Positions 1 to 51,645 of a DNA stretch of 51,645 nt are shown here, in pieces. The position numbers and the translations under genes are program-made. The DNA lies in IMG/VR virus record IMGVR_UViG_3300009151_000097, positions 1 through 51,645 of that record, one strand, 5' to 3'. The notes beneath the pieces were generated by a model. It ran no database searches and was not told where the DNA came from. It saw only the letters and a program-made list of their open reading frames with translations. The DNA comes from a virus. Position 1 is the stretch's first letter. Each line of letters starts with the position of its first letter.

Positions 1-1005
1 AGCAGCACTATTTCCGCCTGTACCTAAACTAGGATCAAGGCTAACTACATAAATGCTATCTTTAGTAAGTTCTTTATACCATCGAGTTTGTCCCATGTTC
101 ATAATAGGTTGCGACCCGGTCATTCCTGCTAGGTGAATACTGTTAATTAGTGTTTCGTCGTAGACTAAGAATTCACAATTGTATTCACGACGGAATCGTT
201 CTTCTCCAATACGTCCGCGTTCAGTTGTTGCCCATGCATCATCACGGTCTGGATGTTCGCTCCATGCACAGGTAAACGGAAAGAAGCCATTAATACCAAT
301 TTCTTGTTCATTACCAAACTCGTCAAACTTCTTGTTGGCTTCTTTCCATATAACAGCAAATGTATCTTCGTCACTGTTAGGGGTCGATGTTAAAATTGCT
401 CGACCACCAGTTGCTAGTGTTGGAGAAATTGAAGTCCAAAACTCGTCAGCAATATTTGGAGGTACAAACGCAAACTCGTCACAGTATAGAAGGGAAATAG
501 ACATACCACGACCTGTGTTGCCAGTAGTAGTTGTAGAGACAATACGTGATCCATTATCAAACTCAATAGAGCCCTTGTTATAATTTACTACTCCGGATCT
601 AATATGATCAGGACACAACTCATAAGCATATCTTATACGTTGCATAATTTCTTGTGAACCGGTAAATTTATGTGCTGAAATAAGAATAGTCTGATCCGGA
701 TGAAACATAGCGAACCACAGTAAGTAGCCAGCAGCACAGGTAGTCTTTCCCATCTGCCGTGGCAACATATTAACATTAAATCGATGATTATGATATGCAT
801 CTAATAGTCTTGTCTGGAATCCAAAAGGTTCAAATAACAGTTTACCTTTGACAGGATGTTGTATGTAAAAATAGTTCTTACAGAAATAGTGATATCCGTC
901 GTTAGGGTTTGAACAGGCTATTAAATCCTGAATATGTGATTCAGTAAATGATTCTTTGGTGTGCGCTTTTTTAGTTAAAACGCCATCTAAACTTTTTGTT
1001 GCCAT
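1..1005 (-). CDS. 17: Terminase large subunit gp17, N-terminal part (cut by window edge)
   Basis: ATP-driven DNA-packaging motor and headful nuclease of T4-like phages; it docks on the portal. The frame is open from an ATG at 1005 to the left window edge, giving 335 residues of a protein usually about 550-610 aa long. The ATPase domain shows Walker A as LPRQMGKTT (Lys about 87), Walker B as LLYCDEFAF (Asp 176, Glu 177) and the coupling motif LTSTPNSDED. The visible part ends in VVSLDPSLGTGGN, which fits the first acidic strand of the RNase H-fold nuclease domain. The start is supported by the late-type octamer TGTAAATA four bases upstream and an AAGAG just before the ATG. A terminator separates it from the gene before it. 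The C-terminal nuclease half lies outside the window. Confidence 0.96.
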   Translation of the reverse strand, partial: MATKSLDGVLTKKAHTKESFTESHIQDLIACSNPNDGYHYFCKNYFYIQHPVKGKLLFEPFGFQTRLLDAYHNHRFNVNMLPRQMGKTTCAAGYLLWFAMFHPDQTILISAHKFTGSQEIMQRIRYAYELCPDHIRSGVVNYNKGSIEFDNGSRIVSTTTTGNTGRGMSISLLYCDEFAFVPPNIADEFWTSISPTLATGGRAILTSTPNSDEDTFAVIWKEANKKFDEFGNEQEIGINGFFPFTCAWSEHPDRDDAWATTERGRIGEERFRREYNCEFLVYDETLINSIHLAGMTGSQPIMNMGQTRWYKELTKDSIYVVSLDPSLGTGGNSAA

Positions 1006-1009
1006 CTCT

Positions 1010-1017
1010 TATTTACA
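1010..1017 (-). promoter_or_regulatory. Late-type promoter octamer before gp17
   Basis: Minus-strand TGTAAATA, one mismatch from the T4 late element TATAAATA. It ends four bases before the gp17 ATG, so a transcript starting at the usual distance would have almost no leader. Confidence 0.5.
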
Positions 1018-1045
1018 ATAAAAAAGAGGCCTCTAGGGCCTCTTT
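1018..1045 (-). terminator. Intrinsic terminator between the 205-aa protein gene and gp17
   Basis: Perfect 9-bp inverted repeat AAAGAGGCC / GGCCTCTTT (1023-1031 and 1037-1045) with a 5-base loop. On the minus strand it is followed by a run of six T (1025-1020). It would end transcripts of the gene finishing at 1063, just before the gp17 promoter. Confidence 0.85.
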
Positions 1046-1062
1046 GAGTAGCTTATAGCTAA

Positions 1063-1680
1063 TTAACGACTTTTAACTTCTTGATACAAAGAACTAAGTC
1101 TTGGGATTAAACTTTCAGCAGCTACTGCATAAGGATTGCCGCCGCCATTTACTTTATGCCTTTCATTGCCACCATGACTTGATAGATCGTTGCCTGTAGG
1201 AAACGCAGCACCTAATGGAGCAGTTTCTGGATCAGGAGTAGTACTAGCTTGATCAAACCCGCCAGCTCCTGCTTCATCCATGCCTAACAACGGTTCGTCG
1301 TGGCCGCTGTCATCACCTGCCATTTTATCAATAATAATTCCCATCTCGCCGTCCATGTCACTACCGTCATCACTCGGACCATTTTCAATATCACGTAAGA
1401 TATCCATTAAATCACGAATGCCACCCGGGCCAGCTCCGTTCATACTAATATTCATACTGACATTATCTTGTTGCTTAGGTGAGCCCATTGGCATAGGCAT
1501 ATCCATGCCACACTCATCAACAATTTCTTCGTCAACTTTTTTGGCTCGTAAATCTGCTAGATCATCTGCTTCAATGTCGCCATCTTTGTCAACATCTAAC
1601 TTCTTTTGCCCACCTTTTAATTCTTCACCAATTGGTTGATCCAATTCTCTCATTTTTTGAAATAGTTCATTAAAGTTCAT
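1063..1680 (-). CDS. Conserved marine T4-like virion-block protein with an EF-hand-like loop
   Basis: 205 aa, function unknown. The N-terminus MNFNELFQKMRELDQP and the central block QDNVSMNISMNGAGPGGIRD look like a family I recall beside the terminase genes of marine T4-like phages. Residues 29-40 (DVDKDGDIEADD) fit an EF-hand/dockerin calcium loop: Asp at 1, 3 and 5, Gly at 6, Ile at 8 and Asp at 12. The middle is strongly acidic and rich in Met and Gly; the C-terminal 25 residues look helical. The ATG overlaps the TGA of the gene before it (ATGA), so the two are translationally coupled. A strong terminator follows. Calcium binding is inferred from one loop only. A prohead or packaging role is suggested only by its place between gp16 and gp17. 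Confidence 0.8.
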   Translation of the reverse strand: MNFNELFQKMRELDQPIGEELKGGQKKLDVDKDGDIEADDLADLRAKKVDEEIVDECGMDMPMPMGSPKQQDNVSMNISMNGAGPGGIRDLMDILRDIENGPSDDGSDMDGEMGIIIDKMAGDDSGHDEPLLGMDEAGAGGFDQASTTPDPETAPLGAAFPTGNDLSSHGGNERHKVNGGGNPYAVAAESLIPRLSSLYQEVKSR

Positions 1681-2279
1681 TTTGTTTTTCCTTTAGCAGA
1701 ACCAATTGGACTTTTGCCGGCAACAGGTTTAGCTTGTTCTTGTGATTTTTCTTTAGGGGCTTTCTTTGCTAGGATAGCATCATTCACGCCTTTGTACTGT
1801 ACATGTTCTTTTCTAACCTTAGCTAGATCTTTTAAGAAGTTGCTAATACCTTTATCACCTACGGTATTTTGATTACTTTCTTTTTGATAGTCTTGAGTCA
1901 ATAGTGCTTTCTTCTCAACTTCTGTATGTTCCACATTAAGTTCTGATTCTGCTTCCTCTAACGGACTACGTACTTTGATACGGTCAGCAGTTAACCCTGT
2001 TTGTTCTAACATGTAATTAGTTAAGACCGAACTTGTAGTTGGGTACTCTAATTCAACATCAAACACATTAACTTGTGCATTTTCTAATGTAGGAAAATCA
2101 CGTAATTTAGCTTGAATTGGAGTAGTCTTAGTTTTTGCAAACTTAGCTACTTGGAATTTTTGTAAAGCAGTTTCCATGACATCTTCGCAGTTTTCTGGAA
2201 GATCTCCGGCGATTTTAATTTTAAAAGAGTACTTCTTCTCTTCTTTGCTTTCTGCTAGGTATTCTGTAAACGATTTCAT
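1677..2279 (-). CDS. Probable capsid-internal protein with a T4-like capsid-targeting leader
   Basis: 200 aa, conserved in my memory of marine T4-like genomes but without a known function. The first residues, MKSFTEYLAE, closely resemble the T4 capsid-targeting leader (MKTYQEFIAE type). That leader sends internal proteins into the prohead and is cut by protease gp21 after L/I-x-E; here the cut would fall after LAE, residue 10. Residues 15-105 look like a compact alpha/beta domain, followed by a charged helical part and a Lys-rich tail. It lies between gp16 and the 205-aa gene, with its own late-type octamer 19 bases upstream and an AGG at about -10. The leader is seen directly; delivery into the capsid is inferred. 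Confidence 0.8.
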   Translation of the reverse strand: MKSFTEYLAESKEEKKYSFKIKIAGDLPENCEDVMETALQKFQVAKFAKTKTTPIQAKLRDFPTLENAQVNVFDVELEYPTTSSVLTNYMLEQTGLTADRIKVRSPLEEAESELNVEHTEVEKKALLTQDYQKESNQNTVGDKGISNFLKDLAKVRKEHVQYKGVNDAILAKKAPKEKSQEQAKPVAGKSPIGSAKGKTK

Positions 2280-2298
2280 ATAGGTGATCCTGATATTA

Positions 2299-2306
2299 TA
2301 TTTATT
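2299..2306 (-). promoter_or_regulatory. Late-type promoter octamer AATAAATA
   Basis: Minus-strand AATAAATA overlapping the gp16 stop codon, with 19 bases between it and the ATG at 2279. One mismatch from the T4 late consensus. Confidence 0.55.
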
Positions 2307-2775
2307 TCATATTCTTAAGTTTTTCAATTAAGCTATTGCGATCTGATACAATAACTCCGGAACCAGTGACGTCTACACCTCGGTCTTCTCCCTGGTCTTG
2401 ATCTAACTTTTGTTTCTTAAGCTGTAGTTCAATCATCTTAAGTTTTTTATCAATTTTAGCGGCTTTTGCATCAATTGCATTTTTTAACATGCCACCCGCT
2501 ACTTCAAAAATACGTCCGCTATAACGTGCTTCAACATTCATACCTAGATCCATTAGATCATCATAGGCATCTGTAGCACGTTGTGCCAGTGCATCAAACT
2601 CTGCATCACTTGCATCACCTAGACCTTTTACAGCAGGTAATGCAGCCGCAATTTTGTCAAATTCTGACATGTCGCGAAGGAAAGGTTGGGCAACTTCAGT
2701 GGCTTTTTCCTTTTCGGCTTTTTTAATAGCCTTTTTGCTTTCGGGCAAATTTAAGATTTCTTCGAGATTTTTCAT
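2302..2775 (-). CDS. 16: Terminase small subunit gp16
   Basis: 157 aa, the length expected for gp16 (T4: 164 aa), which recognises DNA and stimulates the gp17 ATPase. The order of parts fits gp16: a charged N-terminus (residues 1-35), a helical middle, a long coiled-coil-like segment at about 85-130 rich in Lys, Leu and Ala (VEARYSGRIFEVAGGMLKNA onward), and a C-terminal beta-hook-like end, GVIVSDRNSLIEKL. It is two genes upstream of gp17 and directly follows gp4. The N-terminus (MKNLEEILNLPE) is only a loose match to a capsid-targeting leader and I do not call one. No late octamer was seen just upstream, so it is probably carried on the transcript from further up. Confidence 0.8.
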   Translation of the reverse strand: MKNLEEILNLPESKKAIKKAEKEKATEVAQPFLRDMSEFDKIAAALPAVKGLGDASDAEFDALAQRATDAYDDLMDLGMNVEARYSGRIFEVAGGMLKNAIDAKAAKIDKKLKMIELQLKKQKLDQDQGEDRGVDVTGSGVIVSDRNSLIEKLKNMK

Positions 2776-2783
2776 AATACTAC

Positions 2784-3221
2784 TTATCGTTTTCCGCCTT
2801 GGTGAAATAACTCTTGTTCTGTTAGTATTCTAAACTTGATACCTTGTCTAGCACACCATTCATACGCTGCTCGCCACTTAACTTGATTCTTTGCAAACTG
2901 TAGTTGGTTGTTGCGATTTTTACCAACTTTTTCATGTAGTGTTTGATTTTGTGGTTTAACTTCTATAAGTTCTACCTGCATCTTGCCTTTGGCATCTGCA
3001 TACTGTATGAAAAAATCAGGTACATATACAGTACCTTTACCAGTAAATGGATCTTTATATGGAATTCTTATAGCTTCACTTGCCCATTTTAATATACGAG
3101 CATCTTGATCACAGAACCGCATAAAATGCCATTCCCAACTACTACGGTATGTTGGCGATCTGTTTCCTACATACTTGTCTGGATTAACTAGTGTGTATTT
3201 TCCTTGGGCAAAGCGGCTCAT
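2784..3221 (-). CDS. 4: Head completion protein gp4 (PD-(D/E)xK nuclease-like fold)
   Basis: 145 aa. Matches the T4 gp4 (gp50/65) pattern: an N-terminal GKYTLVNPDKYVGN followed by YRSSWEWHFMRFCD, then VPDFFIQY and VELIEVKP. Glu30, Asp69, Glu87 and Lys89 line up as the E...PD...ExK set of TnsA-like and other PD-(D/E)xK nucleases. In T4 the protein acts after DNA packaging, at joining of head to tail. The ATG overlaps the stop of the preceding gene by four bases, so the two are coupled. In T4, gene 4 sits near genes 2, 3 and 1; here it sits between the tube genes and gp16. Confidence 0.9.
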   Translation of the reverse strand: MSRFAQGKYTLVNPDKYVGNRSPTYRSSWEWHFMRFCDQDARILKWASEAIRIPYKDPFTGKGTVYVPDFFIQYADAKGKMQVELIEVKPQNQTLHEKVGKNRNNQLQFAKNQVKWRAAYEWCARQGIKFRILTEQELFHQGGKR

Positions 3222-3589
3222 TGTTTAATGTTTCTGCTTTCAGTAGTTTCTTCTGTAGCAAGTATTTTAAAACCTAATGATGATCTACGATCTCTATATA
3301 CGTTTAATACTTCAGTGACTACATTACTTAACTGTACATCATTTAATCCCTTAAGCGTGTCAACTAATTTTAAAGGGCTAACATTTTCTATTCTAGCTTG
3401 ATTCAATAATACAATAGCTGTGCTTTTAGCAGCAAGATCATCAAAATTTCTTTTCATAAAAAATCCAACTACTGCATCAATTTGATTTGTTGGAAATGTT
3501 ATTTGATGTAAAAAGTAGTTGTCAAAGAATGATCGAACTTCATTGTTTGGAGAACTTTCTTGAGGAAGATTAGAAGTTTGAATTGACAT
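3218..3589 (-). CDS. Conserved marine T4-like phage protein of unknown function
   Basis: 123 aa. I recall a similar protein next to gp4 in cyanophages: an N-terminal SxNNEVRSFFDNYF block, a central helical part (DAVVGFFMKRNFDDLAAKST) and LLNQARIENVSPLKLVDTLK. No catalytic motif, signal peptide or membrane segment is seen; the middle is mostly helical. It begins one base after the stop of the tube-fold protein and overlaps gp4 by four bases, so it belongs to one tightly coupled unit with them. A small structural or assembly role in the neck or tail is a guess from position. Confidence 0.75.
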   Translation of the reverse strand: MSIQTSNLPQESSPNNEVRSFFDNYFLHQITFPTNQIDAVVGFFMKRNFDDLAAKSTAIVLLNQARIENVSPLKLVDTLKGLNDVQLSNVVTEVLNVYRDRRSSLGFKILATEETTESRNIKQ

Positions 3590-3590
3590 A

Positions 3591-4598
3591 TTAGACCGTA
3601 TTTGTTAAATTTCTAAGAACACCACGTGTTGGTTTATTGGCGTCATCGTTAATAGGAAAAGAAATATTATTAAGTGCCCCCCTACCAGATTGTGCCGCAG
3701 TAGTTAGCGGAACATTAACTGTGGGATTAGAGCTAGATGCAATTGGTAAATTTTTAGTATTATTATAATTATCAATTGCAGTTAACGATTTACCCGTAAA
3801 ACTAAATGTGTTTTCAGGATTTTGTGTTTCTACTGCTATTTTATTACCAAACACTTGATCAGCGCCAGTACGGACTCCACTTGTACCTTCAACAGGAGTA
3901 AAGTTATTAGATCCCCCAACAGTTAACGGACTAGGTGTTGAATCATAATGTGATGAACCAAATCCTGGTGGATTTCCAGCGGCTGCTGACCCCGAGTCAT
4001 ATACTACTGCTTCGTATGCCACTGACATAGTGTGCTGTGCAGTTTCTCCTCCAGAGTATGACATAGTGTCATGGCTCCAACTCACAATAACAGGATTAAT
4101 TAATTTATATCCGGCCCATTGACGTTTTGCAAATGTATGTATTTTTATATAACTTAAAAATGGACTAACTGGTTCATTTTCTAAACCGTAAAAAGACATT
4201 GGGGCTCCTAATGACTTTTGATATAGTCCGCCTTTACCAGCTTTGCTATCGCTAAAGTAATAGTTGTAATAGCTGTCCCATAATCCCCTAACAGTATTTG
4301 AATTATCGTCATGGAATATAATGTTAATAGGTTGGTATTGCATTGTCTTTTGTACAACACGTTTCCTATTATATTGATTTGCAACTTCGTTTGCTATTTG
4401 AAATTTTGGTAAATCAACACTCTTAACTAACATGTTAAGATCTGGACCGCAACCTTTACCACTAAACTGTACGTGGTATTGCCACTTCCATCTTGGCGCT
4501 AGTGCAAAATCCCCGTCAACAAACAGTCGTGCGGCATGTTGGAAGTCACGGAGACCTCCACCGGTATTATTAAACTGACCACTGGCTTTACTTGGCAT
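3591..4598 (-). CDS. Second tail-tube-fold protein (gp19/gp54-like)
   Basis: 335 aa from the ATG at 4598. A longer reading from a TTG at 4613 would have to translate through the late-promoter octamer and is not preferred. Residues about 45-200 carry the features of the T4 gp19/gp48/gp54 tube fold: VKSVDLPKFQI near the start, a beta strand QPINIIFHDDNSN, a helix RGLWDSYYNYYF and a closing pair LINPVIVSWSHDTMSYS / MSVAYEAVVY. The last 110 residues are low-complexity, rich in Asn, Ser, Thr and Pro. It directly follows the true tube gene gp19 and a terminator. It may be a tube-end or initiator protein (gp54 or gp48 type) rather than the main tube; I cannot choose between them. Confidence 0.75.
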   Translation of the reverse strand: MPSKASGQFNNTGGGLRDFQHAARLFVDGDFALAPRWKWQYHVQFSGKGCGPDLNMLVKSVDLPKFQIANEVANQYNRKRVVQKTMQYQPINIIFHDDNSNTVRGLWDSYYNYYFSDSKAGKGGLYQKSLGAPMSFYGLENEPVSPFLSYIKIHTFAKRQWAGYKLINPVIVSWSHDTMSYSGGETAQHTMSVAYEAVVYDSGSAAAGNPPGFGSSHYDSTPSPLTVGGSNNFTPVEGTSGVRTGADQVFGNKIAVETQNPENTFSFTGKSLTAIDNYNNTKNLPIASSSNPTVNVPLTTAAQSGRGALNNISFPINDDANKPTRGVLRNLTNTV

Positions 4599-4602
4599 AC
4601 AA

Positions 4603-4610
4603 TATTTATC
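4603..4610 (-). promoter_or_regulatory. Late-type promoter octamer GATAAATA
   Basis: Minus-strand GATAAATA ending four bases before the ATG at 4598. The string GATAAATATT followed by 2-3 bases and ATGCC is also found at gp14 (11634). No Shine-Dalgarno sequence lies between octamer and ATG. Confidence 0.5.
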
Positions 4611-4645
4611 CAACCCAATAAACTGGGTAGATAATCAATAGTCAC

Positions 4646-4670
4646 AAAAAAAGCAGCCTTAGCTGCCTTT
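4646..4670 (-). terminator. Intrinsic terminator after gp19
   Basis: Inverted repeat GCAGC-4-GCTGC (4653-4657 and 4662-4666) flanked by A and T runs. On the minus strand it is followed by seven T (4652-4646). It lies 12 bases after the gp19 stop and would limit read-through into the second tube-fold gene. Confidence 0.75.
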
Positions 4671-4681
4671 TCTGTATATTT

Positions 4682-5308
4682 TTACTTGCTTCCGCCAGTA
4701 GCTAATGTACCTAGTGTACGTGCTACAGTAGCACCTATACCAGCACCAGTTGGAATCTGTAAACAGTTATCAGGCTGAAGTGTTAGATCAATTTGCATTG
4801 GTCCTTGTTCAGCATAACTCATGTTTTGATAGTTAACTGCGGTCACATAGCAACCATAGCATTCCCATGTTTCAAGTACATTAGGAGTGCTGCCGCCGTT
4901 GCCGCCGTCTAATACTTCAATACGAGTAGTAAACTTATAGTCAATAGCACTAGCTGCCGATGCTTGTTCAAAGAAGTCAAATTGTTTCTGCATCTGTTCG
5001 CCGCACAGCTTGCTAACGTTGCCAGTAGCATCGTCACGTAAGCTGATAGCCATTGTTTGCCATGTGTGCTTACCTGCGTAATTGATTTTACTGTTGTAAA
5101 CTTCAATAACTTGGTTAGTAAATTGTAGGTTAGGACGAACGGCAGTGATAACCTGCTTGGTTAGTTCTGTAGTTGGAGTTGAAACACCAAAGTTTTCAAA
5201 GCTCACTCGAAAGCGATACTTTAACTTGGGCATCAACATGCCTTGTGTGCTAGATGATTGGTCACTAGCCAAAGGCACTGTAAATCTTGAAAGTGTTGCG
5301 ATTGCCAT
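4682..5308 (-). CDS. 19: Tail tube protein gp19
   Basis: 208 aa. Builds the rigid inner tube of the contractile tail. The opening, ATLSRFTVPLASDQSSSTQG followed by MLMPKLKYRFRVSFENFG, is the hallmark of gp19 in marine T4-like phages. Next come TELTKQVITAVRPNLQF, the YNSKINYAGKHTWQTMAISLR strand pair and a C-terminal QGPMQIDLTLQPDNC. The length is normal for the family. It follows the sheath gene gp18, as in T4. Expression looks strong and independent: a perfect TATAAATA lies 19 bases upstream, an AGGAG ribosome site follows it, and a terminator lies just after the gene. Confidence 0.96.
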   Translation of the reverse strand: MAIATLSRFTVPLASDQSSSTQGMLMPKLKYRFRVSFENFGVSTPTTELTKQVITAVRPNLQFTNQVIEVYNSKINYAGKHTWQTMAISLRDDATGNVSKLCGEQMQKQFDFFEQASAASAIDYKFTTRIEVLDGGNGGSTPNVLETWECYGCYVTAVNYQNMSYAEQGPMQIDLTLQPDNCLQIPTGAGIGATVARTLGTLATGGSK

Positions 5309-5327
5309 TTAATTTAGCTCCTCTATG

Positions 5328-5335
5328 TATTTATA
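5328..5335 (-). promoter_or_regulatory. Perfect T4-type late promoter before gp19
   Basis: Minus-strand TATAAATA, identical to the T4 late consensus. It overlaps the gp18 stop codon and is followed by an AGGAG ribosome-binding site and the gp19 ATG at 5308. Confidence 0.75.
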
Positions 5336-8300
5336 GGCCTTTGATCTCACCAGTATTCTTCAAGCGTAGTGGAATGTAAATAAATTCTACTGCTTTTACT
5401 GGTTCGATCGCGATATCAATCCATAACTCGTTACGATCAATTCTGCTAGGAGTATTATTGCTTGTATCGCAAACTACTAGATAATCATAAAGAGCACGTT
5501 GTCCTACTAGTTCTAATAGTAAGGCTTCAACTTGTCCTTTGATCTCGTCACGTGTAATCTTGTCATTAGGTTCAAAGATGTATGGTTTAGCTAGTTGATT
5601 TAGTTGTCTACGTAAGTAAATTACTAAACGAGCTACGTTAATACGATCTAATGCACTCGCTGCCTTAGCACGAGTCTTCTGACCATAGTTAACCAATCCT
5701 GTTCCTGTAAAGAATGTTATTGGGTTAACTTTTGTTTCATATAGTGTGTCACGTTGTCCGTTGTTTAATGCAACTGACTTAAACTCACCTTCTGAACTAA
5801 CATAACCAACTGCTGTTGCATTAGTAATGCCGCCACGACGTACACCAGCTGGTGCAAACCATGGATAGCTAACTTGGTCGCTTAATGATATAGTTCTTAA
5901 AATCATATGACTTGGCGGAACAACTACATTGTTTCCAAAATTATCACTACTGAATCCCCATGGATAGAACATGGCCATATACTCGTCAAAGCTAGATGCA
6001 CCAATGTCATTATCTTCTAATGCACCGTTTGCGTTATTACCCCATGCAAGCAATGAAGTTGCATCAGGTGTTAAACGTGCAGGTGTATCTCCAACAACAA
6101 ATGCTGTTAATCCACGATCGTAGTTTAAGCTGATCATTTCGCCAATTAGTTCAGGATATCCTGGGCAAGCAATCAAATTAAAGATACGTCCGTCTTCGTC
6201 ACGAATCTGTTCATTAGCGTTAACTGTTGCTTGAAGCGCCTTAACAACAACTTTACGTTGTGCATGGTGGCCAAAGCTGCCAGAACCGTCATCTTGATTG
6301 CTACTAACTGTGACCCAACGATGTGGGTAGTAATCAGCTTGTGACTCACCGCCAGTGTGCGCTGGGTCATAACGAATGTTATCATCGGCTGTGTTAACGT
6401 AATCGCGCATAAATGCTTTTACATTATAACCACTACGACGTAAATTCCATAGCAACATACCTTTTGGATATAATGCTGGATCTGGAGCGTCAAAATCTAC
6501 ATAATCAGTAGCTAACAAGTCAACAATGCTACCAGGCATATCGCTGTTCATACCTGCTGTATTATATCGTGCATCAGCAAATACAATACCGTCTTCTGTT
6601 GATTGATCTGTTTTATCAACTAGTACCCAACGTTTAGCAATTGGAAGATTTGCTAGTTCAAAGTTAAATTTATAAATCTGTGGAAAATGCTCGATGTTAG
6701 CTGTGCTAACCCATATATCACCAGTGACTAGGTCTCCACCTTCTGATTGCAATTCAGGAGCAGTTGCAGCAACAATTGGTCCATTAGGGTCAGTGCCCAT
6801 TAATGGACTATCTGCGTCTTTGAATCCAACCCACTTTGCGCCGTTGTGTATTAAAATATCAACTTCATCGATAACTGAACTGTACCATAAGCGTCCGTCT
6901 GCCGGAATACGTGACGGAGCATCATTGCTGGCAGCATAGACTAGAGGAGTCCAGTTGCTAGCAACAAAATCCCAGTAGCCTTCTGCTGGGCCTTGTGGGG
7001 CTGCAAACAAGAACTCAGTACCTGTTCTATATGCCATTGAACTTGGCTCATAATCATATGGAGTAAATCCATATAGTACTAAAGGTGTACCGTTGCCATC
7101 ACGCATACGCATCTCACCACCATTTTTGTGGCTTATTATGACTCGATTTTGTGTATCAACTGAAGCTTCGATATTTGTAAACCCTGTTGAATTAATAGCT
7201 TCTGCCATTAGACTTGCATCTGCAATTGTTCCAGTTGCTGTCCAATTTACTGTTTTACCAATGCCTTCGCCACCATCTAACATGCTATATTCGTAATCGC
7301 TTAGTGTAGGTGTACCTGTTAGACTTTCTGCTAATTCAAAAGACTTAGCACCTGCTGAAACTCCACCAGTGCCAATTTTAGCTGACTGGATGGTTGTCAT
7401 TGAAGATTTTCCACCGCGTCTCCAGATTTTCCAATCTGCTAGTCTAGGGGAAGTATCGGCACCGTCGTCTTCAGTGTAGTTAGTTTGAACATATAGTTGT
7501 CCAACTTTCAAGTTTACGCCTCCGCCTACTTTGTCAAGACCTAGTAGAGCAAAGTTGTTATCTGAGTATAATGGAGCATCAACTCTTTCCCATGCTAGGG
7601 TAGCTTCATTCCAACGCTTAACACGGAAACGAGCACCTAAGTTAGGTTCAGTTGTTTTAATCCATACACTACCTGTTGGGCGTGGATAGCTTGCTGAACT
7701 CTTGAATTCTGGAACTTTAGTGTGTGCAGAAATTTGTAGTCTCGGAGCATAGTAATTGCCTGGCGCAATTCCAATTGCCTCTAATACTGCTGCACTCTTA
7801 GCATCAGCTGTTGCGTCTCCACTTAGATCAACTGCAATAATAACCTCGTTGCTGTCAGCGTGGTCGCGGCCATTTATGTCGCCGCCGCCCAGGCCACTGT
7901 GATAAATTTCTAGTTTGCCATTAACCACTGATGCTTTAATTGGAGTTGCCGCCATGACTGAGTTAATAGAAGCTGCGGTTGCTGTTAAACTTGTTCCAGA
8001 TGTTATAACATTGCTGTTAATAAGAAAAGTAGCACTAACTAATGTTGGATTAATAGCAGTCGAAGTCACTGTTGGCCAGCTGTTAAACCAGTCTTCTGAT
8101 CCTACCTTAACCCAGTTGCCTGGTGTTTGACTAGGATGAGTCCCACGGCTTCTGTACCATAGTGTATTAGGATGAACTGTTGTTAATGCTGGTGTATCAG
8201 TAGTAATATCAGTTGCAACAATTGCATAATCACCAATTGATCCAGACGATGCTTTTGGGCCTTCTGACATTGAATCAACTTGTGTAGGATCTGTTATAAC

Positions 8301-8804
8301 ACGTGGAATTTTGTTAACAAATTTCTGTCCATTTTTAGTTGTTGCCGGAGCTCCGTTCCATTCAAAAATACCAAACGATGAAATTTGTGTGTCAAACCAA
8401 TGTGTACCATTTGCTGGTGTTGCATCTGGTTCTGTAGCACGAGCATCTAATTGTCCTAGGTCAATGTCTGCACGTACAACAAATGCACGATTATTAACAC
8501 CTAGTAAACTGTATGCGGCTTGTAAGCCATACTCGTTTTGCTCACCAGCATGTACTGGATTGTTGCTTGCATCAGTCTTGAAGATTGGATCACCAAATGT
8601 GTCTCCAAGATCTCTCTGACTTGTTAGAAGATAAACTTCTCCAGCGTTAGCTTTAAGTGTACCCGGGGCGGTTCCGGTAGCTCCGCTGTTTGTTTTATTT
8701 TCAGCAGAGGCTACAATAACTAAAGGTACTGTACCTGGTGCCGCTGGGGTATAAAATGATTCGTCAATTACTTTGACTTCTACGCCTGGTGAACTTAATG
8801 CCAT
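5331..8804 (-). CDS. 18: Tail sheath protein gp18, oversized
   Basis: 1157 aa; T4 gp18 has 659. The contractile sheath subunit. The N-terminal core is typical (SSPGVEVKVIDESFYTPAAP, then ENKTNSGATGTAPGT and an NEYGLQAAYSLLGVNNRAFV segment). So is the C-terminal core at about 870-1157 (SYPWFAPAGVRRGGI, NPITFFTGTGLVNYGQKTRA, ALDRINVARLVIYLRRQLNQ), ending in the handshake strand EFIYIPLRLKNTGEIKGL. Between about 120 and 740 lies a long insertion of Trp-rich beta modules (for example RLWYSSVIDEVDILIHNGAKW), presumably displayed on the sheath surface. The start is set by AGGAG nine bases before the ATG. A late octamer lies 32 bases upstream. Confidence 0.95.
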   Translation of the reverse strand: MALSSPGVEVKVIDESFYTPAAPGTVPLVIVASAENKTNSGATGTAPGTLKANAGEVYLLTSQRDLGDTFGDPIFKTDASNNPVHAGEQNEYGLQAAYSLLGVNNRAFVVRADIDLGQLDARATEPDATPANGTHWFDTQISSFGIFEWNGAPATTKNGQKFVNKIPRVITDPTQVDSMSEGPKASSGSIGDYAIVATDITTDTPALTTVHPNTLWYRSRGTHPSQTPGNWVKVGSEDWFNSWPTVTSTAINPTLVSATFLINSNVITSGTSLTATAASINSVMAATPIKASVVNGKLEIYHSGLGGGDINGRDHADSNEVIIAVDLSGDATADAKSAAVLEAIGIAPGNYYAPRLQISAHTKVPEFKSSASYPRPTGSVWIKTTEPNLGARFRVKRWNEATLAWERVDAPLYSDNNFALLGLDKVGGGVNLKVGQLYVQTNYTEDDGADTSPRLADWKIWRRGGKSSMTTIQSAKIGTGGVSAGAKSFELAESLTGTPTLSDYEYSMLDGGEGIGKTVNWTATGTIADASLMAEAINSTGFTNIEASVDTQNRVIISHKNGGEMRMRDGNGTPLVLYGFTPYDYEPSSMAYRTGTEFLFAAPQGPAEGYWDFVASNWTPLVYAASNDAPSRIPADGRLWYSSVIDEVDILIHNGAKWVGFKDADSPLMGTDPNGPIVAATAPELQSEGGDLVTGDIWVSTANIEHFPQIYKFNFELANLPIAKRWVLVDKTDQSTEDGIVFADARYNTAGMNSDMPGSIVDLLATDYVDFDAPDPALYPKGMLLWNLRRSGYNVKAFMRDYVNTADDNIRYDPAHTGGESQADYYPHRWVTVSSNQDDGSGSFGHHAQRKVVVKALQATVNANEQIRDEDGRIFNLIACPGYPELIGEMISLNYDRGLTAFVVGDTPARLTPDATSLLAWGNNANGALEDNDIGASSFDEYMAMFYPWGFSSDNFGNNVVVPPSHMILRTISLSDQVSYPWFAPAGVRRGGITNATAVGYVSSEGEFKSVALNNGQRDTLYETKVNPITFFTGTGLVNYGQKTRAKAASALDRINVARLVIYLRRQLNQLAKPYIFEPNDKITRDEIKGQVEALLLELVGQRALYDYLVVCDTSNNTPSRIDRNELWIDIAIEPVKAVEFIYIPLRLKNTGEIKGL

Positions 8805-8836
8805 CTTGGGATCTCCTAAGGTTTTTGTTCTACTAG

Positions 8837-8844
8837 TATTTATT
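8837..8844 (-). promoter_or_regulatory. Late-type promoter octamer before gp18
   Basis: Minus-strand AATAAATA, one mismatch from TATAAATA, with 32 bases to the gp18 ATG and an AGGAG ribosome site in between. Confidence 0.6.
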
Positions 8845-8884
8845 GATAAAATCTAAAAACGGCTAGTTATAACCTACCAAAAAG

Positions 8885-9253
8885 GTGTCAAAAAGGGCAA
8901 CTAAATACAAGATGACAAGACCACTGTGCGGATGCGGGCTAAGACCTGTTGCTATCAACTATCGTAAAGAAGGCAGAGTGTATTATCGCTCTAAATGCGA
9001 AGCATGTGCCCGATACGGTGGTGTAGGTAAAGGAATGCCTAAATGGTACCAAGACGGGTATCGCATGAAGTCAGAATGCGACAAATGTGGCTATAAAAGC
9101 AAGTATAAGGAACAGTTTAATGTGTTCCATGTCGACGGGAATCTAAATAACTCTCGTCCTTTAAATCTTAAGACGGTATGTGCAAACTGTCAGAGGACTC
9201 TGCATAAGGAAGGTTTTCAGTGGAAGCAGGGCTCTCTAAAACCAGATTTTTAA
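8885..9253 (+). CDS. Zinc-binding HNH-like (treble-clef) protein
   Basis: 122 aa from a GTG start; an ATG at 8912 would give 113 aa and is a real alternative, since neither start has a well-placed ribosome site. Four CxC/CxxC pairs are seen: CGC, CEAC, CDKC and CANC. The last two frame FHVDGNLNNSRPLNLKTVC, the outline of an HNH/treble-clef motif (H-x-D-G-N ... N..NL..C..C). The usual final His of the HNH site is Gln here (CANCQ), so nuclease activity is uncertain. Similar small proteins occur in T4-like cyanophages as I recall. It is the only rightward gene in the 1-11609 block. Its last 86 bases overlap the end of the dNMP kinase gene on the other strand. A weak sigma70-like match (TTGATA at 8843, TATAAC at 8868, spacer 19) lies upstream. 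Confidence 0.8.
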   Translation: MSKRATKYKMTRPLCGCGLRPVAINYRKEGRVYYRSKCEACARYGGVGKGMPKWYQDGYRMKSECDKCGYKSKYKEQFNVFHVDGNLNNSRPLNLKTVCANCQRTLHKEGFQWKQGSLKPDF

Positions 9254-9863
9254 CCTGTAGATAAAGATCGTCAATACTAGCATTATTGTCTAAAATTATA
9301 TCAAACTTAGTTCCAACCCACGCAGTTTCGCTGGCATGAATTCCTAATTTTTGCATACGTACTTTAGCAGTCATATAATTCATGCAACGATCACCAGCAT
9401 TCATGTCTACAGCATCATTATACCATTCAGGTTCATCACCTCGAATGACTCGTACTACAATGCCACCTGCATCTTTAATTGATTTAATTTCATTAGGAAA
9501 ACGACAATCACTAATGACAATATCATCAGTACTATTACGCAGTTTATTTTCTAAACTAGCAATCCAGATATCATCGTGAAAGCTTTTACGGCAAACTTCA
9601 GTTCCCCACCACTGTAAAACCCAGCGAGGAGTTAAGTTAGGCATATTTAGGCGCTCTGCCCACCATGGATCTACTTGTTCACGCCATTCACGGGCTTGTT
9701 TAGTACGCCCTTCTAGCATTGTTCGATCCCAACCAAAGACATGTGCTACTGCGTCTTTAAGACTGTTAGCAAATGATTCTCGTCGGAAACCATGAAAGTT
9801 AGTTAGATAGTCAGCAACTGTATCTTTGCCAGACCCAATAAATCCGCATACGCCTATGATCAT
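9168..9863 (-). CDS. 1: Deoxynucleoside monophosphate kinase (T4 gp1 family)
   Basis: 231 aa (T4 gp1: 241). Phosphorylates dNMPs, including modified ones in T4, to supply DNA synthesis in the cytoplasm. The P-loop is GFIGSGKDT (Lys13). Other family marks are a FANSLKDAVAHVFGWDR block, the RWVLQWWGTEVCR segment, the Walker B-like strand DIVISDCRFPNE and the VVRVIRGD strand. It starts at an ATG 17-20 bases after a near-consensus sigma70 promoter, with GAGG seven bases before the ATG, so it looks like an early gene inside a late block. About 27 C-terminal residues (VLESPASTENLPYAESSD onward) overlap the opposing HNH-like gene and look like a non-conserved extension. Confidence 0.93.
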   Translation of the reverse strand: MIIGVCGFIGSGKDTVADYLTNFHGFRRESFANSLKDAVAHVFGWDRTMLEGRTKQAREWREQVDPWWAERLNMPNLTPRWVLQWWGTEVCRKSFHDDIWIASLENKLRNSTDDIVISDCRFPNEIKSIKDAGGIVVRVIRGDEPEWYNDAVDMNAGDRCMNYMTAKVRMQKLGIHASETAWVGTKFDIILDNNASIDDLYLQVKNLVLESPASTENLPYAESSDSLHIPS

Positions 9864-9886
9864 AAGAAACCTCGTAAATATGTGTT

Positions 9887-9915
9887 ATTATATAACACTT
9901 TTATTACAAGGTCAA
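9887..9915 (-). promoter_or_regulatory. Near-consensus sigma70 (early) promoter for the dNMP kinase
   Basis: Minus strand: TTGACC (9915-9910), 17-base spacer, TATAAT (9892-9887); 11 of 12 consensus bases at the ideal spacing. The predicted start is near 9880, 17 bases before the kinase ATG. A 7-bp inverted repeat (9882-9898) overlaps the -10 and could act as an operator or be incidental. Confidence 0.8.
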
Positions 9916-9920
9916 GAAAT

Positions 9921-10304
9921 TTATATGCCGTATTTGTTCAGTTTGCGTTTAGCAACAGTACTGGTTGTATTGGTTCCGGCGATTTCTTTGCTTCGATCAC
10001 CACTCCAGTTCTGAGCAGTACCGCCGCCTACTGCCTTGGCGGCAGCATTAACAATATCCATTTCTTCTTTAGTGTAAGTTGATATTAACGGATCTCCACC
10101 AATCCAATTATCTGCATTCATTTTTGTTGGATATGTAGGAGCACCTGCCATTGCAATACCCATACGCCATCCTAGATATGCACTTCCTGTACTTTGATTC
10201 ATTGAAGGAAATGTTATAGCATTTTGTATAGCAGCCTTATGTGTAGGATCAATTTTTTTCATACCGCCATGGCTAGCTTCAGTTATAATCTCATGTACTT
10301 TCAT
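9921..10304 (-). CDS. Probable capsid-internal protein with capsid-targeting leader
   Basis: 127 aa from the ATG at 10304. This start forms an ATGA overlap with the gene before it and is preferred to an upstream TTG at 10316. It opens with MKVHEIITEASHGG, which matches the T4 capsid-targeting pattern (MK-x-x-E-x-[IL]-x-E) with a gp21-type cleavage site after ITE. The rest is a small unknown domain: PTHKAAIQNAITFPSMNQST, a Gly-rich AYLGWRMGIAMAGAPTY segment and a basic C-terminus KRKLNKYGI. I recall such small proteins being widespread in marine phages with no assigned role. Its coupling to the 181-aa gene, which has the same leader, suggests that the two are packaged together. The kinase promoter lies just after its stop. 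Confidence 0.8.
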   Translation of the reverse strand: MKVHEIITEASHGGMKKIDPTHKAAIQNAITFPSMNQSTGSAYLGWRMGIAMAGAPTYPTKMNADNWIGGDPLISTYTKEEMDIVNAAAKAVGGGTAQNWSGDRSKEIAGTNTTSTVAKRKLNKYGI

Positions 10305-10846
10305 TTCATTATCCAAGTATCGGGTACTTGATCATATTGATCAACCCACATATCGTGCAACTTCTGTCCGCTAATGCCATGTGTCTTAGCAATGCGTGTC
10401 ATTATGTTATCAATGATATCATAGACTTCATTATCACTTGCCTTTTGTAGTTTTGTCTTTTGTGCAATTAATGCTGCTTTTAATTCGGGTACTGCTTGAT
10501 TGTCTTTGTCATGATCCATATTTTCTAAGATCATTTCTACCATATGCTCTACACTTTCACAATTCCACTTTCTCAACGCCAATGCCTTACGTGTAGGTTT
10601 ACCGTTTGGCTTCTTCATAGGACCTTTAACTCCGCCCATTCTAGCACAGAATGATTTACGACGTTTAGCAGCTTTACTGCCAGCTTTTAATTTGCTAGGC
10701 TTAGTAGTGACTGCCATTTGTAAATGACTACCTGGATGCTCTCTACGATAGCTAGCCACACCTTTGGCATTGAGTCCGCCTTTCTTGCTCTTGCCAGCTG
10801 AACGATGCCACGCCGCTGATTCTAAAATAATTTCTTGTACTTTCAT
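10301..10846 (-). CDS. Basic probable capsid-internal protein (DUF6321-like) with capsid-targeting leader
   Basis: 181 aa. It starts with MKVQEIILESAAW, a capsid-targeting-type leader with a possible gp21 cut after ILE, almost the same as in the next gene. Residues about 13-95 form a strongly basic domain with SAGKSKKGGLNAKGVASY, KRRKSFCARMGGVKGPMKK and TRKALALRKWNC. This is the pattern of a phage family I remember as DUF6321. Residues 97-181 are a separate helical domain ending in HGISGQKLHDMWVDQYDQVP. The basic half could bind packaged DNA; that is an inference from charge and leader. It follows gp13 by one base and overlaps the next gene by four. Confidence 0.8.
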   Translation of the reverse strand: MKVQEIILESAAWHRSAGKSKKGGLNAKGVASYRREHPGSHLQMAVTTKPSKLKAGSKAAKRRKSFCARMGGVKGPMKKPNGKPTRKALALRKWNCESVEHMVEMILENMDHDKDNQAVPELKAALIAQKTKLQKASDNEVYDIIDNIMTRIAKTHGISGQKLHDMWVDQYDQVPDTWIMK

Positions 10847-10847
10847 A

Positions 10848-11609
10848 TTAACCTATAATGAATGTATACCCTGTTCCACCTGGTATATAAGTTTCTAACT
10901 CTTTGTCTAATTTTTCAAGTTCTTCTTTGCCGGCAGATTTTAAATCTCCACCATTTAACGCACTGCCGCCTTGTGGACCAGCAATAGTTGCAAATTTACT
11001 ACGTGCTTCGCCTAACATAATTTTACAGTTAGCCAATGTATAATCGCGTATCCATTGTTTAGCATATAGATCATCAATTAACAAATAATCTGGTCTATAA
11101 TTCTGACAACGTAATAATAGTGTTTCACCTTCAGCAAATGGTCGCTGTAAAATTCTCAGTGTACGACTAGTAGGTACCCACTGAAATTCAATATAGGCTC
11201 CGAACATTTTACCTATCATTTCTTGATAGCTGGCAAACATAAAGTATGTTGCAATACCACCCATCATGGTACTGTTTAACAGATATGTGTTAGTATACGC
11301 CAAATTGAAGGGTTCAAAATTGGAACCAGTTCCGCCACCAGTTCTTGATCCAAGAGTTCGTCTAAATACTGACTGAACATTAATAACTTCTTTAGGCAAA
11401 GTGTAATCATTTTGATCCTTAATTAGTTCTAGTACCATGTAGCTTTCTTCTACAGCATTAGAACTACGCTGTCTAAATCTATTTATTGTACGCTCTAATG
11501 CGGTTTCGTAGTGTACAGGATCAAGCTCAACGTCAATCATGCCGTCGCCTAACATGGTTCGGCAATAATCGAAAACTTGTTGTTTTAGTTGTTGTGGATT
11601 GTCTGACAT
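10848..11609 (-). CDS. 13: Neck protein gp13
   Basis: 253 aa (T4 gp13: 309). Forms the neck under the portal with gp14, as the site for tail joining. It shows the family outline: the N-terminal VFDYCRTMLGDGMIDVELDP and HYETALERTINRFRQRSS, a middle with ASYQEMIGKMFGAYIEFQW and TLRILQRPF, then WIRDYTLANCKIMLGEARSKF, and the closing ELETYIPGGTGYTFIIG, which corresponds to the PFGILVG end of T4 gp13. Its start faces the gp14 start across 37 bases holding back-to-back late-type octamers. It leads the leftward unit that goes on to the two capsid-leader proteins. Confidence 0.88.
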   Translation of the reverse strand: MSDNPQQLKQQVFDYCRTMLGDGMIDVELDPVHYETALERTINRFRQRSSNAVEESYMVLELIKDQNDYTLPKEVINVQSVFRRTLGSRTGGGTGSNFEPFNLAYTNTYLLNSTMMGGIATYFMFASYQEMIGKMFGAYIEFQWVPTSRTLRILQRPFAEGETLLLRCQNYRPDYLLIDDLYAKQWIRDYTLANCKIMLGEARSKFATIAGPQGGSALNGGDLKSAGKEELEKLDKELETYIPGGTGYTFIIG

Positions 11610-11624
11610 TTGGATCTCCCAGTA

Positions 11625-11632
11625 TATTTATT
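11625..11632 (-). promoter_or_regulatory. Late-type promoter octamer toward gp13
   Basis: Minus-strand AATAAATA, with 15 bases to the gp13 ATG at 11609. It lies one base from the divergent octamer on the other strand. Confidence 0.55.
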
Positions 11633-11633
11633 C

Positions 11634-11641
11634 GATAAATA
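11634..11641 (+). promoter_or_regulatory. Late-type promoter octamer toward gp14
   Basis: Plus-strand GATAAATA ending five bases before the gp14 ATG at 11647. No ribosome-binding site fits between them. No rightward gene lies near enough upstream to supply a read-through transcript. Confidence 0.55.
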
Positions 11642-11646
11642 TTACT

Positions 11647-13218
11647 ATGCCACGTTTATCATTATACAAACCAGAAAAAGGTAGTGACTACAAATTCTTA
11701 GATCGCAATATATCTGAGCTATTTCAAGTAGGCGGTACTGACTTGCACTTTCACAAATATCTTGGGCCAAAAAATCCGCTTACTGGAGAATCTAGTGCTG
11801 TTATTCCGCAATATAATGCATTAAGTCCGACTAATATACAAGATCTATTACTACTTGAAAATAGAGATAGAGTATACGATACATCAATATATACTTTACG
11901 TTGCATTTATAATGTTGCAGATATTGATTTTAATTTAAGCCAGTTTGGATTGTTTATTGATAACGATACACTGTTTATGACTGTACATATCAACGATACA
12001 GTTAGCACCGTAGGCAGAAAACCCATTGCAGGTGATGTTATAGAATTGCCGCACCTAAAAGATGAGTTTGCACTGAGTTCTGCAGATGTTGCAATGCCTA
12101 GATTTTTTGCTATTGAAGAAGTGGGCAGAGCTGCAGAAGGATTTAGTCGTACTTGGTATCCACACCTATATCGATTAAAACTTAAGAAATTAACTAACTC
12201 CCAGCAATTTACAGATATTTTAAATGTACCAACTGATGATACTGCTAATTTTGTTGGAGATTATGATCCAACAAAAACATATACATCTGGTGAAATTGTT
12301 CGATATCAGGGATCGCTGTATAGTGTCACTGCATCAACTACAGGTAATGCACCACCTGATACTAATTTCTTTAGCATATATGGTGGAACTACTATTCAAG
12401 GCATACTTAGTACTAGTGCTAAAAATCTTGAAATTAACGATGCCATCATTGCCCAAGCTGAAATTGATGCTAAATCTAGTGGCTATGAAACTCAGCAATT
12501 TTATACACTGGCCGTTGACGATAAAGGCAATCCTATACTTAAAACTGTAGACGATACACACATTGATGCCAGCAATACTCAAGAAGATGCTAGCGAAACT
12601 GCCGGCAAACCTAAACGTTCCGGGTATAGTGGTTATTTATTAGGCGATGGTATTCCTCCTAATGGTGCAGATTTTGGGCATGGCATTTCATTTCCCACAA
12701 ATGCTATTAAAAGTGATTATTACTTACGCATTGATATGTTGCCAAATAGACTATTTAGATATGACGGCAAGCGATGGGTTAAAGTTGAAGATGCAGTTCG
12801 TCACACATTAACTAATACTAATAACAGACAAACATTTAGAACTGGGTTTATTAACAATAATAATTGGACTTATAATCAGCAATTAACTAGTGATAATATT
12901 ACTATATCACAATCAATGATTGACAATGATGTTAGGGTCCTTAATACTGCTATTGATTATGCAACATACAACACAGCGTTGTTTGTTGTTATAAATCAAT
13001 CAGTCATCAAATTAGATTTTGCAGTAGAAGAACATCCAAATTTAATTAGTTCATATACAACAACTATAGACGGTGAACCTACTCAATTAATTAGAATAAC
13101 ATTGCCTGCAGACTATCATATAACCGTTGCTGGACAATGGACTGTGACATTATATAATGTTAGAGAAGCAGAAAAACAAAGCCTGAGCAAGGCACTTAGA
13201 CCTAAGGCAGATTTCTAA
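11647..13218 (+). CDS. 14: Neck protein gp14 with inserted CBM-like module
   Basis: 523 aa from the ATG at 11647; upstream codons back to 11599 would run through the promoter and are rejected. Second neck protein of T4-like phages (T4 gp14: 256 aa). The opening PRLSLYKPEKGSDYKFLDRN, the block NIQDLLLLENRDRVYD, the segment FNLSQFGLFIDNDTLFMTVH and SRTWYPHLYRLKLKKL are typical of marine gp14. Residues about 201-246 (FVGDYDPTKTYTSGEIVRYQ, then GSLYSVTASTTGNAPPDTNF) form one CBM5/12-like module of the type repeated in the giant fibres. This insertion and a longer C-terminal beta part explain the extra length. Its stop overlaps the gp15 ATG (TAATG). Confidence 0.9.
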   Translation: MPRLSLYKPEKGSDYKFLDRNISELFQVGGTDLHFHKYLGPKNPLTGESSAVIPQYNALSPTNIQDLLLLENRDRVYDTSIYTLRCIYNVADIDFNLSQFGLFIDNDTLFMTVHINDTVSTVGRKPIAGDVIELPHLKDEFALSSADVAMPRFFAIEEVGRAAEGFSRTWYPHLYRLKLKKLTNSQQFTDILNVPTDDTANFVGDYDPTKTYTSGEIVRYQGSLYSVTASTTGNAPPDTNFFSIYGGTTIQGILSTSAKNLEINDAIIAQAEIDAKSSGYETQQFYTLAVDDKGNPILKTVDDTHIDASNTQEDASETAGKPKRSGYSGYLLGDGIPPNGADFGHGISFPTNAIKSDYYLRIDMLPNRLFRYDGKRWVKVEDAVRHTLTNTNNRQTFRTGFINNNNWTYNQQLTSDNITISQSMIDNDVRVLNTAIDYATYNTALFVVINQSVIKLDFAVEEHPNLISSYTTTIDGEPTQLIRITLPADYHITVAGQWTVTLYNVREAEKQSLSKALRPKADF

Positions 13219-15098
13219 TGCAACATTTTTATGATGGACAATTAAGACGATATCTTATTCAAGTTATTAGACTACTAAGTAATTTTGTAGTCAAGTATGG
13301 TGACGGCACACTGGTTAGAATACCAGTTATGTACGGTGATCAAGACAAACAAGTTGCTAGTATTATTAATCAAAATAGCGAAAATATGCTAGCTGGTGCT
13401 CCTAAGATTGCAGTTTATATTTCTGATCTTGATCTTGCAAGAGATAGAATAGGTGATTCTACATTTGTTAGTAAGTTAAATTTTAGAGAACGTGCAATAG
13501 ATGAAGAGACTGGCACATATAATAACAGTCAAGGAAATCAATACACTGTTGAAAGATTAATGCCAACGCCATACGACTTGTCATTAAAAGTTGATATCTG
13601 GACAGCAAACACTGATCAAAAATTGCAAATTCTTGAACAAATTTTAACTTTGTTCAATCCTAGTTTAGAAATACAAACTACTGATAATTATATAGATTGG
13701 ACTAGTTTAAGTGTTGTTGAATTAGGAGACGTAGTGTTTAGCTCTAGATCAATACCTGTAGGGACGCAATCTGCAATAGATATTGCATCAATATCACTTA
13801 AAACACCGGTATGGCTTAGCCCGCCTGCTAAAATTAAACAATTAGGTATTATAACAAATATCATTGCTAATATCTACGAAAATAAAAGTGACCCAGTGTT
13901 AGACTATATAGATGGGTTAGGTGTTGACTATGCCGTGGGGCAAGTTGATCCTGTTGGAAAAATATTTGATAATAAAACTTCAATTGGAAACTTTGATATT
14001 CTAGTAGCAGAAAATACAGTTAAATTCCGTAGCAACGAAAGCGGTACCGGAAGCTGGTTAAATTGGGAAATGGTCATTAAACAATATCCGGGAAAAATAA
14101 CTTCTGGATTAAGTAAAATATTTTTAAGGCAACCTGACGGTACAGATGTTGTTGGTAAGATTAGTATTAATCCGTTAGATAATTTACAATTATTTGCAGA
14201 ATGGGATCCAGATACCTTTCCGTCTAATACACGCATAGCAGGTCCAGCAAATTCTAGGCCTGAATCAGATTGGGTCTATTATGATGCAATTATTGATCCG
14301 ACTACATTTAATCCTAAGAGACCAAATAAAGAAAGAACAGACCAACCTATAACATTAGGTAGAAGATATTTAATTGTTGAAGGAATTGGCGGAGCTGTTA
14401 GAGATACGTTTACTTCTAACGCAAAAACAAATTATATACATACTAACATTTTACATAAAAAAGTTAACAATCATAAATTATATGTTAACGGAATTGAAGT
14501 AATATCAGATCCTCAATCAAATCCAGTGTTCCATAATACTATTAGCACTACAATTTTTGGTAGTGGTGCCGGAGCAACCTTTGATGTGACTCAGGTATTA
14601 GCTACCTCTTCTTATTCTGCTATACGAAGTAATCCTGGTTCTAACTATCAAATTGGAGATAAAATTCGAGTCAGAGGAAAAAAACTAGGTGGAGTAAACA
14701 TTATTAATGATTGCCTAATCACAGTGACTGGGGTAAACGGATCCGGAGGCATAACTACTACTAACTCAGCAGGAATATCAGTTGACAAGGAATTTGTTAT
14801 AGTTCCTGCTACTCAAATATCTGCAAATAGTACGATTACTTATGAATTAAATCTTAATGAAGATGGACCCGATGCATGGAAAAACTTAGACGGTAGTGAT
14901 GCATTAGCCGAAGCTAATGACATTATTGAGTGGGATGGTACAAAATGGGTAGTAGTATTTTCTGCAGATGAGGTCACAGATCAACTAGTATATCAGATGA
15001 ATTTTTATACTAGGACTCAATACAAGTGGAATGGGGTAGAATGGGTTAAATCTTTTGAAGGCGAATATAAGAAAGGCGAATGGAGAATAAATCTTTAA
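13218..15098 (+). CDS. 15: Tail completion / sheath stabiliser gp15, with long C-terminal extension
   Basis: 626 aa; T4 gp15 has 272. Caps the tail and joins it to the neck. The N-terminal core (about 1-235) is typical: HFYDGQLRRYLIQVIRLLSN, the VRIPVMYGDQDKQVASI strand, the segment MPTPYDLSLKVDIWTANTDQ with QKLQILEQILTLFNPSLEIQ, and LKTPVWLSPPAKIKQLGIIT. The extension (about 240-626) holds beta modules. One at about residues 448-522 (GSGAGATFDVT to GVNIINDCLITVTGV) is also found in both giant fibres. Near the end are two WDGTKWV / WNGVEWV motifs of the kind seen in fibre proteins. It is coupled to gp14 by TAATG and to the Nudix gene by a 19-base overlap. Confidence 0.88.
   Translation: MQHFYDGQLRRYLIQVIRLLSNFVVKYGDGTLVRIPVMYGDQDKQVASIINQNSENMLAGAPKIAVYISDLDLARDRIGDSTFVSKLNFRERAIDEETGTYNNSQGNQYTVERLMPTPYDLSLKVDIWTANTDQKLQILEQILTLFNPSLEIQTTDNYIDWTSLSVVELGDVVFSSRSIPVGTQSAIDIASISLKTPVWLSPPAKIKQLGIITNIIANIYENKSDPVLDYIDGLGVDYAVGQVDPVGKIFDNKTSIGNFDILVAENTVKFRSNESGTGSWLNWEMVIKQYPGKITSGLSKIFLRQPDGTDVVGKISINPLDNLQLFAEWDPDTFPSNTRIAGPANSRPESDWVYYDAIIDPTTFNPKRPNKERTDQPITLGRRYLIVEGIGGAVRDTFTSNAKTNYIHTNILHKKVNNHKLYVNGIEVISDPQSNPVFHNTISTTIFGSGAGATFDVTQVLATSSYSAIRSNPGSNYQIGDKIRVRGKKLGGVNIINDCLITVTGVNGSGGITTTNSAGISVDKEFVIVPATQISANSTITYELNLNEDGPDAWKNLDGSDALAEANDIIEWDGTKWVVVFSADEVTDQLVYQMNFYTRTQYKWNGVEWVKSFEGEYKKGEWRINL
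14559..14785 (+). repeat. LGG-type beta module inside gp15, shared with the giant fibres
   Basis: Encodes GSGAGATFDVT...GSNYQIGDKIRVRGKKLGG...ITVTGV. The same pattern (G-x-G-x-x-F-D-V/I, then a GD-K-I/L or Q-I-R-I strand, L-G-G, and I-x-V-T) is coded near 37534-37745 and 43680-43880 on the minus strand, in the 3587-aa and 2725-aa fibres. Confidence 0.7.
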
Positions 15099-15526
15099 CA
15101 GAAATTGACTGTTCAGGTGCATTAATATGCGCTAGGGACACTCACAGAGTTTTACTACTACAAAAGAAAGAAGGAAAACATGCCGGTCGCTGGGGACTAG
15201 TTGGAGGTACAAATTTGTCGCACGAATCTGCATGGCAAGGATTGTGCAGAGAAATAAATGAAGAATTAGGAGTTGATCCTAATATTAAAAAAACACTACC
15301 CTTGGAACGATTTGTTAGCAATGACAGTATGTTTAAATTTCATACTTATTTTTGTATTGTTGACGAAGAGTTTGTTCCTAAATTGAGCAACGAGCACGTT
15401 GCCTGGGGTTGGTTTGCTCTTGATAGTTTGCCTAAACCTGTGCATAAGGGTTTAGATCTAAGTTTAAGAAATCGTATTATTGAAAATAAGATCCAAACAA
15501 TTCTTGATATAGTAGATCTACTTTAA
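15080..15526 (+). CDS. Nudix hydrolase
   Basis: 148 aa. The Nudix box is complete at residues 43-65: Gly43, then Glu49, then REINEELGV (Arg57, Glu58, Glu61, Glu62, Gly64), fitting G-x5-E-x7-REUxEExGU. Such enzymes split nucleoside diphosphates linked to another group (NTPs, sugar nucleotides, capped RNA, cofactors); the substrate cannot be told here. The sequence before the box (KEGKHAGRWGLVGG) and a single compact domain fit the usual small Nudix length. The ATG lies inside the end of gp15 with an AAAGG just before it, so it is probably translated with the neck genes. Its stop overlaps that of halogenase 1 on the other strand by four bases. Nudix genes occur in T4 (nudE) and in many marine phages. 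Confidence 0.93.
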   Translation: MENKSLTEIDCSGALICARDTHRVLLLQKKEGKHAGRWGLVGGTNLSHESAWQGLCREINEELGVDPNIKKTLPLERFVSNDSMFKFHTYFCIVDEEFVPKLSNEHVAWGWFALDSLPKPVHKGLDLSLRNRIIENKIQTILDIVDLL

Positions 15527-17070
15527 CCCACGTGCCACTCAACTCCACGACGCGGAATAAACTTAACATTGTTATTGTTTACTATGCTTCTGTACTCATT
15601 AAAATTATAATGAGTTAATCTTAATTTTTCCGTAGCCATAGTTAATTTATTTAATTCGTTAACTGCTTCTTGTACAACATCTTTAGTTAAATGTTTGTAT
15701 GCTACTTCAGGACTTATTTGTCCTGTTCCTACTAATATAAAACTCCATATTGCCCACGGGGCTGCTCCATGATACGCAGAGAAGTCATACTTACTAGGCA
15801 GACGACTTTTGCAAGTTTCTCTTAAATCTCGAGTAAAATCTGTTAACGTATTACCAGCAGTTATATAACGCCAAAATTCGCTGTCTGTCCTGCCACCTAA
15901 ATAATGCGCAACTAAAAAATCTTTAAAGTCATCAAACATTGTATTAACACGTTTGTTATAAAACAAAATAGATGCAGGATTTAGTGTATCTTCTTTTGTT
16001 GGTTTTAAAAATTCAAAACATAAATGGCTTATCTGCACAATTGTAGAATGAATAGATGTAGCTTCTAGTGGTTCTGCAAAGGCTCCGGCTAATCCAATAG
16101 CTAGACAATTTTTTACCCAAGTATTTTCTAACCGACCAGTCTCAAATTTAAAATAATTAATAGGTGTTATTTTTCTACCTAGCGTTGTTTCAATTTCTGC
16201 TTGTGCTTGATCTGCTGTGATAAAATCATCGCAGAACGTATATCCACAACCTTTTCGATTTTGTATATTAGCTTCCCAGTACCAGCCTGATGATTGTGCC
16301 CATGCAGTACTATAACACTTGGGTTCTTCTCCTTCATCGTAGTCTAAGAAAAATGGCAATGCAGCATTAACAGGTAAATGTTTCTTATAATCAATCCATT
16401 TAGTTTCAAGTTTTTTCATTAAGATACGTTTGAATCCAGATGCATCTATAAAGAAATCACCAACAACGGTTGTTTGATTTTCTAATAATAACGATTTAAC
16501 AAATCCTTGTTCATCTAGATTTACATCTACAATCTTTGCATCAATTAGTGAACAATTAGCAGATTTTAGACAATGTTTTTCAAGATACTGTGCTACTAGT
16601 TTAGCATCAAAATGAAATGCGTGTGTACTAACTTCAATGTTATTTGTAATTCTACTTATAGGTGAAATATTATTATCGTACATTTGGCCAAAGAACGCTC
16701 CCATATGTACTTTATTAGGATGCTGAGAAGCAAGATATGCTATCATTGAATCCGTCGTCTGTAGTGCAGTTAAAGTTCCGTCAATTGGACCAAAATAGTC
16801 ATGGCCTTTTTTACTAGTCCAATCTTTATGAAGTATGCCGTATTTAGGCATAGCCGAAGTCTCTCTACAAAATTCAGCAGGATCAATTCCAAAATCTCCA
16901 TAGTGGCCTGCAATAACATCTGTTAGAGCTCCAGTCACTGCTTCGCCAGCTCCAATGACTCCTATATCTTTTGATGCCACTATAGTCACATTATGATGTG
17001 GGTGTGATTTGCTAATAAACAAGGCAGCAAGCCAGCCTGCTGTTCCGCCGCCTACAACTACAATATTCAT
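15523..17070 (-). CDS. Flavin-dependent halogenase 1 (tryptophan-halogenase family)
   Basis: 515 aa. The family (Pfam Trp_halogenase) uses reduced flavin, O2 and halide to make hypohalous acid, which reaches the substrate through a catalytic Lys. Seen: the N-terminal FAD motif VVGGGTAGWLAAL (7-12), GVIGAGEA (Glu43), the Lys motif PKYGILHKDW (Lys76, PrnA Lys79 position) and the FAEPLEATS loop (Glu333, Glu336), close to the FxxPxxSxG halogenase pattern with Ala for Ser and Ser for Gly. The WxWxIP motif is altered to WYWEAN, keeping both Trp but losing Ile-Pro. A separate flavin reductase would be needed and none is in the window. An AGGA lies eight bases before the ATG. The gene stands alone, divergent from the 191-aa oxygenase. 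The halide and substrate are unknown. Confidence 0.9.
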   Translation of the reverse strand: MNIVVVGGGTAGWLAALFISKSHPHHNVTIVASKDIGVIGAGEAVTGALTDVIAGHYGDFGIDPAEFCRETSAMPKYGILHKDWTSKKGHDYFGPIDGTLTALQTTDSMIAYLASQHPNKVHMGAFFGQMYDNNISPISRITNNIEVSTHAFHFDAKLVAQYLEKHCLKSANCSLIDAKIVDVNLDEQGFVKSLLLENQTTVVGDFFIDASGFKRILMKKLETKWIDYKKHLPVNAALPFFLDYDEGEEPKCYSTAWAQSSGWYWEANIQNRKGCGYTFCDDFITADQAQAEIETTLGRKITPINYFKFETGRLENTWVKNCLAIGLAGAFAEPLEATSIHSTIVQISHLCFEFLKPTKEDTLNPASILFYNKRVNTMFDDFKDFLVAHYLGGRTDSEFWRYITAGNTLTDFTRDLRETCKSRLPSKYDFSAYHGAAPWAIWSFILVGTGQISPEVAYKHLTKDVVQEAVNELNKLTMATEKLRLTHYNFNEYRSIVNNNNVKFIPRRGVEWHVG

Positions 17071-17125
17071 ATTAAATCCTTTGATGCATTATATATCTAT
17101 TTTATCAGCAAGGAATTTTAATACT

Positions 17126-17133
17126 GGTAAATA
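17126..17133 (+). promoter_or_regulatory. Weak late-type promoter octamer GGTAAATA
   Basis: Plus-strand GGTAAATA, two mismatches from TATAAATA, ending seven bases before the oxygenase ATG at 17141. It is the only late-type match before the rightward oxygenase-halogenase-carbamoyltransferase unit. Confidence 0.35.
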
Positions 17134-17140
17134 TCTCACT

Positions 17141-17716
17141 ATGGATATAACTTATATTTTTAAATCGTTCCTTACAACCGAAAAGTTATCGTGTATTGAT
17201 AACGACGAGTTAAAAAAGTATGCGTACTACCTACAAACATCGTCTGATGGTGTTGTAAAAAGTAATGTTAGAGGGTGGCAAAGTGATGAGTTATCTAAGC
17301 CAAATTTAGAAATTGGCAAATTAGTTGATATGATAATTGAAAATTTAAAACTTGTGCATACTGAATTTGGACTTAAAGACGAATATAAAATGCAACTTGG
17401 TAATTTATGGATAAACATTAATAATAAATCAAGTTTCAATCGTCCGCACGTTCATCCTGACTCAACAGTGTCAGGTGTATATTATGTGTCAGTTCCTAAA
17501 GATTCGGGCAATATAGTGTTTAATCACCCTGCAGTTGCACAATCGTATCATATTAATGAGTCTACTTTAAAAAATACAAACTCTATAAATGCGTCTACAT
17601 GGCACCTTACTCCTGAGGCCGGGTTATTAATTCTGTTTCCATCTTGGTTATCACACTATGTTGAGCCAAGTAATAGTGATGACGATCGGATTTCAATAGC
17701 GTTTAATGCTCGGTAA
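17141..17716 (+). CDS. 2OG-Fe(II) oxygenase A (TIGR02466/2OG-FeII_Oxy_5 type)
   Basis: 191 aa from the ATG at 17141; an upstream extension to 17009 is antisense to the halogenase 1 start and is rejected. The pattern NRPHVHPDSTVSGVYYVSVP, then GNIVFNHP, then LLILFPSWLSHYVEP and DRISIAFNA is that of a putative 2-oxoglutarate/Fe(II) oxygenase family common in marine phages. Likely iron ligands are His103/His105 (HxH in place of HxD) and His172, with Arg183 for 2-oxoglutarate. It heads a rightward set: oxygenase A, halogenase 2 (12 bases on), carbamoyltransferase. It resembles oxygenase C at 21503-22126, which follows halogenase 3. It may hydroxylate the product of the neighbouring halogenase or a protein side chain; the substrate is unknown. 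Confidence 0.85.
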   Translation: MDITYIFKSFLTTEKLSCIDNDELKKYAYYLQTSSDGVVKSNVRGWQSDELSKPNLEIGKLVDMIIENLKLVHTEFGLKDEYKMQLGNLWININNKSSFNRPHVHPDSTVSGVYYVSVPKDSGNIVFNHPAVAQSYHINESTLKNTNSINASTWHLTPEAGLLILFPSWLSHYVEPSNSDDDRISIAFNAR

Positions 17717-17728
17717 TAAAATAAAAAT

Positions 17729-19219
17729 ATGAAAAAAAATAAAATTGTAATATTAGGTGGCGGTACTGCCGGATGGATGACTGCGTTAGTATTAAAACAA
17801 ATATTTCCAAAGAGAGATATAACATTAATACAAAGCAAGAATATTGGTATTATAGGAGTAGGAGAGGCTACTACTCCGCACATAGTACATTTCTTAAAGT
17901 CTATAGATATTGACCCGTTTGATGTTATTAAGAAATCAAGCGGTAGTTTTAAAGCTGGTATCAGTTTTGAAAATTGGAATGGCGATGGCAAAAATTATTT
18001 TCACGGGTTTGACGACAAATTAATAGATTCGGATATTCCTGGGGTGTTTAATGGCGGTGCTAACGATATTTTAAAAAAATTATTAATTGATGAAAATTCA
18101 AAATTTGAAGATTTCATATATCAAACAAAATTATCTTACAATAATAAGGTTGATTTGAATAAAACTGCATGGGCAATGCATTTTGATGCTCATAAATTTG
18201 CAGATTATTTAGAAAATACTGGAAGATCAAGAGGCATCAATGTTATTGAAGAAGAATTTGTAGATGCAAAATTTGCAGATAACGGAAATATTAATGAAGT
18301 AGTTCTTACAAACGACATTAGTGTTGCATGTGATTTTATATTTGATTGTTCTGGATTTTCTAGATTACTTATTGACAAAGTATATAATAGTGAATGGATT
18401 TCATTTGCCAAACATCTTCCAATGAAGAAAGCAATACCGTTTTGGTTAGATAGTGAAGACAATATTAAACCTTATACTAAAGCTATTGCTATGAAATACG
18501 GGTGGATGTGGCAAATTCCGTTAGATCACAGGATTGGATCAGGTTATATTTTTGATAGTGATTATATAACAGAAGACGAAGCACTGGCAGAAGCAGAAGA
18601 GTTCTATCAACAAAAACTAACTGTTAATAAAGTTATCTCATTTGAGCCTGGTAGATTTAAAGATGTATGGATTAAAAATTGTTGTGCCATTGGATTAAGT
18701 GCGAATTTTATAGAACCTCTTGAGTCAACTTCGTTATGGCTTACTGTGACACAATTAGAAATGCTTAGACATTTTCTTGATACTATTGAACTTTTAGATA
18801 GTGACGATATTGCTTTGTATAATGAGATTGTAGGGAAAGAGGTTGATGAAAAATTAAATTTTGTATATTTTCATTATTTAACAAAACGTCAAGATAGTAA
18901 ATTTTGGCAAGAATTTAAAACAAAAACTCAGCCACCTGTTGAATTTATTCCTCTATTAAACTGTATTAAGAAAAATAATATGAGACAATTTATGTTTAGG
19001 GGATCTCTGGAAACTGGGCGTTTTCCAATGTCGAGTTATTTACAAGTTGGATACGGATTAGGAATTTTTGAAAAGAAACCAAATATAACTAATTATGAAA
19101 ATATACAACCAGATATTGATGCCCACGGCAGTTATGTTGACGCCCATGTCCGAGATGCGCCGAGTCATCGAGAGGTGTTAACTATATTAAAAACTATTGA
19201 TTTTTCAAAGAGAGGATAA
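17729..19219 (+). CDS. Flavin-dependent halogenase 2 (tryptophan-halogenase family)
   Basis: 496 aa, the most canonical of the three halogenases. FAD motif ILGGGTAGWMTAL (Gly10-Gly15), GIIGVGEATTP (Glu46), catalytic-Lys motif SFKAGISFENW (Lys75), an intact WMWQIP as the WxWxIP motif, and NFIEPLESTS (Phe327, Pro330, Glu332, Ser333). The last matches the FxxPxxSxG loop except Ser for Gly. Seeing all of these argues for a true halogenase rather than a flavin monooxygenase. The gene starts 12 bases after oxygenase A in a very A-rich leader without a clear Shine-Dalgarno site and ends three bases before the carbamoyltransferase. It is more like halogenase 3 (IDPF/IDPY and K-x-GIxF-x-NW regions) than halogenase 1. 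Substrate unknown; the viral iodinase VirX1 is the nearest characterised case I know. Confidence 0.92.
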   Translation: MKKNKIVILGGGTAGWMTALVLKQIFPKRDITLIQSKNIGIIGVGEATTPHIVHFLKSIDIDPFDVIKKSSGSFKAGISFENWNGDGKNYFHGFDDKLIDSDIPGVFNGGANDILKKLLIDENSKFEDFIYQTKLSYNNKVDLNKTAWAMHFDAHKFADYLENTGRSRGINVIEEEFVDAKFADNGNINEVVLTNDISVACDFIFDCSGFSRLLIDKVYNSEWISFAKHLPMKKAIPFWLDSEDNIKPYTKAIAMKYGWMWQIPLDHRIGSGYIFDSDYITEDEALAEAEEFYQQKLTVNKVISFEPGRFKDVWIKNCCAIGLSANFIEPLESTSLWLTVTQLEMLRHFLDTIELLDSDDIALYNEIVGKEVDEKLNFVYFHYLTKRQDSKFWQEFKTKTQPPVEFIPLLNCIKKNNMRQFMFRGSLETGRFPMSSYLQVGYGLGIFEKKPNITNYENIQPDIDAHGSYVDAHVRDAPSHREVLTILKTIDFSKRG

Positions 19220-19222
19220 CAA

Positions 19223-20938
19223 ATGAATATTTTGGGTATTCAAAAAGATCATAATTCGTCAGCATGTTTATTTAACGGTAGAGAATTAGTTTATTATAAT
19301 CAAGAAGAACGCCTATCTAGATTTAAAAAAGATGGCGGGGTTCCTATTTTTTGTTTAAAAGAAATTAAAGAAATTGCATCTGAAATAGATGTATTATTAA
19401 TTTCAGGATATAATGTTTCTCATTCAGATAGAATGTCTATCCAATCTTTACTTAGAAAATTGGGGTTTACGTTTAGTAAAAAATATACATACGAAGAATA
19501 TCATAACCACCACCATCTATGCCATGCTGCTACTGCATTTTATAATTCCGGATTTAAAGAAGCCTTGATTATTGTTAGTGATGGAAAGGGGAGTAATTAT
19601 GTTTTAGATAATGGACGACAGGCAAACGAAACAACATCTATTTTTAAAATGACAGTCCCAGATAATGCATACTTAATGTATAAAAGATTTTACACTAAAT
19701 GTCAACATCCGTCTACACTAACACCAATTTGGACAGAAAATTTTGGAATACTCCAGCCGCATAAACCACCAAAATGGCTAATGGCAGATTCAGAAATAGA
19801 TATTAGAAATGACTTTGATAGAGGATTTATGTACGAGGCCGTTAGTAGGGCTGTTGGGTTTAATGACGAAGGTGGAAAAATGATGGGCCTGCAGTCGTAT
19901 GGTCGTGAAGTTGATCCAAGAATTTTACCTACTCTATTTAAAGAAGATTATAAATTTCAAATGTTAGAAGTGTTTACGATTGATGCATTTGGCCGACGAT
20001 ATGATCTAAATACTATGAAGTATCCTCATTTAGATAGTCAAGAACATATGATTAATTTTACGTATAAAGTTCAAAAAGCGTTTGAAGAGTCAGGACTTGC
20101 ATTAATTAACAAATGGTTAGAGAAATCAACATCTAAAAATTTAATACTAACTGGTGGTACTGCATTAAACGTTGTTGCAAATTCTTATTTTAAAAAACAC
20201 TTACCGGCAGATGTAAATTTATATGCTGACCCATTATGTGGTGATGAAGGAAATATCATAGGGTTATGTCAATACTATATAAGAGGAAAGACTGTGTTTA
20301 GAGATGTTAAAACATTCCCTAATATTTTCTTGTGTGGTAATGACCCTATATACGATTTTGAATTGCAAGAAAACGAAGTAGTTAAGGATAATGTATCATA
20401 TTCAGATATTATAGATTTAATCTGTAATCAGAATATAGTTGCACTTTTCCAAGGAAAAGCCGAAGCTGGGCCTAGGGCATTAGGCAATAGAACTATCTTA
20501 TTTGATCCAAGGAACACCAATGGTAAGGATATTGTTAACAAGGTTAAAGGGCGAGAACATTTTAGACCATTTGCAGGATCTGTGATGGTTGAACATGCAA
20601 ATGAATGGTTTGATATGTTAGGGCTGGACGAGTCTCCTTACATGATGTATGCATTAGAGGCAAGAGACGGCGTTGCTGACAAAATTCCTTCAGTTATCCA
20701 TGTCGATAATACCTGTCGAGTTCAAACAGTATCAGAAGAACAAAACTTCCATTACTATAATTTAATAAAAGAATTTTATAATAGAACTGAAATTCCGTTA
20801 TTATTCAATACGTCATTTAACCTTGCTGGGGATCCCATTGTTCATACTATATACGATGCAATTGAATCTTTAAGAAAATCTAAAATTGAATATTTGTACT
20901 TACCAGACATTGGTAAATTAATCTACATTAAAAACTAA
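19223..20938 (+). CDS. NodU/TobZ-type O-carbamoyltransferase
   Basis: 571 aa, full length for the family. Such enzymes make carbamoyl-AMP from carbamoyl phosphate and ATP in a Kae1-like domain and pass the carbamoyl group to a hydroxyl, often of a sugar. Seen: NILGIQKDHNSSACLFN at the start, the metal-binding HHLCHAATAFYNSGF (His97, His101), IIVSDGKGSN (Asp120), ILTGGTALN, then the C-terminal domain with GKAEAGPRALGNRTIL (Gly416-Arg423), REHFRPFAGSV and PLLFNTSFN. An AGAGGA ribosome site precedes the ATG, three bases after halogenase 2, so the two are co-transcribed. Carbamoyltransferases are known in T4-like cyanophages. A hydroxyl made by one of the nearby oxygenases would be a logical acceptor, but this is inference. 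Confidence 0.93.
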   Translation: MNILGIQKDHNSSACLFNGRELVYYNQEERLSRFKKDGGVPIFCLKEIKEIASEIDVLLISGYNVSHSDRMSIQSLLRKLGFTFSKKYTYEEYHNHHHLCHAATAFYNSGFKEALIIVSDGKGSNYVLDNGRQANETTSIFKMTVPDNAYLMYKRFYTKCQHPSTLTPIWTENFGILQPHKPPKWLMADSEIDIRNDFDRGFMYEAVSRAVGFNDEGGKMMGLQSYGREVDPRILPTLFKEDYKFQMLEVFTIDAFGRRYDLNTMKYPHLDSQEHMINFTYKVQKAFEESGLALINKWLEKSTSKNLILTGGTALNVVANSYFKKHLPADVNLYADPLCGDEGNIIGLCQYYIRGKTVFRDVKTFPNIFLCGNDPIYDFELQENEVVKDNVSYSDIIDLICNQNIVALFQGKAEAGPRALGNRTILFDPRNTNGKDIVNKVKGREHFRPFAGSVMVEHANEWFDMLGLDESPYMMYALEARDGVADKIPSVIHVDNTCRVQTVSEEQNFHYYNLIKEFYNRTEIPLLFNTSFNLAGDPIVHTIYDAIESLRKSKIEYLYLPDIGKLIYIKN

Positions 20939-20939
20939 T

Positions 20940-21506
20940 TTACCAAACCCAAGATACAAAGCTGTATCGAGTTCCTGAAGTCACAGTGCTAACGGCGTGT
21001 GGGTACATGAAGTTGCTAGGGAATATCATTATTGAACCACCCGGAAGATTGATTTTTTGATCTTCCCACATGATAAATTCGCCGCCTTCATAATCATCAT
21101 TTAATGATGCTACTACTGAAAGGATAGGAACCCCCTTTTCCTTGCCGTCAAATAATGAATGGATATGATCGCAGTGCGGTTTCATATTGGTGCCGCCAGT
21201 GTACTTATTAAATCGTATCTTAGAAAAATTGTGCCATGTGTTAAACCAAGCAAATCCTTTAAGATCTGTTTTTACGTATTGATTAAGTGCATTCCAAGTT
21301 GCTTTATGTAAATCATCATACTCGGGAATAGGCTCGTATGACATATGTAAATCATCGTCATACGTTAAACTTGTTCCGGCAGACGTATAGTAATAATGCT
21401 TTTGCCATTCTGCTTTTTCTAAAGATGATATAACTGATTTACAAAAATCTTGAGAGAAATAATTATTATAAATTTTTACATAGTCTTGAATCTTTTCTGG
21501 TATCAT
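20940..21506 (-). CDS. 2OG-Fe(II) oxygenase B (prolyl-4-hydroxylase-like)
   Basis: 188 aa. The double-stranded beta-helix signature is clear: MKPHCDHIHSLF (His111, Asp113), ILSVVASLNDDYEGGEF, LPGGSIMIFPSNFMYPHAV (His170) and GTRYSFVSWVW (Arg180 for 2-oxoglutarate). This HxD...H...R set and the YEGGEF strand are those of prolyl-4-hydroxylase-like enzymes. It is the last gene of a leftward set (halogenase 3, oxygenase C, oxygenase B). Its ATG overlaps the stop of oxygenase C and has AGGAGA nine bases upstream. Its stop lies one base from that of the carbamoyltransferase coming the other way. It might act on proline or lysine of a protein or on a small molecule; unknown. Confidence 0.9.
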   Translation of the reverse strand: MIPEKIQDYVKIYNNYFSQDFCKSVISSLEKAEWQKHYYYTSAGTSLTYDDDLHMSYEPIPEYDDLHKATWNALNQYVKTDLKGFAWFNTWHNFSKIRFNKYTGGTNMKPHCDHIHSLFDGKEKGVPILSVVASLNDDYEGGEFIMWEDQKINLPGGSIMIFPSNFMYPHAVSTVTSGTRYSFVSWVW

Positions 21507-22126
21507 AATATAACTTCTCCTAAATTATAACCATCGCCGAGTCTTCCTTTTAAAAATGTATTAAAGGATAAACTTATCCGTTTGGTCCTATCTACGTGCT
21601 CTGTTATTTGATCTACATTATGAACTAGTTGGGATGGAAACAACACTATATCTCCCGTTTCTACTGCATAACTCCATGTTTGACAATTAAATTCGTGGTC
21701 TATGGTTGGGCGAATATGTAGCTGAGGCATAGTGCGCTGATTATGAAATTGTAATGCATCAATTTTGTTTGAAGCAGATATGTATAATACTCCGCTAATA
21801 AAACTGTTTGGATGATTATGAGAATGATGATTTTGCCCCGGCAACGTTAAATTAACCCAAGATTGTGTTATATAGATGTTTAGTTCTTTAGTAGGTTTAT
21901 AGATTTCTTGAAAATAAAAATTTATTTTTTCTTCTATAAACAATCGAATCTCTAATAGTTCAGGGCTGTTAAGGACATATGTATTTGTGCTAACGCTATT
22001 ATTATAATTTTCTCTCATTTCTAAGTTATTAATAAACTCGAGTTCGGTGTTGGTAAATCCTTTCTCCAAATGCCCAAACATAACTGGCGTAGGGAACAAC
22101 TTGTCAAATATTGTAGGTTTTTCCAT
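21503..22126 (-). CDS. 2OG-Fe(II) oxygenase C (TIGR02466/2OG-FeII_Oxy_5 type)
   Basis: 207 aa. The opening FDKLFPTPVMFGHL is typical of this family. The core shows LPGQNHHSHNHPNSFISGVL, DALQFHNQ, TGDIVLFPSQLVHNVDQI and TKRISLSFNTF. Likely ligands are His103/His105, His169 and Arg183; the HxH form and spacing match oxygenase A at 17141. It overlaps the halogenase 3 stop by one base (TAATG), with AAGGA about ten bases before the ATG, and overlaps oxygenase B by four bases. A halogenase therefore sits directly beside an oxygenase of this type in both cassettes of the island, though the order of the two is reversed. Confidence 0.87.
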   Translation of the reverse strand: MEKPTIFDKLFPTPVMFGHLEKGFTNTELEFINNLEMRENYNNSVSTNTYVLNSPELLEIRLFIEEKINFYFQEIYKPTKELNIYITQSWVNLTLPGQNHHSHNHPNSFISGVLYISASNKIDALQFHNQRTMPQLHIRPTIDHEFNCQTWSYAVETGDIVLFPSQLVHNVDQITEHVDRTKRISLSFNTFLKGRLGDGYNLGEVIL

Positions 22127-23583
22127 TATAAATAGTTCCTTATGATTGATATCATTTCTTTATGTGTTATAAATTTTATATTTTTTTCAGCAGCTAGTTG
22201 TTGATTAATAATAGTATTTGCAGTTTCTTTTATTTCTGGATATAATATATTGTATTCTGTCCTAATAGAATTTCTATCAAACAACTCTAATCCTTCCATG
22301 ATTACAATAAAATTGGCTGGGGTAAACAATATATAATCAGACATATTATTAAAATCTTCTGATACCGGCAACCGATGCCGCCATCTTTTTAATTTAGATG
22401 TTAGACTATCAGGCAATTCAAGTGCATTAACATCTCTCCAAAATTCTGTATTAGTTTTATTAGTAATGTAATGAAGAATTATAAAGTCTCGAATATTTTC
22501 CATTATACTATTAACTGATTTATTGTAATCTTCTATAGAATTGTCGTTATAATTAATTAACTTTTGCATTAATAAAAACGACTGTTGTATACTTGTTCCT
22601 ATACTGCTTGCTTCTAGCGGCTCGATAAAACTTGCGCTTAATCCGATGGCACAGCAGTTTTTGATCCACGGTTGTTCTAATGCACCTGGATCAAAATTAA
22701 ACTGTTTACCTATTTCTATTTCATGGCCTAATAATCTTTCAACTTCTAATTTGGCCTGCTCGGCAGTAATATAGTCGCTATCAAAAATATAACCATTACC
22801 GTTTCTTCCTTGTACAGGAATTTTAAACATCCATCCGTAATCCATTGCTTGTGCCAATGTCCAATAATTATAGTTTTCTTCTTCGGCTGTTTGGAATGTT
22901 ATAGCAGACTTCATCTTTAAATACTTACTATAAGACTGCCATTTTGCTCCTAACTTATTCATTAATATACGTTTAAATCCAGTACTATCTATATAAAAAT
23001 CGTATTCGTATATCCTGCTATTACTGGTTAAATTTTTTATTGCGCCAGACGTATCTAAGATAACGTCACTAATATCATCTTCAATTATACCTATCCCCAT
23101 AGATGTTGCTATTTTTGTTAAAAATTCATTTAGCTTATGAGTATTAAAATGATACTGATTAACTGGAGGAGACTCAGGTCTACTAACATGCCAGCTGTTA
23201 ATCATACTTTCCCAATTGCTTTTAGGATTAACGTATGTTGAGTTTTCTGCTATTTGCTTTGCATATACAAACAAGTACTGAGAAAACTTTGAGTCAAACG
23301 GAGAAACTACTGAATGAAGGTAATCTCGAACTCCCCAATTTTTAAACATTATTCCAGATTTATAAGTTGCATCACATTCCTTAATCAGAGTATACGGGTC
23401 AATGCCTACAAATTGCATAAATTCTCGCCAGTGTTCAGTACTACCTTCTCCGACGCCTACTATCCCAATATTTTTTGAATACACTAAATCAACTTGGATA
23501 TTCAGTTTTTTCTTCAAAATAAGTGCTGATATTAGTCCCGCAGTGCCTCCACCGACTATTAACACTTTTTTTACATTATTCAT
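22126..23583 (-). CDS. Flavin-dependent halogenase 3 (tryptophan-halogenase family)
   Basis: 485 aa from the ATG at 23583, chosen because AGGA sits five bases upstream; ATGs at 23601 and 23589 would add six or two residues. FAD motif LIVGGGTAGLISAL (11-16), with Leu where the family usually has Trp, GIVGVGEGST (Glu46), the catalytic-Lys motif TYKSGIMFKNW (Lys75) and the halide-loop region SFIEPLEASS. The WxWxIP motif reads WMFKIP, so the second Trp is Phe. It leads a leftward coupled set with oxygenases C and B. A TGTAAATA octamer lies 20 bases upstream. The altered motif may change substrate or activity. No flavin reductase gene is nearby. Confidence 0.9.
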   Translation of the reverse strand: MNNVKKVLIVGGGTAGLISALILKKKLNIQVDLVYSKNIGIVGVGEGSTEHWREFMQFVGIDPYTLIKECDATYKSGIMFKNWGVRDYLHSVVSPFDSKFSQYLFVYAKQIAENSTYVNPKSNWESMINSWHVSRPESPPVNQYHFNTHKLNEFLTKIATSMGIGIIEDDISDVILDTSGAIKNLTSNSRIYEYDFYIDSTGFKRILMNKLGAKWQSYSKYLKMKSAITFQTAEEENYNYWTLAQAMDYGWMFKIPVQGRNGNGYIFDSDYITAEQAKLEVERLLGHEIEIGKQFNFDPGALEQPWIKNCCAIGLSASFIEPLEASSIGTSIQQSFLLMQKLINYNDNSIEDYNKSVNSIMENIRDFIILHYITNKTNTEFWRDVNALELPDSLTSKLKRWRHRLPVSEDFNNMSDYILFTPANFIVIMEGLELFDRNSIRTEYNILYPEIKETANTIINQQLAAEKNIKFITHKEMISIIRNYL

Positions 23584-23603
23584 ATTCATCCTATATAGCA
23601 TGT

Positions 23604-23611
23604 TATTTACA
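23604..23611 (-). promoter_or_regulatory. Late-type promoter octamer before halogenase 3
   Basis: Minus-strand TGTAAATA, the same octamer as before gp17, with 20 bases and an AGGA site before the ATG at 23583. Confidence 0.5.
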
Positions 23612-23653
23612 CGTTAGTATACTAGTAAAAAAAATTTCAATAGATAATTTGGT

Positions 23654-23661
23654 TATAAATA
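23654..23661 (+). promoter_or_regulatory. Perfect T4-type late promoter before oxygenase D
   Basis: Plus-strand TATAAATA, ending five bases before the ATG at 23667. Identical to the T4 late consensus; the transcript would be nearly leaderless. Confidence 0.7.
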
Positions 23662-23666
23662 GTTCC

Positions 23667-24167
23667 ATGGCAATAACTATTATTGATAATTTCTTAGATG
23701 ATAAATCTTTTAAAACACTTCAAGATCATATGATGGGTCCTTGGTTTCCTTGGGTATATAATGATGCACTATTAACCAACGTTAGTGATACTAGTTTATA
23801 TGATTTTCAATTTGTTCATACATTTTATAAAGATCATAAACCCCATAGTGATTTACTGCATATTTTAGATCCAATTTTAGCAAAAATTTCGCCTGCGGCA
23901 GTATTAAGGATCAAAGCAAATCTTAATCCCAGAACTGATAATTTATATCTTCATAGAGCACATACAGATGTTGAAAATTATAAGTGTACCACTGCATTAT
24001 TATACATGAATACTAATGACGGTTATACCGTATTTGAGGACGGTACTAAAGTTGAATCTGTTGCAAATAGATTTGTGTCATTTAATTCAACTATGATGCA
24101 TGCCGGTACTAGTTGTACTAATCAAAAAATTAGAGTTGTTATTAATTTTAATTATCACTCTTGGTAA
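23667..24167 (+). CDS. 2OG-Fe(II) oxygenase D (small)
   Basis: 166 aa from the ATG at 23667; the in-frame extension to 23523 runs antisense through the halogenase 3 start and the promoter and is rejected. Seen: LYLHRAHTDVENYKCTTALL (His99, Asp101), YTVFEDGTKVESVANRFVSF, MMHAGTS (His145) and IRVVINFNY (Arg156). These give the HxD...H...R set of 2-oxoglutarate oxygenases in a short form with little outside the core. It belongs to neither the HxH type (A, C) nor the EGGEF type (B, E). It is a single-gene unit with its own perfect late promoter, divergent from halogenase 3 and ending next to oxygenase E on the other strand. Substrate unknown. Confidence 0.85.
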   Translation: MAITIIDNFLDDKSFKTLQDHMMGPWFPWVYNDALLTNVSDTSLYDFQFVHTFYKDHKPHSDLLHILDPILAKISPAAVLRIKANLNPRTDNLYLHRAHTDVENYKCTTALLYMNTNDGYTVFEDGTKVESVANRFVSFNSTMMHAGTSCTNQKIRVVINFNYHSW

Positions 24168-24821
24168 TTATCTAAACTTAGGGCCCTGTACCCAAATAAC
24201 AATTGATTTTCTAGTTCCCTTTGTAACTGGGGCTACCCTATGAATTAAGAAGGAAGGAAATGCTATTAACATTCCTTTTTTTAAATCTACAGTATCAACT
24301 TCTGTAGGAGATCCTTTATTAATTTCAAAATTACCTCCTTCAAAGTCCACACCCGGCTCGTTTAATAATAATGTTATTGACAATTTTCTAGTTTCTGTAA
24401 ACCCATTAGGATGTCCTCCTAAATATGAATCCATATGCCAATCATATTTGCCCAATTCGTGTCCGTAGTATTCTGTATATTGAAAAAACGAATATCCGTT
24501 AAGATCAAAATTATAAAATCTAAAATTAAGTCGATCAATAATTTGGTTTAATCTATCAAAAATCCAATGTGTTTTTTCATTAACTCCGTAAAAATTTACA
24601 TGCGAAGTACGTGAGTTTTTATCTAAGGCTCCAATTTTGGCATCTCCATCGGGGGATTTAGCTGATATTTCTGCGTCAACAGTTTGAGTTTCTGACATTA
24701 GTTTAATAATAGCATCTAGCTCTTCATCGTTAAAAACATTATTCCAAAAACAGTAAGGTAATATATCTCGCTGTCTAATAGTAATATCTTCATTAATAAT
24801 ACCTCGATAATTATGACTCAT
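24168..24821 (-). CDS. 2OG-Fe(II) oxygenase E (prolyl-4-hydroxylase/PKHD-like)
   Basis: 217 aa. The core shows KYDWHMDSYLGG (His129, Asp131), RKLSITLLLNEPGVDFEGGNF, LKKGMLIAFPSFLIHRVAPV (His194) and GTRKSIVIWVQGP (Arg204). This is the family of PKHD-type and prolyl-4-hydroxylase-like enzymes, similar to oxygenase B. The N-terminal 110 residues are helical and include YGVNEKTHWIFDRLNQIIDR. The ribosome site AAGGG lies inside the 3' arm of the terminator hairpin of the fibre unit just upstream, so translation may depend on how that hairpin folds. It ends directly against oxygenase D. It could be expressed by read-through from the fibre genes. Confidence 0.9.
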   Translation of the reverse strand: MSHNYRGIINEDITIRQRDILPYCFWNNVFNDEELDAIIKLMSETQTVDAEISAKSPDGDAKIGALDKNSRTSHVNFYGVNEKTHWIFDRLNQIIDRLNFRFYNFDLNGYSFFQYTEYYGHELGKYDWHMDSYLGGHPNGFTETRKLSITLLLNEPGVDFEGGNFEINKGSPTEVDTVDLKKGMLIAFPSFLIHRVAPVTKGTRKSIVIWVQGPKFR

Positions 24822-24860
24822 AAAAATGCCCTTGATAATATAATAGTTATCAAGGGCATT
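24820..24860 (-). terminator. Intrinsic terminator of the fibre unit, hiding the oxygenase E ribosome site
   Basis: Perfect 14-bp inverted repeat (24847-24860 and 24825-24838) with an 8-base loop. On the minus strand the repeat ends in CAAGGGCATT and runs into a T stretch that touches the ATG at 24821. The AAGGG is the only good ribosome site for oxygenase E and is paired in the stem. Confidence 0.85.
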
Positions 24861-24881
24861 AGTTAGGTAGGGTATATCTGA

Positions 24882-25571
24882 TTATTCAGGAGAAATACTT
24901 TGAAAGGTGGCCAACGCTTCGGCAGAAACTTCCCAAGATCGAGTAGCATCATTATATATCATCACGTGTGCATGAGGATGGTCTGACGGAAACTCTTGTG
25001 CAGGATTAGTCATAGGAACCCATGAATTTGTTGCCTCGTCGAATTCATACACAATGCCGTCATGGTCGGGATGGTCAATACCCTTTTCAAAATTTGGATA
25101 AGGTGGGCGAGTTGCTAAATTTTCAGATGCAGACATTGGGTGTGCAGCTACATCATTACTAATTTCTATCCATTTATTAGCTTCTTGCACCCATATGTAA
25201 GGTGCACCGTCATCGGGGTATGGCAACGGAGGAATAAATCCGCATTTTTCTTCGTCAAAAATCCAGTTAGATGGGCCGCCGCTTTGCGCCCAGTCAAATT
25301 TAACTCGATTTTGTTTAATGACTTTTTCTGCATCTGTCATCGATCTAACAATCCACTGTTCATTTACTACCATGCCGGCCCGTACATAATGCGGCTCGCC
25401 AGCTGTTTCATACACTCCGCAATACGGTTTTTCAACTCGTATAAATGGTAGCCAGTCGGGGTGTCCGTCTAAATCAGTATCTGATAATTCATACGCATCT
25501 AAAATATTGTCTTTAAGTTGCGGATGATCAACCGGTAATCCGTTTTGTATTTTAATATAAAGCTCTAACAT
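24882..25571 (-). CDS. Probable tail-fibre-associated protein with Trp-rich repeats
   Basis: 229 aa, family not firmly recognised. It holds short modules ending in aromatic turns: SNWIFDEEKCGFIPPLPYPD, APYIWVQEANKWIEI, IVYEFDEATNSWVPM and VMIYNDATRSWEV. The pattern x-Y/W-x-x-D/N-E/D-A-T-x-S-W is frequent in accessory fibre and fibre-assembly proteins of marine phages. The N-terminus MLELYIKIQNGLPVDHPQLKDN resembles the start of proteins that often follow fibre genes. It overlaps the glycine-rich adhesin stop by one base (TAATG, with GGAG upstream), so it is made together with it. A strong terminator follows. It could be a fibre-assembly chaperone or a structural part; the sequence does not decide. 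Confidence 0.7.
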   Translation of the reverse strand: MLELYIKIQNGLPVDHPQLKDNILDAYELSDTDLDGHPDWLPFIRVEKPYCGVYETAGEPHYVRAGMVVNEQWIVRSMTDAEKVIKQNRVKFDWAQSGGPSNWIFDEEKCGFIPPLPYPDDGAPYIWVQEANKWIEISNDVAAHPMSASENLATRPPYPNFEKGIDHPDHDGIVYEFDEATNSWVPMTNPAQEFPSDHPHAHVMIYNDATRSWEVSAEALATFQSISPE

Positions 25572-26560
25572 TAGTAATCTCCAACGTTAGTACTTGGCCA
25601 TGATCGAGTAATAGTAGTTCCCCACAATACTCGAACTGCGCCGGGATACCCGTCTCCTGAAGATGCTGGCCAACTTGTTCCTGGTCCACCACCACCACCA
25701 CCATAAGCTCCACCTTGCGTATTATTAGAACTTTCGCCTGAGCCACTCCATGGATTTTCACCGTAGTACCCTCTATTACCGCCTGAGCCGCCATTGCCGC
25801 CGCCGCCTGGAGAGTTATTTCCACTCCACGGAGTGTAGAATCCTTGGCCGCTTGATCCTTGGCCGTATAATCCTACGCCGCCGCCTGCTCCAGTACCAAA
25901 TGTTGATGAATGGTTCTGGCCGCCAGTTCCGCCTCCGCCTGCTACTGTATACTCACCATGGTTTGATCCGCGCCCAGTATAACCGCCTGCTCCGCCACCG
26001 CCTGCCCAACTATTAGAAAATCCGCCGGAACCGCCACCGTCGCCGGTATATCCACCGCCAGTAGTACTATTATTATTTGGGCCACCTGTATTCGATGTAA
26101 ATCCGCCGCCCCAACCCGATACTACACTAGTACTCTGAAAATAGCTAGTGCCGCCGTTTCCGTAGTTGCCGCCTCCGTGGCCAACCTGTACTGTATAGCC
26201 AGCCCCAGGAGTCACTGTTATACCATTCTTCCAACCTGTACCTGCTCCGCCACCTGCGTGATTTGCCCAACCATCACCACCACCACCACCGCCTCCGACT
26301 GCTAATACCCACACAGTACCTACGTTTGAAGGGGCTGTCCATGTATATGTACCGGGCGAAAAGTAGTTGGTTTGACTTGGGGGAACTGGGGGACTAACAG
26401 TAGCTACTTGACGCCATGCTGGTGGATAATACGCTTCAATATAAGAGTTGGAAGTGTTATATCGTATTGACCCGGCAGCGCCTGTTTGTTGGCCGGTTGT
26501 GCCGTTTGGGAGTCTAAGTTCTCCCGTATCATTAATGACTGTATTTTTTAGCGTTGCCAT
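25571..26560 (-). CDS. Glycine-rich tail-fibre adhesin
   Basis: 329 aa. The N-terminal 55 residues contain LPNGTTGQQTGAAGSIRYNT and YIEAYYPPAWRQV. This is a short beta repeat common at fibre ends and also present in the fibre cut by the right window edge (PVGATADRPTGAAGMIRFNT). After a Pro/Ser linker (about 55-65) and an FSPGTYTWTAPSNV strand, residues about 85-310 are extremely glycine-rich, with blocks such as GGGGGGGDGW, AGGGGAGGYTGRG and GGGGGGPGTSWP. This recalls glycine-rich receptor-binding adhesins (T2/S16 gp38 with its polyglycine helices, or Gly-rich domains of other tail tips). It is probably at the receptor-contact end. It is coupled by TAATG overlaps to the S74 fibre before it and the 229-aa protein after it. 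Confidence 0.8.
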   Translation of the reverse strand: MATLKNTVINDTGELRLPNGTTGQQTGAAGSIRYNTSNSYIEAYYPPAWRQVATVSPPVPPSQTNYFSPGTYTWTAPSNVGTVWVLAVGGGGGGGDGWANHAGGGAGTGWKNGITVTPGAGYTVQVGHGGGNYGNGGTSYFQSTSVVSGWGGGFTSNTGGPNNNSTTGGGYTGDGGGSGGFSNSWAGGGGAGGYTGRGSNHGEYTVAGGGGTGGQNHSSTFGTGAGGGVGLYGQGSSGQGFYTPWSGNNSPGGGGNGGSGGNRGYYGENPWSGSGESSNNTQGGAYGGGGGGPGTSWPASSGDGYPGAVRVLWGTTITRSWPSTNVGDY

Positions 26561-27909
26561 TATCTATTGTTTCCTTTCAATGTGTCAATTTCATTTTTCA
26601 ATGATTTAACTGCTTCAATTAAATAGGCAGTTAGTTTTGAGTATTGAATACCGTGCGGATTACCGTCGGCATCTTTACTCACTAATTCTGGAATAATCTT
26701 ATTAACGTCTTCAGCAATAAGACCTGCTTCGTGTTTATCCATGTCTTTACGATCATAGGTCACACCTACCAATTGCATGACCTTATTTAACGCATCTTCA
26801 ATTGGATTGATATTTTCTTTGAATACAATACTTGATGTTTCAACAATTGTTGTTGCAGTCATCTGACCGCCAATACCTACACCGCCTGCAAATACTGCAC
26901 ATCCTGTATTAGTTGCGCCAGATGCAGTAGCGTCATTAACACGGAAGTAGCCACCAACCCATAAGTTTTCAGTTATACCTGTACCGCCGGTGACTCTTAG
27001 TGTACCAGTTGTTGTATTTGATGCGCTCGAGTTAGCTGTAAATGCAGTAGTACTATTAGAGTTTAGTGTTGTAAACGATCCAGCTAAGGGTGTTGATGTG
27101 CCAATGATAATGTTATTAATCTGATTGCCACCGCCTGCTATTGTACCACTTAAAGTAAATGCTCCAATAGTGTTGGCAGTTAAGGTAGTGCCGTTAAATG
27201 TTAAATTTGCACTGTCTGTTTGCAAACCAGCAGTAGTACTATATACTACTCGATTAGAAGTTAGTGCTGAGTTAGTTATACTTGTACCAGCAGTGACGGT
27301 TGTAAATGCTCCTGAACTTGTTGAGTTAGCCCCAACAGTACCAGTAAAATCACTAGCATTAATTCTACCACTAGCGCCAATACCGCCAGTCACAACCAGT
27401 GTACCAGTTGTTGTACTAGTTGATACAACACCATCATTCATCAAAATACCAGCAGTTGCTTTTGTAGCATGGCTAGTAGAGTTTAATGTTAGTGTTCCAC
27501 CTGACGAGATTGATCCTAAAAAGGTTGGACTCCTAACACTAGTTGTTACTGCCAGTGTGGTTGTGATTGAACCACTTGTTGCTACTAATGGTCCGCCTTC
27601 ATTATTACTAATAATGTAATCAGTGCCATTGGATACTAGCGTAAACCAAGCTCCGGAAGGAATAGTTTGTTGAGTATTAGCGGTAAATCCATTACCTTTA
27701 ATAGTGCCGGCAGCAGCTAGTACAGTACAGTCGCCGCTGGTTGCATTATATACCTGTTGTGTTAGTCCAGGAAAACTAACAGGGGTTGCCAATGTTAATC
27801 CGTATCCAGGTGCCCCTGTTAGCGAGATTATGCCACCAGTGAAAGCATACGTTAAAATGGTATTACCACTTATCGTTAGCGTCTTTGCTCCTGTATTAAA
27901 ACGTGCCAT
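26560..27909 (-). CDS. Tail fibre with C-terminal S74 intramolecular chaperone
   Basis: 449 aa. The body (about 1-345) is a low-complexity beta fibre rich in Thr, Ser, Gly and Asn, with repeats such as TGTLVVTGGIGASG and TGTLRVTGGTGITEN. The last 100 residues form a Peptidase_S74-type chaperone: ETSSIVFKENINPIEDALNK, then VGVTYDRKDMDKHEAGLIAE, DVNKIIPELV and IQYSKLTAYLIEAVKSLKNE. In this family the domain helps the fibre trimerise and then cuts itself off at a Ser just before the domain; here Ser-Ser precedes IVFKENI. An AGGTGAG ribosome site lies before the ATG. Its stop overlaps the start of the glycine-rich adhesin, so the two probably belong to one fibre. Confidence 0.9.
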   Translation of the reverse strand: MARFNTGAKTLTISGNTILTYAFTGGIISLTGAPGYGLTLATPVSFPGLTQQVYNATSGDCTVLAAAGTIKGNGFTANTQQTIPSGAWFTLVSNGTDYIISNNEGGPLVATSGSITTTLAVTTSVRSPTFLGSISSGGTLTLNSTSHATKATAGILMNDGVVSTSTTTGTLVVTGGIGASGRINASDFTGTVGANSTSSGAFTTVTAGTSITNSALTSNRVVYSTTAGLQTDSANLTFNGTTLTANTIGAFTLSGTIAGGGNQINNIIIGTSTPLAGSFTTLNSNSTTAFTANSSASNTTTGTLRVTGGTGITENLWVGGYFRVNDATASGATNTGCAVFAGGVGIGGQMTATTIVETSSIVFKENINPIEDALNKVMQLVGVTYDRKDMDKHEAGLIAEDVNKIIPELVSKDADGNPHGIQYSKLTAYLIEAVKSLKNEIDTLKGNNR

Positions 27910-27929
27910 ATTATTATCTCACCTAATGA

Positions 27930-28262
27930 TTATGTTATTGAAGTTTCGATGCCGTATACTGTACAGCCAACACCACTTGCTGATGAATATACTACAATAT
28001 TTAGTCCGGCTTGCATGACCAATCCTGTACGTTCAAATACACCGTTAGGGATTAAAATAGTATCATACTCGATCCATTCTTCAATGTTAGGAGTAGGTGG
28101 AGCACCTACTGCCGTTGTCATTGCTACTCGAATAGTAATAGCGGCTGCGCCTCTATTAGTTATAGATACATTACAGACTGTATAGTAGTTTGAAGGCACT
28201 GTATATACTGTTGTGTTTGTTGTTGCGGGTATTGCTACTGCCGCTAATCGTCCTGTTGCCAT
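27930..28262 (-). CDS. Small beta-rich structural protein
   Basis: 110 aa, function unknown. The run of predicted strands VYTVPSNYYTVCNVSITNRG, AITIRVAMT, WIEYDTILIPNGVFER and LNIVVYSSASGVGCTVYGIE gives one compact beta sandwich. It has the same outline as the 109-aa protein at 47703-48032 (VIGMSLANLTNG, then IILVDIQLT, QIIIPPNASL and KLILAPSNTLTITA), so they are likely distant paralogues. Small proteins of this kind lie beside fibre genes in marine T4-like phages. GAGGA precedes the ATG. It sits between the 3587-aa fibre and the S74 fibre, so a connector or fibre-attachment role is possible but unproven. Confidence 0.75.
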   Translation of the reverse strand: MATGRLAAVAIPATTNTTVYTVPSNYYTVCNVSITNRGAAAITIRVAMTTAVGAPPTPNIEEWIEYDTILIPNGVFERTGLVMQAGLNIVVYSSASGVGCTVYGIETSIT

Positions 28263-28277
28263 TTTTTTTCCTCAATG

Positions 28278-31200
28278 TTATCGTTGTAAGAAGAATCCCA
28301 GTGCTACTGGAGCACCGTCAATTCCGCCTGTAAAGTTCATCTTTGCTTTTATATTTAACTGACTTTGACTTGTAGTTGATATCGAATCGTTTGCAATGTA
28401 AACTACACCAGCTGTTAGTGTATTTACGTTCAACGAGCTCTGACCTCCACCAATCTGCGCAGTTATATATGATTTAATTGCTCGCTGTGTAGGTACAATA
28501 TTGTCACTGTTTGCAGTAAAATACGGGTCTGTTGAGAATTGCGTAATAATAGCACTTCCAACACCAATATTCAATGCACCAAGTTGCAAGGATTGTAGGC
28601 CTGACAAGTTAAACGCATCAGCATTTAATGTGGCTGTACCTGTTGATTGTTGTACTCCAAACAATCCGCCAACGTTAAAGTTGCCGTCTTGATCAGTTGA
28701 AGTAAAGAATACGCGGCCTCCGCCACTTGAATTTGTCTGTTTTGCTATACTAGCCTTAGTAGGATCAACATACGGATAATTAGTTTGAGCTTGGTTTCCA
28801 GTACCAATGTACAAGAAGTCATGTCCAGTTAAACGCACTTGACTATACTTAATAGTTGTAGTAATCGAATCACCATCTGTAGGTGCTTGCAGTACAGAGA
28901 TTCCTGGGCTAATTTGGAATGTTGCAGTATATTCTCCAGCATTACCTAGAATGTTGCTAACTGCTACTAGCTTGTACCATGTGCCTTGTAATGAGCCAAA
29001 TACTACGTTAGAACCAGCTTGTGGTACTTTGTATAAGTTTCTAACAGCAATGAATGTGCTAGGCTGATACAAGTCTGCACGGCCGTCTCCTGCTAGTGAT
29101 CCCGATGCCGATGTAAATGTATTTCCTCTGTTATTAAAACTTGGATTTCCTAGCACACCATTGTTAGTTCTTGGATTTAATGACACTGTTTTAACTTTGT
29201 TAGGGTCAAATTGTGTTATAATAGGTCCTGCTTTATAAGTTCCAGTTAGTCCTGTAGCGGTTGTTAATACAACCGGAGTAGCACTACCAGCTACCAAACT
29301 AACTTTAAACTGTGTGCTAGTTATAGTTGATCCAATAATATAGTAGATTTTTTCTGTTATTAATCCGCCAGTTGTGCAACTTGCAAATAATACTGGTTGA
29401 GAATCAATCAAGTTTTCTGTAGTATTAACAGTAATCAAATTTGTAGTATCAGTAGTTGCTGTCACTGTTCCTTGAGGATATGCGCTACCTGGTTCACTAA
29501 TTCTAACTTCTGTTATTATTCCTGATGCAGCCTTCATTCTTCCTTGTGCTTGAGCGCCAGTATTAATAGAAGCTGCAGCTGTTCCAGAGGTTGAGCTAAC
29601 TGCGGCCCATAGAGGTATGTGATTTGTATTGCCAAATACAAGATTTGACCAGTTAGATGAACTAGGCATTGCTCTTGCAGTCCAATTAATACAGTCTGGG
29701 CTTGTGGCTGAAATAGCTGAGCTACTTGCAATTGCCATGAACAAACCTTGTCCATATTTAATTTTAGTCCATGATTGACTTGTTGGTAATCCAACACCAT
29801 AGCTCTTCCATGTTAATCCGCTATCAATACTATAGGCAGTTATAGTCCCTGTTCCATTAATAGCAACAAAACGTCCGTTTCCGTAGGCTACGCTAACTGC
29901 GCTAGTAAATCCTGCTGGTAAGTTGCCTCCAGCAATCCATGTAGTACCGTTAGTGCTGTAAGCAGTTGCTAAAGTAGATCCTGTTGATACTGCAACAAAA
30001 CGCCCGTTTCCAAAACAAACTGCTGAATAACTTCCAGATCCTAGTGTAGGTAAAGAACGAGTTGACCATGTAGATCCGTTTGTACTAGATGCCGCGGTAC
30101 TCGTTCCAGTACCACCTACTGCAACAAATGTACTAACTCCGTTGCATACACCCCATGCAATACCTGTCATAGTACTTGTTGGTAATGCACCGGTTGCTGT
30201 CCACGCTGCATTTGATGCTGCACTAGCTAACAAATAAGAAGCACTAGAACTACTATCTGCTATTGCTATAAATCTAGCACTAGTATCAGTTATTGTTATA
30301 GAAGGTGTAGAAGTATATCCTTTACCGGGATCAGTTATTGTTATACTGCTGACACCTTGATTGCTTAATACCGCAGTACCTTGTGCTCCAGTTCCTATGT
30401 AAGTTAAATTAACTCCGTATGTTCCGCTTACACCTGTACCAGTTTGGAATATTGGAGCACTTGTGCTAAATGTACCAGTAGCGCCTGCTTGATAATAGTT
30501 GTAAGTAGTAGTTAACCCTTGCACATTTGGATAATAATAGTAATTATTAATAGTTGCACTGCCGTTTGATGTCCATAAAGTTGCTCCATTAACTGGGCCA
30601 CCTACTGCAACAGTTGGAGCACTAGTATATCCACGACCCCATTGTGTCACCGTCATTTTAGTAATCTGCGTAGCATCGGCAGAGACTGTTGGCGGTGAGT
30701 TATATCCAGAGCCGTTGCTTGTTGTTGGATAGTTAATTGTGTCTATGTAGATAGCATCAATTTTTCCATTTAGAACAGTACATACTGCAACTGCTCCAAC
30801 GCCGCCGTTTGTTGGAGTAAACACAATTGTAGGAGCAGTAGTATAGTTTCTGCCACCGTCTACAATAGTAACTCCAACTACTTGATCAGCACCTGGTAAT
30901 CCTGTACTATTAACAGTTCCCATGATAGGAGTTAGTACTGCTCCAACTCCACTTAGTCCTCCAACCTGTGTAGTTGCAATAGCGCCAGAGCCCCCACCAA
31001 ATACTACGTGAGACCATGATGCACTAGCTGATAATGCGCCTCCAGCTGTCCATGTTTTGCCGTCAAGACTATAGCTAGATGATGTTCCGCTATTTTGAAT
31101 AGCTACATATCTGCCATTCCCGTATGTTAATGCATTATAGGCACCGCTTTGAATAGTTCTAGCAGTTTGAGTATAGCCAGGAGCACTATAATTAATTCTT

Positions 31201-34200
31201 GGTTCAATAATATAAGCTGTAGTTAAGTCTATAGAATTAGATATTGTTGTTCCAGGAATAACATGATCCCAGCCAGCTGCTAATACAGTAATTGTTAACG
31301 CAGATACGTTATTGAGAATATCAACTGCTGTACCGCTTGCACTAACAGTACTAACAGCAAACTGTGTGCTTGTAAAGCCAGCTGTTTTAATGTAATATAA
31401 TGTGTTTGCTGTTAATCCGGTTGCGCCACCTGTTCCTGACATAGTACCAGTTAGATAAATTGGCATACCTGCATACAATGTTGCAGTGCTAGCAACTGTT
31501 AGTAAATCACTGGCTGCTGTTGTTGCTGTCACTGTTAGTGCAGTAAAGCTATCTTTATACACTGACATGAATTTTGTACCGTTGCTAAACGTTAAAATAT
31601 TAGCATACTGACCTACACCTGTACCAGCAGTTAGCATAATTCTCATTGATGGATATGCTGTTGCTAGGGCAACATCAGAGTTAGCAATTGTGATACTAAC
31701 AGCATCTCCGCTTTGAGCTGCGTTGATAGCATTAACATAGTTAGTGCCGCCGTATCCATTGCCGTCATTTAGGTCATAAATTCTAGTTTCAACTACACCG
31801 CCATCACGGAATTCATCAGTTATAGTGACAACATTAATTCCGTCTCCGCTAATACCGACATCTCCGTTTGTATAGTTTACACCTGCATTGGTATATTCTA
31901 CACGTAAAATTGTGCCGGCTAGTGCATTAACAACTACATTACCAACAACAGCCTGTTGTTGACGATTATCAACAACTGCGTAAATTGGTTGTTCGTATGT
32001 GTCAGTACCTTCGGCAATAACACCGTATGTACCGTATGAGCTATTACCGTTTGTTGCACGAATACGTCCGCCTAGCTCTGCTAGGTATCCTGCATAACCA
32101 TAATAGTTAAACACTGAAACTAATTCAGTTAATGAGTTTTCACCTGTACACCATACACCAATACCGTCTGATAAAATTGTAGTAAAGTCGTTCTTAACCA
32201 TGCTTCGATTTCCACCTGCATGTATTGCGCCGTCAATCTTAGCACCAACACAGCCTGTGCCAAACATAGATACGTTCTGTGAGTAGTGTGATCGCTGTTG
32301 TACCCAAACATTGCTATCGTTTGGACCAAATCCTGGATTTAGTGCAACATAAGCGCCAGCAGTTGGTCTGCGTGTACCGTAATCGTTTGTTTCAGTTAAC
32401 GACCCGTTTAGTCCTGTTAACGTACAGTTTCTTAATCCAGTACCGTTGCTAACATAGAACATATTAGAAAGTGTTGAACCGCTAACTGCATTGTTATACA
32501 GTTCAGCAGCACGTAATGAACGATAATTTCCTGTGAAGTTTAAATCATAAATGATAGCTTCGACATATTCTCTCATATCTCGTTTACAAGATGCAGAATC
32601 AAAAGAATACCTAGCAGTCATTGATCCTGAACCATCTGCTGTAATATTAACAATTGAGCTACCGTTTTGAGTAGTAGTTAGACTGAAGCTGGTTGCAGTC
32701 GGTGTTGCAAATACATAATACGTTGTTCCAGTAATAATTCCACTACCTGTTATAATAGATCCAGAAAATACTACAGGGTCGCCTACTAATAAATTATGCG
32801 CAGAACTGGTTGTAAATACATCAGTTGAGGCAGTGGTACTAGTCACAGTGCCACCAAAACTATAAGTAATCCATGCAGTAGCTTCGCTAGCAATAAATTC
32901 TTTATTCAAACGCAGTGCTTCGGCAGCATTGAATATACCAGTATCATTTTTGTATGTGATTGTTCCAGTTATTTCAGAAGTATTACCAATACCTTTAATC
33001 ATAGTATTAATAATAATATCCATTAATATCTTAATCCTGCGTGTTGCAATAGTATTACCCGAGACAATTGCCAATATCAAATTCTTTAAATATCTAAAAG
33101 AAGCAACAGTTGCATCTTTTTGTGTACCAAGTACCAACGAAGCTTGTGCTCTATAATAACTTCTAGCTGCCATGATGGTTAAGACATTACTATCAACCAT
33201 CATGTCATATCCAATGTAATCAACAATAATACCAATATCTCTTTGGCAAGTTGCACTATTATAAGTTAGCGTAGGATAATTTGTAGAAATATATGTTGTT
33301 ATCTGTCCTTGTATTGTAGATTTATTAGCTTGCAATGCATTTCGAGAAGTCAATAGTGCAGATGAAACAAATGCATTATCGGGGACATTTCTTACTTCAG
33401 CTAATATTGATAAAGTTGATCCGTTAGTAAACGAGGATAATGCTGGCCCGCTTTGATACGCAGCCAACTTAAATGTTGTAGTCAGTGGGGTTGCTTGCAC
33501 GTAGTACGTAGTTCCACTTGTTAGTCCAAAGCCACCATTCCCAGTAATTGGAGTAGATTGAGGTATAAACTCGTCACCTACCTTTAGTCCGTGAGCACTA
33601 CCGGTAGTGAATGTGTCGGCGCCCGATACTGTTGTTACTGTTATTCTAGGAACTCCGTTAGTTATACCGTTATTGATAATTCCAGTTATAGTATCCATTA
33701 ATGTACCAAGCGAAGTTGATACTGACGCATTGCCTACAGTCTGTCCTGATGCGGCTCTAGTACGAGATACCGTAGCTTGATAAGGATACGACGCATAACC
33801 AGTCACTGATGCAGAGTCTGTTGCTATGGCTTGTATTAACGCTTTCATATAAGCATACGCATCTAATGTTGCTGTTTTTTCACTAGATGCGATTTCAAAT
33901 ACACTAGTTAGTGCAGAATAATATGCACGCCCTGCTTGAATAGATGCTAGTTTACTTGTACTACTAACGCCATACCCGTAAATTAAATCGTAGTGCAGTG
34001 CTTCAAGAATGTAGCCAACATCTCTAGAACAATTATCGTGACTGTATGATAAACTTGGGTATGCACTAGTTATATAAGCAATAATTTCTTCTTTAATAAA
34101 TTTGTAGTTATTGTGTAATAATACAGCGCCAGCTGCATATACACTAGAAACAGTTGATGGGTTGACCCACTGTGGACGAGGAATTGCTCCACCGTTAATA

Positions 34201-37200
34201 AATCCGGTCATGTCTGAAACAAGTGCATTAACTCGAGCTACTGCTCCCGATGCAGCAATGTGTTTAACTTTATATTTGATAAAATTAATTGAGCCCAATT
34301 CTGCTTGGCGTTGTGTAGTAGCTACTACTTGTGCAGATGTAGTAGAACGTTGATAACTTCTACCAACAGTGATTGCAGCAAAATTACTGCCAAATACTAA
34401 ATCATAACTTAATGCATCAACAATGTATCCAGCATCTCTAGTACATAGTGTTGGGTTGAATGTTAAGTTTTGATAGTTCTTATAAACCCACCATAGTGTA
34501 TCAGCTGTAATTTCTGATTTTTTAGCTTGCACTTCGGCAAATGCAGTTTGTAGCTCAGCACTGGCCCATGTTATGCTTGGAGTTATAGTTGCGTTAGCAT
34601 ATCCGTTATTAACCCAGTCAATAACATCTTGTACACGACTTTGGGTAAAAGCCGCGGCAGTACCAACTGTATCTCCAGTGCCCGACAATGTTTGTGAAGG
34701 CCCACTATATCCTGCGCTAGTTGATACTGTTTGTCTTTGAGCAACTTGTCCAATAATAGTTTTTAATCTGCTAAATGCTGCCACTGTAGTAGATACTTCA
34801 GAAGCGGCAATGGTTAACAAATAATTTGAATAGTATGCACTGCCAGCAATTAAACTTTGTAAGTTTCCACCGTAAGTCACATCATATCTAACAGCATCTA
34901 AAATATATCCAACATCACGCAGACACGCAGCTTGCTGAGCGGCACTCAATCCTGACCATACAGTACTGTAAGGTGCAGTCACAGTTAGATATTGTGAAAT
35001 TTCAGCTTTAATAAATGCATAATTATTAACAATTTGTGTTCTAGCATTTAAGTAGTTGCTGTCGTACGCATTACCAGTACCACTAGTTGGAGTTGGTAAT
35101 ACAAATGTTGGCTCAGTTCCTAATCCGCTGGCAACAATATCGTACATTGCAGTTGCACTATCTTCAACTCGTGTTACAGCAGTTGAACTGCCTACTGATC
35201 CAGCTTGACCATTTGTAATTTGTTTAATAGAATTTGTAATGTAAGTCACAGTATCTAATGTAGCAGTTAATTGATTTGCAATCACATTTTGTGCAGATGT
35301 AGTTGCTCTATAATAACTCATGCCTGCTTTAATGGATCTAAAATTACTACCAAACATAACGTCGTAGGCAATTGCATCTACCATATAGCCTACATCACGT
35401 GAACATGTACTAACATTATATGATAAAGTAGGATACTTTGTGCTAATATATTCAGTTGCGCCTGCTTGTATGCCGGCTTTTAATTTTATAATTGCATTTT
35501 TAGCAGCAACTAATCCGCTACTTACCCAAGTCACACTTGGTTCAATAACATCAGGAGTTGTTCCTGTGTTGATTGTATCATACACTTCTTGAATTCTTGC
35601 TTGGGCAAAAATTCCAGCGGCTGCTGATCCAGCGGTACCGCTGTCAATTTGACTAGAAGTATTACCAGCCGATCGTGTCCAACTAGCATTATCGGCAGTT
35701 GCAATATATCCTATAATTTCTTTTAGTCTTGCTTGTACTGCTAGTGCCGCAGTTTGTTCAGTACTAAATTCAACAAATGTACCGTATGAATAATATGATC
35801 GAGCTGCTACTATTGTTTCTAAATTTCCGCCATAAGTTAAATCATAACGGATTGCATCAATAATATATCCAACATCACGTAGACATGCAGTTTTATTACC
35901 TGCACTTAATCCCGACCATACTGAAGAATAATTAGTATTCATGTATGCCGTGACTTCGTCTTGTAGGAACGCTTTGTTTGCATAAATTAATCTACGAGCA
36001 TTAAAATATCCAGTATCATAGCTTGTAGGATCTGATAACGTTGTTGCAGGAACAGATCCTAACCCGCCTGATAATATTGTTGAAATAACTCCAGCATAAG
36101 TTCCAACTGCTGTTGTAGTGGTTGCATTACCTGCGTATCCACCAACATAATACTGAGTCTCAGTATTTCCTGAAGTTGGGGTCACTACGGCATTTTGAAT
36201 AATACTGCTAGCTACAGTTGCAATACGATTTAAAGCAGAAGTAGTTTTTGGTTTATCTGTTGACAACAATATATTTTTAGTTGCGGGCTGTATAACTGTA
36301 CTACGTAATTCGTCCCCAACAACCGCAGTATAAGGAGAAATTACAATTGGTAGTATTTCTGTAAATGTTCCTGTCTTAACTGAAATAGTAGTGTTTGGAT
36401 AAATTGCAGTCGGAACAGCATTAACTGAACCAGCGGTTAGTCCAGTAGTTATAATTGATATTAACGAACTAGCCAATGCGGCTGTGCCAGTCTCGCTAGT
36501 TAACGAAGTATCTATAACTTGTATTATGCCAGTAGTAATACCATTCATTGCTTGGTAGCTTCTCCAAGGAGTATTTCCAAGTATTTTACCAACTAGTGTA
36601 TCTAAATAATTATAAGCTGCTACAGTTTGAGTTAGTTGTGATCCAAAATTGGCATTAATGTAAGCATTGCCGGCGGCAGTATAATATGCTTTAGCACACG
36701 CTGTTATTTTTCCAGTACCGCTGTGAGAAATATCGTGAACTAATGCATCAACAATTAACCCAGTATCTCTTTCGCACATTGTACTGTCATAAACTAATGT
36801 ACCAGTCATTGTTCCGGTACCATCATTTATCTGACGTAGCGATCCACCTGAAATATTTGAAATTGTAAATGTTGTCGAATTGACAACAGTTTTAACATAG
36901 TATGTTGTACCTGCGGTGACGCCGCCGATAGTTCCTGAGAACTTAATTGGCATGTTTGCTATCAAATTTGCCGTGGTCACACATGTGAATACATCTTGAG
37001 TCGATTCAGCTGCCGAAATACTAATAGTATAAGTGTAATTTACCCAATTAGTTATTTCCTTCATTATATACTGTTTGTTTTTAGTCAACAGCATTTTAGC
37101 ACTTGGGTTTAAATACCCTTCTTCAACTTGTTTGGCAGCATAACGAACAGTTTTCCAAGGTTGGTCAATAGTTGCGCCTGCGCTTGGGTATGGTACGTCA

Positions 37201-39041
37201 GTTCCCAAAGGGCCAACGTAGACTAGCTTGTTGATTAACCCGTAGTTTGCCCATACAGGAAATCCGTTCTGACTGCGTAAAACTTGTCCGTTTGTGCCCA
37301 CGGGTAATCTAGTAGGACCATTAGCACCGTAATAAACTAAATCGCCGCCGGTGGTTAAAATATTATATTCAGAACCAGCAGTTAATAAATTCCAATAAGT
37401 ACCGTTCGTATCTGCGTCTGGTTTATTTCCACCACTAGCAGTGTGAGGATTAATACAAATGTATGAGTTAGCACCAAATGATGCAATATCACCTAATAAA
37501 TACTCGGTACCAGATGTCCATGTAACAGATCCACCACTCGATGTAAATGTTGAAACTGCACCGCCTGACACACCAGTTATCGTGACTGTTATATTATTTG
37601 CTGGGCTGATGCCACCCAGTGAAGAACCTAAAATTGTTAATTTGTCGCCATTTGAATAGTTGACGCCTGCTTGACCTGCTGCTAATGTCACTGTATATAC
37701 TGAGCTTGATCTAGTAACGTCAAACTTTGCTCCGCTACCTGTGCCGCTAGCTACAGTTGAGCTGACTGCTAGGTAAGTCTGGGGAGTATTAGTCCATCTA
37801 AACCCATTATTTAAACGAGACCAGTATGAGGTAGCAACTGCTGGAGTTTGTGCGCTGTTGTCAAGATTAGCAAGATAAGTATATCCACCATTTCTAACAA
37901 CACTACCTATTTTATAATTTGTTCCAATATCCCATTCGCCGACAAATGTAAACCCTGTTGTAAATACTGCCCAGTCTCCGGCATTGGAAGTTGGCTGCTT
38001 ATTAATATTATTTGTCTTAGCAATATATGAATAGCCGCCGTAAGTTACATTATCGCCTATCTGATACTGTGTGGAATTATTCCAGCTACTCTCAAATTGG
38101 AATCCGTTAACAAACACACTAAATTTATTAGTATCAATTGTGGTTCCACTAGATGTATGAGGTATTGTACAAATCCAAAGATCTGCACCGTACTTAACTA
38201 CATCATTTTGTTTATATCTAATATTAGAAGAACTCCAATCTCCTAAGTATGTTATACCTTGATTAAAAGTATCCCATTTTGCTGAGTCTAATTCTAATCC
38301 TAATTGACTTGTTCCTGCAACTGTTCCTAATTGTGATACAGTATAGGTACCAGTCAATGCAAATGTTAACTGTGTAGTAGTACAAGTTAAAACTGTAAAT
38401 GTTGCATTAACTGTATTAGTTGGAGAACTAGTAACAGTTGGAGCAAATGTAGCTAGGGTAATAGATGAACCTACTGCAAATGGAGCCACTGCTTGACTTG
38501 CGTAAGTTAATGTTGCAGTGCCTGCGGCCACTGTTAACCCCGTAGCTGTTAAGGTAGCAGTTGTTAATGCAGAAACGTGAGGTGTTTTACATACATAGGT
38601 GGTTCCGCCGTAGACTACAAAATCATTAAGTTTATATCTTGCATCGTTGCTCCAGGTACCTGCCCAATTAAACGAACTAGCAAATACTTCCCATTTGTTT
38701 AAATCTTGCTCTAATCCTAAATATGTAGGAGAAACATACGTGGCTGAAGTATGTCCTGATTTACAAATATAAACGGTTGCGCCATATTTTACTACTTGTC
38801 CTGGACTATAATAATGAGTAGGCAACCAATCGCCAGTCCATGATGTTCCGTCTGCAACAATGTTCCACTTTGAAGGTATAAAATCTAGATCAGTGTTGAA
38901 TAATGAAGAAGCTGTGTGATTTACTACGCAAATGTAGCTCTTACCACCGTTGCTAACAACGTCATCTATCAAATATGGTTGGCCTGTTGTCCACGCGCCT
39001 TTCCACACGAATCTAATTCTACCTAGTTTAAATTCAGCCAT
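28278..39041 (-). CDS. Giant modular tail-fibre protein (3587 aa)
   Basis: Uninterrupted. In order: (1) about residues 9-545, seven CBM5/12-like modules of the form WxGxW..YxxxDxVxYGGxxYxCxxxHTS, with one LGG-type module among them; (2) about 750-2160, eight copies of a helical repeat marked by C-x-R-D-x-G-Y-I-x-D-A-x-x-Y-D; (3) a parallel-beta-like part with GIGVWCTGENSLTELVSVFN and IRATNGNSSYGTYGVIAEG; (4) about 2630-3150, propeller-like repeats with GNGRFVAVS and SxDGxTW; (5) a C-terminal part with FFTSTDQDGNFNVGGLFGV and a QFSTDPYFTANSDNIVPTQR block ending near GFFLQR. N- and C-terminal parts match the 2725-aa protein. A GATAAATA octamer and AAGGATG site lie upstream. It probably forms long side fibres that bind glycans; this is inferred from the modules. 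Confidence 0.88.
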   Translation of the reverse strand: MAEFKLGRIRFVWKGAWTTGQPYLIDDVVSNGGKSYICVVNHTASSLFNTDLDFIPSKWNIVADGTSWTGDWLPTHYYSPGQVVKYGATVYICKSGHTSATYVSPTYLGLEQDLNKWEVFASSFNWAGTWSNDARYKLNDFVVYGGTTYVCKTPHVSALTTATLTATGLTVAAGTATLTYASQAVAPFAVGSSITLATFAPTVTSSPTNTVNATFTVLTCTTTQLTFALTGTYTVSQLGTVAGTSQLGLELDSAKWDTFNQGITYLGDWSSSNIRYKQNDVVKYGADLWICTIPHTSSGTTIDTNKFSVFVNGFQFESSWNNSTQYQIGDNVTYGGYSYIAKTNNINKQPTSNAGDWAVFTTGFTFVGEWDIGTNYKIGSVVRNGGYTYLANLDNSAQTPAVATSYWSRLNNGFRWTNTPQTYLAVSSTVASGTGSGAKFDVTRSSSVYTVTLAAGQAGVNYSNGDKLTILGSSLGGISPANNITVTITGVSGGAVSTFTSSGGSVTWTSGTEYLLGDIASFGANSYICINPHTASGGNKPDADTNGTYWNLLTAGSEYNILTTGGDLVYYGANGPTRLPVGTNGQVLRSQNGFPVWANYGLINKLVYVGPLGTDVPYPSAGATIDQPWKTVRYAAKQVEEGYLNPSAKMLLTKNKQYIMKEITNWVNYTYTISISAAESTQDVFTCVTTANLIANMPIKFSGTIGGVTAGTTYYVKTVVNSTTFTISNISGGSLRQINDGTGTMTGTLVYDSTMCERDTGLIVDALVHDISHSGTGKITACAKAYYTAAGNAYINANFGSQLTQTVAAYNYLDTLVGKILGNTPWRSYQAMNGITTGIIQVIDTSLTSETGTAALASSLISIITTGLTAGSVNAVPTAIYPNTTISVKTGTFTEILPIVISPYTAVVGDELRSTVIQPATKNILLSTDKPKTTSALNRIATVASSIIQNAVVTPTSGNTETQYYVGGYAGNATTTTAVGTYAGVISTILSGGLGSVPATTLSDPTSYDTGYFNARRLIYANKAFLQDEVTAYMNTNYSSVWSGLSAGNKTACLRDVGYIIDAIRYDLTYGGNLETIVAARSYYSYGTFVEFSTEQTAALAVQARLKEIIGYIATADNASWTRSAGNTSSQIDSGTAGSAAAGIFAQARIQEVYDTINTGTTPDVIEPSVTWVSSGLVAAKNAIIKLKAGIQAGATEYISTKYPTLSYNVSTCSRDVGYMVDAIAYDVMFGSNFRSIKAGMSYYRATTSAQNVIANQLTATLDTVTYITNSIKQITNGQAGSVGSSTAVTRVEDSATAMYDIVASGLGTEPTFVLPTPTSGTGNAYDSNYLNARTQIVNNYAFIKAEISQYLTVTAPYSTVWSGLSAAQQAACLRDVGYILDAVRYDVTYGGNLQSLIAGSAYYSNYLLTIAASEVSTTVAAFSRLKTIIGQVAQRQTVSTSAGYSGPSQTLSGTGDTVGTAAAFTQSRVQDVIDWVNNGYANATITPSITWASAELQTAFAEVQAKKSEITADTLWWVYKNYQNLTFNPTLCTRDAGYIVDALSYDLVFGSNFAAITVGRSYQRSTTSAQVVATTQRQAELGSINFIKYKVKHIAASGAVARVNALVSDMTGFINGGAIPRPQWVNPSTVSSVYAAGAVLLHNNYKFIKEEIIAYITSAYPSLSYSHDNCSRDVGYILEALHYDLIYGYGVSSTSKLASIQAGRAYYSALTSVFEIASSEKTATLDAYAYMKALIQAIATDSASVTGYASYPYQATVSRTRAASGQTVGNASVSTSLGTLMDTITGIINNGITNGVPRITVTTVSGADTFTTGSAHGLKVGDEFIPQSTPITGNGGFGLTSGTTYYVQATPLTTTFKLAAYQSGPALSSFTNGSTLSILAEVRNVPDNAFVSSALLTSRNALQANKSTIQGQITTYISTNYPTLTYNSATCQRDIGIIVDYIGYDMMVDSNVLTIMAARSYYRAQASLVLGTQKDATVASFRYLKNLILAIVSGNTIATRRIKILMDIIINTMIKGIGNTSEITGTITYKNDTGIFNAAEALRLNKEFIASEATAWITYSFGGTVTSTTASTDVFTTSSAHNLLVGDPVVFSGSIITGSGIITGTTYYVFATPTATSFSLTTTQNGSSIVNITADGSGSMTARYSFDSASCKRDMREYVEAIIYDLNFTGNYRSLRAAELYNNAVSGSTLSNMFYVSNGTGLRNCTLTGLNGSLTETNDYGTRRPTAGAYVALNPGFGPNDSNVWVQQRSHYSQNVSMFGTGCVGAKIDGAIHAGGNRSMVKNDFTTILSDGIGVWCTGENSLTELVSVFNYYGYAGYLAELGGRIRATNGNSSYGTYGVIAEGTDTYEQPIYAVVDNRQQQAVVGNVVVNALAGTILRVEYTNAGVNYTNGDVGISGDGINVVTITDEFRDGGVVETRIYDLNDGNGYGGTNYVNAINAAQSGDAVSITIANSDVALATAYPSMRIMLTAGTGVGQYANILTFSNGTKFMSVYKDSFTALTVTATTAASDLLTVASTATLYAGMPIYLTGTMSGTGGATGLTANTLYYIKTAGFTSTQFAVSTVSASGTAVDILNNVSALTITVLAAGWDHVIPGTTISNSIDLTTAYIIEPRINYSAPGYTQTARTIQSGAYNALTYGNGRYVAIQNSGTSSSYSLDGKTWTAGGALSASASWSHVVFGGGSGAIATTQVGGLSGVGAVLTPIMGTVNSTGLPGADQVVGVTIVDGGRNYTTAPTIVFTPTNGGVGAVAVCTVLNGKIDAIYIDTINYPTTSNGSGYNSPPTVSADATQITKMTVTQWGRGYTSAPTVAVGGPVNGATLWTSNGSATINNYYYYPNVQGLTTTYNYYQAGATGTFSTSAPIFQTGTGVSGTYGVNLTYIGTGAQGTAVLSNQGVSSITITDPGKGYTSTPSITITDTSARFIAIADSSSSASYLLASAASNAAWTATGALPTSTMTGIAWGVCNGVSTFVAVGGTGTSTAASSTNGSTWSTRSLPTLGSGSYSAVCFGNGRFVAVSTGSTLATAYSTNGTTWIAGGNLPAGFTSAVSVAYGNGRFVAINGTGTITAYSIDSGLTWKSYGVGLPTSQSWTKIKYGQGLFMAIASSSAISATSPDCINWTARAMPSSSNWSNLVFGNTNHIPLWAAVSSTSGTAAASINTGAQAQGRMKAASGIITEVRISEPGSAYPQGTVTATTDTTNLITVNTTENLIDSQPVLFASCTTGGLITEKIYYIIGSTITSTQFKVSLVAGSATPVVLTTATGLTGTYKAGPIITQFDPNKVKTVSLNPRTNNGVLGNPSFNNRGNTFTSASGSLAGDGRADLYQPSTFIAVRNLYKVPQAGSNVVFGSLQGTWYKLVAVSNILGNAGEYTATFQISPGISVLQAPTDGDSITTTIKYSQVRLTGHDFLYIGTGNQAQTNYPYVDPTKASIAKQTNSSGGGRVFFTSTDQDGNFNVGGLFGVQQSTGTATLNADAFNLSGLQSLQLGALNIGVGSAIITQFSTDPYFTANSDNIVPTQRAIKSYITAQIGGGQSSLNVNTLTAGVVYIANDSISTTSQSQLNIKAKMNFTGGIDGAPVALGFFLQR
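29600..31150 (-). repeat. Propeller-like repeats in the 3587-aa fibre
   Basis: Several units of about 45-50 residues with the form W-x-x-V/I-x-(Y/F)GNGRFVA(V/I), then A-x-S-x-D/N-G-x-T-W. They are interrupted by other beta modules around 30400-30950. The form recalls BNR/sialidase-type beta-propeller blades. Confidence 0.65.
32535..36778 (-). repeat. Eight-copy RDxGYxxDA repeat in the 3587-aa fibre
   Basis: The marker Cys codons begin at 36776, 35885, 35405, 34925, 34445, 34031, 33248 and 32588 (minus strand). Copies 2 to 5 are spaced exactly 480 bases apart. Copies 2 and 4 end in YGGNL, copies 3 and 5 in FGSNF, so the true unit there is a 960-base AB pair. One lone copy is coded in the 2725-aa paralogue near 45450-45510. 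Confidence 0.9.
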
Positions 39042-39063
39042 TTGCTTTCATCCTTTTACTTTA

Positions 39064-39071
39064 TATTTATC
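39064..39071 (-). promoter_or_regulatory. Late-type promoter octamer before the 3587-aa fibre
   Basis: Minus-strand GATAAATA, with 22 bases to the ATG at 39041 and an AAGGATG ribosome site in between. Confidence 0.6.
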
Positions 39072-39096
39072 TTACTGTGTTATCTTAATATTTGAA

Positions 39097-42000
39097 TTAA
39101 AAATCGTCCTTGGGAACTATTAACGACTTCATAAAGAACGACATTGCCATTCCATCACCGTCCCAGCCGCCTGATGCGCCACCGTTTCCGTCATTAATTC
39201 CGCGAACATTAACTTTACTTTTCATCTTAACATGCCAGCCGTCGTTGCCTTCTAAAATAGTGCTACCAATTCTATCAGGACCACCCACTAATACAGTACC
39301 AGCAATTAGCTGTCCTGTAAATGTATTTGATCCACCTTGTGTTAATTTTGCCCCTAAGTATGATTTAATTGCCTTTTGTGTTGGCACAATACTATTAGAG
39401 TTAGCAACAAATGTAGAGTCAGTACTAAACTGTGTTATAATAACACTATTGCTACCGACAGCAACACCACCAATCTTCAACTCGTTTAGTCCACTTAATC
39501 CAAATTGACTAGCACTTAGTGTAATAATGCCTGTTGCTTGTTCAACTGCAAACAATTTACCCACCCTAAAGTTTCCGTCCTGGTCAGTACTTGAATAAAA
39601 TACTCGACCATAGTTAGCATCAATTGCCTCATTTTCTTGGGATAATACAGATGTAGTTGGGAATCCTGGATAATTAGATTGTTCAAAATTTCCGTAGCCG
39701 ATGTTTAACAAATCGTGATTTGTTAACCGCACTTGACTATACTTTGTTCTAACTGATACTGCTGTACCATGTTCCGGAGATTTTCCTACTGTAATTTCAG
39801 GAGATACGTTAATCTTTGCAAGAATATTTGGAGTCACTGTTCCGTCTAATACTGTTGCATCGGTCACTTTATAGATAGTATCGTCTCCGGTAACAGCAAA
39901 GTTGTCACCGGCTACTGGTAGTCGAGACAATCCAGTAGCTATAAGAGTTAGCCCAGTTTGAAATTTTTCAGCATACCCGTCACCATTAATAGTTATAGTT
40001 GTTGTATTAGTATTATATCCAGATCCTTTACTAAAGAATGTAGGATTTGCCAAAACTGCGTTGCCTTTTAACGGGATAATTGATGCTATCTTAGTAGCAT
40101 TTGTATCTACAATAGTAGTTGTCGGAACACTACTAGTATAGTTTGATCCGGGATCCCATTCATTTATTGATGTTATTTTTCCAGAAGTAACTAGAGCTCT
40201 TGATTTAGGTGTTGACCCGGCTGTTATTAACGTTGAGTAATTTGTTCCTTTTACTGTTAAAAATCGGCTAGTGCCTGCGGAAGATATACCGTAGGCAATT
40301 GCCCCCATATTAGGTATTGAATTTTTTGTATCCCAATTAAGTCCGTCTTCACTTATATAATTAACTGGTCCAAGAGTTTCGTCCCCGACTGCAACAAACA
40401 CTCCATTCCCGTATGCAATATATGTTCCAACTACATTATATAAAGATGCAGTCCATACTATGCCGTCTGAGCTATAGGCAGCAGTTCCGCTAGTGCTAGA
40501 GATTGCGACAAATCTACCATTGCCAAACGCTACTCCTGACCAGGTAGTGCTCCTCGGCAATGCAGATGTATTAACTACCCAAGTTATGCCGTCTACACTA
40601 TATGCTGCCGTAGTTCCGCCGGTTGCAATTGCAACAAATGTTCCGTTGCCGTAGGCTAAACTAGACCATGTGGTACTGGTTAAACCAGTACCGCTATTCC
40701 AGGTTGCACCTCGATTTGTAGAGTACGCACTCACGCCTGAATTACTTGTTATTGCAACAAATTTTCCATTACCGTAAACTACTTTACTCCACAATCCAAT
40801 TGACGGTAGTGTCGCCGGCTTCCAAGTCACTAGATTAGAGTTAGAGTATAGTACTTTAGATCCACTGCCAGTGCCGCCACTAGATATTATAACCCAATAA
40901 TTATTTCCGTAGGTAATACTCGACCATGTTGCAGAACTTGGTAAATCTTGTTGAGACCAAGATAATCCACTAGTAGAAACTGCTAATGTTTTATCGGCAT
41001 TAGCAAGCCCGACCCAGGAGCCAGCGCCCCATGCTATTGCAACATATGTAGTGCCCGGACCTTGAGTAATTGTAGTTGTAGTTGTGGTTGTAAAAGGAGG
41101 TTTAGAATATACAATTCTTGGTTCTATACTATAAACAGTAGTAGAGTCAAATGACTGTACTAGGGCAGTTCCTGGATTTACATGATCCCACCCAATTTGA
41201 CCTATTTTCATAGATCCTGTATCGGTAGTTAACGCAACATCTGAAGGCCCGCTTGGTGCTGAACTTATAGTAAATGTATTTGTAGTTCCTTTAGTAATAG
41301 TTCTAACATAGTAGGTTGTTCCTCTGACAACTCCTCCCAATAAAGGAACGCTGAATGTTCCTGTCATAGTGCCTGAATCACTAGTTAATATTTTCTTAAC
41401 AGTAGAACTAGTAGCATTGAGTGTTCCGGTAGCAGTAGTTAACGATACCATATTTCCAGTTGTTCTAACAATACATTGGCCTGCGCCTGCGGTTAATGCT
41501 ACAGGGGATGCACTAGTTCTGCTAGTTCCGGTCATAGAGCCACTTTGGGCTTGTACAGTAAAATTACTACTAGTAGTCCTAAACGATACATTGCCTGTTC
41601 CTAGCTGTAAACTAAAAGTATTGCCGCCAGGTGATTGGCTAATTGTAAAATCTGTAGGAGAATTAATAGCAGATATATAATAAGTTGTTCCTGAAATAAT
41701 ATTTCCAAATGTGACTCCGCCGAAAATAATAGGATTATTTGCAACAAATCCGGTAGTATCAGCGACTGTTATTAGATTCGAAGTAGGAGCTGTAGCAGTA
41801 GCAGTACCAGATATTATTCCTCCAGATATTGAAAATCTAGTTGGATCATAAATCCTATTAACATAATAAGTTATACCTACTTGAATATTACCAAATGTTG
41901 TACCACTAAATGTTATTGGATTTAATGGAGCCAGTGTGCCGGTTGAGCCGCTAGTTGTTAATACATTACTATAAACTACAGTACTAATAGTTACTGATGT

Positions 42001-45000
42001 CTGTGCTTGTGTCACTACTATGCTTAACGCTGTCGATGTTGCACTAATTTGTAAAGTTGTAGAATTATTTACATACAATACATAATATACTTTGTCATTA
42101 ACTATTCCGCCAAATGTTGTGCCGGAAAATATTATAGGATTTCCTATAACAAAACCTGTGGTATCTCCTACTGTTATTAAGTCTCCTTGATCCTGCACTG
42201 ATGTAGCTGTTGTAGTTGCAACTGAGGATGCTATTGTTATACTTGTACTATTGATAAGGTGATTAATGTAGTATTTTGTATTAGGTTGAATATTTCCAAA
42301 AGATGTTCCTGTAAATTTAATAGGATTTAATGGTACTAGTGCATCGCTACTATCTAGTGTAATGGCGTTAGTGACTATTGTAGATGCCGACGCGGTAGGA
42401 GTTATTAGGGATTCTGAAATTGTAAAATTATTAGCATCTAAAACATCATTAATATAATAATCTGTACCAGCTACTATTGTTGATAATACTGCTCCTGTAA
42501 AATATATAGGTAAATTAATATCCATATTACTAGTACTACCACCTAAATAGCTAGTATTTGATGGATAGTTTAATGTCATTGTGCCAGAGGCGGTGTTTAA
42601 TAATATTGCAGTGCCACCAATGGTTAATGACACTTGTAAATTAAAGTCGTCAATAATTGCTGAAACATAGTAAGGAAAATTAGAAGTCACCCCGCCGTAA
42701 GTTGTTCCAGAAAAAGTGACTTCCATATCTAAAGTTAGCTGTGTTGTGCTGGTCACTAGTAGTGTATTAATTTGACCGCCGATTGTACTAAGGACACTAA
42801 CTCCGCTTTGGCCAACTAATGTCACACTAGTGTCATAGGTAGTTGGTATAAATTGCACAGGCTGATTAAAATATAATGAGTTAACATCTTCCAATAACCC
42901 CAATGTTAACACATTAGTACTAGTTGTAGTATTTGTTATATTAAGTTGAGTAAAAGATTCTTTTAATATTGTTGCAATTTTAAGGGTACTATCGTAATAA
43001 GAAATATAACCGTATTGGCCGGCTCCGATTCCGCTGTTTACAAATACACGCATGCCGAGATAAGTTTTTTGGCCGCCTACATCCGAGCCTGCTATTGTAA
43101 TAGTCGACGAAGTTCCTGATTGAGCATTATTGGTTATTAGTTTATATCCGGTCCCTCCAGTTATCCCGTCAGATTCTAGAAGACGTGTTTGATATATACT
43201 ACTAGTTCTAATTTCGTTTCCTATAAGATCTACTCCCGAACCTGCACCCACTACGTCATAATTTGCGTAGGCGGTAAATTGATTAGTAGAAGTTTTTTGA
43301 TAAAATCCAATATTTGTACCAACTTCTAACTGTGCGCCATATAATAGCGTATATGCACTATTGCCAAGTTGAGATCTTGGATAGATTTTTATTTGTAAAT
43401 TGTTGTTTAATCCCGATACGTCATAGAATTGAAAGGATACTCGGTACCATCCGGCATTTGATGATACAGGAGTAGCCGAGTATATTGACGGTATCATTCC
43501 GTTTAAAGCTGCACTTGGAGAAATTGTTCCTGTATTAAAATTAAAACTAATTTTACTTGTTGCTGTTGAATATCCGCTAAATGTTGCTGTTAAATCAAAA
43601 ATACTTGCATTTCCGTATTTGCAAAAAATGCTAAATGTATACGGCTGAATACTACCAGCTGGTACTGTACCTACCGATGTTATCTTAGAAATAGTAGTAC
43701 TGGCTAATTCTGTCACTGTTATAACTAGGTCATTGGTCCCTGTTATTCCGCCTAGTTGAGCACCTAATATTCGAATTTGATTTGTTGCAACGTATCCACT
43801 ACCACCATTATTAATCGAAACAGTATAATCAGTACTAGTCACTATAATGTCAAATGTAGCAAGTGTTCCTCCGCCTGTTATATTAACGCCAGAAACTGCG
43901 GTATATGATGCACCAGAAGGTGCAATAATTACGTCCTGATAAAGATAACTGCTATCAGTTCCAGAAGTGTTGCCAGTTGCAATCCAAGCATCTGATTGAT
44001 TCGTATAGGGGTTTAAAATTGACTGTACTAGTGTCACATTGCCGGCAACATCCGGAGTCCAATTTGTAAAATTATTACTATGTTTTAACAAATTAGTTAC
44101 TGGATTAGAATATTCTTGACCAGCGTGACTATATTGTAATTTTAAAATGTTTGCGGTAGCACCTAATGCACTCAGCGGGGTTGCCGTTGCTTCGTAATAC
44201 CGATTATAAACCGTTCCTGTAATTGGTGTTTCAGTCGCATCATATCCTTCGGCAATAACTCCATAATTACCATAAGAGCTATTACCGTTAGTAGCACGTA
44301 TACGACCTCCTGCCTCTGCAAAATATCCAGAGTATGCATAATAAGAGAATACAGAAACTAATTCCGTTAACGCTCCGGGGCCTGTACACCATACTCCAAT
44401 GCCATCTGAAATAATTTGTGTAAAATCATTAGAGACAATAGACTTATTTCCACCATTGTGTAATGTTCCGTCAATCTTATTTCCAACACATCCAGTACCA
44501 AAAGTTGTCACGTTTTGTATATACGGGCTTCTTCTGTAAATCCAGGCACTAGTATCATCTTGACCTGTTCCCGGGTCTAAACATACAAATGCTCCGCCAG
44601 TTGGGCGTCGTGTAGTGTAGGTATTAGGTTCTGTTAATGTTCCTAACAATCCAGACAATGTCATATTTCTAATGCCTGTTCCATTTTGTACACGGAACAT
44701 ATCTTGTAATGCATCGCCACCATATACTTTCATTTGACTAGTAAAATTAGTTAAAGTGACATCTGACAATCTTCCGTCAACGCCTGGTGTAGTAGTAACT
44801 GAGAACGTTGTTGAGGTTATACTTGTACCAATAACATAATAGCTAGCGCCAGCAGTTAACCCTCCAAATACTGTAGATGCTATTTCGTTAACTGGATATA
44901 TTGACACAAATTGAACCCTTGTATTGTTTACCATACCTGTCGTGGTTGTTACCTTGATAGTACCGTCAACAAATGTTCTAGTTGCAATTGTATTAATAAT

Positions 45001-47274
45001 ATTGTAAGGGTATACTATAACGCCTCTAAGTTCATCGCCGTTAAGAGCAGTATTTGCCGGAACTACAATAGGAAGACGTTCATGATAGTCTCCAGTTTTG
45101 ATCATTATTGTTGCGGTTAATCCTTGATTCTCTGTAGGTATAGAACTAACATTACCAGCACTTAATGCAGTAATAACAATACTTTGAAATCCGGTTATAT
45201 TAGTTAATATGGTAGATAAATCTAAAATTGGATTACTAAAAGACTGGGATACTGGAAATTGTACAGCGTTTAATGTTTGATATGAAGGAGAAACTGGAGT
45301 ATTATTTAATACACTGTTAACTATTGAATAAATTTGATTAATTGTTGCTATAAAATAATTAATTTCACTTGCAACACTAGTATTAATAAATTTATTACCA
45401 TACTCTTTATCAAAGAATGAAAATGCAAACGCAACAGTTTGACTATTGCCTCCTCTTGAAATATCATAAGCAATTGCGTCAATTAAGTATCCAGTATCTC
45501 TTTTTGTTTTTGTTGCATCAAGTATTGTAGAAGTAGTAAATGGTGAAAGGTTATTAGTAATTTGATATAATTGCCATTCATATGCTTCAGCAGTTATAAA
45601 TGCCCTATTAGCAGATAATATGTTTTTAACGTCAGGGTGCAACACGCCGGAAGCAACACGCTCACATGCATATTTTATTGTTTTAAACGGATTATCCCAA
45701 GTATATCCACTAGTTGGCGCGTCTATTCCAGTTGGCGCAACATAATATAGTGCTGGGCTTTGGAACACGTTGGACCATGTCGGTACACCGTTGACAGATT
45801 TTAAAAGATATCCCTCTGCTCCTATTCCTAATGCTGAATTTTGTCCGCCAGCACTAACAATTAAGTCTCCTGGGATATTTAATACATTGTAATAATCATG
45901 ATTAAATTGAATAGTCCAATACGCATTGACTGTATCGACGTCTGGTCGATTGCCTACTAGAGAAGTATGAGTTGCTACACATTTATAAGTTTTATTAACC
46001 CATACTGCAATATCACCTACAACATATGAAGTACTAGCAATCCATCTATTTCTCCAGCGAGTACCTGGTATTAATGCTACCCAATAATTACCACTAACCC
46101 CTGCAAATTTTAAACTAGCACCATCTATAATAGATGGGTATGGTGCTTGACTAATTGTTAAATTAACGCCGTCTACAACTGCTGTCACAAATTGTGCTTT
46201 ATTAAATCCTAATCCAGAAATTATCATCCCTGGATAGATATTAGTAGTGCTAGCAACTACTAATGTAGTCCCGCTACTACCTGCGGCAGTATAGGTAGTA
46301 GTAGTTGCTAGACCTGTCGGGTCTTGTCCTATATTATCTTGAGTAGCTTCAAATACGTTTCCGCCACGACGAACTACAGTACCTATTTTATAATTAGTAG
46401 CAATATTCCAATCGTCATTAAAGCTATATCCAGTTGTTAACAATTGCCATTGTGACGCACTTGTAGACGGAACATAATTTATATTATTAACAACAAGGTT
46501 AATATATGAGTATCCTCCATAAAGTACAACAGTTCCTGGCTGGTATGTAGTTAATGAGTTCCAGGTAGCACCTGCGCTAAAATCTGTACCAGGCATCCAT
46601 AATTCCCACACAGCCGACAAATTTAACGGGTCAAGTGTTCCGTCGAACGGTAGTGCAGAAGTATGATCTTGTCTACTGATCCAAAGATCTGGACCGTATT
46701 TAACTATGTCGTTAATTTTGTAAGAAGTGCTAGCAGTCCAAGTTCCCCTATATTCAATTCCTATATCTAAAATTTCCCAATTGGCATACGAAGGGTGAGT
46801 TAATGTAGAAGTGTGTTCTACGGTACAACGATACGCAATACCGCCATATTTAACAACATCGCCAATTTTATAAAAATGGGCATTTGAAAAATTTCCAATC
46901 CATGTACTATTAACTTTATAATAAGTTGTCCAGTTAGCAAGATCAATAGTAGTAGATCCGCTAGTGTGATTAGTCGTACATTCATAAATTGTACCTCCGT
47001 AGTGTACAATTTCGCCTAGGGTGTATAGCGTATTTGGTGTCCATTCGCCCTTCCAGCTTGTACCTTCGGTCATAATGACCCAATATGGCTTAACTTCACC
47101 GCTTGGTTCTACATTATAATAATTGGCGTAAAAATCAGTAGAGGTGTGCGGTTCAATACATACATAAGTTTTACCATTATATGATGCTACCGCGTCTCTA
47201 TTATAGAATGTAGCAGTGTTCCATGCCCCCTTCCATGTGTATCGCAGTCTACCAATTTTAAATTCTGATGCCAT
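39097..47274 (-). CDS. Giant modular tail-fibre protein (2725 aa), paralogue of the 3587-aa one
   Basis: Starts KIGRLRYTWKGAWNTATFYN, like the other giant (KLGRIRFVWKGAWTTGQPYL). In order: seven CBM5/12-like modules (about 9-460); one RDTGYLIDAIAYD repeat (about 595); GIGVWCTGPGALTELVSVFS and IRATNGNSSYGNYGVIAEG (about 970-1020); an LGG-type module (about 1130-1200); a long stretch of short beta modules with FSGTTFGxI..GTTYYV (about 1460-2025); six or seven propeller-like blades (about 2062-2330); and the same C-terminal FYSSTDQDGNFRVGKLFAV and QFSTDSTFVANSNSIVPTQK blocks as its paralogue. The start has AAGGAAAA upstream and a weak AGTAAATA octamer. The two giants differ mainly in the middle, as if one fibre scaffold had been filled with different modules. 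Confidence 0.87.
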   Translation of the reverse strand: MASEFKIGRLRYTWKGAWNTATFYNRDAVASYNGKTYVCIEPHTSTDFYANYYNVEPSGEVKPYWVIMTEGTSWKGEWTPNTLYTLGEIVHYGGTIYECTTNHTSGSTTIDLANWTTYYKVNSTWIGNFSNAHFYKIGDVVKYGGIAYRCTVEHTSTLTHPSYANWEILDIGIEYRGTWTASTSYKINDIVKYGPDLWISRQDHTSALPFDGTLDPLNLSAVWELWMPGTDFSAGATWNSLTTYQPGTVVLYGGYSYINLVVNNINYVPSTSASQWQLLTTGYSFNDDWNIATNYKIGTVVRRGGNVFEATQDNIGQDPTGLATTTTYTAAGSSGTTLVVASTTNIYPGMIISGLGFNKAQFVTAVVDGVNLTISQAPYPSIIDGASLKFAGVSGNYWVALIPGTRWRNRWIASTSYVVGDIAVWVNKTYKCVATHTSLVGNRPDVDTVNAYWTIQFNHDYYNVLNIPGDLIVSAGGQNSALGIGAEGYLLKSVNGVPTWSNVFQSPALYYVAPTGIDAPTSGYTWDNPFKTIKYACERVASGVLHPDVKNILSANRAFITAEAYEWQLYQITNNLSPFTTSTILDATKTKRDTGYLIDAIAYDISRGGNSQTVAFAFSFFDKEYGNKFINTSVASEINYFIATINQIYSIVNSVLNNTPVSPSYQTLNAVQFPVSQSFSNPILDLSTILTNITGFQSIVITALSAGNVSSIPTENQGLTATIMIKTGDYHERLPIVVPANTALNGDELRGVIVYPYNIINTIATRTFVDGTIKVTTTTGMVNNTRVQFVSIYPVNEIASTVFGGLTAGASYYVIGTSITSTTFSVTTTPGVDGRLSDVTLTNFTSQMKVYGGDALQDMFRVQNGTGIRNMTLSGLLGTLTEPNTYTTRRPTGGAFVCLDPGTGQDDTSAWIYRRSPYIQNVTTFGTGCVGNKIDGTLHNGGNKSIVSNDFTQIISDGIGVWCTGPGALTELVSVFSYYAYSGYFAEAGGRIRATNGNSSYGNYGVIAEGYDATETPITGTVYNRYYEATATPLSALGATANILKLQYSHAGQEYSNPVTNLLKHSNNFTNWTPDVAGNVTLVQSILNPYTNQSDAWIATGNTSGTDSSYLYQDVIIAPSGASYTAVSGVNITGGGTLATFDIIVTSTDYTVSINNGGSGYVATNQIRILGAQLGGITGTNDLVITVTELASTTISKITSVGTVPAGSIQPYTFSIFCKYGNASIFDLTATFSGYSTATSKISFNFNTGTISPSAALNGMIPSIYSATPVSSNAGWYRVSFQFYDVSGLNNNLQIKIYPRSQLGNSAYTLLYGAQLEVGTNIGFYQKTSTNQFTAYANYDVVGAGSGVDLIGNEIRTSSIYQTRLLESDGITGGTGYKLITNNAQSGTSSTITIAGSDVGGQKTYLGMRVFVNSGIGAGQYGYISYYDSTLKIATILKESFTQLNITNTTTSTNVLTLGLLEDVNSLYFNQPVQFIPTTYDTSVTLVGQSGVSVLSTIGGQINTLLVTSTTQLTLDMEVTFSGTTYGGVTSNFPYYVSAIIDDFNLQVSLTIGGTAILLNTASGTMTLNYPSNTSYLGGSTSNMDINLPIYFTGAVLSTIVAGTDYYINDVLDANNFTISESLITPTASASTIVTNAITLDSSDALVPLNPIKFTGTSFGNIQPNTKYYINHLINSTSITIASSVATTTATSVQDQGDLITVGDTTGFVIGNPIIFSGTTFGGIVNDKVYYVLYVNNSTTLQISATSTALSIVVTQAQTSVTISTVVYSNVLTTSGSTGTLAPLNPITFSGTTFGNIQVGITYYVNRIYDPTRFSISGGIISGTATATAPTSNLITVADTTGFVANNPIIFGGVTFGNIISGTTYYISAINSPTDFTISQSPGGNTFSLQLGTGNVSFRTTSSNFTVQAQSGSMTGTSRTSASPVALTAGAGQCIVRTTGNMVSLTTATGTLNATSSTVKKILTSDSGTMTGTFSVPLLGGVVRGTTYYVRTITKGTTNTFTISSAPSGPSDVALTTDTGSMKIGQIGWDHVNPGTALVQSFDSTTVYSIEPRIVYSKPPFTTTTTTTITQGPGTTYVAIAWGAGSWVGLANADKTLAVSTSGLSWSQQDLPSSATWSSITYGNNYWVIISSGGTGSGSKVLYSNSNLVTWKPATLPSIGLWSKVVYGNGKFVAITSNSGVSAYSTNRGATWNSGTGLTSTTWSSLAYGNGTFVAIATGGTTAAYSVDGITWVVNTSALPRSTTWSGVAFGNGRFVAISSTSGTAAYSSDGIVWTASLYNVVGTYIAYGNGVFVAVGDETLGPVNYISEDGLNWDTKNSIPNMGAIAYGISSAGTSRFLTVKGTNYSTLITAGSTPKSRALVTSGKITSINEWDPGSNYTSSVPTTTIVDTNATKIASIIPLKGNAVLANPTFFSKGSGYNTNTTTITINGDGYAEKFQTGLTLIATGLSRLPVAGDNFAVTGDDTIYKVTDATVLDGTVTPNILAKINVSPEITVGKSPEHGTAVSVRTKYSQVRLTNHDLLNIGYGNFEQSNYPGFPTTSVLSQENEAIDANYGRVFYSSTDQDGNFRVGKLFAVEQATGIITLSASQFGLSGLNELKIGGVAVGSNSVIITQFSTDSTFVANSNSIVPTQKAIKSYLGAKLTQGGSNTFTGQLIAGTVLVGGPDRIGSTILEGNDGWHVKMKSKVNVRGINDGNGGASGGWDGDGMAMSFFMKSLIVPKDDF
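40290..41090 (-). repeat. Propeller-like repeats in the 2725-aa fibre
   Basis: Six or seven blades of about 45 residues with YGNGKFVAITS, YGNGTFVAIAT, FGNGRFVAISS and YGNGVFVAVGD, each followed by a turn such as YSVDGITW or YSSDGIVW. The count would suit a closed beta-propeller. Confidence 0.7.
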
Positions 47275-47296
47275 TTTAATTTTCCTTGTTCGTCTC

Positions 47297-47304
47297 TATT
47301 TACT
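47297..47304 (-). promoter_or_regulatory. Weak late-type octamer before the 2725-aa fibre
   Basis: Minus-strand AGTAAATA, two mismatches from TATAAATA, with 22 bases to the ATG at 47274. An AAGGAAAA ribosome site lies between. Confidence 0.35.
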
Positions 47305-47313
47305 TAATATGAA

Positions 47314-47691
47314 TTATGGAGTTATTATTAACTCTGCAGGATATACATACGTTTGATTAATTCTAACAATTAACTCTCCAGCTTCATTAATATAGTAATA
47401 TACATTTTTACTATCCCAACGATATTGGTCCCAAACTAGATTAGCATATGGTCTTGAATGATCTTCTGCAAGTCGGCCGTCAAAGAAATCAACACCGTAT
47501 TCAAAATCACTAAAATCACCGTCTGCTAGACCAGACTGATTAATAGTGATAGTACCAGATGATGTTATTTGGTCTACTTTAGAAAAATAAACTAAGCCGT
47601 CATCGTCGCGACGTATTGCGTAAAAATATCTAGGATTATCTGTTCCTAATATTTCTGTTAGTGAGCTTTCTTGACCAATATAATATGTCAT
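47314..47691 (-). CDS. Conserved marine T4-like structural protein
   Basis: 125 aa. The segments LTEILGTDNPRYFYAIRRDD, DFSDFEYGVDFFDGRLAEDH, ANLVWDQYRWDSKNVYYYIN and LIVRINQTYVYP match a small protein I recall beside fibre genes in many marine T4-like phages. It is beta-rich and acidic, with no catalytic motif or signal peptide. AAGGA lies upstream of the ATG. It sits 11 bases after the 109-aa protein and before the 2725-aa fibre, in one leftward unit with the cut fibre. A minor virion part, perhaps a fibre joint, is a guess from position. Confidence 0.8.
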   Translation of the reverse strand: MTYYIGQESSLTEILGTDNPRYFYAIRRDDDGLVYFSKVDQITSSGTITINQSGLADGDFSDFEYGVDFFDGRLAEDHSRPYANLVWDQYRWDSKNVYYYINEAGELIVRINQTYVYPAELIITP

Positions 47692-47702
47692 AATATTTTT
47701 CC

Positions 47703-48032
47703 TTAGATTAATTCTACATAACTGGCAATAACATCTAATGCATTGTCAATATTAGCAGTAATTGTTAGTGTATTGCTAGGAGCTAAGATTAATTTTTCAC
47801 CGCCGTTAATAACCCGCAGACTAGCGTTAGGTGGTATAATAATTTGTTTTGCGTAGTAGCCTGTCACTTCTGAATCGTTAGTTAGTTGGATATCAACTAG
47901 GATAATTCCGTTTGTTAAATTTGCTAGACTCATACCAATAACAGTATGACGAGCATTTGCTGCCGTTGTCAATACCGTGACTGGGGTCATACCTACGTTG
48001 TTAACTACTGCGTTTCTAAAAAATGATGCCAT
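47703..48032 (-). CDS. Small beta-rich structural protein, paralogue-like to the 110-aa protein
   Basis: 109 aa, single beta-sandwich outline: FFRNAVVNNVGMTPVTVLTT, then VIGMSLANLTNGIILVDIQL, YYAKQIIIPPNASLRVINGG and KLILAPSNTLTITANIDNAL. The PVTVLTT / VIGMSLAN / PPNASL order is common to small proteins coded beside fibres of marine phages. It lies six bases after the cut fibre gene and 11 bases before the 125-aa gene. The ribosome site is weak (GGA about nine bases upstream), so translation is probably coupled to the fibre gene before it. Function unknown; likely a virion component. Confidence 0.78.
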   Translation of the reverse strand: MASFFRNAVVNNVGMTPVTVLTTAANARHTVIGMSLANLTNGIILVDIQLTNDSEVTGYYAKQIIIPPNASLRVINGGEKLILAPSNTLTITANIDNALDVIASYVELI

Positions 48033-48038
48033 GTTCTT

Positions 48039-51000
48039 TTATCCAAATATAATTGCGCTAACAATACCAATATCCGTTGCTTCTGCAACTGTCACGCCGC
48101 CGCCTGCAGCTTGTCCAGCATTAACCCAGTTAGCACCATCCCATACTTCAACTCGGAAATTCCCAGGATCGGTATTGTAGCGCAACATACCGACTGCAAA
48201 TAATGGAGGACGTTGTTCTGTAAGTCCTGTTGGAATAACAAATCCACCAGTATTACTAATCTTAACGTAGCCATCCCCTGTTTGATTAATATATGTTATA
48301 CTGTTATTTACAGTATTTGTAATCACGTTGCTGTTAAACGAAAAATTACCAATTCTAACTGCGCCAGATCCGTTTGGAGCAAGTACTAAATTTGTATTAG
48401 TTGTAGTTGTTGAAATAACATTATTATTAACATTAATTGCGCCCACATCTAAGTTAGCAACATTTAATCTTGTTGATGTTAAGTCTGCAACCTGAGTTCC
48501 GTTAGTGTAAAAACGGATTGTATTGTCGTTAGCACCAGGAGTTAGTTCTGCTGTGATTTTTGTGTTGCCGTCAGCATCTTCAAGGCCGTCAAGTCTAACC
48601 CAAGCAGTACCATTGTGCCCTTCATAGCGAGTTAAATCTGTGTTAAATCTAATCATACCGGCTGCGCCAGTAGGACGATCAGCAGTAGCACCTACAGGTA
48701 TTTTAATACTTTGTGTAGAGTTAACACTAACTATGCCAAATCCGTTTGGAGTTAGCACCATGTCAGAGCCAGTGTTAATTCTTATTTCGTTTTCTTGTAC
48801 GTCAAACTGCTCTAATACAATATAGCCAATACCAGCAGCTTGTAATTGTAAATTACTACTGCTAACAGTAGTTTGAATAGTATTACCGTTGATACTGATA
48901 TTACCAGTACTAAATGTTCCAGATGTCACTGTACCAGTATTATTAATTGTACTAGTAGTACTTGTTCCAACGACTGTTAGATTATTCTCAATGGTGACAT
49001 TATTTGTAGGAACATAAATTCTACCAGTACCTGCGGCACTTAATTGTAAATTATTATTGCCAATTGTAGTTGTTATAATATTATTTGTTATATTAACATC
49101 TTTAAATTGTGCAATATTATCTACAGTTAAATTCCCACGTAGAGTATAACTACCAGTTTGATCAACATCGCCAGTTTGTGTAGTAGCACCAGTTATTGTT
49201 AGCGTACCTGTTATACTTGTACCAGCTAAGGCGGTATTTCCATTAACAGTTAGTGTCTTACCTAGACTAACATTGCTAGTTGGTACATAAATTTTACCGA
49301 TACCCGAGGCTTCTAATACAAGATTACTATCTCCAGTTCTGCTGGTTATAGTATTTCCATTTATAGAAACATTAGTAGTATTAAATGTATCAGAAGTTAT
49401 AGTGCCAGTATTGTTAATAGTTGTAGTACTAGTGGTACCTGTCACTGTCAATGTTTGTGTTATGCTAACATTGTCATCAGGAACTATAACTATACCTGTA
49501 CCATTGGCTTTTAATATTAAATTATTGTTGCCAATAGTAGTTGTTATAACATTAGTATCAATCTTAATGTCTTGAAACTGTGCGGTAGACCCAACTGTTA
49601 GTGTGCCGGTTATTTCTGTACTGCCGGTTTGTGTTAGATTGCCGGTTTGCGTCACTGCACCAGTGTGCGTCACTGTACCAACAACGGTTGTATCTTTTAA
49701 GTATGTTGTTCCATTAACTGTTAAATTTTGATCTAACTGTACATTATTTGTAGGAACATAGATTTTACCAGTGCCGGCTGCTTCAAGTACAAGATTACTA
49801 TTACCTGTTCTACTGGTTATATTGTTGCTGGTTATACTAACATTAGTTGTGTTAAATGTACCCGATGTCACCGTGCCAGTATTACTAATTGTACTAGTAG
49901 TTGTAGTTCCAACTACAGTTAATGTGTTTTCAATAGTGACATTATTTGTAGGAACATATATTCTGCCAGTGCCGGCTGCACTTAATACTAAATTATTAGT
50001 ACCAACAGTGGTTGTAATAGTGTTAGTATCAATTTTAATATCTTGGAACTGAGAAGTTGATCCAACTGTTAATGTACCAGTAATTTCAGTACTACCAGTT
50101 TGTGTCACATTACCAGTTTGCGTCACATTACCAGTTTGCGTCACCGTACCTACAATTGTAGTATCTTTTAGATAGGTAGTTCCGTTGACTGTTAAATTTT
50201 GATCTAGTTGTACATTGCTAGTAGGAACATAAACTTTACCAGAACCTGCGGCCTCTAATATTAAATTATTATTACCAAGTGTAGTATAGATAGTATTGTC
50301 ATCAATAACAATATCACCTGTAGTAAAACTATTTGAAGATACTGTAGTGTCAACATTTAAGGTGTTGACATCGATATAACCTGTCACTGTTAGATTATTA
50401 TCAATCTGTACATCATTAGACGGAATATAGATTTTGCCAGTACCGTGAGCACTTAGAGTTAAGTCGTTATTACCAATAGTAGTTTTTAATTGATCACCTG
50501 TGATAAGAATATCAGCAAATTGTGCATAGCCACTAGTAGTAAATGTGCCAGTTAAATTAATATTTCCAGTTTGTGTTAGATCACCGGTCTGATTTAATGC
50601 TCCAACGTGTGTTAGTATTGCTGGAGTTCCAACAGTTCCAATGTTTGTATCTTTTAAAGTAGTAGTTCCGTTGACAGTTAAGTTTTGACTTAACAATACA
50701 TTGTTGTTTGGAACATAGATCTTACCACTACCGTTAGCTTGTAATGTTAGGTTTGCGTTGGTGGCAGTTGTGCGAATAACATTAGTGTCAATTTGTACAT
50801 CAGCAACGGAAACTTGCGATGCGTACAGGTGTAGCCACTGTAGGAGTGCAGTGCCTAAATTATAAGTAGGTACGCTTAATGGATTTGTAGGAACAATATC
50901 ACTGTTAACGCCAGCAACAAAACTAACTGTATCGCTTGCTTGATCACCAATGGTAATATTTCCGCCAATGGTGACATTACCTGTGACATCTAAGTTGCCA

Positions 51001-51645
51001 GTGATATTAACATTGCTCTGTAGGTTGATTAAATTGCTAGCCGCACTAACATTAAAATCTTGTGTTAAAGTTTGAATAGTGTTGCCGCTGATTCTAAAAT
51101 CACCTGTTTCAATCTTAGTAGCATCTAAGAATGTGACGTCACCTAGACCGTTATCAAATGTTAGGCTAGTTCCAATTGTGACATCAGAGTTGGTAAAGCT
51201 AACTTCACCTGTTTGTTGATTAACGTAGAACAAATCTCCAACTCGGAAATCGCCCTTGTGGTCAACGCTATTATAGTAAATCTTTGCCTTGTTTAATTCA
51301 ACGATTTCATTAGCTTGAATAACAGTAGTAGGATCATTAGAACTTTCTTTGCCATTGCCAATATAGGCTAAGTTCTGTCCAATTAGATAGGCAATAACGC
51401 CAGCACCGTCACCGTAAACACCATAGTTTCCGTACACGCCAGCTGAAGCAATACTGCGAACTTCAACACCAAAGTCTGAGTAGTCTGCAAAGTCAATAAT
51501 TGTTGCACGGCCACCTGCTGATGTTCTTAGGTCTTGTAGAGTAATGCCGTTGTCTGCAATGGCTGTACTATTGTTTGTACCGTTAAGTGTTAATAATAGT
51601 ACAGTGTCCAAATCGCCAGTTAGCTGTACAGTTGGTAATGTGAAT
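48039..51645 (-). CDS. Repeat-rich tail fibre, N-terminus outside the window
   Basis: The frame stays open to the right edge (FTLPTVQLTGDLDTVLLLTL at the edge), so the TTG at 51611 is not a real start and the protein exceeds 1200 aa. The first visible part has FGVEVRSIASAGVYGNYGVY and KIYYNSVDHKGDFRVGDLFY, related to the ends of the giant fibres (FYSSTDQDGNFRVGKLF). Then come about eight tandem repeats of the form TTIGNNNLxLxAxGTGKIYV, P-T-N-N-V, LTVNGTT (about 48990-50750). The end has a PTGAAGMIRFNTDLTRYEGH module, a second such module (RYNTDPGNFRVEVWDGANWV) and a short C-terminal strand GIVSAIIFG. It is a long beta fibre of the phage tail. Confidence 0.88.
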   Translation of the reverse strand, partial: FTLPTVQLTGDLDTVLLLTLNGTNNSTAIADNGITLQDLRTSAGGRATIIDFADYSDFGVEVRSIASAGVYGNYGVYGDGAGVIAYLIGQNLAYIGNGKESSNDPTTVIQANEIVELNKAKIYYNSVDHKGDFRVGDLFYVNQQTGEVSFTNSDVTIGTSLTFDNGLGDVTFLDATKIETGDFRISGNTIQTLTQDFNVSAASNLINLQSNVNITGNLDVTGNVTIGGNITIGDQASDTVSFVAGVNSDIVPTNPLSVPTYNLGTALLQWLHLYASQVSVADVQIDTNVIRTTATNANLTLQANGSGKIYVPNNNVLLSQNLTVNGTTTLKDTNIGTVGTPAILTHVGALNQTGDLTQTGNINLTGTFTTSGYAQFADILITGDQLKTTIGNNDLTLSAHGTGKIYIPSNDVQIDNNLTVTGYIDVNTLNVDTTVSSNSFTTGDIVIDDNTIYTTLGNNNLILEAAGSGKVYVPTSNVQLDQNLTVNGTTYLKDTTIVGTVTQTGNVTQTGNVTQTGSTEITGTLTVGSTSQFQDIKIDTNTITTTVGTNNLVLSAAGTGRIYVPTNNVTIENTLTVVGTTTTSTISNTGTVTSGTFNTTNVSITSNNITSRTGNSNLVLEAAGTGKIYVPTNNVQLDQNLTVNGTTYLKDTTVVGTVTHTGAVTQTGNLTQTGSTEITGTLTVGSTAQFQDIKIDTNVITTTIGNNNLILKANGTGIVIVPDDNVSITQTLTVTGTTSTTTINNTGTITSDTFNTTNVSINGNTITSRTGDSNLVLEASGIGKIYVPTSNVSLGKTLTVNGNTALAGTSITGTLTITGATTQTGDVDQTGSYTLRGNLTVDNIAQFKDVNITNNIITTTIGNNNLQLSAAGTGRIYVPTNNVTIENNLTVVGTSTTSTINNTGTVTSGTFSTGNISINGNTIQTTVSSSNLQLQAAGIGYIVLEQFDVQENEIRINTGSDMVLTPNGFGIVSVNSTQSIKIPVGATADRPTGAAGMIRFNTDLTRYEGHNGTAWVRLDGLEDADGNTKITAELTPGANDNTIRFYTNGTQVADLTSTRLNVANLDVGAINVNNNVISTTTTNTNLVLAPNGSGAVRIGNFSFNSNVITNTVNNSITYINQTGDGYVKISNTGGFVIPTGLTEQRPPLFAVGMLRYNTDPGNFRVEVWDGANWVNAGQAAGGGVTVAEATDIGIVSAIIFG
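48990..50750 (-). repeat. Tandem repeats in the cut tail fibre
   Basis: Eight copies of a block coding G-T/S-G-K/R-I/V-Y-V/I-P-x-N-x-V followed by a LTVxGTT strand, alternating with TQTGxxTQTG turns. Several copies are close at the DNA level, so this part is open to slippage and to misassembly. Confidence 0.85.

What the first reader, a model, noticed from the sequence alone, without database searches (positions are those of the whole stretch)
15080..24821. A nine-gene oxidation, halogenation and carbamoylation island in a phage
Seen: three full-length flavin halogenases, five 2OG-Fe(II) oxygenases and one NodU/TobZ carbamoyltransferase, with a Nudix gene at the left edge, all between tail-completion and tail-fibre genes. 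Known: single halogenases, 2OG oxygenases and carbamoyltransferases occur in marine T4-like phages, and VirX1 of cyanophage Syn10 is a proven viral halogenase. Inference: the genes form one tailoring system in which oxygenases add hydroxyls, halogenases act on aromatic groups and the carbamoyltransferase caps a hydroxyl. Possible targets are fibre or sheath proteins, a host surface glycan, or an infected-cell metabolite. I know of no described phage system with this full set.
Basis: partly seen in the sequence, partly recalled or inferred. Interest (0 to 1): 0.92.

Follow-up and report, generated by a model that had tools for sequence, protein, structure and literature searches.

The report
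Phage island for modifying tail tips
This phage carries nine intact enzyme genes (three halogenases, five oxygenases, one carbamoyltransferase) beside its receptor-binding tail-tip gene; comparison with several hundred related stretches suggests such islands chemically decorate the tip, which would give the known viral halogenase VirX1 a natural job, but no substrate has been shown.

Summary
At 15080-24821 lie a Nudix gene, three full-length flavin halogenases, five 2OG-Fe(II) oxygenases and one TobZ-type carbamoyltransferase. Catalytic motifs are mostly intact and dN/dS is 0.04-0.38. A second contig carries the island with 2 mismatches in 12.6 kb. At least 20 distinct viral loci hold two or more halogenases, a carbamoyltransferase and two or more oxygenases. 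The set is not unprecedented: Iyer et al. 2021 reported a smaller such cluster in cyanophage S-SSM6a and read it as secondary-metabolite or capsule chemistry.

New here is the link to the adhesin. In 37 dereplicated loci anchored on a neutral fibre-side gene, halogenase islands go with glycine-rich adhesins (12/17 versus 3/20, p=0.0009). Carbamoyltransferase goes with a GT9 heptosyltransferase-like gene (p=2e-8) and Cys-rich adhesins. VirX1's home phage, Syn10, has the same layout: glycine-rich ORFs, two halogenases, oxygenase array.

Best reading: the enzymes modify the receptor-binding tip (about 0.5). Against it: tips beside halogenases are not richer in Trp or Tyr, some phage halogenases sit far from such adhesins, and the phylogeny-corrected test lacks power.

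The parts
15080..15526 (+). Nudix hydrolase (148 aa), left edge of the site; overlaps the end of gp15. Present with or without the island in sister phages, so part of the site rather than of the island.
   Evidence: PF00293 E=4.4e-16; found beside gp15 in most sister loci
15523..17070 (-). Halogenase A (515 aa): GGGTAG, catalytic Lys76, EPLEAT at 333; WxWxIP motif degenerate (WYWEAN)
   Evidence: PF04820 E=2.6e-92; motifs; dN/dS 0.04 against L005; own clade with orthologues in L142, L051, L010, L052
17141..17716 (+). 2OG-Fe(II) oxygenase of the PF13759 / phrog_81 type (191 aa; ORF opens at 17009, start corrected from homologues); invariant H103, H105, H172, R183 (HxH instead of HxD)
   Evidence: PF13759 E=1.3e-27; A4 invariants; AlphaFold pLDDT 88; fold matches 3bvc, then prolyl hydroxylases
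17729..19219 (+). Halogenase B (496 aa): complete motif set, GGGTAG, Lys75, EPLEST at 329, WMWQIP
   Evidence: PF04820 E=5e-109; PDB Trp 5-halogenase E=2.7e-63, VirX1 E=2.1e-48; dN/dS 0.12
19223..20938 (+). NodU/TobZ-type O-carbamoyltransferase (571 aa) with both domains: HHLCH at 97, SDGKG at 119, GPRALGNR at 416, TSFN at 530
   Evidence: PF16861 5.8e-58, PF02543 3.7e-19; PDB 7xb6 E=1.7e-46, NovN 9s2t, TobZ 3ven; dN/dS 0.07
20940..21506 (-). 2OG-Fe(II) oxygenase, phrog_61 type (188 aa); H111-x-D113...H170...R180
   Evidence: PF13640 7.3e-14; A5 invariants; profile nearest PKHD and prolyl-4-hydroxylases
21503..22126 (-). 2OG-Fe(II) oxygenase, phrog_81 type (207 aa); overlaps both neighbours, so probably one transcript with halogenase C
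   Evidence: PF13759 7.7e-23; coordinates
22126..23601 (-). Halogenase C (491 aa): GGGTAG, Lys81, EPLEAS at 327, WMFKIP
   Evidence: PF04820 4.5e-93; orthologues in L010 and L051; dN/dS 0.15
23667..24167 (+). 2OG-Fe(II) oxygenase of phrog_274 (named 'DNA endonuclease V' in databases); H99-x-D101...H145...R156; ATAAATA late-promoter-like motif at 23655
   Evidence: PF13640 8.9e-05; phrog_274 3e-52; A3 invariants; motif
24168..24821 (-). 2OG-Fe(II) oxygenase, phrog_61 type (217 aa), island edge next to the adhesin cluster
   Evidence: PF13640 5.2e-14; A5; kept beside the adhesin companion in L010, L051/L065, L052, L238 and L297
24882..25571 (-). Small companion protein (229 aa) of the adhesin, possibly its chaperone; repeats such as PPLPYPDDGAPYIWVQEANKW
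   Evidence: No Pfam match; similar small genes follow the glycine-rich adhesin in many loci; chaperone role is inference from Pam3 gp25 (PMC9608196)
25571..26560 (-). Glycine-rich adhesin (329 aa, 29.5% Gly), proposed substrate; W185 and W297 invariant in the 8 aligned relatives
   Evidence: Composition, alignment A2, fold match to the Pam3 receptor-binding fibre 7ypx E=6.9e-4 (low-confidence model)
13218..15098 (+). gp15-like tail sheath stabiliser: left landmark of the site
   Evidence: PF16724 3.8e-23; phrog_227 and phrog_11196
26560..27909 (-). S74 tail-fibre protein: right landmark of the site
   Evidence: PF13884 1.2e-12

Best explanation
The island is a tail-tip decoration kit. During late infection the phage makes a glycine-rich receptor-binding adhesin (25571-26560). 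Enzymes from the adjacent island modify it before or during assembly: P4H/PKHD-like oxygenases hydroxylate side chains, three halogenases with different specificities halogenate exposed aromatic side chains (Trp or Tyr), and the carbamoyltransferase caps one hydroxyl. The chemistry would change or diversify what the tip binds, or protect it. Shown: gene content, conserved catalytic residues, purifying selection, adjacency to the adhesin, and association of kit type with adhesin type. Inferred: that the adhesin is the substrate, the order of reactions, and the benefit.
For: (1) In 37 dereplicated clusters anchored on a neutral fibre-side gene, 12 of 17 halogenase loci have a glycine-rich fibre protein, against 3 of 20 without halogenase (p=0.0009). 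Fibre composition differs strongly (Gly 20.8 vs 13.0%, Cys 0.4 vs 5.0%, Lys 1.5 vs 3.6%). (2) A different kit, GT9 plus carbamoyltransferase, fills the same site where adhesins are Cys-rich, and a sulfotransferase/GT kit fills it in L119: enzyme type tracks adhesin type. (3) In another phage lineage anchored on a neutral gene, 11 of 11 halogenase loci have a glycine-rich adhesin upstream of the oxygenase/halogenase run, against 8 of 14 without (p=0.02; see caveat). (4) In isolates Syn10, P-TIM40, P-RSM6, S-SZBM1, Sf-CH3 and DSL-LC01 a halogenase lies 1.6-2.7 kb from a glycine-rich ORF (quantiles 0.024-0.07 among all genes). (5) VirX1 is CPUG_00131 of Syn10 (1271 bits), and its neighbourhood has this layout. 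VirX1 has a large, accessible active site (PMC8407142). (6) The oxygenases are nearest to protein hydroxylases: PKHD type and prolyl 4-hydroxylases, including a viral collagen P4H. (7) The window adhesin best matches the Pam3 receptor-binding fibre. (8) The island lies among virion genes, and one of its oxygenases has the motif found before the sheath, tube and giant-fibre genes.
Against: Fibre proteins beside halogenases are not richer in Trp (p=0.32) or Tyr (p=0.82). The association is not shown to be phylogenetically independent: only 2-3 supported contrasts. Some halogenase loci lack a glycine-rich adhesin (L265, L244, L266, L254, L294). S-PM2 and S-SSM7 halogenases lie far from glycine-rich ORFs and S-B64 has none. 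In the second lineage the count includes loci fetched with a halogenase query and is not dereplicated; without them it is 4/4 versus 8/14, not significant. A hairpin plus T-run (24822-24858) separates the fibre operon from the island on the minus strand (sequence). No substrate or modified residue has been seen.
Confidence: 0.5

Rival explanations
1. Host-surface remodelling: the enzymes (with GT9/sugar genes in sister phages) alter LPS, capsule or another surface glycan of the infected cell, blocking competing phages.
For: Same site in sister phages holds glycosyltransferases, sulfotransferases, an APS kinase and ADP-heptose-type genes; GT9 with carbamoyltransferase p=2e-8. Literature reads glycosyltransferases in the 'host recognition cluster' of pelagimyophages this way (PMC7029224) and S-SSM6a-type clusters as possible capsule decoration (PMC7824862).
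Against: Halogenases need aromatic groups, which surface glycans rarely carry (general knowledge); oxygenases are nearest to protein hydroxylases; the window island has no GT9 gene and no other glycosyltransferase by Pfam; kit type tracks the phage's own adhesin type.
Confidence: 0.2
2. Soluble metabolite pathway: the genes make a halogenated, hydroxylated, carbamoylated small molecule (antibiotic or signal), as proposed for S-SSM6a.
For: Carbamoyltransferase is nearest to antibiotic tailoring enzymes (7xb6, NovN, TobZ, GdmN); flavin halogenases are classic tailoring enzymes; published reading for a similar cluster (PMC7824862). The S-SSM7 cluster is not near a glycine-rich ORF.
Against: No scaffold-making enzyme, carrier protein or transporter among the window and sister-island genes scanned; fixed place beside tail-tip genes in several lineages.
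Confidence: 0.13
3. No common target: a hypervariable site collects unrelated cargo genes, each with its own small role (2OG or nitrogen metabolism, DNA repair, stress).
For: A hypervariable region beside g15 is known in cyanomyoviruses (PMC2984593); the oxygenases have been proposed to act in DNA repair or 2OG metabolism (PMC3037559, PMC9146016).
Against: Three separate halogenase clades keep orthologues together in window, L010 and L051, 16 of 17 halogenase loci carry oxygenases, and kits sort by adhesin type.
Confidence: 0.13
4. DNA modification: oxygenases and carbamoyltransferase hypermodify phage DNA, as with 5-carbamoyloxymethylcytosine.
For: A phage-associated enzyme of this Pfam family carbamoylates 5-hydroxymethylcytosine (PMC8670742).
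Against: That enzyme group sits with thymidylate-synthase genes; none was found among the window genes scanned. The window enzyme keeps TobZ Gly421 and Arg423 by alignment, Trp408 is Phe (my numbering of the printed alignment, and the direction of the published difference is not stated). No TET/JBP-type oxygenase was called, and halogenases have no known DNA role.
Confidence: 0.04

Closest known systems
VirX1 neighbourhood of cyanophage Syn10 (about CPUG_00119 to CPUG_00138)
   Same: Glycine-rich ORFs, then two PF04820 halogenases, then a run of 2OG-oxygenase-type genes; VirX1 halogenates in vitro (PMC8407142)
   Different: Two halogenases instead of three, no carbamoyltransferase found in the genome, distant sequence relation (28% identity to halogenase B); no held paper links it to an adhesin
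S-SSM6a / S-SSM7 cluster described by Iyer et al. 2021 (PMC7824862)
   Same: Carbamoyltransferase, halogenase and 2OG oxygenases together in a phage; order CARB-OG-CARB-OG-HAL in S-SSM7
   Different: One halogenase, two carbamoyltransferases; not near a glycine-rich ORF in S-SSM7; interpreted as secondary metabolite or capsule decoration
Host recognition cluster of pelagimyophages and the g15-g18 hyperplastic region of cyanomyoviruses (PMC7029224, PMC2984593)
   Same: Hypervariable gene block inside the tail-gene module, beside gp15/neck and fibre genes
   Different: Described content is glycosyltransferases or host metabolic genes; read as host-surface change or metabolism, not adhesin modification
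TobZ / NovN / GdmN O-carbamoyltransferases
   Same: Both domains and catalytic motifs
   Different: No antibiotic pathway around it; usual partner in sister phages is a GT9 gene, absent here
PBCV-1 viral collagen prolyl hydroxylase and bacterial PKHD/P4H enzymes
   Same: Fold and catalytic residues; a virus-encoded prolyl hydroxylase named for collagen is a precedent in kind
   Different: About 12-19% identity in the fold alignments; substrate here unknown

Membership tests
Flavin-dependent halogenase (PF04820) | FAD-binding GxGxxG at the N-terminus | tested here: met
   GGGTAG in A, B and C
Flavin-dependent halogenase (PF04820) | Catalytic Lys and Glu | tested here: met
   Lys76/75/81 and EPLE at 333/329/327; Lys in 156 of 159 and the EP pair in 159 of 159 phage relatives
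Flavin-dependent halogenase (PF04820) | WxWxIP motif | tested here: inconclusive
   B: WMWQIP met; C: WMFKIP; A: WYWEAN
Flavin-dependent halogenase (PF04820) | Halogenating activity with reduced flavin | not testable with these tools
   Needs an assay; no flavin reductase in the island, a host enzyme is assumed
2OG-Fe(II) oxygenase | HxD/E...H iron triad and distal Arg | tested here: met
   phrog_61 and phrog_274 types: H111 D113 H170 R180; H99 D101 H145 R156
2OG-Fe(II) oxygenase | Same triad in the two PF13759-type proteins | tested here: inconclusive
   Invariant HxH rather than HxD (H103, H105, H172, R183); the fold is that of the family
NodU/TobZ O-carbamoyltransferase | N-terminal HxxxH and Asp region plus C-terminal GPRALGxR domain | tested here: met
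5-hydroxymethylcytosine carbamoyltransferase (DNA-modifying branch) | Neighbouring thymidylate synthase / dCMP hydroxymethylase | tested here: not met
   None among the window genes scanned; association from PMC8670742
S-SSM6a-type cluster (Iyer et al. 2021) | Carbamoyltransferase + halogenase + 2OG oxygenases in one phage cluster | tested here: met
   S-SSM7 comparison
Pam3 gp24-type receptor-binding fibre (window 25571-26560) | Beta-sandwich plus glycine-rich domain (about 39% Gly in Pam3) | tested here: inconclusive
   Gly up to 44% in an 80-residue stretch; best fold match 7ypx E=6.9e-4, but the model's mean pLDDT is 47.6
Virion adhesin-modifying system | Modified residues on the adhesin | not testable with these tools
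   Needs mass spectrometry of virions

The most novel reading that the evidence does not exclude
Aquatic T4-like phages carry exchangeable adhesin-modification kits beside their receptor-binding tips, and one kit hydroxylates and halogenates glycine-rich tips. To my knowledge that would be the first halogenated virion protein, and it would be the natural role of VirX1.
Probability: 0.38. Interest if true: 0.9.

Novelty: new variant of a known kind. Interest (0 to 1): 0.72.

Why it matters
Phage halogenases and the many 2OG oxygenases of marine phages have no settled function; they are usually listed as auxiliary metabolic genes, DNA repair or antibiotic tailoring. If the islands modify tail tips, host recognition in aquatic phages would depend on post-translational chemistry that sequence alone does not show. 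It would also make the native substrate of VirX1 directly testable with a cultured phage.

Tried and rejected
Megablast of the island against isolate phages found nothing. A search for the companion protein's PYPxDG..Y.W motif as a common halogenase substrate failed: it occurs in only a few closely related proteins. Trp or Tyr enrichment in adhesins beside halogenases was tested and not found. The phylogeny-corrected pair test was underpowered. A T4-type late-promoter search gave a clear signal for virion genes but for only one island gene. A bacterial source or cluster for halogenase B was sought in 84,980 genomes; apart from one 38-residue N-terminal match, only two contigs of a Verrucomicrobia MAG (TMED56) matched, which look like phage (one has the same length as viral contig L042). 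The MetaGPA residues could not decide the DNA-modification rival because the passage found does not say which residues mark the DNA branch. Sequence search of the PDB with the adhesin and phrog_274 profiles gave no relatives.


Full report
WHAT IS THERE. The window is a 51,645-base virus record with T4-type virion genes: head closure, two tail tubes, a 1157-aa sheath nearest to jumbo phages such as PA5oct and Atu_ph07, gp15, baseplate wedge and S74 fibre. Between gp15 plus Nudix and the fibre genes lies the island: halogenases A, B and C, five 2OG oxygenases and one O-carbamoyltransferase. GC is 31-35% there against about 39-46% in most of the flanks. Two ORF starts are corrected from homologues (17141 and 23667).

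REAL AND INTACT. A second contig (L004) carries the same stretch with 2 mismatches in 12,638 bases. dN/dS against relatives is 0.04-0.16 for near pairs and up to 0.38 for far ones, where synonymous sites are close to saturation. Catalytic Lys and Glu motifs are present in all three halogenases; the WxWxIP motif is complete in B, altered in C and degenerate in A. Oxygenase families keep H-x-D...H...R, or H-x-H...H...R in the PF13759 type. The PF13759 type folds with high confidence (pLDDT 88) into the 2OG fold, nearest to two uncharacterised structures and then prolyl hydroxylases.

A CONSERVED MODULE. Related islands at the same site occur in L005, L010, L051/L065, L052-L056, L238 and L297. 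A tree of 159 phage halogenases puts A, B and C in three separate clades, each with orthologues in L010 and L051. So the three are old paralogues kept together, not recent duplicates. Twenty distinct loci carry two or more halogenases, a carbamoyltransferase and two or more oxygenases; single loci reach five halogenases.

THE SITE HOLDS ALTERNATIVE KITS. In sister phages the same site holds GT1, GT9 and GT2-like genes, two sulfotransferases, an APS kinase and carbamoyltransferase (L119), or an HldE-like gene, a HAD phosphatase (GmhB-like) and an epimerase-like gene with GT9-like, carbamoyltransferase and two halogenases (L095). I then fetched 80 loci with a fibre-side gene chosen without regard to halogenases, kept 65 with enough sequence and dereplicated them to 37. 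Halogenase loci had a glycine-rich fibre protein in 12 of 17 cases, others in 3 of 20 (Fisher p=0.0009). GT9 and carbamoyltransferase go together (21/0 versus 2/14, p=2e-8), and GT9 avoids halogenases (3/18 versus 14/2, p=1e-5). Fibre proteins without halogenase are Cys-rich (5.0 versus 0.4%) and richer in Lys and acidic residues. The window combines the halogenase/oxygenase kit with a carbamoyltransferase that lacks GT9.

OTHER LINEAGES. In a second lineage anchored on another neutral gene, the order is adhesin, small companion, oxygenase/halogenase run; 11 of 11 halogenase loci have a glycine-rich adhesin against 8 of 14 others (p=0.02), but seven of those 11 were fetched earlier by a halogenase query and the set is not dereplicated; the clean count is 4/4 versus 8/14, not significant. 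In ten isolate genomes, a halogenase lies 1.6-2.7 kb from a glycine-rich ORF in Syn10, P-TIM40, P-RSM6, S-SZBM1, Sf-CH3 and DSL-LC01, 5.7 kb in S-H38, 9.1 kb in HTVC008M and 61.7 kb in S-PM2; S-B64 has no such ORF. In S-SSM7 the cluster is far from the only glycine-rich ORF. VirX1 was located: it is CPUG_00131 of Syn10 (1271 bits to 6qgm), directly after a second halogenase and glycine-rich ORFs and before an array of oxygenase-type genes.

WHAT THE NEIGHBOUR IS. The glycine-rich protein at 25571-26560 gave a low-confidence model (pLDDT 47.6), confident mainly over residues 61-150, whose best solved match is the receptor-binding fibre of phage Pam3 (7ypx, E=6.9e-4). In Pam3 the glycine-rich tip is thought to recognise the host and a companion protein is its chaperone (PMC9608196).

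MECHANISM. The best-supported reading is modification of the phage's own tail tip, because enzyme kit and adhesin type change together at one site, the oxygenases resemble protein hydroxylases, VirX1 has an open active site, and no scaffold-building enzymes were found. The weak points are plain: Trp and Tyr are not enriched in the adhesins concerned, the phylogeny-corrected test has only 2-3 supported contrasts, there are exceptions in both directions, and a hairpin with T-run separates the fibre operon from the island (24822-24858, read from sequence).

PRIOR KNOWLEDGE. Iyer et al. 2021 described a halogenase, carbamoyltransferase and 2OG-oxygenase cluster in S-SSM6a and read it as a secondary metabolite or capsule system (PMC7824862). 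Hypervariable tail-region blocks are known in cyano- and pelagimyophages (PMC2984593, PMC7029224). Phage 2OG oxygenases have been proposed for nitrogen metabolism or DNA repair (PMC3037559, PMC9146016). I found no held paper that ties these enzymes to the adhesin; most subscription papers, including the VirX1 paper itself, could not be read.

VERDICT. Observation confirmed; the class of gene set is known, the size of the island and the adhesin link are, as far as I could check, new. I file it as a new variant of a known kind, with a testable and potentially important function.

Noticed in passing
window 23667-24167; PHROG phrog_274 members: Proteins labelled 'DNA endonuclease V' (denV) in PHROGs and in cyanophage records are 2OG-oxygenase-like (invariant HxD...H...R); the label looks wrong.
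   Followed up: partly
window-wide, e.g. 2305, 5334, 8843, 11631, 11635, 23655, 39070: The longer late-promoter-like patterns are rarer than chance overall, yet 7 of 12 copies of ATAAATA sit 12-39 bases upstream of gene starts (random mean 0.18): a T4-type late promoter used by virion genes and one island oxygenase.
   Followed up: yes
L253, L254 and GT9+CARB loci: Adhesins with about 5% or more cysteine (CHQCANAGGCVCQACGRCCL...) beside heptosyltransferase-like and carbamoyltransferase genes; unusual for a phage fibre.
   Followed up: partly
L052:12749-17086 (also L054, L056): A 1446-1758 aa subtilase (Peptidase_S8) with Reeler/Calx-beta-like parts lies between halogenase A and Nudix in some orthologous islands.
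   Followed up: no
L071:2197-3867 and L057-L060, L068-L070, L074, L093: A Cpn60-type chaperonin gene (556 aa, PF00118 E=4.5e-72) beside the largest halogenase islands.
   Followed up: no
L122-L133: Carbamoyltransferase genes broken into two to five open frames in a distinct phage group (frameshifts or inserts).
   Followed up: no
L119:5701-13741: Same site filled by GT1, GT9, GT2-like, two sulfotransferases and an APS kinase: a possible sulfated-glycan kit for the tail tip.
   Followed up: partly
window 28278-39041 and 39097-47274: Two giant ORFs (3587 and 2725 aa); the first has four CBM_5_12 matches, the second was not scanned against Pfam.
   Followed up: no
window 24822-24858: A 12-bp perfect hairpin with an 8-base loop and a T5 run ends the fibre operon exactly before the ATG of the last oxygenase on the minus strand.
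   Followed up: no
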